NCBI GenBank assembly: GCA_022826305.1
Contig: JAJDVC010000064.1
Location: 1-32,345 of the forward strand
DNA: 32,345 bases
Source of the DNA: Gammaproteobacteria bacterium
GTDB taxonomy: Bacteria > Pseudomonadota > Gammaproteobacteria > Arenicellales > Poriferihabitantaceae
Reading direction: 5' to 3'
Part shown: positions 1-32,345 of the stretch, piece by piece
How the letters are laid out: every line of letters begins with the position of its first letter
Position numbering within the stretch: position 1 is the first letter of the stretch
Made by a program: the position numbers and the translations under genes
Notes under the pieces: model-generated
The model's input: only the letters and a program-made list of their open reading frames with translations
Told to the model about the DNA's origin: nothing
The model's database searches: none

Positions 1-78
1 GATCGGTACTCCACAGGCTCTGATCCGCGGTCGACGCGTCTTCAAGAGACTGTTCATACGAAACAGGAACCCTGGAGC

Positions 79-1173
79 ATGAATATCGGTCTCCTTAACA
101 TTACCGTCCGCGACCTTGTGAAGGACTATCACGACGATGGCGAGGGCGGCGTCACTGGCTACGGTGGCAAGCTGGACATCCGTCCGCCATATCAGCGCGA
201 GTTCATCTACGGGGAGAAGGAGCGAAATGCCGTCATCGACACCATCCGGCAGGGGTTCCCCCTGAACGTCATGTACTGGGCGGACATCGGTGACGGACGA
301 TTCGAGATCATCGACGGACAGCAGCGTACCATCGCAATCGCCCGGTATGTGACCGGTGAATTCTCCGTGCCCGTCGAAGGCAAGCCCCGGGCATTCCACA
401 ACCTGCAGACGGACCAGATGGATCGCATCCTGGACTACCAGCTCATGGTGTACGCCTGTAGCGGGACGGCCAGCGAGAGATTGAAATGGTTCGAGATCAT
501 CAATATCGCCGGAAAGGTGCTCACCAGACAGGAGCACCGCAACGCGGTCTATCACGGGCCATGGGTCTCGAGCGCCAGAGGGTATTTCAGCCGACGGGGA
601 TGTCCGGCCTACGGAATCGGCAACAAGCTCCTCAAGGGGTCCGCCATTCGTCAGGACTATCTGGAAACCGCCATCAGGTGGATCGCTGGCGGAGATATCG
701 AGAACTACATGTCCCGACATCAGCACGCCAGGAGTGCCGTGGCCTTGTGGAACCACTTCCGCTCGGTCGTCGACTGGGTGAACGCGACGTTCACCACATA
801 CCGCAAGGAGATGCGGGGAGTGGAATGGGGGCCGCTCTACGACCGGTTCGGTAACACGGATCAGGATCCGCGTGTTCTCGAGGATCGTACCCGGCAACTC
901 ATGCTTGACGACGATGTGACCAGCAAGTCCGGTATCTACCCTTATCTGCTGGACGGTGACGAACGCCATCTCAGCATCCGGGCCTTTTCGGACGCGATGA
1001 AAAGGGAGGCGTTCGAGCGACAGCAAGGGGTGTGTCCCGACTGCAGGGAGCAATTCGACATTGAGGAAATGCATGCCGACCACATCGATCCGTGGGCACG
1101 GGGAGGCAGGACCATCGCCGCGAACTGCCGGATGCGCTGCAAGCCGTGCAACCGTCGGAAAGGCGACAAGTAG
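79..1173 (+). CDS. DUF262 and HNH domain nuclease, restriction-like
   Basis: This 364-residue protein joins an N-terminal DUF262 (ParB/Srx-like) domain to a C-terminal HNH nuclease. The DUF262 signature DGQQR lies at residues 79-83, where the family binds and hydrolyses nucleotide. The HNH part starts at about residue 318: two CxxC pairs (Cys319/322 and Cys354/357) flank HADHIDP (His332, Asp334, His335), the expected metal-binding and catalytic core. In established systems (GmrSD-type, type IV restriction) DUF262 senses modified DNA or nucleotide and the HNH domain cuts. Here both are in one chain, shorter than the usual 550-650-residue GmrSD fusions. The ATG follows a purine-rich stretch (CAGGAACCCTGGAGC) and the frame is uninterrupted. 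Its partners, if any, would lie left of the window. Defence is inferred from domain content. Family recognition is firm, target unknown. Confidence 0.85.
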   Translation: MNIGLLNITVRDLVKDYHDDGEGGVTGYGGKLDIRPPYQREFIYGEKERNAVIDTIRQGFPLNVMYWADIGDGRFEIIDGQQRTIAIARYVTGEFSVPVEGKPRAFHNLQTDQMDRILDYQLMVYACSGTASERLKWFEIINIAGKVLTRQEHRNAVYHGPWVSSARGYFSRRGCPAYGIGNKLLKGSAIRQDYLETAIRWIAGGDIENYMSRHQHARSAVALWNHFRSVVDWVNATFTTYRKEMRGVEWGPLYDRFGNTDQDPRVLEDRTRQLMLDDDVTSKSGIYPYLLDGDERHLSIRAFSDAMKREAFERQQGVCPDCREQFDIEEMHADHIDPWARGGRTIAANCRMRCKPCNRRKGDK

Positions 1174-1194
1174 CGTGAGCGGTGTGACATGGTC

Positions 1195-1395
1195 GGAACG
1201 GTCGCCACCATCCTGTCGTCGGTCGTGTGCGACATGCACATATCCGTGGAACTGATTCCCAGCCTGATGGCTGATGGCTCAGGACGTTCCCCAGGAAAGG
1301 ATACTGAACGGCTATCCGGGTCTGGAACCGGAAGACATTCGTGCATGTACGGCATATGCACATGCAGTGATCGGTTGGCCGCTTCCATCTGATCA
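1195..1395 (+). pseudogene. DUF433 antitoxin-like relic, frameshifted
   Basis: Two reading frames together spell a DUF433 protein. The first (about 1207-1275) gives MHISVELIPSLMADG, matching the family's 'RGTRIPVELILELLADG' segment. After a frame change the second (about 1280-1390) gives RILNGYPGLEPEDIRAC followed by TAYAHAVIGWP, matching 'EILxDYPHLTxEDIxAALAYA'. DUF433 proteins are small winged-helix antitoxins usually paired with a PIN-like (DUF5615) toxin. No intact start-to-stop frame exists, so this is a relic. It lies directly behind the DUF262-HNH gene on the same strand. Confidence 0.65.
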
Positions 1396-1449
1396 GGTTC
1401 CCGATTTTCTGGCGGATGGAACTGTCCAATCGCCATGGTCGGGTAGGGG

Positions 1450-1640
1450 CGATTACCGCGCACACCGGCAACCTCAGCGTCCTTCCTGTCGAAATCATCA
1501 GCTTGTCCAGACTGGATAGACCGGATGCAGACCACATTCGCGCCCCGGTTCCCCGCCATGGCGAGATGCAGCGCATCACTGCCGGAAACATGCCGACATG
1601 ATCGAGCGCCAACCTGATCGGAAGCGTTTTGTCATCCGCC
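1450..1640 (-). pseudogene. possible PIN-domain toxin relic
   Basis: On the minus strand two frames give KTLPIRLALDHVG followed by SGSDALHLAMAGNRGANVV and then ADDFDRKDAEVAGVRG. This resembles the C-terminal half of PIN-domain toxins ('...GLSFxDALHLAxAxExGAdVvcTxDrDFdR..pGV'). One frame change separates the first two pieces. It overlaps the tail of the Fic relic and faces the DUF433 relic, so it is not obviously its cognate partner. The match is short, and chance resemblance is possible. Confidence 0.3.
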
Positions 1641-2640
1641 AGGAAGCGATGACTTCCAGGATGCCGCCCTCACGCAGAGCCTCGATGATCCGCCGTGTGG
1701 AGGTTTGCAGAATCACGAAAACCGGAGGATCTGAAGATCAACCGTTCGAAAATCCGGTCGGGAATCCGGATTGCGTAGTGGGAACGGGTCATTCCGGAGA
1801 CTTCCGCCTGCATTATCTCGCACAGTTCGAGCATGCTCCGGATCTTCTGCAGATCGTCATCTGCCTGCGGCTTCATGGTGCCGAGGAAGCACTCGGTCCA
1901 GCCGGTGCAGTCTCCATCCCGGGAAACGGCGAGCAGATTGTCATGGCAGGCGCCCCGGCGCGTCTCCGGACAGGCGCTGATGCAGGAACATGGCTGCATT
2001 GATGATCCCCGTTGCCACATGAACAACGAAATCAGCATGCGTCCCAAGCGACCGTTCGTCCCGGAATGGATGCAGGGTCCCGAGCCCGGCATGCAGAACT
2101 GCAAGCCGGACCAGTCGGTCGGGGGGTGTCCGCACGAAGGCATTTCTACCGGACGCTCATTGCACCGGCAACCTGTTGGCTTTCATGGGAACAAGTATGG
2201 CCCCTTCGATGGTGCATCCAGATGACCCGATCCAGTTTGGCATGGGCCGATATCTGCCTGGAGACTTTCCGGTGCTGCGGACAGCCTTGGGCAGTTCGGC
2301 ACATGTTCGCACAGTACCCTCTGGAACAGCGGCAACTCTTTCAGCAGTTCTCTGGCCCTTCGCCTGGCGCTACGGTAGCCGGGTATTTCGTATATGTCCT
2401 CGCGCCAATCGGATGAATCCGGGGACCTCCCGCCCGCCTCATGTTCCAGAACCTGTCCAGATCGTGTCTTGAGTACCTTCGATCCACGAAGACAGCACCG
2501 CTTCCCGGGTGCTCAATGGTGAGAGCAGGATGTCGGGATGCGGTATCGTCGCAACGGAGAACCCGCGCAACACGGACAAGGCATTGACCGGACCGCCTGG
2601 TCACTTCCGGCATTGCCGGGCGAGAGATTGCCGGGTGATT
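1630..2640 (-). pseudogene. Fic family protein, multiply frameshifted pseudogene
   Basis: Successive minus-strand frames spell a nearly full-length Fic protein (AMP-transferase fold with C-terminal winged helix). Pieces in order: DILLSPLSTREAVLSSWIEG (2534-2475, containing the SxxxEG autoinhibitory motif), CAELPKAVRSTGKSPGRYRP and PNWIGSSGCTIEGAILVP (2300-2187), LVRLAVLHAGLGTLHPFRD (2114-2058), NGRLGRMLISLFMWQRG (2056-2006), LLAVSRDGDCTGWTECFLGT (from about 1936) and RRIIEALREGGILEVI (about 1695-1645). The HPFxDGNGR active-site motif is split between two frames at about 2057, consistent with loss of two bases in the DGN codons. A stop at 2439-2441 and several other shifts confirm inactivation. 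It resembles, but is not a copy of, the intact Fic gene at 6.5-7.6 kb. Confidence 0.85.
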
Positions 2641-2758
2641 TGCGATATTCAGGACGCTGTATTGCGTGTGCGTGTGGTGCGGTCAGGGCAGCCGACGCGA
2701 TACTTGCCGACAGGAAATGCATGGCGATGCCGGACAACGCACGACATGCATGTCGTAC

Positions 2759-4363
2759 TCATTCCCGATTGTCCAGTTCCGCAACCCGATCCCACGTGGC
2801 ACTGCTTATCCCCGTATCGCGCAGCACGAACTTGCGGATCTTTCCGGTCGGTGTTTTCGGCAGGGCATCGACGATCTCGATGTACCGCGGAATCATGAAG
2901 TAGGCCATCCTCGGCTCCAGATAGCGAACAATCTCCTCCATGTCCGGATCGTGTCCCTCGCGCAGGACGATCACCGCCATCACCTCCTGCTCGGTGTCTT
3001 CCGAGTCCACTGGGATCACGGCGCATTCCAGGACGCCGGGATGACTGTTGATCTCGTATTCGACCTCCATTGAGGAAATGTTCTCGCCCCGACGCCGGAT
3101 AGCATCCTTGATGCGGTCGACGAAATACAGGTTTCCCCGTGCATCGCGCATCATCATGTCTCCGGTATGCATCCACAGGTTGCGCCAGGCCGAAGTGGTC
3201 CATTCGGGGTGGTTCCAGTACCCGTTGGTCATGATCCAGGGCTCCCTTGCGCGTACCAGGGCCTCCCCGGGCACGCCCGGCCCGACCTCCTGGTCGTGTT
3301 CGTCGACAATGCGTACTTCGTAGCGATCCTCCGCCACCTTTCCGCAGGAACGGTTGTCGACGAGGTCGAATCCCGACCGGGTGGGACAGTTCATTTCCGT
3401 TCCGCCCCATGTCGTGGAGACCCGGCAACCGAACCGTGTCTTGAAATCCTCCACCTCCGGAATCAGCGGCACCATCAGTACGCGTTCAAGCGTATTGTCA
3501 CGATCCATCTCCAGCACCGGCTGACGGTACAACATGTTCGCCATCGCCCCGAGCAGGAACGTCGTGGTGACGCCATGGTCAACCACATCCTGCCAGAACC
3601 TGCCGGCGCTGAAAGTCCCGGAAAGCACCGCCGTGCAGCCAACCAGGCAACTGGCGTAGATGACGGCGAACTTCCCCGCTATGTGGAACAGGGGCAAGGG
3701 AGCACAGTAGCGGTCGCTGTCGCGAAGATCGAGCATCTCGACGATCCCGCATGCATACTCCCAGACATGTGCATGGGTCAGGGTGACCCCTTTCGAGGGC
3801 CCGGTCGTCCCGGAGGTGTAGTAAACCCCCATCAGGTCATGATAGCACGGGCCGGGGCCCGTGTAGGGCTTGCCGTACAGGCTATCGAAACCGATGATCT
3901 CGAAATGCCGGGAGATCTGCCGGACGATATCCTGATCGTGGTCCGCAGGATCCGGCCAGACGACGATCCGTTCCAGATGCTCGAGCCGCCCGGCGAGCGC
4001 GACGAAACGGTCCAGGAACGCTCCGTCCACGATCAGGGTACGGGCCAGCGAATCGTTCACCAGATAAGCCAGCAGATTGCCCCGATAGTGCACGTTCACG
4101 GGAACCTCTATGCCGCCGAAAAGGGACAGGGCGCACCACACTCCGACATGATCCACGACATCCGGCAGCATGACCAGAACCGTGTCCCCGGCCTTGACGC
4201 CCCCGGACATCATGCCGCCAGCCAGCCGCCGCGCGCATTGATCCATCGCGGCATAGGTATGATTTCGCTGCGGAGTGACGATCCAGTTCCTGTCCGGAAA
4301 CTGCTCGACCCGCCGTTTCAATACGGTCGGAAAATCCTGTTCGGTCCTGCTGTCGGACAGCAT
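2759..4363 (-). CDS. acyl-CoA synthetase, CaiC-like
   Basis: ATP-dependent acid-CoA ligase of the ANL superfamily, activating a carboxylate through an acyl-adenylate. It has the nucleotide motif YYTSGTTGPSKG (residues 181-192 from the chosen start), the GGTEMN adenylate-binding motif, the TGD motif, the hinge DRIKDAIRRRGENIS and the terminal PTGKIRK with the catalytic lysine. At 534 residues it is normal length. The ATG at 4363 lies 7 bases after the stop of the upstream hydratase, so it is preferred over the ATG at 4408, which lies inside that gene. It is last in a four-gene operon. The pairing with a CaiD-like hydratase suggests a carnitine- or crotonobetaine-like substrate, by analogy with CaiC. 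A different short branched or betaine-type acid is equally possible. Confidence 0.9.
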   Translation of the reverse strand: MLSDSRTEQDFPTVLKRRVEQFPDRNWIVTPQRNHTYAAMDQCARRLAGGMMSGGVKAGDTVLVMLPDVVDHVGVWCALSLFGGIEVPVNVHYRGNLLAYLVNDSLARTLIVDGAFLDRFVALAGRLEHLERIVVWPDPADHDQDIVRQISRHFEIIGFDSLYGKPYTGPGPCYHDLMGVYYTSGTTGPSKGVTLTHAHVWEYACGIVEMLDLRDSDRYCAPLPLFHIAGKFAVIYASCLVGCTAVLSGTFSAGRFWQDVVDHGVTTTFLLGAMANMLYRQPVLEMDRDNTLERVLMVPLIPEVEDFKTRFGCRVSTTWGGTEMNCPTRSGFDLVDNRSCGKVAEDRYEVRIVDEHDQEVGPGVPGEALVRAREPWIMTNGYWNHPEWTTSAWRNLWMHTGDMMMRDARGNLYFVDRIKDAIRRRGENISSMEVEYEINSHPGVLECAVIPVDSEDTEQEVMAVIVLREGHDPDMEEIVRYLEPRMAYFMIPRYIEIVDALPKTPTGKIRKFVLRDTGISSATWDRVAELDNRE

Positions 4364-4370
4364 GGCAGGG

Positions 4371-5177
4371 CTACCTGCCCCGGAAATCCGGTTTGCGTTT
4401 TTCCGCAAAGGCCGCCAGCGCCTCGCCGTAGTCTTCCGTGTAGATCAACGTCGCGATGGTCTGCTTCTCCAGATTGAGCGCACCCTCGAAATCCGCCTCG
4501 ACGGACTGGGTGACCATGCGCTTGTGATGCATCACGGACAGGGGTGCCCGGGAAAGGATTACCTGCGCCAGCCTGAGTGCCTCAGCCTCCTCCTCACCGA
4601 GGGGAACCAGCCTGTTGACCAGCCCGATCCGGTAGCCCTCCCCGGCGTCGATGAATTCTCCGGTAAGCATCAGTTCCCTGGCCCGGTTGAGCCCGACGAT
4701 CATCGGCAGCAGCTTGGTAGCACCGCCCGTGATGGTCATGCCGGCATTGGATTCGGGAAATCCGAACACCGCGTTTTCCGCCGCCACGATCAGATCACAG
4801 TCGATTGCCACCTCGAAGCCGCCGCCCACCGCATACCCACGCACGGCGGCAATCACCACCTTCGGCGCCCTGCGGATAATACGCGGAATTTCCTGCAGGT
4901 TTTCCGTGATGTCCTCGATGATATCCAGGACCGGATGAATCTCGCCGCTCCGGACCAGGGGATATTCGGCCATGGCTACCTTCAGATCGTCCCCGGCGCA
5001 AAACGCATCGCCGACGCTGGAAATGATGATCACCCTGACCCGGTCATCGGCCGATGCCTCCCTGAGCACGTCGACCAGGCGCCGGATTTCCTCGGCGTCA
5101 AACGCGTTCAGGATTTCCGGCTTGTTGAACCGGATCCATGCGATTCCGTCCTGTATCTCGTAGAGCAATCGCGCCAT
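4371..5177 (-). CDS. enoyl-CoA hydratase/isomerase family, CaiD-like
   Basis: Crotonase-fold protein of 268 residues that would hydrate an enoyl-CoA or dehydrate or racemise a hydroxyacyl-CoA. The oxyanion-hole segments are visible (FCAGDDLK near residue 60 and RGYAVGGGFE near 115), followed by FGFPESNAGMTITGGATKLL, whose glutamate occupies the usual catalytic region. The C-terminal AFAEKRKPDFRGR is typical of the family and close in style to carnitinyl-CoA dehydratase CaiD. It sits between a thioesterase (16-base gap) and the CoA ligase (7-base gap), so the three are almost certainly co-transcribed. The natural substrate cannot be fixed from sequence. A carnitine-like acyl-CoA is the leading guess. 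Confidence 0.9.
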   Translation of the reverse strand: MARLLYEIQDGIAWIRFNKPEILNAFDAEEIRRLVDVLREASADDRVRVIIISSVGDAFCAGDDLKVAMAEYPLVRSGEIHPVLDIIEDITENLQEIPRIIRRAPKVVIAAVRGYAVGGGFEVAIDCDLIVAAENAVFGFPESNAGMTITGGATKLLPMIVGLNRARELMLTGEFIDAGEGYRIGLVNRLVPLGEEEAEALRLAQVILSRAPLSVMHHKRMVTQSVEADFEGALNLEKQTIATLIYTEDYGEALAAFAEKRKPDFRGR

Positions 5178-5193
5178 TGCCGATTCCTGCCGT

Positions 5194-5649
5194 CTAGGCC
5201 CGGTTCAGACTGATGCTCCGCCCGGCCCAGTCGGGCAGTTCGGACACTTCCGCGGCCTTCAGCCGCTCCTGCACCGAAGCCGGCATGGGAGTCACCTGTC
5301 CGCGCCCGGTGTCGTAATGCAGCAGCATGAATTCCCCAGTGGCGCACACGGTGCCGTCCACCTGCATCCTGTGCGCGAACCAGATCTTCCCGGGACCGGA
5401 TCCGAGTATCAGACTCTCGACCTCCATGGTGGCCGGGACGCGAACATCTTTCAGGTACCGCAGGTGCGTCTCCACCGTATAGATGGCGCATCCGGTATCC
5501 TCGAAATAGGGGATCCCGATGCCGAAATGCTCCTGTACCTTCCATGTCGCATTACTGAACGGCACAAGATAATAGGCCTCGTTCAGATGACCGTAGGCGT
5601 CCAGCCAGGCATCCTGCAAGGGTTCCTCGTGCAGTCTCAGGATCGTCAT
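5194..5649 (-). CDS. hotdog-fold acyl-CoA thioesterase
   Basis: A 151-residue single-domain hotdog protein. Residues 14-27 (AWLDAYGHLNEAYY) match the DxxGHxNxxxY active-site motif of the 4-hydroxybenzoyl-CoA thioesterase group, and HLRYLKDVRVPATMEVES matches the following beta-strand region. The same domain occurs fused to, or beside, carnitine 3-dehydrogenase, where it acts as a betainyl-CoA thioesterase; that gives a possible function but is inference. Its ATG overlaps the stop of the upstream GNAT gene by one base (TAATG), indicating translational coupling. It probably releases the free acid from the CoA ester made or modified by the hydratase and ligase next door. Confidence 0.85.
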   Translation of the reverse strand: MTILRLHEEPLQDAWLDAYGHLNEAYYLVPFSNATWKVQEHFGIGIPYFEDTGCAIYTVETHLRYLKDVRVPATMEVESLILGSGPGKIWFAHRMQVDGTVCATGEFMLLHYDTGRGQVTPMPASVQERLKAAEVSELPDWAGRSISLNRA

Positions 5650-6179
5650 TATTCAGGGCTCCGGAAGGATTTCTCCGCGATGCGGTTCCAGGCTTCCCAG
5701 GTCATGGCCCGGCCCGGATAGGACGGGCTGCCGAACGGCCAGCACGATGCGACCCAGTCCCGTACCGTCCGGTACAGATGATCGTCGAGCCCGGTTGTTG
5801 CCTCGGATTCCCGCACCCACATGGTGATTTCGACATCAAACCCGATTTTACGTGTCGGATAGATGTACAGACAACCCAGTACCCGGGATTCATCGAGGCT
5901 GGTGACCGTATAGGCAAAGGATGTCCGCATCTGGAACTCGCACTGGTGCCAGGCAAGCTCGATCAGGTTCTGTTCGCGTGTCAGGCCTTCCGGCCACTCG
6001 CCGTTTTCACGGAAAACCCGCTGCAGCCTTTCCCGGCTCGACATCACGGCCTCGTAATCCCTGTCGACATCCGCCATGACGAGCGGACGCAGGCGCATCC
6101 TCGGGGTTTCAAGCCGCTCGGGAACCCGGAAATCCCCGGGCACGATAGGCGGGTTATACACGGTCAGACCCCGTAACAC
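5649..6179 (-). CDS. GNAT-like acetyltransferase family protein
   Basis: First gene of the four-gene minus-strand CoA operon, 176 residues. The segment RLETPRMRLRPLVMADVDRD and the middle FAYTVTSLDESRVLGCLYIY have the layout of a GNAT N-acetyltransferase (beta1, then the strand preceding the acetyl-CoA loop). The classic Q/RxxGxG/A loop is not clear, so the fold assignment is moderate and catalytic activity uncertain. It has no signal peptide or membrane segment. Its stop codon overlaps the start of the thioesterase by one base. Co-translation with three CoA-ester enzymes suggests it acts on the same small molecule, for example acylating an amino group, or is a non-catalytic GNAT-fold protein. 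Confidence 0.65.
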   Translation of the reverse strand: MLRGLTVYNPPIVPGDFRVPERLETPRMRLRPLVMADVDRDYEAVMSSRERLQRVFRENGEWPEGLTREQNLIELAWHQCEFQMRTSFAYTVTSLDESRVLGCLYIYPTRKIGFDVEITMWVRESEATTGLDDHLYRTVRDWVASCWPFGSPSYPGRAMTWEAWNRIAEKSFRSPE

Positions 6180-6495
6180 GGGGAAATGTTGTCACGACCT
6201 GTCTCCATGCCGACAATCCGGAGGTTTGAACATGCGCAACGGACAGCCAGCCAGGACCTGACAGACAGCATGACCTGAATGCAAATGCCCTTCGTGAACG
6301 CATTCTCAGCCCCTGTCCGGAAAAACTGCAAGATATCATTCGTCTGTTCTCGTCAGGACACGATCATATCAGCATTGCATTTCGGCATCATGCCTGCCTG
6401 TGCAATGGCAGACCTGCCTCCGTTAGATGCCGTGCAAACCATCATGTCCAAGCTACGTGCTTGTGGCTGACGCAACACAGGCTTTTTCTGATTGG
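6180..6495. other. intergenic region, divergent promoters expected
   Basis: About 315 bases between the divergent GNAT operon and the intact Fic gene. Short open frames occur on the plus strand (for example one giving ALRERILSPCPEKLQDIIRLF near 6290-6350), but I do not recognise a family. Promoters for both neighbours should lie here, but I see no convincing -35/-10 pair. Confidence 0.4.
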
Positions 6496-7560
6496 ATGGA
6501 AACGGATGAGGTCTTGAACATAGGCACACTCAAGATCACCACTGAGGTTCTGGCGCTGATTTCCGATCTTGATCAATTCAAGGGGGCATGGCAGTTGATC
6601 GGGCGCATTGCGCCTGATCGGCTCTCAGACCTGCGTCGTGTAGCGACCATTGAAAGTACCGGTTCTTCCACACGGATTGAAGGAGCAAGGCTGACTGATC
6701 GTGAGGTTGAAAGGCTTTTGTCCGATCTTGAGATCAAGACCCTTGAAACGCGCGATGAGCAGGAAGTTGCCGGATATGCGGCAGTGATGGAAACGGTCCC
6801 TGCCAATCATGAATACATCGATCTGACCGAAAACCACATCATGCAGCTTCATCGCGACCTGCTGCAATTCTCCAGCAAGGATGAACGCCACCGCGGCGCC
6901 TACAAGACACTGCCGAACAATGTCGAGGCTTTCGGACCGGATGGGGAGAATCCGGGCGTTGTACTCGACACGGCTACCCCGTTCGATACACCGCGCCTTG
7001 TGCAAGCCCTGATCCGCTGGACGCAGGACGCCCTGGTCAAGGGAGAATACCATCCTCTGCTCGTTATTGCCGTGTTTGTGGTGGTGTTTCTGGCGATCCA
7101 TCCGTTTCAGGACGGCAATGGCCGATTGTCACGCATCCTGACGACGCTGCTCCTGCTGCGCGCCGGTTACGCCTACGTGCCATACAGTTCTCTGGAAAGC
7201 GTGATTGAACAGGACAAGAAAGGCTATTACCTGGCCTTGCGTCAGACGCAGGACACGATCCGCAATGATGAGCCGGACTGGCAGCCCTGGGTGGTTTATT
7301 TCCTGAGGTCCCTGCAAGCGCAAAAGCAGAAACTGGAAAAGAAGGTTGAGCGTGAACGACTTGCATTGGGTGATCTGCCGGAACTGTCGGCAAGTATTCT
7401 TGAGTTGGCGCGCGAGCGTGGCCGCATCACGATTGCAGACGCGACAAGGACCACTGGCTCAAGCCGGAATACGATCAAGGATCATGTCAGGGTGCTGGCA
7501 AGGGCGGGTCACCTGACCCGCCATGGTGCTGGCCGCGGTACCTGGTATTCGCTGTCATAG
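6496..7560 (+). CDS. Fic family protein with C-terminal winged helix
   Basis: Intact 354-residue Fic protein. The catalytic motif HPFQDGNGR is complete (residues 202-210) with the general-base histidine His202, so the usual reaction, transfer of AMP from ATP to a target hydroxyl, should be possible. An N-terminal SxxxEG motif (Ser58 to Gly63, STRIEG) matches the autoinhibitory helix of class II Fic proteins. The C-terminus (about 295-354) ends in a winged helix-turn-helix (ITIADATRTTGSSRNTIKDH), a common architecture. The ATG at 6496 is preferred over the in-frame ATG at 6427 because family similarity starts right after it; neither has a clear ribosome-binding site. It stands alone. Its target is unknown. 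Confidence 0.85.
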   Translation: METDEVLNIGTLKITTEVLALISDLDQFKGAWQLIGRIAPDRLSDLRRVATIESTGSSTRIEGARLTDREVERLLSDLEIKTLETRDEQEVAGYAAVMETVPANHEYIDLTENHIMQLHRDLLQFSSKDERHRGAYKTLPNNVEAFGPDGENPGVVLDTATPFDTPRLVQALIRWTQDALVKGEYHPLLVIAVFVVVFLAIHPFQDGNGRLSRILTTLLLLRAGYAYVPYSSLESVIEQDKKGYYLALRQTQDTIRNDEPDWQPWVVYFLRSLQAQKQKLEKKVERERLALGDLPELSASILELARERGRITIADATRTTGSSRNTIKDHVRVLARAGHLTRHGAGRGTWYSLS

Positions 7561-8182
7561 GGTCTGAACAGGTTCCAGGGCTTCCGGGTGTCGCCTCGTC
7601 TGGAACCATCCATTGTCTTCACCCAGGGAAGCAGCATCCGCAGGCATGGAGCGGTTTCCGGGCGCAGCAACCATCATCTGGTCTGACGGCTGCCGACTTG
7701 CCAGGATCGGATCCGGGGCATTGACACCCATCGTGCAATCAGTGGCCGTGCTTCATTCCATGGGCAAACGGCATCCACATCATGAATCCCCTTCCAGAAT
7801 TCGAGAGCCCGGATGAGCAGCTGATTCCTGGCGGGCAGTTGTTCGGCATGCAATACAGGTCTGGAGCGACAGGAACATGCACTCACATCTCGCAAGGTTG
7901 TTGAGCATGATTCTGGGTTCGGTGGCGCATTCCTGTTGCAGCAGGCCACCAGCGTGTTTCAATCAGCCAGACTCATGATTTCAAACGGTCGTATGCCAAC
8001 GTTGGAGAACCTTCCTGTAACCGACACGCCAGCCCCGATCCGCAGGAGCGCGGTGATTTTCAGTACCCGCATCGGTCATGCGGTCTGGCTGAAGGGAGCT
8101 GGCAATAACCGGCGGAACTTGAATTCATGGTAACGGCAACCGATACTTCAGGATCGCAAGACAGATTCCGGGCCCAGAACCA
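7561..8182. other. gap with no recognisable gene
   Basis: About 620 bases between the Fic gene and the aldehyde dehydrogenase. It carries an inverted repeat just after the Fic stop (GGTTCCAG at 7571-7578 and CTGGAACC at 7600-7607) that could form an 8-bp stem with a 21-base loop but has no T-run. A minus-strand frame of 91 codons (7674-7949) shows no family I recognise. Given the decay elsewhere this may be an unrecognisable relic. Confidence 0.5.
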
Positions 8183-9694
8183 GTGAAAACGATCCTCCAC
8201 CACGCAGAAGCCGGACAATACGGACTGTTCATAGACGGTGATTATGTGCCAGGTTCCGCACGACAGTACGTTGACAGCATCAATCCTGCCCGCAACACGA
8301 CATGGTACACGATAACGGACGCCGGGCATGCGGATGTCGATCAGGCGGTCGCCGCCGCTGCCAGGGCACTCAGGAACCCGGCATGGCGCAGCCTGACCCA
8401 GACGGCCCGGGGCGGGCTGATCCGCAGGCTGGGAGACCTGCTTGCCGTTCACGGCGAACGGCTTGCGGAAATAGAAACCCGGGACAACGGCAAGCTGATC
8501 CGGGAAATGCGCGCGCAGATGGCGAGCCTGCCGGATACCTACTACTACCATGCCGGAATGGCCGACAAGCTGACCGGGGAAACGATACCCGTCAACAAGA
8601 CGGACACCTTCAACTTCACCCTGCGCGAACCGATCGGTGTGGTCGCCATCATCGTTCCCTGGAACTCTCCGCTCTACCTGCTGTCCAGCGTTCTGGCCCC
8701 CTGCCTCGCCGTCGGCAACACGGTCGTGGTGAAACCTGCCGAGAACACCACCGCATCAACGCTTGAATTCGCCGCACTGGTCCGGGAATCCGGCATCCCG
8801 GACGGCGTTTTCAACGTGGTTACCGGGCTCGGAGAGACGGCGGGAGAGGCCCTGGTCCGGCATCCCGGAATCAGCAAGGTCGCCTTCACCGGCGGTACGG
8901 AAACCGGGCGGAAGATCGCACGAAACGCGGCAGAGAATCTGGTACCGTGCACGCTGGAACTGGGCGGCAAGTCACCTCATGTGGTATTCGACGACTCGGA
9001 CCCGGAGCGCGCCGCCAGCGGCATAGTCTCCGGCATCTTCGCAGCAGGCGGGCAGACCTGCATAGCAGGCTCCCGCTGCTTCCTGCAGGAAGCCATATAC
9101 GACACCGTGCTCGACCTGCTGGTGCAAAAGGCCCGGGCAGTGGTTGTTGGCGACCCGATGGACCCGCAAACCCAGCTCGGGCCTCTTGCCCTGCACAGCC
9201 AGCTCGACAAGGTGAAGGACCATATCCGGACCGCGAGGCAGGACGGCGCCACCCTTGTGACCGGTGGCCGGCAGCCCGTCGGAGAAGGCTGTGCAGAAGG
9301 CCTCTACATCGAACCGACCGTGTTTACCGAAGTCACCCGTGACATGCGGCTGGCGAGGGAGGAGATATTCGGACCGGTGCTGGCGGTCATGCCCTTCAGC
9401 GATGAAGCGGAACTGATCAGGAAGGCCAACGATACCGTGTACGGCCTGGCTGCCGGAATCTGGACCCGCGACATCGACAGGGCATTGCGTTTCGCCCGGG
9501 ATGTGGATGCCGGCACGATATGGATAAACACCTACCGCAACGCGTCGTTCCTGTCGCCTTTCGGCGGGTTCAAGCAAAGCGGCTACGGAAAGCACAATGG
9601 CATGGAGGGAATCCGCGAGTATTCCCGGCTCAAGAATGTTCTGGTGGACTATTCGGGACAGACCCCCGATCCCTTCGTGATGAAGCTCGGCTAG
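8183..9694 (+). CDS. NAD(P)-dependent aldehyde dehydrogenase
   Basis: Full-length 503-residue aldehyde dehydrogenase that oxidises an aldehyde to the acid. It has the general-base Glu259 in LELGGKSP, the catalytic Cys293 in GGQTCIAGSR, the cofactor motif FTGGTETGRK (235-244), the VPWNSPL segment and the C-terminal FGGFKQSGYGKHNG. The frame begins with GTG at 8183 without a strong ribosome-binding site. It is first of a plus-strand operon with an LLM oxidoreductase (19-base gap) and an alpha/beta hydrolase. Style is that of betaine- or semialdehyde-type dehydrogenases, but substrate cannot be read from sequence. Two roles are plausible: the last step of the local LLM module, or the missing alpha-ketoglutarate semialdehyde step of hydroxyproline breakdown. 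Confidence 0.93.
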   Translation: MKTILHHAEAGQYGLFIDGDYVPGSARQYVDSINPARNTTWYTITDAGHADVDQAVAAAARALRNPAWRSLTQTARGGLIRRLGDLLAVHGERLAEIETRDNGKLIREMRAQMASLPDTYYYHAGMADKLTGETIPVNKTDTFNFTLREPIGVVAIIVPWNSPLYLLSSVLAPCLAVGNTVVVKPAENTTASTLEFAALVRESGIPDGVFNVVTGLGETAGEALVRHPGISKVAFTGGTETGRKIARNAAENLVPCTLELGGKSPHVVFDDSDPERAASGIVSGIFAAGGQTCIAGSRCFLQEAIYDTVLDLLVQKARAVVVGDPMDPQTQLGPLALHSQLDKVKDHIRTARQDGATLVTGGRQPVGEGCAEGLYIEPTVFTEVTRDMRLAREEIFGPVLAVMPFSDEAELIRKANDTVYGLAAGIWTRDIDRALRFARDVDAGTIWINTYRNASFLSPFGGFKQSGYGKHNGMEGIREYSRLKNVLVDYSGQTPDPFVMKLG

Positions 9695-9713
9695 CTGACC
9701 GGGATGCGGGACG

Positions 9714-10772
9714 ATGAAGTTCTCCATCGCCGTCAACATGAATCGCTTCTCCCCCCGGACGGCAATGACCGATGTGGTGCGTAGCACCCTGGAGCTGGTC
9801 AGGATGGCCGACCAGGGCGGCTTCGAGACGGCATGGGCCTCGGAGCACCACTGCATCGAGATGACCATCGCACCGAATCCCTTCCTCCAGCTCACCTGCT
9901 GGTCCCAGCACACCTCCCGCATACGCCTCGGAACCGCCGTGATCTGCGCACCCTACTGGCATCCCATCCGGGCTGCCGAGGAAGCCGCGCTGGTGGACCT
10001 GTATTCCGGCGGCAGGCTTGAACTCGGCCTCGCACGCGGAGCCTTCCAGTACGAGTTCGACCGCATGGCCAGCGGTGTTTCACAGAAACTGGACGGCGGG
10101 GAATACCTGTACGAGATCCTGCCGGCGATCAAGGCCCTGTGGCGAGGAGACTACACGCATCAGGGGCGTTTCTGGCAGTTTCCGCGTGCAACGGCCGTAC
10201 CCAAGCCGATTCAGTCCCCCCATCCCCCCCTGTGGGTGGCGGCACGGGGCCAGGACACCTTCGACTGGGCGGTGGAAAACGGGCTCGGCGTGATGTCGAC
10301 GCCGCTGCAGAAACCGTTCGGTGAGGTGCTGGACCTGGCCAGGAAACTGGATCTGGCCACGGACCGCTTCCCGGACAGGAAACGTCCGCGCTGGCTGGTC
10401 CTGCGCAACACCTGCGTGTACGACAACCCCGACCAGTGGAGGATCCCGGTCCAGGCCGCCAGGCGATACGCCGCACAGTTCCAGAGCCTGTTCACGGCCA
10501 GGGAGGATGTGGTCAACGGGTTCCCCCGGGAAATCTCCCTGTCCGGTCTGGATCAGGCCGACCACTACAGCGATACCGGCATCTGGCGGAACATGATGTT
10601 CGGGACACCAGGGGAAGTCATCGAGAAACTCAGGGCGTACCGGTCGGCCGGCGTCGACCTGTTCTGCTACGGTGCGGATTTCGGCCTCGAAGAACAGGTC
10701 GCACGACGCTCCCTGGAGCTGTTCATCACCGAAGTCATGCCCGGCTTCGCACAGGATGACGCACTCCCATGA
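9714..10772 (+). CDS. LLM class flavin-dependent oxidoreductase
   Basis: A 352-residue bacterial-luciferase-like monooxygenase, which uses reduced FMN and O2. Family features are EHHCIEMTIAPNPFLQL (about residues 44-60), the IRLGTAVICAPYWHPIRAAE strand-loop and the LYSGGRLELGLARGAFQYEF region, followed by a C-terminal MMFGTPGEVIEKLRAYRSAG typical of the TIM-barrel end. Reduced flavin must come from a reductase that is not in this operon. The stop overlaps the hydrolase start by four bases (ATGA). Members act on aldehydes, terpenes, sulfonates or cyclic ketones (type II Baeyer-Villiger). Flanking by a lactonase-like hydrolase and an aldehyde dehydrogenase makes a ring-opening oxygenation attractive but unproven. 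Confidence 0.9.
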   Translation: MKFSIAVNMNRFSPRTAMTDVVRSTLELVRMADQGGFETAWASEHHCIEMTIAPNPFLQLTCWSQHTSRIRLGTAVICAPYWHPIRAAEEAALVDLYSGGRLELGLARGAFQYEFDRMASGVSQKLDGGEYLYEILPAIKALWRGDYTHQGRFWQFPRATAVPKPIQSPHPPLWVAARGQDTFDWAVENGLGVMSTPLQKPFGEVLDLARKLDLATDRFPDRKRPRWLVLRNTCVYDNPDQWRIPVQAARRYAAQFQSLFTAREDVVNGFPREISLSGLDQADHYSDTGIWRNMMFGTPGEVIEKLRAYRSAGVDLFCYGADFGLEEQVARRSLELFITEVMPGFAQDDALP

Positions 10773-11524
10773 GGCATCATGCGATCCAGTCCGGGTCAGG
10801 CCCCCGCGTCGTCCTCGTGCACGGCGTGGGCGGCAACCTTCGGAGCTGGGACGAGATCGTCGGCATCCTGGAAAAGCGGTTCAGTATCCTGCGATACGAC
10901 CTGAGGGGCCATGGATCAAGCGGGAACCCGCCGGGACCATGGACCCTGGACGACATGGTCTGCGACCTTCTGCAGGTCGTCGAAGCGGCCGGATGGAAGC
11001 AGTTCGCCCTGGCCGGATTTTCCCTTGGCGGCCTGATTGCCCAGGGATTCACCCTGAAGTATCCGCGAACCGTGCAGAGACTCGCCATCGTGAGCACAGT
11101 TGCCGGTCGCAGCGAGACCGATCGGCGCAAGGTGGCAAGGCGACTGTGCAATCTGGAGCAGGATGACCTGCAGGCCAATATCGAACCGGCCATGGAGCGC
11201 TGGTTCACGCCGGAATTCAGGCGTTCCTGCCCTGAAAAGGTGGCGGCACGCATTCGCACCCTGCGCTCGAACGACCCGCAGGGGTACCTCAACGCCTACC
11301 GGGTGTTTTCGCTTGGCGACCTGGGCAGGTTCCTGCACCGGATCAGTTGCCCGACGCTTGTCATGACCGGAGAACACGATCCCGGTTCCAGCGTGCACAT
11401 GGCACGCTACATGCATGAGCAGATTGCCGGATCCCGGCTTGAGATCCTGGCTGGCCTCAGGCACAGCCTGCTTGTCGAGGCCCCGTCGGCAGTAGCCGGG
11501 ATACTCGATGATTTCCTGTCGTGA
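10769..11524 (+). CDS. alpha/beta hydrolase, enol-lactonase-like
   Basis: A 251-residue alpha/beta hydrolase. The oxyanion segment VLVHGVGGNLRSW precedes the nucleophile elbow GFSLGG with Ser85. Asp204 in GEHDPG and His232 in LRHSLL complete the triad. RYDLRGHGSSG is the classic strand-4 motif. Length and motifs resemble 3-oxoadipate enol-lactonase (PcaD) and related esterases, so cleavage of a lactone or ester is likely. The ATG overlaps the LLM stop (ATGA), a sign of translational coupling and of a shared pathway. No signal peptide is present, so it is cytosolic. Confidence 0.9.
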   Translation: MRHHAIQSGSGPRVVLVHGVGGNLRSWDEIVGILEKRFSILRYDLRGHGSSGNPPGPWTLDDMVCDLLQVVEAAGWKQFALAGFSLGGLIAQGFTLKYPRTVQRLAIVSTVAGRSETDRRKVARRLCNLEQDDLQANIEPAMERWFTPEFRRSCPEKVAARIRTLRSNDPQGYLNAYRVFSLGDLGRFLHRISCPTLVMTGEHDPGSSVHMARYMHEQIAGSRLEILAGLRHSLLVEAPSAVAGILDDFLS

Positions 11525-11889
11525 AACCCGTTCCCCGTTCGCCTGTCGCGCGCTTCAGCCTGGATCGTGGTACACGCCGGATCATGCTGAAGTGGCAGGA
11601 CGGAACCGCAATTCGTCTGCCTTTCACCCGGTTCCGTCACGCACACGATTTTCCGATGCCTGGCAGTCCTGACACACCGGGTCCGGAATGGTGCCGTGAA
11701 ACAGAGAATCCGGATGATGGTCCGGAACGACCGGATGCCGATCGGGAATTGGTGGCGCATCATTATCCGTGTTCCCCGGGGGTGGGATTCCAGGAAATCA
11801 TGCCATCCAATGCAAGCGTGTCACCTGAATTGAACAAATCTGCCTGCGACAGGATTTCGACAATCAGATATGTTCAGACAAGTTGCTGA
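11521..11889 (+). CDS. hypothetical small ORF, DUF971-like N-terminus
   Basis: A 122-codon frame starting with GTG, whose first bases overlap the hydrolase stop (GTGA), as expected for a coupled fourth gene. Residues 10-34 (RFSLDRGTRRIMLKWQDG and then IRLPFTRFR) resemble the start of DUF971 / GBBH-like N-terminal domains ('...SRxLeIxFDDGxxfxLPxexLR'). The remainder does not look like the family and has a compositionally odd, proline-rich run. It may be a decayed or chance ORF; I would not call it expressed on this evidence. Confidence 0.25.
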   Translation: MKPVPRSPVARFSLDRGTRRIMLKWQDGTAIRLPFTRFRHAHDFPMPGSPDTPGPEWCRETENPDDGPERPDADRELVAHHYPCSPGVGFQEIMPSNASVSPELNKSACDRISTIRYVQTSC

Positions 11890-11903
11890 AAAGCAAGGGT
11901 GCG

Positions 11904-11926
11904 CGGCTCCCGTCTGCCGGGAGCCG
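11904..11926. terminator. perfect GC-rich hairpin between convergent genes
   Basis: Nine perfectly paired bases (CGGCTCCCG and CGGGAGCCG) with a TCTGC loop, lying between the ends of the plus-strand oxidoreductase operon and the minus-strand SDR. On the minus strand the stem is followed by a T-rich tract (CCCTTGCTTTT) some 6 bases on, so termination of the SDR transcript is the better fit. A bidirectional role is possible. Confidence 0.45.
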
Positions 11927-12009
11927 GATTCAGGTCTGCTGAACCAGCGACAGGGCGGCAACTCCCGACATGCGTGCCTGCCGGAAGGTGGTGTCTGGTA
12001 CCGGCCAGC

Positions 12010-12750
12010 CTACCAGCTTTCCACGGATGTACGCAGATCCACCTCGAATGACCAGCCAGTGGGTTTCTGCCGGTACAGGTTCCAGTAGGTCTCGGCCAGC
12101 GCATCGAGAGCGATGAAACGCTTCAGTTCGTCCTCATCCGGTTCATGGCCCATCCGGCTGAACCACTTGTCGCCCGCGATGCCGCCGTCAATGATCACAT
12201 GAGCCACGTGCAATCCCGCCGGACCGTATTCCTTCGCCATGGCCTGCGCCAGTGTTCGCAACGCCGCCTTGCCGGAGTTGAACGCCCCGAAACCCGCCCG
12301 ACCACGCAAGGAAGCACTGGCTCCGGTAAAGATCAGCGTCCCCTCTCCGGGAACCAGGCGACGGATGCACTCGCGTCCGAACAGGAAACCGCCGTAGCAC
12401 AGGACACGCCATGCCGCCTCGAAATCCTGTGCAGTCATGTCCCGGATCATCCCGGGAGTGCTGTTGCCGACATTGTAGACAGCGAGATCCAGGTCTCCGG
12501 AGCCTGCCTGCATAGCCGTCTCAAACAGCCCGGCCACCTGCTCTTCGGAGGTGGCATCGCATACCACCGGCGTTGCACTACCCCCTTCAGCCGCAATGAC
12601 CTCGGCCAGTGTTTCAAGCCTGGCAGGTGTCCTGCCCGCCATATAGACGTGATGTCCCCGGTTCGCAAAATGCCTGCACAAGGCGCCGCCGAGTCCACGC
12701 TCTGGTCCAACTCCCAGTACAATCGCCCGGGGTTTTCCGCCTGTTGTCAT
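12010..12750 (-). CDS. SDR family oxidoreductase with Phe in place of catalytic Tyr
   Basis: A 246-residue short-chain dehydrogenase/reductase fold. The nucleotide-binding motif is GVGPERGLG (residues 13-21), followed by AGRT after strand 2 and YNVGNS in place of the NNAG motif. The active-site serine region is TGASASLRG, but the normal YxxxK reads FNSGK (Phe157, Lys161), so the catalytic tyrosine is absent. The DNA codon is TTC, not a one-letter ambiguity. From memory, a subgroup of SDRs with 'HVAHVIIDGGI' in this position often lacks the tyrosine, so this may be a family trait rather than decay. The reaction is therefore uncertain. It is monocistronic, and its ATG lies in TTGTCATG on a clear frame. 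Confidence 0.8.
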   Translation of the reverse strand: MTTGGKPRAIVLGVGPERGLGGALCRHFANRGHHVYMAGRTPARLETLAEVIAAEGGSATPVVCDATSEEQVAGLFETAMQAGSGDLDLAVYNVGNSTPGMIRDMTAQDFEAAWRVLCYGGFLFGRECIRRLVPGEGTLIFTGASASLRGRAGFGAFNSGKAALRTLAQAMAKEYGPAGLHVAHVIIDGGIAGDKWFSRMGHEPDEDELKRFIALDALAETYWNLYRQKPTGWSFEVDLRTSVESW

Positions 12751-13395
12751 GATTCAGATTCCGCCTGTACCACGTTCATCTCGATGATACACTTCCGGCA
12801 TGCTGATTACATGGCGACAAACAGCACCGAAGATCTGCCACCCGTTCCGACCCTTCCTTGAAAGAAAAACACCCTGAACCCATCCACTCTCCCGATACGA
12901 TAACACCGCAAAACACATCACAAGGATCAAGATCGCGCTTGCCAAGCGTGACGTCTAACCTGAAAAATGCATGAGGGATGCAAGGGATTGGATACTATCA
13001 GCATGAAGGCACTGTTTTGCGGATCCGGATGATGTGAGGAAAACCCAAGACTTCGGCGGTTTCCCTGTTCGTGTCGAAAGCGGCAGTTGCCGGTTCGACA
13101 CGTTCCTTGAGGACACGCATATCAGGACGCATTGGACATCGTCCACAAAGACAGTGGATGAGCCTGGCAGGCTGCGTACTACGCGACAGCAAGCCACATA
13201 TCCCGCCCTCCATCAGCAGGTTCATTGCCGGCATGCTTGCCGGGGCTCGAAAGACAGGGACCGATCAAGGCTGCTACGTCGATCAGCCCGGCCCCGGACT
13301 TGAGGTTTTCCTGTTTTCCCTGAAATCCGCCCGGAGCACATGGCAGGTCATTGATCTGCCGCTTACCCAATACGGACCTCGGGCCGGGGCTGGAA
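12751..13395. other. gap with no certain gene, probably decayed
   Basis: About 645 bases between the SDR start and the recognisable part of the serine-hydrolase relic. Short open frames on both strands have no family resemblance I can support. Since the following 300 bases are the C-terminal end of a decayed plus-strand serine hydrolase, this stretch is where the rest of that gene should be. I cannot recover its SxxK motif. Confidence 0.45.
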
Positions 13396-13722
13396 GAGGA
13401 GGATGGTATCTGCATCCATCTTGGTGACCTGATCCGCATCGACGAGGTGTTTCTTGATCCGGGTCAGGCAATCGGCAGGCAGGTCGTATCGGAAAACCGG
13501 ATGCTGGACACCTTTCGCAACGGCGACAGGGCAGCCTGGAAAAACCGGAACCATGCCAACGGCATTCCCGGCAGCGCCTGCCGGAACCGGCAATACCAGT
13601 CCGACGATGAGCGAATCCCTGTGCACACGGGGCATGCATGGGCAGTGGCTTTACATCAATATCGCCATGCAGACAGTGATCGGCCGCCTGACGATCCCGC
13701 CCGATGGGGCTTCAGACTTTCC
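13396..13722 (+). pseudogene. beta-lactamase-fold serine hydrolase relic (C-terminal part)
   Basis: Two plus-strand frames give the end of a NylB/EstB-type serine hydrolase. The first (about 13408-13615) reads ICIHLGDLIRIDEVFLDPG, then AIGRQVVSENRMLDTFRNGD and IPGSACRNRQYQSDDE, matching the family's 'icatlrDLarfGelfLdgGr..GrQivpe.wi.dt..g' and 'yrnqWW' region. After a shift the second (about 13628-13720) reads RGMHGQWLYINIAMQTVIGR, matching 'a.GihGQwiyinPa...vIvrls'. The N-terminal catalytic half is not recognisable, and the end runs into the convergent ABC-F gene. Confidence 0.55.
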
Positions 13723-15628
13723 CGTTCCTCGGCTCAAGCTGTCGCTCGATCTGCTCCAGTTCCTCCGAAGCCTGCAACCAGCGAGCCTCCGCCTCATGCA
13801 GATCCCGCCTGATCCTGTCCTGCCTGGCAATGGTTTCCCTGATCCGCATGGTGCTTTCCTGTTCGTAGGTGGCAGGATCATTCAGCACGGCCTGGACCTC
13901 CTGCAACAGCGCCTGAAGCCGATCAATCCGGTTCTCCAGTTCCTGCAAGCTGTCCCTTTTCGGCTTGAGTTGTTGCCTGCGCTGCGCCTGGATCCGCCGC
14001 AATGCCTTGCGGCTGGTCTGCGGCCTGGTCGTCGTTGCGGAATCTTCACTGGCCGGCTGCCGGAAAGACTGTCGCAACAGGCGGATGTAGGCATCCAGAT
14101 CATCCATGAAAGGCGCGACCCGGCCGCCATCGACAATCATCAGCCGGTCCGCTACCGAATCAAGCAGCCTCCGGTCATGCGACACCAGGATAATGGCGCC
14201 CGTATAGGACTGGATTGCCATGCCGAGAGCATGACGCATCTCCATGTCCAGGTGATTGGTCGGCTCGTCAAGTATCAGCAGATTGGGATCCGCATGGATC
14301 AGCAGGGCCAGAACAAGCCGGGCCCTTTCCCCGCCTGAAAACAGGCTGATCGGTTCGCGGGCCTTGTCCCCGCGGAAATCGAATCCGCCCAGATAGTCCC
14401 GGGCCTCGCGCGTAGCCGCCGAGGGATAGCGGCGCTGGAACTGCTGCAGGGGTGTCAGGTCCAGGTCCAGCTGTTCGACCTGATGCTGGGCGAAGTAGCC
14501 GATCTGCAGGTTCCTGGCCTCCCGTCTGGCGCCGGACAGGACATCCAGTTCACCGGCCATGACCTTCATGAGCGTGGATTTTCCGGCCCCGTTGATACCG
14601 AGCAGGCCAATACGGTCCCCGCCTGAAATCGAAAGATCGACGCTTTCCAGCACCCGCCTGTTCCCGTATCCTGCATCCACCCGGTCCAGTGTCAGCATCG
14701 GGTCGGAAACCCGGGAGCACGGACTGAACCTGAAACTGAACGGCGTGTGCACATGGGCAGGCGCTACCCTTTTCAGCTTCTCAAGCGCCTTGATACGGCT
14801 CTGGGCCTGCCTGGCCTTGTCCGCCTTGTAGCGGAACCGTCGAATATAGTCTTCCATGTGCGCGATCCTGCGCTGCTGCGACAAATGCAGGGCCTGCTGG
14901 CTTTCAAGTCGGGCTGCCCGCTGCCGCTCGAAGTCGGAATAATTGCCCGTGTAGCTGCGTATCCGCGAGTTTTCTATATGCAGGATCCGCCTGCAGCAGG
15001 CATCGATGAAGGCCCGGTCATGGGACACGACGATCAGCGAGCCGGCGTAGCCCCGCAGCCATTCTTCAAGCCAGACGATGGCATCCAGATCCAGGTGGTT
15101 CGTCGGTTCATCCAGCAGCAGTATCTCGGAAGGTCCCATCAACGCCTGAGCCAGGTTCAGCCGGACTCTCCAACCCCCGGAAAATGTCCGGCAGGGCTGT
15201 GCATGGATGCTGACCGGGAAACCGAGACCGGACAACAGCCTGGTGGCGCGGGCCGGCGCGCTGTAGCCGTCTATATCCTCCATGCGTCCGTAGAGATCCG
15301 CACCGGCCTGGTCGCGGCCGTTACCTCGCTCGCTGAGCAGCCTCTCGATTTTCCGGTATTCCCGGTCCCCGTCCAGGACATGGTCGAGAGCCGTTGCCGA
15401 ACCGTCGGGAGCCTGCTGGGCAACATGCGCAATCCGGGGGTTGCCGGAGAATTCCAGGTTGCCGCTGTCGGTATCGATCCGTCCCAGCACTGCTTCAAAC
15501 AGGCTCGACTTGCCCGTGCCGTTGTCCCCGATCAAGCCCACCTTTTCTCCATCGTGGATGTCTGCCGAGAATCCTTCGAACAGCAGATACCTGCCCCGGC
15601 GCAGGGCAACATTACGAAACCTGATCAT
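13712..15628 (-). CDS. ABC-F family ATPase, YheS-like
   Basis: A 638-residue soluble protein with two ABC ATPase domains and no membrane segments. The first domain has Walker A GDNGTGKS (about 34-41), signature FSGGW and Walker B LLLDEPTNHLD. A charged linker follows (about 240-300, rich in Gln/Arg/Lys), the P-site tRNA-interacting motif of ABC-F proteins. The second has GINGAGKS, FSGGE and LLILDEPTNHLD. A C-terminal coiled coil (about 540-638) ends the protein. Length and layout match E. coli YheS (EttA/Uup relatives), which act on the ribosome. It is monocistronic; the SRPBCC gene upstream is separated by 127 bases. Confidence 0.93.
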   Translation of the reverse strand: MIRFRNVALRRGRYLLFEGFSADIHDGEKVGLIGDNGTGKSSLFEAVLGRIDTDSGNLEFSGNPRIAHVAQQAPDGSATALDHVLDGDREYRKIERLLSERGNGRDQAGADLYGRMEDIDGYSAPARATRLLSGLGFPVSIHAQPCRTFSGGWRVRLNLAQALMGPSEILLLDEPTNHLDLDAIVWLEEWLRGYAGSLIVVSHDRAFIDACCRRILHIENSRIRSYTGNYSDFERQRAARLESQQALHLSQQRRIAHMEDYIRRFRYKADKARQAQSRIKALEKLKRVAPAHVHTPFSFRFSPCSRVSDPMLTLDRVDAGYGNRRVLESVDLSISGGDRIGLLGINGAGKSTLMKVMAGELDVLSGARREARNLQIGYFAQHQVEQLDLDLTPLQQFQRRYPSAATREARDYLGGFDFRGDKAREPISLFSGGERARLVLALLIHADPNLLILDEPTNHLDMEMRHALGMAIQSYTGAIILVSHDRRLLDSVADRLMIVDGGRVAPFMDDLDAYIRLLRQSFRQPASEDSATTTRPQTSRKALRRIQAQRRQQLKPKRDSLQELENRIDRLQALLQEVQAVLNDPATYEQESTMRIRETIARQDRIRRDLHEAEARWLQASEELEQIERQLEPRNGKV

Positions 15629-15755
15629 GGTCCAACCCTGATTCCGGCCGATTTCCCTTATCCTGCACGGAATACATCAGGCGGCCCGGAAAACCGGACA
15701 GAACGCCTGTCAGCACCGCCATTCCCGGGACGCCATGGCGACGACATCCTGCCCG

Positions 15756-16685
15756 TCAACCAACCGTCAAGGGAATGTACACAGAGGTGACAAGATCCCG
15801 CTCGGCCGTCGTGCCCGGGTCGTTGTGATAGTACTCGAATGGCGGCGAACCGGATTTCATCCTGCCGCTGTGCACAGTCATCATTCCCATGGCCCAGGCA
15901 TTCGGCAGAAATCGGTAGGCGCCGCGATGTCTTATCTCCAGCACCTTCTGGGCAGGTATGCGGCCGCGAACAAAATCCGGACCCGGATCGGCCTCCCGCA
16001 ACGCGCCCTGTGGAACCGCGGACACATAGGTCACCCGGTTCCGGGCCATGTCGTGATCCAGGTAGACGGCCACTGCGCCGATCCCGCCCGGGCCGGTTTC
16101 CCCAAGTAGTGGATGGATGCGCCCGTAATCGGTGACCATGCCCTGTGCTATCTGTTCGAAGGGCGAAGTCCTTTTCAGACCGATGTAGTCGCAACCCGGG
16201 AATTCCACGATGCCGCAGTCGGTGGTTTCGGCATCCACCACGCCCTGCTCCACCAGCTCCCTGAGCATTTCCAGCCCCCTGCGATAGGCCATTCCGATCT
16301 CGGCCTTCATGTTCCCGGCCCTGAAAAACAGGAAGAACGGGATGCGCGTCTCCATCACCCAGGTTACCCGGGTCCCCTCTCCTGCGGAGGTCAGAAAAAA
16401 AGTGACCCGCGCTCGGGACCGGTAAGGCTCCAGAAACCTGAGATCAAGAACCACCTCTCGCCCGGTAACTGAAACCAGGGTATTGACGCCCGATCCCAGC
16501 AACTCTCCCTGCCAGGTCATCCGGCTTCCGGGAACCCCCGGCTCGCCCTGGATTTCCTGATGATGACCGGGCTCCAGCACGCTCCAGGGGGACCACGCCG
16601 GCCACTGGTTGAAATCGACTATCCTGGAACTTACATCAGCCGGATCGGCATTGATGTGTATGCTTTCTTCGACTCTGCACTTCAT
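15756..16685 (-). CDS. SRPBCC and GyrI-like effector-binding fusion protein
   Basis: About 309 residues with two small-molecule-binding folds. The N-terminal half (1-140) is an SRPBCC/polyketide-cyclase-like domain (VEESIHINADPADVSSRIVD, then WPAWSPW and GEGTRVTWVMET). The C-terminal half (about 150-309) is a GyrI-like/AraC effector-binding domain (GAYRFLPNAWAMGMM, then FEYYHNDPGTTAERDLVTSV). Such fusions are known but lack defined ligands. No catalytic residues can be named. The ATG at 16685 is chosen over that at 16721 because the SRPBCC similarity starts exactly there. It probably binds a hydrophobic or cationic small molecule. Not evidently in an operon. Confidence 0.8.
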   Translation of the reverse strand: MKCRVEESIHINADPADVSSRIVDFNQWPAWSPWSVLEPGHHQEIQGEPGVPGSRMTWQGELLGSGVNTLVSVTGREVVLDLRFLEPYRSRARVTFFLTSAGEGTRVTWVMETRIPFFLFFRAGNMKAEIGMAYRRGLEMLRELVEQGVVDAETTDCGIVEFPGCDYIGLKRTSPFEQIAQGMVTDYGRIHPLLGETGPGGIGAVAVYLDHDMARNRVTYVSAVPQGALREADPGPDFVRGRIPAQKVLEIRHRGAYRFLPNAWAMGMMTVHSGRMKSGSPPFEYYHNDPGTTAERDLVTSVYIPLTVG

Positions 16686-16807
16686 ACCGGTTTCGCGGAA
16701 TGTCATCCGCCCTCGTGACATGGATCGGACGTCAGGGTATATCCAGGAACCTGCCTGGTCAAACGCTATTTTGACGGATCAGGACACAGGCAGGCATGGC
16801 AACTGCA

Positions 16808-16960
16808 TCATGCCTCGTCCTCGTCGTCCAGAATGCGATGAGCCGGAGAGTCCAGATGATCGAGCTGTCCGTTCAGCACTGCTCAGACCGCACCAGCCAC
16901 CAGTAGCGCGACGAGCAGCGAAGACAGGGAAGGAGTACAGGATGCCCACGAGACGCGTCA
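16808..16960 (-). pseudogene. ccoS: ccoS relic (cbb3 oxidase maturation protein)
   Basis: The minus strand reads SLSSLLVALLVAGAV-stop and then AVLNGQLDHLDSPAHRILDD ending in a stop at 16808-16810. This matches CcoS ('..LLlalvafxWAvrsGQFDDLdtPAHRILfDD'), with the family's tryptophan codon changed to TGA. The upstream hydrophobic start (GILYSF) lies in another frame, so at least one frameshift is also present. CcoS is a single-span membrane protein needed to assemble cbb3 cytochrome oxidase; the usual neighbours ccoG, ccoH and ccoI are not seen. Confidence 0.75.
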
Positions 16961-17379
16961 GGCCCGTATCGTCAGGACGAAGGTATGCCGTATGCCGAGA
17001 GCCCCCTGTACTGCCGTCTTCGTTGCCTGTCGGCATCAGACAGAGGGTTCCGACGACCCTGGAGGTGATCCCGGACAGGAACGCCCTTGCAGGGAGACAG
17101 GCCATCGTATCGAAAATGCATATACACTCAAGATGCTGAACAGGAGTGAATCTGTACAGCAGTACCGAATGGAAGCGATCAGCGATATTCCGCCGAACCT
17201 GCTGCATGAAGGTCCGCTGATCAGGGTGCAGTCCGGGCAGGTCGAAGAGGTGGTGGTGCGCGTACAGGCACCATGCAGCCGGATACTTCCGGGGGGATCT
17301 GAACTCCTGTTCAGGCTGTCATTGTTTACGGATCCGGAAGGTCTTTTGATCACGAGGCCCGTTTCTCCGGCCCGCTCGA
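16961..17379. other. gap without recognisable coding sequence
   Basis: About 420 bases between the ccoS relic and the permease relic. A long plus-strand frame runs through it into the DDAH gene, but its translation is low-complexity and family-less, so I read it as non-coding or as the eroded body of the permease gene. Confidence 0.4.
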
Positions 17380-17559
17380 ATAACCGGCGACAGGCGTACC
17401 AGCCCGTGGCGGATTTCGGCGATCTGCCTGATCGTCCGGCAGGAAACGTACGGAATCCACGAGCCGCTCGTGTTCGTGGGATTGATCTATCTGTGTCTGA
17501 CCGGTATCCTCGTTCTCGTGTTCCGCTACTTCGAAAAGCGGATTCCGAGAAGGGGCTAG
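17380..17559 (+). pseudogene. amino-acid ABC transporter permease relic (C-terminus)
   Basis: One plus-strand frame ending at TAG 17557-17559 reads ICLIVRQETYGIHEP, then LVFVGLIYLCLTGILVLVF and RYFEKRIPRRG. This is the last membrane helix and basic tail of HisM/ArtQ-type polar amino-acid permeases ('...TYrxFEvftxVAlIYLxltxxlxxlfRrLErr'). Nothing upstream in any frame resembles the rest of the protein. The stop lies 29 bases before the DDAH start, so the two were probably co-transcribed and the transporter was lost. Confidence 0.65.
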
Positions 17560-17588
17560 CTGCACGGACAGCACCGGACTGGCGACTG

Positions 17589-18386
17589 ATGACAAACCGT
17601 TCCTGCACATTCACCCATGCAATCATGCGGCTTCCGGGAGCGACAGTCGTCAACGGGTTGCGTGCGGTCGACAAGGGTGCGCCTGATCTTTCATCTTTCA
17701 GGCGTCACCATGGAAGCTATGTGGATGCGCTTCGTTCGACCGGAGCGATTGTCGAGGTACTGCCACCCCTTGAGGAATTTCCGGATTCGGTCTTTGTCGA
17801 GGACACCGCTCTGTGCCTGCCTGAAGGCGCAATTGTCTTGAGGCCGGGCGCTTCGTCCCGGACCGGAGAAGCCAGGGAGATCACACCACACCTCGCGAAA
17901 TACTACGACAAGGTCCATGTCATCGAATCACCCGGTTTCATTGAGGGCGGAGATATCCTGGTAACCGAAAGAGAGATTCTGGTCGGCCGCTCGGCCCGTA
18001 CCAACCGTGAAGGAATCCATGCCCTGAAGAGCATTGTTGCAGGATGGGGAGGCGCGGTCAGGGAAGTCCCGACTCCGCAGAACATCCTGCATTTCAAGAG
18101 CGACTGCTCACTCCTCGACGAGGAGACGATCCTGGCAACGCCACGGCTCTCCGCTTCCGGATGTTTCAGGGGATACCGTGTAATCCATACTGCGGAGGAT
18201 GAAGAGGCTTCGGCAAACACGGTCCGATTCAACAGCCTGGTGATCGTCCCGGCCGGATTTCCGAGAACCACCGAATATCTCGCGTCGCGCGGATTCAACG
18301 TCAGGATCGTAGAAAATACCGAAGCAGCAAAGCTCGACGGGGGAATGTCCTGCCTTTCCCTCAGGTTCTCCCTTCCTGCTGACTGA
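17589..18386 (+). CDS. dimethylarginine dimethylaminohydrolase (DDAH)
   Basis: A 265-residue guanidino-modifying enzyme that hydrolyses N-omega-methylated arginines to citrulline and methylamine or dimethylamine. Family residues are in place: FVED (69-72), EGGD (119-122), His168 in ILHFKSDCS and the nucleophile Cys255 in GGMSCLSLRF near the C-terminus. Length fits bacterial DDAH (about 254 residues). The ATG at 17589 is chosen because similarity starts at once (SCTFTHAIMRLPG); the open frame continues upstream to 16992 but without homology. It follows the permease relic by 29 bases. A related arginine-deiminase-superfamily activity cannot be excluded, but the spacing and motifs favour DDAH. 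Confidence 0.88.
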   Translation: MTNRSCTFTHAIMRLPGATVVNGLRAVDKGAPDLSSFRRHHGSYVDALRSTGAIVEVLPPLEEFPDSVFVEDTALCLPEGAIVLRPGASSRTGEAREITPHLAKYYDKVHVIESPGFIEGGDILVTEREILVGRSARTNREGIHALKSIVAGWGGAVREVPTPQNILHFKSDCSLLDEETILATPRLSASGCFRGYRVIHTAEDEEASANTVRFNSLVIVPAGFPRTTEYLASRGFNVRIVENTEAAKLDGGMSCLSLRFSLPAD

Positions 18387-18599
18387 ACGGTTTCCGGCAA
18401 CACACCGGATGTTCAGGCAGGGTCGGGAAATACCCGTTCCTCCCTGAAACAGATGCGGAACAACCGCACCAATCCGGGTCGACCCACCAGGAATCATGGC
18501 ATGATCCCCATGACCATGTCTCCGAACCATGGCCGGTTGACACACCATCAGTTCCCCTTCGATATCCAGCATTCCTGCCAAACCAGGCATTGATATCCG

Positions 18600-19160
18600 A
18601 CATGACCCGAAAATCAACCGTGCGATCCGGGATGATTTCCAGAAATCGGGCTACATGATCTGTTGTTCATTGATGCCTCGGGAATCAAGGTGGGCAGGAA
18701 CCTGTTCGAGCGGACGAGCAAGGACTGTAACGGCACCAGTGCTGCTGGCTGCACCAGACGTTCCCGGAAGGTCTCTGGTCGGCAGACCGGTTGCAGCCGG
18801 GCGGCGGGCGGGTGACACTGAACCGGCGCAAGCTCCTGCACTGGACCCAGGGGATGATTCCGGGGAGACAATGCCTGCTGCAAGGGTACCCTGATCCGGG
18901 CATTCAGGGAGCGGGGGCGGGACTATTCGATCAGCCTGGCCCATGACGGCTGGCGCAGGCCCGTGCCGGAACAGCTTGAGGGACTTCCTGCTCCGGCATG
19001 GCGGAGGCAGCCAGCTTCGCGAGGTACCAGCCCGGTGGCCGGGAGCGGATGCGGCATGCAGCGGAATGATTGCAACCCGTGGATCACATGTGAAAATCGA
19101 CAGGAACTTCAGACCGGATTACCGGTATCGCAAACACCCTGCCTCCTCTCCATGATTTCA
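18600..19160 (+). pseudogene. DDE transposase relic, IS1380-like
   Basis: Several plus-strand frames together give a transposase core: LFIDASGIKVGRNLFERTSK (from about 18662), EGLWSADRLQPGGGRVTLN (about 18765), DNACCKGTLIRAFRERGRDY with SISLAHDGWRRPVPEQLEGL (from 18867), then LREVPARWPGADAA and RNFRPDYRYR (19017-19130). The DASG and DNAxxKG aspartates fit the first two residues of a DDE triad. At least three frame changes and a stop disrupt it. Assignment to the IS1380 group is from remembered motifs. I could not find terminal inverted repeats. Confidence 0.6.
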
Positions 19161-19424
19161 CAGCTACGATCTGGTGGGCGATCGCGGCCTCGAGATCGAC
19201 ATGAACTGCGTAATGCGCATCTTGAGGGAAACAAGGGAAACAGTCAGGTACAATGGATTGCATGCGAATTTCCGGCAACTGCACGACCGGCCAGACTGTG
19301 CCCGAAAGCAGGACGGCTCTACCAGATGATTCTTGAAGCCCATCAGCCGGCACACATGACCGGAAAGGCCGGAGGCGTTGACAGCGGACTGCCGGGGAAC
19401 CGGATCGGGGTTCCGATGTCGCAA

Positions 19425-19900
19425 ACCCGATCAAGCCGGAAATCACCGGCAGAAGACTCTGGCCGTTGCGGGACCGCGATCTTCCGGGGATGCATCGGGC
19501 GATCCTGCACACCCTTTCCCGGGTCGGCCTGTCAGACTGCGCCCGGAACGGTGGTCGATACCGTTACCCGGCCCGTCGGAAAGCGGAAGACGTCATTATC
19601 CGGCTTCCAGTGCGGATTCACGCTACACGGCCAGAAACCCGGTCATGAGATGGTCCTGAGCGGCCCCAGGACTGGCATGAGGTCCGGAGGCGCCTCTCCA
19701 GGCATCCTCGATACGGAAACACGGCAGTGTCGGAGATCGACGCTGAAGGATCTGCATGATGCAGCACGACTGGTCGATGTGCTGGACAACATCCATTTCT
19801 TCAGCGGGCTGATGACTGCCGTGGACATGCCCGACGAGCAAACGCTGAACATCAACACGGCCTGCGCCTGCCTGAGCGACCCCATCAGGCATGGAGGATC
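19425..19900 (+). pseudogene. MttB-family methyltransferase relic
   Basis: Two plus-strand frames spell the N-terminal third of a trimethylamine/glycine-betaine:corrinoid methyltransferase. The first (19430-19600) reads ITGRRLWPLRDRDLPGMHRA with ILHTLSRVGLSD and then EDVIIRLP. After a shift at about 19610 the second (19616-19886) reads FTLHGQKPGHEMVLSG, GGASPGILDTETRQCRRSTL, DLHDAARLVDVLDNIHFF and MPDEQTLNINTACACLS. These match MttB's 'FTLHaRdPerdv...GP..gpp.v.Dle.G..r..t..D..d..rLvdaLdNIhf'. The C-terminal two thirds is missing, replaced by the start of the next gene at 20076. No pyrrolysine codon can be assessed because that region is gone. Confidence 0.75.
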
Positions 19901-20075
19901 CGGATGCGGCCGAAGCCGCACGCTCCTCGATAGTGGCCCCGACCCGGGTCTCGGAATCCGCACGGAGAAAGGACTGGAAATGGTGCCTGGACACCGCATC
20001 GCGATCGGTTCCGCAGGAACGGATTTGCAGGTCGATGGAACAACTTCGAATGCATCACAATAGAACAGTTCGCTG

Positions 20076-21074
20076 ATGGACCCCATCTCCCAGGGCATAC
20101 TGGGCTGCACGGCCGTCCAGAATACCTGCCGTACCCGGCATCTCGCGACCGCCAGCGTACTGGGCATCATCGGGGGCATGGCACCAGATCTCGATGTCCT
20201 GATCCGCTCCGAATCGGACCCGTTGCTGTTTCTCAGGTATCACAGGCAGTTCAGCCACTCGCTGGTCTTCATTCCCGCAGGTGGACTGATCTGTGCATTG
20301 CTCACGCACTGGCTTGCCAGACACTGGCTGGACAGTTTCCGGCAAACCTTCCTGTACTGCACGACCGGCTACGCCACTCATGGCCTGCTGGATGCATGCA
20401 CATCCTACGGCACCCAGCTGCTATGGCCCTTCTCGGATGCGCTGATCGGCTGGAACAACATCTCCATCATCGATCCCCTGTTTACCCTGCCCCTGATTGT
20501 GCTGGCAGTGATGGCGGTACGCAAGCGCAACGTCCGGCCAGCCAGGCTGGCAGTTGTCTGGGCGCTTGTCTATCTGGGGCTGGGAGTAATGCAGAAGGAA
20601 CGGGCAGAACAGGCAGGCCACGATCTGGCTGCCAGGCGGGGACATGATCCCGTTCGGCTTGAGGCCAAACCGGGAATCGGCAGCCTGCTACTGTGGAAGG
20701 TGATCTACGAAACGTCGCAGGACTACCATGTGGACGGCGTGCGGACGGGGATCCGGACCACGGTCTACGAAGGAGACTCGATCCGCAGGCTGGATCCGGA
20801 CCGGGAATTTCCCTGGCTCGATCCGCAATCCACGCAGTCCCGCGATATCGAGCGTTTCCGCCGGTTCTCCGACGGTTTCCTTTCACCGCACCCGACCCGG
20901 TCAAACCGGATAATCGACATGCGCTACTCGGTGATCGTGAACGAGATCGACCCGATGTGGATGATCGAACTGGACCCGGAAGGGGATCCGGACACGCACG
21001 TTGCCTATATCCATGAACGCCGCACCCCGCCGCATGCCGGGAAAAGGATCCTGAGAATGCTGCTCGGATCCTGA
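20076..21074 (+). CDS. membrane-bound metal-dependent hydrolase, YdjM-like
   Basis: A 332-residue inner-membrane protein of the YbcI/YdjM (DUF457) metal-dependent hydrolase family. Family motifs are MDPISQGILG at the start, GGMAPDLDVLI (about 33-43), HRQFSHSLVF (about 56-65) and THGLLDACTSYGTQLLWPFSD (about 98-118), whose His and Asp residues would bind metal. Hydrophobic helices lie at about 60-82, 135-150 and 160-178. The C-terminal 140 residues are soluble. The reaction is not known for the family; YdjM is LexA-controlled in E. coli. The ATG at 20076 starts exactly on the family motif. It is monocistronic and lies just after the MttB relic. Confidence 0.85.
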   Translation: MDPISQGILGCTAVQNTCRTRHLATASVLGIIGGMAPDLDVLIRSESDPLLFLRYHRQFSHSLVFIPAGGLICALLTHWLARHWLDSFRQTFLYCTTGYATHGLLDACTSYGTQLLWPFSDALIGWNNISIIDPLFTLPLIVLAVMAVRKRNVRPARLAVVWALVYLGLGVMQKERAEQAGHDLAARRGHDPVRLEAKPGIGSLLLWKVIYETSQDYHVDGVRTGIRTTVYEGDSIRRLDPDREFPWLDPQSTQSRDIERFRRFSDGFLSPHPTRSNRIIDMRYSVIVNEIDPMWMIELDPEGDPDTHVAYIHERRTPPHAGKRILRMLLGS

Positions 21075-21075
21075 A

Positions 21076-22077
21076 TCAGTTCAGCAGGAACCCGTGGGCA
21101 TACGGGTCGCGCTCGTCGATAATGATGCGGTTGTGACCGGTAATCCTCGCCCATCCCCTTATTGTCGGGATGATTGCGTCCCGCCCGCCGATCCGGGTAC
21201 GGGCTGTCGGGCAGCCTGTAAAGAGGCTTCCGATAATGCTTTCGTGGACGAATTCCTGGCCAATGGAGAGCTCCCCCCTGGCAACCAGTTGCGCCATGCG
21301 TGCACAGGTGCCGGTTCCGCACGGCGAACGGTCGATTCCCCGGTCGCCGTAGAGCACGACGTTGCGCATGTCCGCCTCGGGGTGTCTGGCCTCGTCCGTC
21401 CACATGACATGGCTGACGCTGCGGATCGTGTCATTCACGGGATGAACGAATTCCGCCTGGTCATTGACCAGGCGACGGATTGCCGGACTGTAGCGGCGGA
21501 TGGTATCCACATCGAATACGTCGAGACCGGGGTAATGCGTCTGGGGCTCGACGATTGCATAGAAATTGCCGCCGTAACTGACATCCAGTGTCACGACACC
21601 CAGATCCGGCACATCCACCTCAAGCCCGGTCGTATGAACAAAGGCGGGCACATTGGTCAGCGTCACGGATTCGATGAACCGGCCCGACTGCTCGTAACGC
21701 GTTTCCACCGGCCCGGCCGGCGTATCCAGCTTCAGCAAGCCCGGGGTCTTCGGCACCACCAGCTCCGATTCCAGTGCAACGGTTACCGTCCCGATGGTGC
21801 CGTGTCCGCACATCGGCAGACAGCCACTGACCTCGATGAACAGGACTCCCAGGTCATGCTCTGGTTCGGTGGGCGGATAGAGAATGGAGCCGGACATGGC
21901 GTCGTGGCCGCGCGGCTCGAACATCAGTCCCGTGCGAATCCAGTCGTATTCGGAGAGAAAGTGCTGGCGCATCTCGCTGAGGGATTCCCCGTCCAGTGGC
22001 GGCGGATTGCTGATCACCACCCGGACCGGGTTGCCGCACGTATGGGCGTCAATGCATTTGAAGGTTGTTGCAGGCAT
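21076..22077 (-). CDS. 4-hydroxyproline 2-epimerase (proline racemase family)
   Basis: A 333-residue proline-racemase-fold epimerase interconverting trans-4-hydroxy-L-proline and cis-4-hydroxy-D-proline. Both catalytic cysteines are present: Cys90 in MCGHGTIG and Cys253 in SPCGTGTCARM, so it is an epimerase rather than a dehydratase (which would have Thr at the second site). The following genes in the operon are the D-hydroxyproline oxidase and the deaminase, which fix the substrate. It is the last gene, 186 bases after the oxidase stop, a gap that may hold its own promoter. The ATG at 22077 opens straight into the family start (KCIDAHTCGNPVRVV). Cytosolic. Confidence 0.93.
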   Translation of the reverse strand: MPATTFKCIDAHTCGNPVRVVISNPPPLDGESLSEMRQHFLSEYDWIRTGLMFEPRGHDAMSGSILYPPTEPEHDLGVLFIEVSGCLPMCGHGTIGTVTVALESELVVPKTPGLLKLDTPAGPVETRYEQSGRFIESVTLTNVPAFVHTTGLEVDVPDLGVVTLDVSYGGNFYAIVEPQTHYPGLDVFDVDTIRRYSPAIRRLVNDQAEFVHPVNDTIRSVSHVMWTDEARHPEADMRNVVLYGDRGIDRSPCGTGTCARMAQLVARGELSIGQEFVHESIIGSLFTGCPTARTRIGGRDAIIPTIRGWARITGHNRIIIDERDPYAHGFLLN

Positions 22078-22190
22078 GGTTCAGTCGCTCAGGTTGCCGC
22101 TCGGTACACGAACTGTCCGCGCTTCACTTTTCCGGTACCGCACACATCGCGCACTGGAGCATGCGTGAATACTACACCAAATCATGAAAC

Positions 22191-22208
22191 GGCCGGTACT
22201 CGACCGGC
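22191..22208 (-). terminator. small hairpin between oxidase and epimerase genes
   Basis: GCCGGT and ACCGGC (22192-22197 and 22203-22208) form a 6-bp stem with an ACTCG loop. On the minus strand it is followed by CGTTTCATGATTTGG, only weakly T-rich. It could attenuate read-through from the oxidase gene into the epimerase gene. Confidence 0.25.
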
Positions 22209-22263
22209 ATGACTTCTACCTGCACGATTCCCGGCCATGCCGGCCTGGGCGCCGCGAAAAGCA

Positions 22264-23517
22264 TCAATTGAAGCGCGAAATCGAAAAAGGAGCGGGATCC
22301 AGCCCTGTAGAATCTCCGCAAACCATGCAGGCGATCAGTCTGCCGGTCGTGGCAGCCATGGTCAGACCGTAATGGCCGTGACCGAATGCATGCCAGGCAT
22401 TGGACATGCGCCGGGAAGGGCCGATGACGGGTACGGAGTCCGGTGTCGCGGGGCGATGCCCCATCCACCGGGTTCCATCCCGGTCATCAAGCGCCGGCAG
22501 ATAACGGCGTGCAATATCCACCAGCCTGTCGCAACGACTCCAGTCCGGTTTCGCACGAAGTCCCGCAAACTCGGCCGTACCGCCGATCCGCAGACCGTTC
22601 CGGATCGCACTGATGACAAACTTCTCTTCGCCGAAGATCACCTGCCGCTCCAGTACGACCCCGGGACTCGGCAAGGTGGTGTTGTATCCACGTTCGGATT
22701 GCAGCAGGACCCTCTCCCCCAGCTGTCGACAGAAGGGTTCCGACCATGCCCCGGCGGCGATGACGACACGCTCGACCGGAACACTGCGCCCGTCACCCAG
22801 TTCAAGAGCGCCGACCTGCTTCCCGGATGTGCGCAGTGATGCCACCCGCTCCCTCTCCATCCTCCCTCCGGAGCGGATGAAGCAGTCGGCCAGCCCCCGG
22901 GCAAAGGCGTGCGGATCCGTGGTATTGCACCAGTCAGGCGTATACCAGCCGCACTCCACCTGCTCCAGGGCCGGTTCCATCCGCCTGATGTCATCCGCGC
23001 CGAGCTCCTCCATCCGGACACCCTGGTCGGACCTGATCCGCCATTCCGCCCGGTCCCTGCAAAAGGCCGCATGCGTGCGGTAGACGGTCAGTGCGCCCCT
23101 TTCGGTGAACAGGGACTTCAGCCCCGCCCGCCCGACCAGTTCACGAGTATCCGCCAGACCGGGCTGAAGCAGGGACGACAGGGCCCGTGACAGCCGTTCG
23201 ACCTCGCTGCACCTGCCCGCACGCACGAAACGCCACAGCCAGGGAATCATGGACGGGAAATGCCCTGGCCGCACGGATAGCGGACCGCAGGAATCCAGCA
23301 GCCACCCGGGCACCCTGCACAGGACCCCGGGCACCGAGGCTGGCACCACATCGGCGAACCCGAATCCTCCCGCATTGCCGAAAGAGGTCATGCTGCCCGG
23401 GGGCTCGGGATCATACAGCGTTACCTGGAAACCCCGGTCCAGCAACCGGATACCGCAGCAGATGCCGATGATCCCGGCGCCGATCACTGCACATTCCCCT
23501 GTCCCGGCAGCCGACAT
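22264..23517 (-). CDS. FAD-dependent D-amino-acid (D-hydroxyproline) dehydrogenase
   Basis: A 417-residue DadA-like flavoprotein. The dinucleotide-binding GAGIIGICCG (13-22) is followed by GNAGG, and the C-terminal GHRPATPDSVPVIG with HAFGHGHYGLTMA is the second FAD motif of the D-amino-acid dehydrogenase/glycine oxidase group. In context it oxidises cis-4-hydroxy-D-proline to 1-pyrroline-4-hydroxy-2-carboxylate, passing electrons to the quinone pool or a carrier. Start at 23517 is 16 bases after the deaminase stop, so the pair is co-transcribed. No signal peptide; probably peripheral to the inner membrane. A general D-amino-acid role is possible if the operon context is misleading. Confidence 0.9.
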   Translation of the reverse strand: MSAAGTGECAVIGAGIIGICCGIRLLDRGFQVTLYDPEPPGSMTSFGNAGGFGFADVVPASVPGVLCRVPGWLLDSCGPLSVRPGHFPSMIPWLWRFVRAGRCSEVERLSRALSSLLQPGLADTRELVGRAGLKSLFTERGALTVYRTHAAFCRDRAEWRIRSDQGVRMEELGADDIRRMEPALEQVECGWYTPDWCNTTDPHAFARGLADCFIRSGGRMERERVASLRTSGKQVGALELGDGRSVPVERVVIAAGAWSEPFCRQLGERVLLQSERGYNTTLPSPGVVLERQVIFGEEKFVISAIRNGLRIGGTAEFAGLRAKPDWSRCDRLVDIARRYLPALDDRDGTRWMGHRPATPDSVPVIGPSRRMSNAWHAFGHGHYGLTMAATTGRLIACMVCGDSTGLDPAPFSISRFN

Positions 23518-23533
23518 GGTCGGTCAGGTGCCG

Positions 23534-24418
23534 CTACGGCTGCAGGGACGCGGCGGCATTCCCGAGTGCTTCGTGCTGGTCGTGCGTCAGGGGCTGGACA
23601 GGACGGCGGCATTCACCGAGGTCATGGCCGAGCATGTTGCCGAGCGCCTTGACGCTCGGGTTGAACGGACCACGCCAGACGAAGTCATTGACCGGGAACA
23701 GGGTGCGCCACAGCGCAATGGCGTCCGTCCACCTGCCGGATGCACACAACGCATGCAGCGTCGCCGCCTGGACCGGGATGGCATTCGAGGTTCCCCAGAA
23801 ACACCCGGCCGCGCCCGCCATGAGACTGTGCAGCATGAGCGGGTCCGCGCCATTGAACACCCGGACCCCGGCGCAGACCAGCCGCTGGATGCGAAGAAAG
23901 TCCCCCGTACTGTCCTTGAGATAGCGGATATTCGGAATCTGCATGAGTCGGCATACGAAATCCGGATCGAGGTCTATCCCCGAGTGGACGGGAATGTTGT
24001 ACGCCATGATATCGACAGCAACGGAATCTGCCACTTTTTCGTAGTGCTCGAACGTTCCCTCGAGGGTCGGCCCCTCGAAGTAGGGAGGCAATACCAGCAG
24101 GCAGTCCGCCCCGAGATCCTCGGCGTGCCTGGCGTATTCGATCGTCTCCTCGGTCATGACGGCGGAAACATGGACAATCAGGCGGGCCTGGCCCGCCAGA
24201 TGCCTGGCCACGAGTGCGGTCAGGCGCAACCGTTCCGCGCGGGTCAGGAACGAGAACTCGCCGGTACCTCCGCAGACGCATATGATGTCCACGCCCGCTT
24301 CAAGCAGGTTATCGAGGTGCCGGGTTTGCCGACGCTCGTCTATCCTGCCGCCATCCTCCGTGAACACCGTGCAGATCGGGGTACAGACCCCGGTCATCAG
24401 GGTATCAGGATGATTCAT
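23534..24418 (-). CDS. 1-pyrroline-4-hydroxy-2-carboxylate deaminase, DapA family
   Basis: A 294-residue TIM-barrel aldolase-type enzyme. The Schiff-base lysine is Lys168 in YLKDSTGD, with Tyr140 (MAYNIP) and GGTGEFSFLT (50-59) completing the DapA/NAL active site. Beside an epimerase and a D-hydroxyproline dehydrogenase, the function is deamination of 1-pyrroline-4-hydroxy-2-carboxylate to alpha-ketoglutarate semialdehyde. It is first of the three-gene operon, with a strong Shine-Dalgarno site six bases before the ATG. The remaining step, oxidation of the semialdehyde to 2-oxoglutarate, needs an aldehyde dehydrogenase not found in this operon. Confidence 0.9.
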   Translation of the reverse strand: MNHPDTLMTGVCTPICTVFTEDGGRIDERRQTRHLDNLLEAGVDIICVCGGTGEFSFLTRAERLRLTALVARHLAGQARLIVHVSAVMTEETIEYARHAEDLGADCLLVLPPYFEGPTLEGTFEHYEKVADSVAVDIMAYNIPVHSGIDLDPDFVCRLMQIPNIRYLKDSTGDFLRIQRLVCAGVRVFNGADPLMLHSLMAGAAGCFWGTSNAIPVQAATLHALCASGRWTDAIALWRTLFPVNDFVWRGPFNPSVKALGNMLGHDLGECRRPVQPLTHDQHEALGNAAASLQP

Positions 24419-24423
24419 GGACC

Positions 24424-24431
24424 GACCTCCT
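24424..24431 (-). promoter_or_regulatory. strong ribosome-binding site of the hydroxyproline operon
   Basis: The minus strand reads AGGAGGTC, with the core AGGAGGT about six bases before the ATG of the deaminase gene. It is the clearest Shine-Dalgarno site I noticed in the window and fixes the start at 24418. Confidence 0.75.
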
Positions 24432-24664
24432 GCCAGTCAGGTTCCAAACGGTTCATGGCGGCATTCTACCTGCCGCAGGAAGCGGTTTCATGACTTTTCA
24501 CGCATCAGTTGCGCGGTTGCGCCGCGCCGGCCATCTGTTCCGTCCGTGCCCTGGACGGGAATCCCGAGCCCGGAAGCGGAAAAACAGGACAGCCCGGCTG
24601 TTCGCCTGTTGAGAGATTCCCGGTATTGATTGATAATCCGATCCGTTACAGTCAGTTTTCCGTC

Positions 24665-25384
24665 ATGTGCAAGAAAATCCTGCTTCTGGATCATCACGAC
24701 AACCCCCGGGATGATCTCGCCACGGTCTATCTGGACCAGTTCGGTTTCGAACTCGATCTCTTCTGCCCGTTCAAGGGAGACAGTCTGCCCGGGGATGTAT
24801 CCGATTACCACGGTATCGTGATCTACGGTGGAGAGCCCAACGTCACGGAACTCGACCGCTACCCGTTCCTGGAAGAAGAGATCACATGGATCAGGCAAGC
24901 CATCGTGACCGACGTCCCCATGCTGGGAATCTGTCTCGGAGCCCAGCTGATCGCCCATTGTCTCGGAGCACGGGTGCAGGAACACGAACGCGGACTCTGC
25001 GAATTCGGCTACTACGAAATCGAACCGACGGCCGCAGGACTGTCCTCCTTTCCCGGCCCCATGTACGTCACCCAGGCGCACTTTCAGCAATTCGAACTCC
25101 CCGAAGGGGCAACGCTGCTGGCGCGCGGGAAGGCTTTCCCGAACCAGGCGTTCCGCTACGGACGGCATGTCTACGGCCTGCAGTTCCATCCGGAAATCAG
25201 CGAACCGATCTTCCGGCGCTGGCAGGACTCCGACTGGGCCTATTACGGATACCCCGGCGCACAAACCCGTTCCGAGCAGGATGCGATCCTGCCTGATGCC
25301 GACCCGGTTCAGGGAGCCTGGTTCCACAGGTTTCTGGACAGGCTGTTTGTCTCCCAGGCGCAGGAGCAGGCGGCGGTCGCCTGA
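24665..25384 (+). CDS. class I glutamine amidotransferase-like protein
   Basis: A 239-residue stand-alone GATase-1 domain. The nucleophile is Cys90 in GICLGAQLIAH, and His175 and Glu177 lie in LQFHPEIS, completing the triad. The N-terminus KILLLDHHDN and IVIYGGEPNV fit GMP-synthase-like amidotransferases that hydrolyse glutamine or gamma-glutamyl compounds. No synthetase domain or partner is adjacent, so it may act as a gamma-glutamyl hydrolase (PuuD-like) rather than feeding ammonia. The ATG at 24665 is chosen because homology starts immediately; the frame is open further upstream. It is followed after two bases by a SnoaL-like gene, so the pair is co-transcribed. Divergent from the hydroxyproline operon. 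Confidence 0.85.
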   Translation: MCKKILLLDHHDNPRDDLATVYLDQFGFELDLFCPFKGDSLPGDVSDYHGIVIYGGEPNVTELDRYPFLEEEITWIRQAIVTDVPMLGICLGAQLIAHCLGARVQEHERGLCEFGYYEIEPTAAGLSSFPGPMYVTQAHFQQFELPEGATLLARGKAFPNQAFRYGRHVYGLQFHPEISEPIFRRWQDSDWAYYGYPGAQTRSEQDAILPDADPVQGAWFHRFLDRLFVSQAQEQAAVA

Positions 25385-25386
25385 TC

Positions 25387-25791
25387 ATGACGGTCGCCGC
25401 TGAAGTCATCACGGCATTCTACCGGCATCTGAAGCACCGGGACCAGGACTCGTTGCACGGTCTGCTGGCCGACGATATAGCCGTCGAGTATCACGCACAG
25501 CCCAACGCATTCCCCTGGTCGGGAACCTTTTCAGGCAAGGATGGATTCGACCGTTTCCTCGACATCATCCGAACCCGTCTGGATGTCGTCGAGGTCAGCG
25601 TTGTGCGCTCGGTCAGCACACCCTCTCAGGTCGTCAACCTCTGCAGGGGCAAATGGCGATACCGGGAGAACGGCCAGCTGGTCGAAGGGGACATGGTCAA
25701 CGTGTTTTCCGTCCGTGACGGGAAAATCGACCGCTACGACGTCTATGCCGATACCCAGGCATTCGCCGAGGGAATGCCCGGAGGCGACTGA
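25387..25791 (+). CDS. SnoaL-like / NTF2-fold protein
   Basis: A 134-residue cone-shaped alpha+beta barrel protein. AAEVITAFYRHLKHRDQDSL is the first helix pair, GKDGFDRFLDII the third helix, and GDMVNVFSVRDGKIDRYDVY the long C-terminal strands with the family's 'vfrvrdGKIv...y.D'. Such proteins may be isomerases, hydroxylase subunits or binding proteins; no catalytic residues can be claimed. It starts two bases after the amidotransferase stop, indicating coupled expression and perhaps a shared substrate. Confidence 0.75.
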   Translation: MTVAAEVITAFYRHLKHRDQDSLHGLLADDIAVEYHAQPNAFPWSGTFSGKDGFDRFLDIIRTRLDVVEVSVVRSVSTPSQVVNLCRGKWRYRENGQLVEGDMVNVFSVRDGKIDRYDVYADTQAFAEGMPGGD

Positions 25792-25863
25792 AACAGACCT
25801 GCAGTCGGGAGCTTCTGCGCCCGGCACCGGGACAATTTTCTGCATGCCCGGCAGCTCCTGTCG

Positions 25864-25869
25864 TATAAT
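25864..25869 (+). promoter_or_regulatory. TATAAT -10 element upstream of the DUF4149-like gene
   Basis: A perfect TATAAT lies 43 bases before the ATG at 25912, correctly placed for a sigma-70 promoter. There is no good -35 match at 16-18 bases upstream, so strength is uncertain. Confidence 0.4.
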
Positions 25870-25911
25870 GACCTTGATGACCCTGGATCAGTCGGGGCAG
25901 GAGATCTTGCG

Positions 25912-26340
25912 ATGCTCATCAGTTTGACGATTCTGCTATCGTCCCTTTTGCTGGGTTCAATGGTGTTTTTTGCAGGCATCGTGACACCTTCGATCTTTCG
26001 CTCACTCGGGCAGCAGGAAGCCATGGACCATACGCGCCACCTCTTCCCCCGGTACTACCTGTGGTGCATCGTGCTGTCCGGCATCGCCACGCTCACCGCC
26101 AGCATCGCGCAGTCATACATCGCCATGTTGCTGGTCATCGTTCTGGCGGGATTCATCTATGGACGGCAATCCCTCATGAAGAAAGTTGCCGAAGCCAGGG
26201 ATCGGTGGACGGACACCGACTCCCCCCAGGACAAGGCCAGGTACAAGTCCCTGCACAAGCGTAGCGTCATCATCAACGGCTTCCAGATACTGGTACTGCT
26301 GCTGATCGTCTTCGCCAACCAGGTACTTTATCCGCGCTAG
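25912..26340 (+). CDS. DUF4149-like inner-membrane protein
   Basis: A 142-residue integral membrane protein with four hydrophobic segments: about residues 3-25, 50-64, 70-85 and 122-138. The start (LLLGSMVFFAGIVTPSIFRSL) and PRYYLWCIVLSG in the second segment resemble DUF4149/TMEM205-like proteins. A charged loop (MKKVAEARDRWTD, then KARYKSLHKRS) faces one side. Function of the family is unknown. It is preceded by a TATAAT and followed by a DUF1289 gene 43 bases on, likely in one transcript. Confidence 0.75.
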   Translation: MLISLTILLSSLLLGSMVFFAGIVTPSIFRSLGQQEAMDHTRHLFPRYYLWCIVLSGIATLTASIAQSYIAMLLVIVLAGFIYGRQSLMKKVAEARDRWTDTDSPQDKARYKSLHKRSVIINGFQILVLLLIVFANQVLYPR

Positions 26341-26383
26341 GCCTGCAGTACCGGTTCCTGCAGAAGCACCTGGCCTCGTACCC

Positions 26384-26626
26384 ATGACCGAAACCGGAAG
26401 GAAACGCAGACGCCGCCGACCCCGGCAATCGCGGCAGTTCGATACATCGGTGCCCTCACCCTGCCTGTCGGTCTGTACGTTCGATGGAGAACCCTTTTGC
26501 CGGGGGTGCTACCGCAATGCGGACGAAATCCGGGACTGGATGATCATGACCCGGGAACAGAAGCTTGCCGTCCTGGAACAACTCGACAGGCGACGCACCG
26601 AGGAGACCGGGGAAACCTTCTGGTAA
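26384..26626 (+). CDS. DUF1289 domain protein
   Basis: An 80-residue protein with a basic N-terminus (KRRRRRPRQSR) and the DUF1289 pattern SPCLSVCTFD followed by FCRGCYRNADEIRDW, giving four cysteines (CxxxC and CxxC) that should bind zinc or an iron-sulfur centre. Some family members precede or are fused to Fe-S-linked oxidoreductases; here it follows a membrane protein. Its role is unknown. It ends 49 bases before the convergent PhyH gene. Confidence 0.85.
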   Translation: MTETGRKRRRRRPRQSRQFDTSVPSPCLSVCTFDGEPFCRGCYRNADEIRDWMIMTREQKLAVLEQLDRRRTEETGETFW

Positions 26627-26663
26627 CCCGGACTGAAGACCCATACCTGCCCGGATCCCGGCA

Positions 26664-26687
26664 GTCGACCGGCAACTACCGGCCGAC
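26664..26687. terminator. imperfect hairpin at the convergent DUF1289/PhyH ends
   Basis: GTCG-A-CCGG and CCGG-C-CGAC pair around a CAACTA loop (one mismatch), overlapping the stop of the PhyH gene. There is no T-run on either side, so a rho-independent role is doubtful; it may shield transcript ends. Confidence 0.25.
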
Positions 26688-27476
26688 CGTAAAATCGTTC
26701 TTGCCGCATACATCCCTGCCACGCACCAGGAACAGGGGACGGCAGCCGTAGTCATGGCTGGCATTCTTCGCAGCCGTCCGCCGCCCGAGGGCATGGTCGT
26801 AATGACTGGTTGCCGGCATGAGCCTGACCACGAAGGCGGCGCGGCGGCGGTCCGTGAGATTGGGCCCCGAACCGTGGATCATGTACACGTCATGACAGGA
26901 AACCTGTCCGGCCCGGATAATCAGGTCCTCGGCTTCCGATTCATCGAAATGCTCCGAATCGCAAACATCGAAAATCGTATGGTCCTCCCTTTCCTCCCGG
27001 TGATGGGAATACTGTATCCGCCGCCTGTGGGATCCCGGGATAAAGCGCATGGGTCCGTTGTCGTGCGTCACGTCGTCCAGTGCTATCCATATGGTCATGG
27101 TCTCAAGGGGCAGGATCGGGTAGTAGTCGCTGTCCTGGTGCCAGGGCGTCCCCTTTCCCTGGCGGGCCGGCTTGCCGAAGATCGTCGTTCCCCAGAGAAT
27201 GATGTCGTCGCCGATCAGCTGTGCAGCCATATCCAGCAGGTCCGGGGTAGTGGCAAACCCGAACCATTCATTCGACCCCTTCACGCCCTGCGCACCGGGG
27301 TTTTCCAGGTGCGGACCAAGCAGAAAGTCCGAACCCAGCGCCGCATTGTCGCACAGCAGTCTTTCATAGGCCGCCAGCATCCGTTCCAGCAATGCGTCCG
27401 GCAGGCGGTAGTCGGGTACCAGATAACCCTTCTCCCGGTATGTATCGATCTCCTGTTGCGAAAGACGCGCTGTCAT
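26676..27476 (-). CDS. phytanoyl-CoA dioxygenase family oxygenase
   Basis: A 266-residue Fe(II)/2-oxoglutarate-dependent dioxygenase. The facial triad is His113 and Asp115 in TPWHQDSDYYP, with the distal His201 in MIHGSGPN. Arginines in the DRRRAAFVVRL stretch (about 210-219) would bind 2-oxoglutarate. GPMRFIPGSHRRR is the typical strand after the metal site. It would hydroxylate a small molecule at the expense of 2-oxoglutarate and O2. It follows hutH with a 27-base gap in the same operon, so its substrate may be a histidine or urocanate derivative, which would be unusual, or it may be a hitch-hiker. Ectoine-hydroxylase-like proteins are in this family, but specificity cannot be told. Confidence 0.9.
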   Translation of the reverse strand: MTARLSQQEIDTYREKGYLVPDYRLPDALLERMLAAYERLLCDNAALGSDFLLGPHLENPGAQGVKGSNEWFGFATTPDLLDMAAQLIGDDIILWGTTIFGKPARQGKGTPWHQDSDYYPILPLETMTIWIALDDVTHDNGPMRFIPGSHRRRIQYSHHREEREDHTIFDVCDSEHFDESEAEDLIIRAGQVSCHDVYMIHGSGPNLTDRRRAAFVVRLMPATSHYDHALGRRTAAKNASHDYGCRPLFLVRGRDVCGKNDFTVGR

Positions 27477-27503
27477 GATCGCCGCAAGCCGCTCATCGGA
27501 GCC

Positions 27504-29054
27504 CTACCCGTTCCACAGCGTCGGCAGCATATCCTCACCGACCGCACCGGCCAACTCCCGGTTCCTGATCAGTTCGCATGCCGCCTTCATGTCCGGAGCA
27601 AGGATCCGGTCTTCCCCGAGCGGCATTACCCGCGTCCTGACCAGCCGCACGACCTTCTCCAGATGCGGACTGGACAAAAGGGGACGCCTGAACTCCACCC
27701 CCTGGGTCGCCGCCAGCAGTTCGATGGCAATGATCCACGCAAGGTTGTCGTTCATTTCAAGGAGCCGCAGCGCACCATGGCAGGCCATCGAGACATGATC
27801 CTCCTGATTGGCGCTGGTCGGCGTCGAATCCACGGAGCACGGCGTCGACCTGTGCCTGTTCTCGGACATCAGCGCCGCGGCGGTCACCTCGGCCGCCATG
27901 AAACCGGAGCTGCAGCCCGGATCCGGAGACAGGAATCCCGGCAGGCCATGGTTCAGGGCCGGGTCCACCAGCGTCGCAATGCGACGCTCGGCAATCGACC
28001 TGGTCTCAGCGATCGCCAGTGCGCACAGGTCGGCGACCAATGCGACCGGTTCGCCATGGAAATTGCCACCGGAAACCACTTCCCCCGAACCGGTTACAAG
28101 CGGATTGTCGGTCACCGCATTGGCCTCGATCTCAAGGGTTTGCGACACATGCCGGAGCTGATCAAGGCAGGATCCCATGACCTGCGGCTGGCACCTGAGA
28201 CAGTACGGATCCTGCACCCTTTCATCATCCTCGCGGTGAGACTCCCGAATCCGGGAACCGGACAGCAGACACCGTAACGACCTCGCGATGTCGATCTGGC
28301 CGTACTGCCCTCTCAATGCATGAATTTCCTTCCGAAACGGCGTGGTAGAGGCCATCAGGGCATCGCAGGAAAGCGCTCCGGTCACCACGGCTGCACGACA
28401 CAGGTCCCAGGCATCAAACACGGCCGCCAGGGCAATCGCTGCGGATACCTGGGTTCCGTTCAGCATTGCCAGGCCTTCCTTGGGTCCCAGCTTGACGGGA
28501 CACAGGCCTGACGCATCCAGCGCATCCGATGCCGGAACCCTGTCGCCGCGGTATGTCACTTCCCCTTCTCCGGTCAGGGGCAGGGTCATGTGCGCAAGCG
28601 GCGCCAGATCACCGGAGGCGCCGACCGATCCCCGGGATGGAACAATCGGCAGCATGTCGGCGTTCAGCATGGCCTGCAACAGTTCCAGAACCTGCCAGCG
28701 CACGCCCGACGCGCCGCGTCCCAGGGAGCAGAGTTTCAGCAGCATGACCAGCCGGACGATGGACGGCGGCAGGTCCGGTCCGATACCGCAGCAGTGGGAA
28801 TGCAGCAGGTTCCGCTGCAGTACGGATGCCCGATCCGGTGGAACCCGGGTATTCGCCAGCTTGCCGAATCCCGTATTGATGCCGTATACGGCTGCCTCTC
28901 CCGAAGCGACGATGCGTACCGTTTCGGCCGCCTTTTCCACGGATTCCCGGCAGGATTCGTCCAATTCCACCTTGCCGGGCCGCAGGTAAAACGCATACAG
29001 TTGACGAAGGTTCAGCTGTCCCGGAACCACCTGCAAGACCCGGTCCGTTTTCAT
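27504..29054 (-). CDS. hutH: histidine ammonia-lyase HutH
   Basis: A 516-residue member of the MIO-lyase family that deaminates histidine to urocanate. The autocatalytic MIO tripeptide Ala146-Ser147-Gly148 lies in RGSVGASGDLAPLAH. The YGINTGFGKL (57-66) tyrosine, the RNLLHSHCCG segment and TDNPLV with NFHGEP in the second half are also family hallmarks. HutH start ATG at 29054 overlaps the hutF stop by four bases (ATGA), so it is translationally coupled; the upstream ORF extension belongs to hutF antisense frames. HutU and HutI are absent from the window, so the pathway is completed elsewhere. A related aminomutase is less likely given the hutF partner. Confidence 0.92.
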   Translation of the reverse strand: MKTDRVLQVVPGQLNLRQLYAFYLRPGKVELDESCRESVEKAAETVRIVASGEAAVYGINTGFGKLANTRVPPDRASVLQRNLLHSHCCGIGPDLPPSIVRLVMLLKLCSLGRGASGVRWQVLELLQAMLNADMLPIVPSRGSVGASGDLAPLAHMTLPLTGEGEVTYRGDRVPASDALDASGLCPVKLGPKEGLAMLNGTQVSAAIALAAVFDAWDLCRAAVVTGALSCDALMASTTPFRKEIHALRGQYGQIDIARSLRCLLSGSRIRESHREDDERVQDPYCLRCQPQVMGSCLDQLRHVSQTLEIEANAVTDNPLVTGSGEVVSGGNFHGEPVALVADLCALAIAETRSIAERRIATLVDPALNHGLPGFLSPDPGCSSGFMAAEVTAAALMSENRHRSTPCSVDSTPTSANQEDHVSMACHGALRLLEMNDNLAWIIAIELLAATQGVEFRRPLLSSPHLEKVVRLVRTRVMPLGEDRILAPDMKAACELIRNRELAGAVGEDMLPTLWNG

Positions 29055-30487
29055 GCCCGATTCAACCTGTCCAGCACATTTCGGTAACGCCGGCATATCT
29101 CTTCCTCGGCCATGTGCCGACCATCGCGGACGACCCGCCGACCAGCGGCATAGACATCCCTGACCAGGCACTCGTTACCGGAAAAGATCCAGTTGTCCAT
29201 GCGCTGATCGTCGACACATCCGTACAGCCTGGGATGGTCGGTTTCGAGCACAACGAAATCCGCCCGGCATCCCGGCGCGATGGCTCCGATCATGAGACCG
29301 CATGCAGACCGTCCCCCCTCAAGGGCCTGTCCGTGCAGGGCGGCGCCCGTGCTCGGTTCAGCGTCTGTCGCCATGATGTTCCTGCGTCGGTTCAGCAACC
29401 TGCAACCATACTCCAGCCACCGCATCTCTTCCACCGGACTGATGGAAATGTGACTGTCCGACCCGATCGACCAGGATCCGCCTGCCCGGCAGTACTCCTC
29501 CAGATTGAAGAAACCGTCCCCGAGATTCGCCTCGGTCGTCGGGCACAGGCACGCCACGGCTCCGCTTTGCGCGAGACGAAGGGTTTCGTCCTGACTCATG
29601 TGCGTGGCGTGGACCAGACACCACCTGGAATCCACTTCGAACCGGTTCAGCAACCACTCCACGGGCCGTTCACCGCACCACTGCCGGCATTCTTCGACTT
29701 CCCGTTCCTGCTCGGCGACATGCATGTGGATAACGGCAGGCGGTCGGTCGGACAGGTTTTCCATCACCGCCTTGAGCAACGGCTCGCTGATCGCTCGCGG
29801 GGAATGCGGCGCAATACCGACCGGAACGCATTGCCGGGCATCCATCCCTGCCTCCCGCTGCAGGCGAGAGACAATCTCGCTGAATCCGTCGATCTCCGTC
29901 ACGAACCGCTTCTGCCCTTCCAGCGGCGCCTGTTCTTCGAATCCGCCGTACCGGTAAAGGACCGGCAGGGCCGTGAACCCGATACCCGCATGCCGGGCAG
30001 CCTCCAGGCACTGCAGCGTCATGATTGCCGGATCCGCGTACGGCTGGCCGGCCGGGTCATGGTGCAGGTACTGGAACTCGGCGACATGGGTATAGCCCGA
30101 CTTCAGCATTTCCATGTACGCCATTCCGGCAATCGCGTACAGGTCGTCAGGTTGTATCCGCTGCAGGTTCCGGTACATGACGGAACGCCAGGTCCAGAAC
30201 GAATCCTGCAGGGTCTTTCCCGATACCGGATCAATACCTGCCCGCTCGCCCAGCCCGGACATGGCGCGCTGGTGAGCATGGGAATGGCAGTTCGGCATTC
30301 CGGGTACGACCGCCCCGGATATGACACGGTCGGGCCGAACCCCGGAATCCGGCTCAACAGATCGAATGATGCCGTTGCCGTCGACCTGCACAAGCACCCG
30401 ATCAGCCCAGCCATCCGGCAGGTGTACGCTATCCATCAGGTAGCAGATATCCTGAAGGGGCGGGAATTCCTGTTCGGCTGGTGACAT
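29051..30487 (-). CDS. hutF: formimidoylglutamate deiminase HutF
   Basis: A 478-residue amidohydrolase that removes ammonia from N-formimidoyl-L-glutamate in the two-step (HutF-HutG) branch of histidine breakdown. The metal ligands His68 and His70 lie in MPNCHSHAHQRAM, then HMHVAEQEREVEEC, VHATHM and SIGSDSHISI. VPVGIAPHSPRA is the helix before the third ligand. It is 25-45 residues longer at the N-terminus if the first ATG (30625) is used; the ATG at 30487 gives normal family length and is preferred. It is first in hutF-hutH-phyH. HutG, needed next, is not in the window. Confidence 0.9.
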   Translation of the reverse strand: MSPAEQEFPPLQDICYLMDSVHLPDGWADRVLVQVDGNGIIRSVEPDSGVRPDRVISGAVVPGMPNCHSHAHQRAMSGLGERAGIDPVSGKTLQDSFWTWRSVMYRNLQRIQPDDLYAIAGMAYMEMLKSGYTHVAEFQYLHHDPAGQPYADPAIMTLQCLEAARHAGIGFTALPVLYRYGGFEEQAPLEGQKRFVTEIDGFSEIVSRLQREAGMDARQCVPVGIAPHSPRAISEPLLKAVMENLSDRPPAVIHMHVAEQEREVEECRQWCGERPVEWLLNRFEVDSRWCLVHATHMSQDETLRLAQSGAVACLCPTTEANLGDGFFNLEEYCRAGGSWSIGSDSHISISPVEEMRWLEYGCRLLNRRRNIMATDAEPSTGAALHGQALEGGRSACGLMIGAIAPGCRADFVVLETDHPRLYGCVDDQRMDNWIFSGNECLVRDVYAAGRRVVRDGRHMAEEEICRRYRNVLDRLNRA

Positions 30488-30549
30488 GTGATCGGTCAGG
30501 GAAAACGGAACAGGCAGAGGCTGGGCCCCCGGAAAGTATCGTCCGGTGC

Positions 30550-30555
30550 ATTCTA
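30550..30555 (-). promoter_or_regulatory. candidate hutF promoter, extended -10
   Basis: The minus strand reads TGCTAGAAT: an extended -10 (TGn) followed by TAGAAT, 62 bases before the hutF ATG. A -35 resembling TTTCGC lies 17 bases further up but is a poor match, as is common with extended -10 promoters. Confidence 0.4.
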
Positions 30556-30594
30556 GCAAGCTGCAGGCGGATGCGAAACGCCCTGGTGCGGGTT

Positions 30595-30626
30595 CATGTC
30601 GGCAACACATGTCTCGACAGGACATG
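30595..30626. promoter_or_regulatory. possible operator: repeated CATGTC with inverted GACATG
   Basis: CATGTC occurs at 30595-30600 and 30608-30613, and its inverse GACATG at 30621-30626, each 13 bases apart. Within it TGTCTCGACA (30610-30619) has arms TGTC/GACA, similar in shape to GntR/HutC-type sites. It lies just upstream of the candidate hutF promoter. No regulator gene is in the window. Confidence 0.25.
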
Positions 30627-30707
30627 AGCTGTACTGTTCCGGATATGATGATCCAGAAACTGTTCTGGTTTCTATCAACCGGAAGTTGTTAGGTAATTTT
30701 CAGTTAT

Positions 30708-32345
30708 TCAATCTCGCTCTCCCTCAGTTGAACCAGGAAAATCCCTGATTTGCCCATCCATCTCCAGAAAGAGAGGAGTTCCGGTAAAGGAAAGAGGCGA
30801 TATTGGGCCATGGAACATGAAGGGATATTTGTCATTGCTTGATGGATCGATGAAAGATCGGTAAAACCTGGCACCCATGTCATCGTTGATGATGTCCCGG
30901 ACCTTACGGAACTCCGAACCACTCGTGAGTCCATACCCGAAGGCGAATATCCGGATTTGCCTTCTGATCTCCTCGTGGAGCGAATCGATAGTCTGTGTAA
31001 TGAACATATAGCCGATTCCGTATTTACGCGTGGTCCGAACCGCATCAATAATGCTGTTCGTCAGATTCCTGAGATCCTGATCATGGGTATACGTGCTGAT
31101 GAATCGATGCGCCTCGTCAAGCACGATAAGGCAGTTGGCCTGTTCCCCTTGGGCATATAGTTCCGCACCCCTGTTTTTGACTGCATCTTCAATGATATTG
31201 ATGTAGAGAGTCTGGAGGGACTCCATGCCTATCTCGGCATGCCTTCCCGAGATATTGAGTATGACGAGGTTGCCTGATTTGCCCACCACAGATTCGATTA
31301 CCTGTTCCAGCCTCACTTTCCCTGATTGCCTGAATAATCTACAGACATACTGCCATACCTCCTTTGCTTCAGGGTCGATATCTCCGCTTGCCATATTCTC
31401 AATCCGGCTTTTGAGATTGTTGTAGTACTGCCCGGACGCATAGACATTTTTCAGATACCTTTCGTCCTTCCCGACGAACCTACTGACGAGCTTGTCAAGT
31501 AGTTGGTTGCTGTCCTCATCTCCGATAACGAAACTGGGGTTTTGCATTCTTCCTGTTATGTACTCCTGTATCGACTCTGCCATCAGTTCACGCTTTTCTT
31601 GAGTGAGCAACCTGAACGCCTTTCTCACAAACCCGTAGTTCAGAAGCAGTTCACTGAACAATCTTGCATCGTTGGGCAGGGCAATGTCCTCTGGAACCCT
31701 ATACCTCTCGTATTTCATCCCGGTTTGTGTTGCTTTTTCCTTGAATGCTGAGATCTCCGGCAACACGTTGTTGTCTTCGTAGAATTGCTCCTGCGGGTCG
31801 AGTATCAGGATGCTCATGTGCTGGCTATGTCGGGCATATCCCAAGATCATATTGGCAGCCGTGGTCGTTTTACCAGAACCAGTTCTGCCGAAGACGCCGA
31901 TGTGATAGGCATCACCTCCACCTCCCTGGCTCGGACGGCCGAAATGCCTGAACCAGAACGGCACCCTAACGTCCGTATCATACGCAGTTCCAAGGCATAC
32001 GAGTTGCCCCTGATATGGTGTCATAAGATTCTCCATGACAGCATTGCTCACCGCCTTGACCGGAGTACCCGTTGAAGGGGAGTTTGCAAGCTTGTGCGCC
32101 CGCGAATGTTCATCGGCCACAACAAAACTGGATTGGACGTTGATTTTGGCAATGCGGTTATCTGCCACGCCACTGAGATTGGGAAGCTTGCCATGACGCT
32201 TGATGATCCCCTTGAACGATGGTTCTTCATGCCATCTGTTCCTGGTCTCTATCTCAGTAATCTGACCAAGCACAAGCACTTGATTCTTACCCTCTGCCAC
32301 CTGAAAGCACACCAATTCTCCCAACAGCTTGCTCTTCTCTTTGAC
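30708..32345 (-). CDS. HerA/DUF87-type ATPase, 5' end cut by window edge
   Basis: A bacterial HerA/VirB4-like ATPase of at least 545 residues; the frame stays open to the right edge, so the start lies outside. Walker A is GVFGRTGSGKTTTAANMI, Walker B is LIVLDEAHRFIS, and MFITQTIDSLHEEIRRQIRI is the following sensor and arginine region. The N-terminal HAS-barrel-like segment is present (GELVCFQVAEGKNQVLVLG). HerA forms a hexameric DNA pump that works with a nuclease (NurA) in repair or with SIR2/DUF4297-type effectors in phage defence. No partner is within view; it would be upstream, right of the window. The gene is clearly more AT-rich than its neighbours, suggesting acquisition. Confidence 0.8.
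   Translation of the reverse strand, partial: VKEKSKLLGELVCFQVAEGKNQVLVLGQITEIETRNRWHEEPSFKGIIKRHGKLPNLSGVADNRIAKINVQSSFVVADEHSRAHKLANSPSTGTPVKAVSNAVMENLMTPYQGQLVCLGTAYDTDVRVPFWFRHFGRPSQGGGGDAYHIGVFGRTGSGKTTTAANMILGYARHSQHMSILILDPQEQFYEDNNVLPEISAFKEKATQTGMKYERYRVPEDIALPNDARLFSELLLNYGFVRKAFRLLTQEKRELMAESIQEYITGRMQNPSFVIGDEDSNQLLDKLVSRFVGKDERYLKNVYASGQYYNNLKSRIENMASGDIDPEAKEVWQYVCRLFRQSGKVRLEQVIESVVGKSGNLVILNISGRHAEIGMESLQTLYINIIEDAVKNRGAELYAQGEQANCLIVLDEAHRFISTYTHDQDLRNLTNSIIDAVRTTRKYGIGYMFITQTIDSLHEEIRRQIRIFAFGYGLTSGSEFRKVRDIINDDMGARFYRSFIDPSSNDKYPFMFHGPISPLSFTGTPLFLEMDGQIRDFPGSTEGERD

Follow-up and report, generated by a model that had tools for sequence, protein, structure and literature searches.

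A tight unit of ligase, hydratase, thioesterase and GNAT-like genes as a candidate CoA relay beside an aldehyde dehydrogenase–monooxygenase module

A stretch of 32,345 nucleotides from a gammaproteobacterium, here called the window, carries four closely packed minus-strand genes, two of whose products recall the carnitine enzymes CaiC and CaiD. What these four genes do together, and whether carnitine has anything to do with it, is the question raised by this locus. The host is uncultured and probably belongs to the Arenicellales; its genome is a 3.03 Mb draft, 91% complete. The unit consists of the following genes:

5649–6161, minus strand: GNAT-like protein; relatives make the GTG at 6161 the likely start, and the longest open reading frame runs from 6179.
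5194–5649, minus strand: hotdog thioesterase of the 4HBT_2 type (TE), assigned with Pfam and NCBIfam.
4371–5177, minus strand: crotonase-family enoyl-CoA hydratase (ECH), with the catalytic glutamates E122 and E142.
2759–4363, minus strand: AMP-forming acyl-CoA ligase (LIG), nearest to the NCBIfam model PRK06155.

The longest LIG reading frame extends to 4408, but its orthologues begin at the ATG at 4363, which leaves a gap of 7 bases to ECH. The GNAT-like gene and TE overlap by 1 base, and TE and ECH are separated by 16 bases. These coordinates agree with the first-pass annotation, which had described a single minus-strand unit with overlaps or gaps of 1, 16 and 7 bases. Homologues of all four genes in other genomes preserve the reading frames, which are thus not due to chance, and LIG (AMP-binding and AMP-binding_C), ECH (ECH_1) and TE (4HBT_2) all match their Pfam domains well over cut-off. 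A pattern scan of the minus strand found no terminator-like site between the four genes; its single promoter-like and single terminator-like matches both lie within the GNAT-like gene and equal the number expected from shuffled sequence. The four genes and their close packing into one unit are confirmed; the least secure element is the name "GNAT-like".

The ligase and the hydratase are the best-defined members. LIG combines the AMP-binding and C-terminal domains, the core motifs and the catalytic lysine of AMP-forming acyl-CoA ligases (ANL): YTSGTTGPSKG, GGTE, HTGD and PKTPTGKI were all found, and most motif positions are invariant across LIG orthologues. Its best NCBIfam model, PRK06155 (NF004808), an ATP-dependent acyl-CoA ligase family, aligns over almost the full length, yet the score of 498 bits is below the 722-bit cut-off. 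In ECH, both catalytic glutamates are invariant. At the threshold used, LIG has a match in 17 of the 109 genomes of the host's order, host included. A GTDB-wide scan revealed hydratase and ligase genes as neighbours in 22 of 38 LIG loci from diverse lineages, either as ECH-LIG with ECH orthologues 74–79% identical (12 loci) or in the order LIG-ECH with a hydratase 38–45% identical (10 loci). This recurrent adjacency argues that the two enzymes act together.

TE scored 83.8 bits against Pfam 4HBT_2 (cut-off 25.5), and its best solved relative is 2hlj. About 24 genomes of the order have TE orthologues (56–71% identical); their surroundings vary and often include a branched-chain-type ABC transporter. 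Within NCBIfam, TE is related only to the thioesterase domain of carnitine 3-dehydrogenase and, judged by sequence, distantly. It belongs to the same family as this domain and the stand-alone 4HBT_2 thioesterases of carnitine clusters, with 31–41% identity and a conserved D-x-x-GH-x-N type motif, but differs from them as a stand-alone protein whose orthologues in the order make up a group of their own and lie in various gene contexts. Among the 30 plasmid-record matches to TE that were listed, those with an annotation were mostly carnitine 3-dehydrogenase domains. TE adjoins LIG in genomes G000 and G010; in G091 and G079, another thioesterase of the 4HBT_2 type lies close to LIG. The pairing of ligase and thioesterase is thus recurrent.

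The fourth gene proved harder to place. The protein scored 20.3 bits against Pfam Acetyltransf_3, under the cut-off of 25.4, and GNAT models matched only three of ten homologues, all weakly. These ten homologues are short, spanning 163–179 residues in their aligned stretches, and have GWHQ and SFAYTV among their common motifs. The Q/R-x-x-G-x-G/A acyl-CoA loop expected after strand 4 is absent from all ten, one of which carries a stray N-terminal match to the motif. A profile search of the PDB with the family found no relative. A single-sequence structure model, whose confidence is too low (pLDDT 48), gave a beta-alpha-alpha-beta-beta-beta-alpha arrangement lacking the C-terminal strands. The protein is probably a degenerate GNAT-type protein devoid of transferase activity rather than a working acetyltransferase. 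The acylating step that had been proposed for this gene is unsupported, since the family lacks the acyl-CoA loop at the expected position. Homologues with 50–64% identity were found in 7 of 100 genomes of the order, which also gave one further fragment, and the class yielded homologues in 3 of 369 genomes. No relative was detected in viral contigs, and a phage or viral origin was rejected on this basis.

None of the other genomes searched has the exact order GNAT–thioesterase–hydratase–ligase, so that the earlier statement that no operon with exactly this order is known holds literally. The same annotation had taken a lack of conservation in relatives as evidence against the unit; this lack is real for the full order, but sub-units recur. 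In G010, the order is ECH-LIG-TE, and in G011 the GNAT-like gene adjoins TE, with no LIG relative at the threshold used in this genome, which is only 72% complete. Apart from G011, neither the GNAT-like relatives of the order nor the three from the class are accompanied by a thioesterase, a hydratase or a close ligase. LIG matches in plasmid records remained below 46% identity, and the three plasmid clusters inspected do not have the four-gene order. With the full order limited to the host genome and its parts paired in relatives, the four genes seem to have come together recently, a thioesterase and a GNAT-like gene joining a conserved hydratase-ligase pair. Known, ordinary parts are probably combined here in a new way, and the unit in its exact form is not a known operon.

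Beyond a Fic gene, a second operon on the plus strand (8183–11524) provides three linked partners outside the four-gene unit:

8183–9694, plus strand: aldehyde dehydrogenase (ALDH).
9714–10772, plus strand: luciferase-like flavin monooxygenase (LLM; Pfam Bac_luciferase).
10769–11524, plus strand: PcaD-like alpha/beta hydrolase; a 58% identical orthologue adjoins ALDH in G010.

Of 109 genomes of the order, only 3 have an ALDH orthologue of at least 70% identity, and in each of them TE lies within 5 kb of it; for a TE placed at random in 3 Mb, we put the chance of such proximity at roughly three in a thousand per genome. All three genomes belong to one family and are thus not independent. This shared descent weakens the estimate, but the arrangements differ among genomes. 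In G010, ECH-LIG-TE is divergent from an amidase-ALDH-hydrolase operon about 145 bases away, and LLM is missing from the locus. In G011, genes for a hydroxyproline-dehydratase-like protein, the GNAT-like protein and TE are divergent from amidase-ALDH-LLM, about 97 bases apart, the LLM orthologue being partial and 81% identical. In G015, a 73% identical LLM orthologue stands directly upstream of the TE orthologue, with a stop codon reported in each match.

Relatives of this second operon are known from other settings. Plasmids of Rhizobium binae and Thalassospira marina carry a flavin reductase-ALDH-LLM-hydrolase-CMD cluster with the same ALDH-LLM-hydrolase order at 46–59% identity; unlike in these clusters, a flavin reductase was not observed next to the three genes of the window. 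Two relatives from the host's family likewise have related ALDH-LLM-hydrolase clusters with a flavin reductase, beside ABC-type transport genes. In Parasedimentitalea marina and two relatives from the order (G104 and G057), an LLM-ALDH cluster comes with its own CoA-ester enzymes, including a CaiD-like or carnitinyl-CoA-dehydratase-like hydratase and, in Parasedimentitalea, a CaiB-type CoA transferase. The hydratase and activating enzymes of these clusters are different ones, accompanied by a 3-hydroxyacyl dehydrogenase and BKACE, and none of them is present in the four-gene unit. The ALDH-LLM-hydrolase order may resemble that of the trigonelline (Tgn) pathway, a likeness that concerns the neighbouring module and not the four genes. 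A search of the open literature on trigonelline and homarine gene clusters yielded no usable paper on the genes.

The enzyme classes, the intact catalytic residues of LIG and ECH, the unit and its conserved neighbourhood can be read directly from the sequence. On these grounds we tentatively favour, at somewhat less than an even chance, a CoA relay that would serve the neighbouring catabolic branch: an acid would be activated at the cost of ATP, hydrated or dehydrated, and set free again. The mechanism follows from the families of LIG, ECH and TE. LIG would spend ATP to couple CoA to a small carboxylic acid, probably an alpha,beta-unsaturated one; ECH would add water to the resulting ester or remove it from a 3-hydroxy ester; TE would then release the changed free acid and CoA. 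The first-pass annotation had likewise suggested that an acid is activated, hydrated or dehydrated as a CoA ester and released, which fits LIG, ECH and TE, since the catalytic residues are intact where tested. ALDH, LLM and the alpha/beta hydrolase, joined in relatives by the amidase, would probably open and trim a nitrogen-containing, possibly cationic, ring compound, and the acid handled by the relay may be made or used by this branch. As to the substrate, our guess would be a ring-opened N-heterocycle. The GNAT-like protein would be an accessory, presumably inactive and probably unable to bind acyl-CoA. Several observations weigh against this reading: TE orthologues lie in other contexts in most genomes, the Fic gene stands between the two modules of the window, LLM is missing from the G010 locus, and G011 gave no LIG relative at the threshold used.

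A possible but rather unlikely alternative is that the hydratase-ligase pair works on its own in degrading another unsaturated acid, or a guanidino- or ureido-type acid, the proximity of TE, ALDH and LLM in the window and in G010 being secondary. The pair is indeed common in genomes lacking the ALDH/LLM module, where its neighbours are varied; what it acts on may therefore be unrelated to ring cleavage. The neighbours recurring in several lineages are Rieske oxygenases (8 loci), ureohydrolases (8 loci), amidases (4 loci) and DMT transporters (4 loci), in lists that are approximate for distant loci because open reading frames were called there by simple scripts. However, TE lies inside the tight unit both in the window and in G010, and the divergence from amidase-ALDH is kept in two genomes (G010 and G011), which speaks against this alternative.

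We consider it improbable that the unit converts crotonobetaine or D-carnitine into L-carnitine, LIG activating the acid, ECH making L-carnitinyl-CoA and TE freeing L-carnitine for degradation by carnitine 3-dehydrogenase and BKACE. Carnitine 3-dehydrogenase and BKACE constitute an aerobic route from carnitine to betaine (PMC12482172), and contig C118 of the host genome encodes, beside BKACE, a carnitine 3-dehydrogenase that scored 630 bits against a curated cut-off of 592. The only NCBIfam relationship of TE, to the thioesterase domain of this enzyme, favours the same scheme, and a thioesterase would stand in for CoA recycling, which in the carnitine metabolism of E. coli is the task of CaiB (PMC2131755). 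Against it, TE is only 31% identical to the thioesterase domain of the host's own carnitine dehydrogenase. The unit shares with the E. coli cai operon (caiTABCDE) an AMP-forming ligase and a crotonase acting on CoA esters of an acid, but LIG is only 29% identical to CaiC, with a CaiC model score of 251 bits against a cut-off of 651, and ECH is 35% identical to CaiD, as is an unrelated crotonase from the host genome. Instead of CaiA, CaiB and CaiT, none of which was predicted next to the unit, there is a thioesterase; the CoA_transf_3 genes of the host genome lie on other contigs only. Contig C8 encodes a better CaiD relative, 52% identical, and also carries genes for an L-carnitine-dehydrogenase-like protein, BKACE, an acyl-CoA dehydrogenase and a different type of CoA ligase. 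These low identities and the better CaiD and carnitine dehydrogenase candidates elsewhere in the genome rule out a carnitine operon by orthology, and the carnitine-like acid that had been suggested from the likeness to CaiC and CaiD is not supported. Given the candidates on C8 and C118, the host probably handles carnitine by genes other than the four-gene unit.

Finally, a chance gathering of ordinary beta-oxidation paralogues for generic fatty or branched acid degradation, with no special pathway, is very unlikely: the three catalytic genes do come from very large families and NCBIfam names none of them over cut-off, but the unit has no acyl-CoA dehydrogenase, thiolase or hydroxyacyl-CoA dehydrogenase, and the hydratase-ligase adjacency across diverse lineages is more specific than chance would give.

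Returning to the CoA relay, a bolder version can be formulated, which we regard as a long shot: a ring-opening LLM, ALDH and hydrolase would pass an unsaturated nitrogen-containing acid to the ligase, hydratase and thioesterase, with the degenerate GNAT-fold protein as a new accessory subunit, in an undescribed pathway of uncultured Arenicellales-type bacteria. Our results argue against the label "carnitine" for the widespread hydratase-ligase pair, which occurs in no fewer than 22 loci. Should the relay belong with ALDH and LLM, the bacterial breakdown of nitrogen-containing ring compounds or betaines, a part of the organic nitrogen cycle with many unassigned genes, would gain a CoA-dependent branch.

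Two genes flank the four-gene unit, one on each side, and several further genes of note are found in the window:

79-1173, GmrSD_N/HNH endonuclease, flanking the unit on the side opposite to Fic
6427-7560, Fic protein, flanking the unit
16992-18386, FixG C-terminal Ig-like domain that appears to be fused to a dimethylargininase-like domain
18963-20063, protein matching the MTTB family of trimethylamine methyltransferases only partially and over a short stretch
21076-24418 (minus strand), proline-racemase-family protein, D-amino-acid dehydrogenase-like protein and DapA-family protein
26676-30625, three consecutive genes, for a PhyH dioxygenase, an aromatic amino acid lyase and an amidohydrolase

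The Fic gene occupies the position held by the amidase in relatives, and the gene with the partial MTTB match adjoins one encoding a YdjM-type membrane protein. The row that begins with the PhyH dioxygenase could relate to histidine or to a histidine betaine. The minus-strand trio looks like a set of hydroxyproline degradation genes. In the same-genus genome G001 (L123), the racemase-family and dehydrogenase-like genes share a contig with the orthologous thioesterase and with the SDR found at 12010-12750 in the window.

Elsewhere in the window's own genome, two separate carnitine-type clusters are present. Contig C8 (L159) groups a CaiD-like hydratase, an L-carnitine-dehydrogenase-like protein, a BKACE, an acyl-CoA dehydrogenase and a CoA ligase. 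Contig C118 (L157) groups a carnitine 3-dehydrogenase, a BKACE and tricarboxylate-type transporter genes.

In the related genome G015 (L126 8157-9650), about 7 bases separate the LLM and thioesterase genes; one stop codon was reported within each match, reflecting either gene decay or sequencing errors. On a Parasedimentitalea marina plasmid (L092 3028-5151), an LLM-ALDH-CaiD-like-BKACE cluster includes a gene for a 707-residue CoA transferase, the C-terminal part of which matches a flavin reductase. This fusion connects CoA and monooxygenase chemistry.

Follow-up and report, generated by a model that had tools for sequence, protein, structure and literature searches.

Trigonelline and homarine are pyridine betaines methylated on nitrogen, a group that is widespread in plants and plankton. 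The plant product trigonelline contains a nitrogen ring and is broken down in Acinetobacter by a pathway reportedly laid out by Perchat et al. in 2018. TgnA/TgnB is described as opening the trigonelline ring (PMC8269262). The trigonelline genes comprise tgnA, tgnB and tgnC with a hydrolase and SSADH, in the order hydrolase, flavin reductase (FR), LLM-class flavin-dependent oxygenase (LLM), aldehyde dehydrogenase (ALDH). Loci whose LLM belongs to the TgnB clade have tgnA, tgnB and tgnC by annotation (tgnB is annotated in NZ_CP094644.1), plus SSADH and CMD. Related to tgnABC is a widespread, apparently uncharacterised cassette, termed here clade II, with the order FR-ALDH-LLM-hydrolase. Mostly it also holds CMD or NIPSNAP, AA_synth and an ABC transporter (a glycine betaine/proline transporter in Azospirillum), and a helix-turn-helix regulator belongs to it as well. 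Its hosts are rhizobia, Azospirillum, Pandoraea, Caballeronia and Pseudomonas.

The 32,345-nucleotide stretch analysed as a whole, called the window here, carries an ALDH-LLM-hydrolase module (Table 1). The original prediction described three linked genes of catabolic type, and the open reading frames and Pfam matches agree; its positions are those of the reading frames, as are the 19 bases between the ALDH and LLM genes (9695–9713) and the ATGA at 10769–10772 common to the LLM stop and the hydrolase start. The Pfam E-values exclude chance reading frames. The prediction that the genes are expressed together was drawn from the spacing; a scan for promoters and terminators gave counts no higher than in shuffled sequence (1 against 0.9; 3 against 3.1), so co-transcription is presumed from spacing and conserved gene order. 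Elsewhere in the window, a candidate MttB gene at 18963–20063 was rejected: its Pfam match is only partial (37 bits), and the two minus-strand reading frames there have no match.

Table 1. Genes of the module and its surroundings in the window.
Gene product	Coordinates	Strand	Length and start	Pfam match
Acyl-CoA ligase	2759–4408	−		AMP-binding, E 2e-58
Enoyl-CoA hydratase (ECH) family protein	4371–5177	−		ECH_1, E 3e-54
Thioesterase, carnitine 3-dehydrogenase C-terminal-domain-like	5194–5649	−		4HBT_2, 83.8 bits
GNAT-like protein, gene 1 of the divergent operon	5649–6179	−		Acetyltransf_3, 20.3 bits (below cut-off)
ALDH, TgnC-like, clade II of cassette	8183–9694	+	503 aa, GTG	Aldedh, E 7e-170
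LLM oxygenase, TgnB-like, clade II	9714–10772	+	352 aa, ATG	Bac_luciferase, E 6e-54
Alpha/beta hydrolase, related to tgn-cluster hydrolase	10769–11524	+	251 aa, ATG	Abhydrolase_1, E 1e-26
SDR-family protein, downstream of module	12010–12750	−		Pfam

All three proteins have homologues in the trigonelline system, and, as there, a TgnC-type ALDH and an alpha/beta hydrolase of related clades adjoin the oxygenase. Clade II cassettes share both the three genes and their order. The ALDH is 59% identical to the ALDH of the Thalassospira clade II cassette, against 44% to TgnC and 44–46% to those of other cassette types; the hydrolase is 46% identical to a clade II hydrolase, against 31% to that of the tgn cluster and 29–36% to other types. 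The trees of these two proteins agree: the ALDH falls in a clade of 42 that includes 37 clade II ALDHs (support 0.97), the hydrolase in a clade of 47 that includes 40 clade II hydrolases (support 0.964). Glu259 and Cys293 of the ALDH and Ser85, Asp204 and His232 of the hydrolase (window numbering), which we take to be catalytic residues, are invariant in alignments of eight rows each.

The assignment of the middle protein to the LLM family holds, with 184 bits to Bac_luciferase (PF00296) against a cut-off of 27.9 and a modelled fold that also matches LLM structures. It is the only close member of its family in the genome, the one other match being just 28% identical, and His45 and His46 are invariant in alignments of 11 and 26 rows. 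With 51.2% identity to clade II, 50.6% to clade III and 37% to TgnB, and bit scores of 380 for clade II versus 350 for clade III, it appears nearer clade II than clade III by a small margin, and clearly nearer clade II than TgnB. FastTree places it in clade II among 131 sequences (support 0.948), and IQ-TREE gives that placement 76.5/66 on 39 LLMs hand-picked from the 131 and rooted on a very distant LLM; the latter support is weak, and its position is less firm than those of the ALDH and hydrolase. Because the 12-member TgnB clade does not include the protein, a direct trigonelline orthologue is rejected. E. coli genomes searched at the DNA level with a clade II LLM gene gave no match.

Of the 43 evaluable clade II loci (the window counted), 34 have both an ALDH and a hydrolase no more than 2.5 kb from the LLM; the figures are 10 of 10 for the TgnB clade and 9 of 40 for clade III. 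Co-conservation of the three genes was the check named with the original prediction. In the nearest tree group of six, ALDH and hydrolase are linked to the LLM solely in the window, and the contig stretches compared for L047, L142, L148, L148_1 and L182_1, some of them short, hold no ALDH or hydrolase of these families. In G011, a genome of the same family, a truncated LLM (81% over 80 residues) comes directly after a 70% identical ALDH. Relatives also show other arrangements: G010, again of the same family, has an ALDH (73% identical) and a hydrolase with no LLM between them, and G015 has an LLM beside a thioesterase with neither ALDH nor hydrolase. That the parts recur in the other combinations of G010 and G015, and that the genome holds a second ALDH and hydrolase of these families on another contig (C132), would fit a loose collection in which the three enzymes work in different pathways and the neighbours share no common route. 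The 19-base gap, the ATGA overlap, the clade II linkage and the agreement of the ALDH and hydrolase trees make such a collection quite improbable.

The window also differs from its relatives. The reductase, CMD, AA_synth and transporter found in the trigonelline system and the clade II cassette alike have no match near the module, nor do the SSADH of the former or the regulator and NIPSNAP of the latter, and a CoA-ligase/ECH/thioesterase/GNAT operon adjoins it. For AA_synth the absence is weak evidence, since the PF06684 search of the genome found no match with a control that matched nowhere, and a protein query, likewise without a match in the genome, had no positive control.

The original prediction proposed as a possible role of the module Baeyer-Villiger attack on a cyclic ketone, followed by lactone hydrolysis and aldehyde oxidation. 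The AlphaFold model of the LLM (mean pLDDT 89.1) superimposes on solved LLM structures with Z up to 37.1. Among solved structures, RslO1 (7bip) and the bacterial luciferase alpha chain score highest in the profile comparison (136.6 and 116 bits) and are among the best fold matches (Z 37.1 and 35.6), at 21–24% identity. Their known reactions are different ones. Diketocamphane monooxygenases (PDB 4uwm, 5aec) share the LLM fold and presumably the dependence on FMNH2; the model matches 3,6-diketocamphane monooxygenase with Z 31.6 (3.3 Å over 327 residues), below luciferase, RslO1 and 2i7g. The fold comparison by itself does not separate a Baeyer-Villiger enzyme from a Tgn-type one. In sequence, diketocamphane monooxygenase is about 18% identical, matches with E 9e-5 and 24.7 bits (4uwm) versus 85 for the best chain, and is not among the profile matches at E 1e-10, and the near relatives are the family that includes TgnB. 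The hydrolase is lactonase-like, as predicted, in that its best NCBIfam models are 3-oxoadipate enol-lactonases, all below cut-off (166.8 bits against 255.85 for the PcaD equivalog), and the downstream SDR-family gene could make a ketone. Both sequence and gene context favour the Tgn family, and Baeyer-Villiger oxidation is therefore dropped as the main reading and is very unlikely.

The prediction that no flavin reductase is linked to the module is correct: a PF01613 search of the genome gave three matches, on contigs C132, C42 and C88, and none on the window contig (C13). Of these, just the C132 protein, which is TgnA-like, closely resembles the cassette reductases (39% identity to that of Thalassospira); the matches on C42 and C88 are weak. 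Its gene stands in an FR-hydrolase-ALDH series without an LLM. In G007, G010 and G011 the corresponding clusters are FR-LLM-hydrolase-ALDH (FR 61–62%, hydrolase 57–62%, ALDH 77–79% identical), as is that of G021 (48, 46 and 72%). The C132 operon is orthologous to the relatives' clusters, minus the LLM. The flavin enzyme that partners the module thus seems to be encoded elsewhere in the genome, and the C132 reductase may serve the window LLM. The cofactor would be FMN rather than F420, because no CofD match was found in the genome (90.8% complete; the control gave a match in 10 of 14), which speaks against F420 dependence; the F420 models among the 25 matches listed of 28 were below cut-off.

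The module is probably Tgn-like and would break down an N-methylated, probably heterocyclic, betaine aerobically. This reading is based on the genes, their homology, shared order, tree placement and conserved residues, on the C132 reductase operon that lacks an LLM, and on the lack of a CofD match; the position of the LLM outside the TgnB clade, its weak IQ-TREE support, the missing ALDH and hydrolase in its nearest tree group, the other gene combinations in relatives and the absence of AA_synth and of cassette transporter genes argue against it. Opening of a betaine ring is the logic expected to be common to the window and the trigonelline system. We infer that (i) the TgnA-like reductase would supply FMNH2 to the LLM oxygenase, (ii) the oxygenase would cleave the substrate oxidatively, (iii) the TgnC-like ALDH would turn the resulting aldehyde into an acid, (iv) the alpha/beta hydrolase would cut an N-formyl enamide (or enol-lactone-like) bond to give an amine and a semialdehyde or acid, and (v) the acid may be handled further by the CoA-ligase, ECH and thioesterase of the divergent operon.

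The closest relatives keep part of the operon at 2759–6179 in synteny, and a functional tie to the module is presumed. Next to its ALDH-LLM locus (L111), G011 carries a homologue of the GNAT-like protein at 63% identity, and in the remaining loci compared no homologue exceeds 38%; thioesterase homologues of 65–69% occur only in G015, G010 and G011 among 237 loci. The L110 locus of G010 has homologues of the ECH (75%, on the strand opposite to the ALDH and hydrolase) and of the ligase (66%); the listed start of the window ligase may be too far upstream. The thioesterase matches a single NCBIfam model (PRK07531, positions 345–492). The ligase scores below cut-off against PRK06155 (498 of 722 bits) and the crotonobetaine/carnitine-CoA ligase model (251 of 651 bits).

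These neighbours bear on another substrate class, an acyclic quaternary amine, in which the LLM would cleave a carnitine- or gamma-butyrobetaine-like compound into trimethylamine and a semialdehyde, the ALDH would oxidise the semialdehyde, and the ligase, ECH and thioesterase would form the CoA side. The kinship of the thioesterase to the C-terminal domain of carnitine 3-dehydrogenase is consistent with this, as is the best NCBIfam model of the ALDH, betaine-aldehyde dehydrogenase, at a score below cut-off. Clusters of clade III, whose LLMs resemble the window LLM almost as closely as those of clade II do, can also include a carnitinyl-CoA dehydratase-like ECH, 3-hydroxyacyl-CoA dehydrogenase and a 3-keto-5-aminohexanoate cleavage protein. 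The ALDH and hydrolase are, however, clearly nearer clade II, where the carnitine-like genes go unmatched except for the window's own ECH and where SSADH sometimes lies nearby, and no obvious task would be left for the alpha/beta hydrolase. An acyclic substrate is therefore unlikely, and a heterocyclic betaine is preferred.

More tentatively, clade II may be an uncharacterised ring-opening LLM class for a betaine other than trigonelline, split in this genome between an oxygenase in one operon and a reductase from a related operon that lost its oxygenase. Homarine is one candidate substrate: cleavage at the bond that TgnB cuts, followed by oxidation of the aldehyde and loss of the N-formyl group, would leave an N-methylglutamate skeleton. 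The name Mgd presumably stands for N-methylglutamate dehydrogenase. Mgd is named as a participant in homarine catabolism (PMC13390433). Against homarine stands the argument that, for steric reasons, TgnAB is unlikely to act on it (PMC8269262). The homarine pathway enzymes (Nat Microbiol 2026) may already be these clade II-type ones, or may be quite different.

The analysis corrects a cyclic-ketone assignment that was plausible but unsupported. The uncultured Arenicellales genome offers a compact version of the clade II set, and with it definite genes to test, among them a two-component flavin oxygenase whose reductase would come from another operon. The wider group is large, apparently uncharacterised and related to the oxygenases that open the trigonelline ring, and it points to substrates for which bacterial degraders are perhaps not yet known.

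The original prediction placed genes for an ALDH, an LLM oxygenase and an alpha/beta hydrolase in a row, with 19 bases between the first two and an ATGA overlap between the last two, and all of this was borne out. Family scores exclude chance ORFs for all three; the GTG start of the ALDH coincides in alignment with the start of a Thalassospira relative, and the putative catalytic residues of the module proteins do not vary across the alignments made. An ORF at 11521-11889, with no Pfam family, begins inside the hydrolase stop (GTGA overlap) and is possibly a fourth module gene, or chance.

Features of the module and its upstream neighbours
Feature	Position	Strand	Remark
Acyl-CoA ligase	2759-4408	minus	divergent from module
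Enoyl-CoA hydratase (ECH)	4371-5177	minus	divergent from module
4HBT-type thioesterase	5194-5649	minus	divergent from module
GNAT-like gene	5649-6179	minus	divergent from module
Fic-domain gene	6427-7560		between divergent operon and ALDH
ALDH	8183-9694		GTG start; ORF and family score
LLM	9714-10772		ORF and family score
Alpha/beta hydrolase	10769-11524		ORF and family score

The three genes ALDH, LLM and hydrolase are rather likely to form an oxidative betaine module resembling the trigonelline ring-opening system (Tgn). The reading as a Baeyer-Villiger module opening a cyclic ketone is not supported: ALDH and hydrolase identities and trees point to the clade II cassette, which is related to Tgn. 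Closest copies aside, identities to the window LLM are ∼46-58% in two large groups and ∼36-42% in a third. A midpoint-rooted FastTree built from 131 LLMs, two distant ones standing apart, gives clades I (the TgnB clade), II and III 12, 46 and 71 members, respectively, and places the window LLM in clade II (support 0.948); with IQ-TREE on 39 chosen LLMs this grouping is weak (76.5/66). The LLM alone hardly decides the clade, because it is 51.2% identical to clade II and 50.6% to clade III reference copies. At the level of sequence, the ALDH (59% to clade II versus 44-46% to other types) and the hydrolase (46% versus 29-36%) do decide for clade II. The window falls inside an ALDH clade of 42 (82 rows, support 0.97) and a hydrolase clade of 47 (91 rows, support 0.964), in which clade II loci account for 37 and 40 members, respectively.

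The clade II cassette has the order AA_synth-HTH-FR-ALDH-LLM-hydrolase-CMD/NIPSNAP-ABC transporter (FR, flavin reductase), and that of clade I is AA_synth-hydrolase-FR-LLM-ALDH, with SSADH in some. In some clade III loci, FR, hydrolase, RidA, ALDH and LLM are accompanied by ECH, a keto-acid cleavage protein and 3-hydroxyacyl-CoA dehydrogenase. In Acinetobacter sp. PK01, the clade I copy carries the annotations tgnA, tgnB and tgnC; according to a published account, the first step of trigonelline degradation is opening of the aromatic ring by the TgnA/TgnB oxygenase (PMC8269262). Shinella plasmid NZ_OZ000531.1 carries a match to the window LLM (49%, ∼49 kb) and one to the Pantoea TgnB-type LLM (69%, ∼61 kb), ∼12 kb apart, and in G053, a genome of the same order, the window LLM has 23 matches at E 0.001.

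Co-conservation of the three genes was found in part. Among evaluable loci, picked by LLM similarity independent of context and many from related rhizobia, the LLM has both ALDH and hydrolase no more than 2.5 kb away in 10/10 of clade I, 34/43 of clade II (window included) and 9/40 of clade III, with 2, 3 and 31 tree members omitted for short flanks. In the nearest tree group of the window LLM (six members), ALDH and hydrolase are linked in the window only; a truncated LLM in the related genome G011, too short for the tree, follows an ALDH. The module is patchy, since at an E limit of 1e-100 no ALDH match above 48% occurs in 6 other genomes of the genus, and matches of at least 58% occur in 4 of 23 other family genomes (G010, G011, G017 and G020).

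The proposed structural comparison with diketocamphane monooxygenases confirmed a common superfamily but did not indicate the reaction. With a mean pLDDT of 89.1, the AlphaFold model of the LLM comes closest in fold to 2i7g, RslO1, luciferase alpha and the Enhygromyxa luciferase (Z 35.6-37.1), with diketocamphane monooxygenase ranking after these (Z 31.6); on the predicted model, the fold shows the superfamily, not the reaction. The cofactor is likely FMN rather than F420, because CofD has no match in the window's own genome.

As predicted, no flavin reductase (PF01613) is found within the window. Three proteins of its genome (90.8% complete, 263 contigs) match PF01613, and the cassette-reductase-like one lies on contig C132, where FR, hydrolase and ALDH are consecutive without an LLM (locus L124, 1176-4457; FR-hydrolase spacing 13 bases). 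They are 61-62%, 57-62% and 77-79% identical to FR-LLM-hydrolase-ALDH clusters of G007, G010 and G011, and 48, 46 and 72% to that of G021; by identity, the operon is orthologous to these clusters, with the LLM missing. The window LLM finds just one second LLM in the genome (28% identical). With one cassette-like reductase and no other close LLM, window oxygenase and C132 reductase are the obvious pair and would work together, although a further LLM may be encoded in the portion of the genome that the assembly lacks.

The thioesterase of the divergent operon has as its sole NCBIfam match the C-terminal part of carnitine 3-dehydrogenase, and 14 of its best 15 plasmid matches (of 229 records) are annotated as that enzyme, the other being unannotated. 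Homologues above 38% are confined to three places among 237 loci, some overlapping. In G015, a thioesterase (65%) lies immediately downstream of an LLM (73%). In G010, thioesterase (66%), ligase (66%) and ECH (75%) are divergent from ALDH (73%) and hydrolase (58%), and in G011, thioesterase (69%) and GNAT (63%) are followed by ALDH (70%) and LLM (81% over 80 residues, contig end). Immediately 5' of the ALDH, G010 and G011 have an amidase-family gene (54% identical to each other) in the place that the Fic gene takes in the window; the protein of the window's own genome that matches the G010 amidase best (42%) is encoded on a different contig. Best PDB matches of a G011 enolase-superfamily gene include 4e8g/4izg/4j1o and 2pmq, which are proline-betaine epimerases.

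Elsewhere in the window, consecutive proline-racemase-family, DAO and DHDPS-family genes (21076-24418, minus) look like a hydroxyproline catabolic operon, and a gene of the aromatic amino acid lyase family, together with an amidohydrolase gene that it overlaps (27504-30625, minus), possibly serves histidine-type catabolism. The ORF at 18963-20063 has a partial trimethylamine methyltransferase family match (residues 209-306, 37 bits), with similar stretches at loci L071, L077, L196 and L206, and may not be a real gene. That at 16992-18386 is dimethylargininase-like over residues 207-459 (208.5 bits, below cut-off), with an N-terminal FixG_C match (38 bits).

A sarcosine-oxidase-type alpha subunit query gave 16 matches in the window's own genome, two near full-length (35% and 34%) and many shorter to the C-terminal part. 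Judged by homology, these putative enzymes are in keeping with methylated-amine catabolism.
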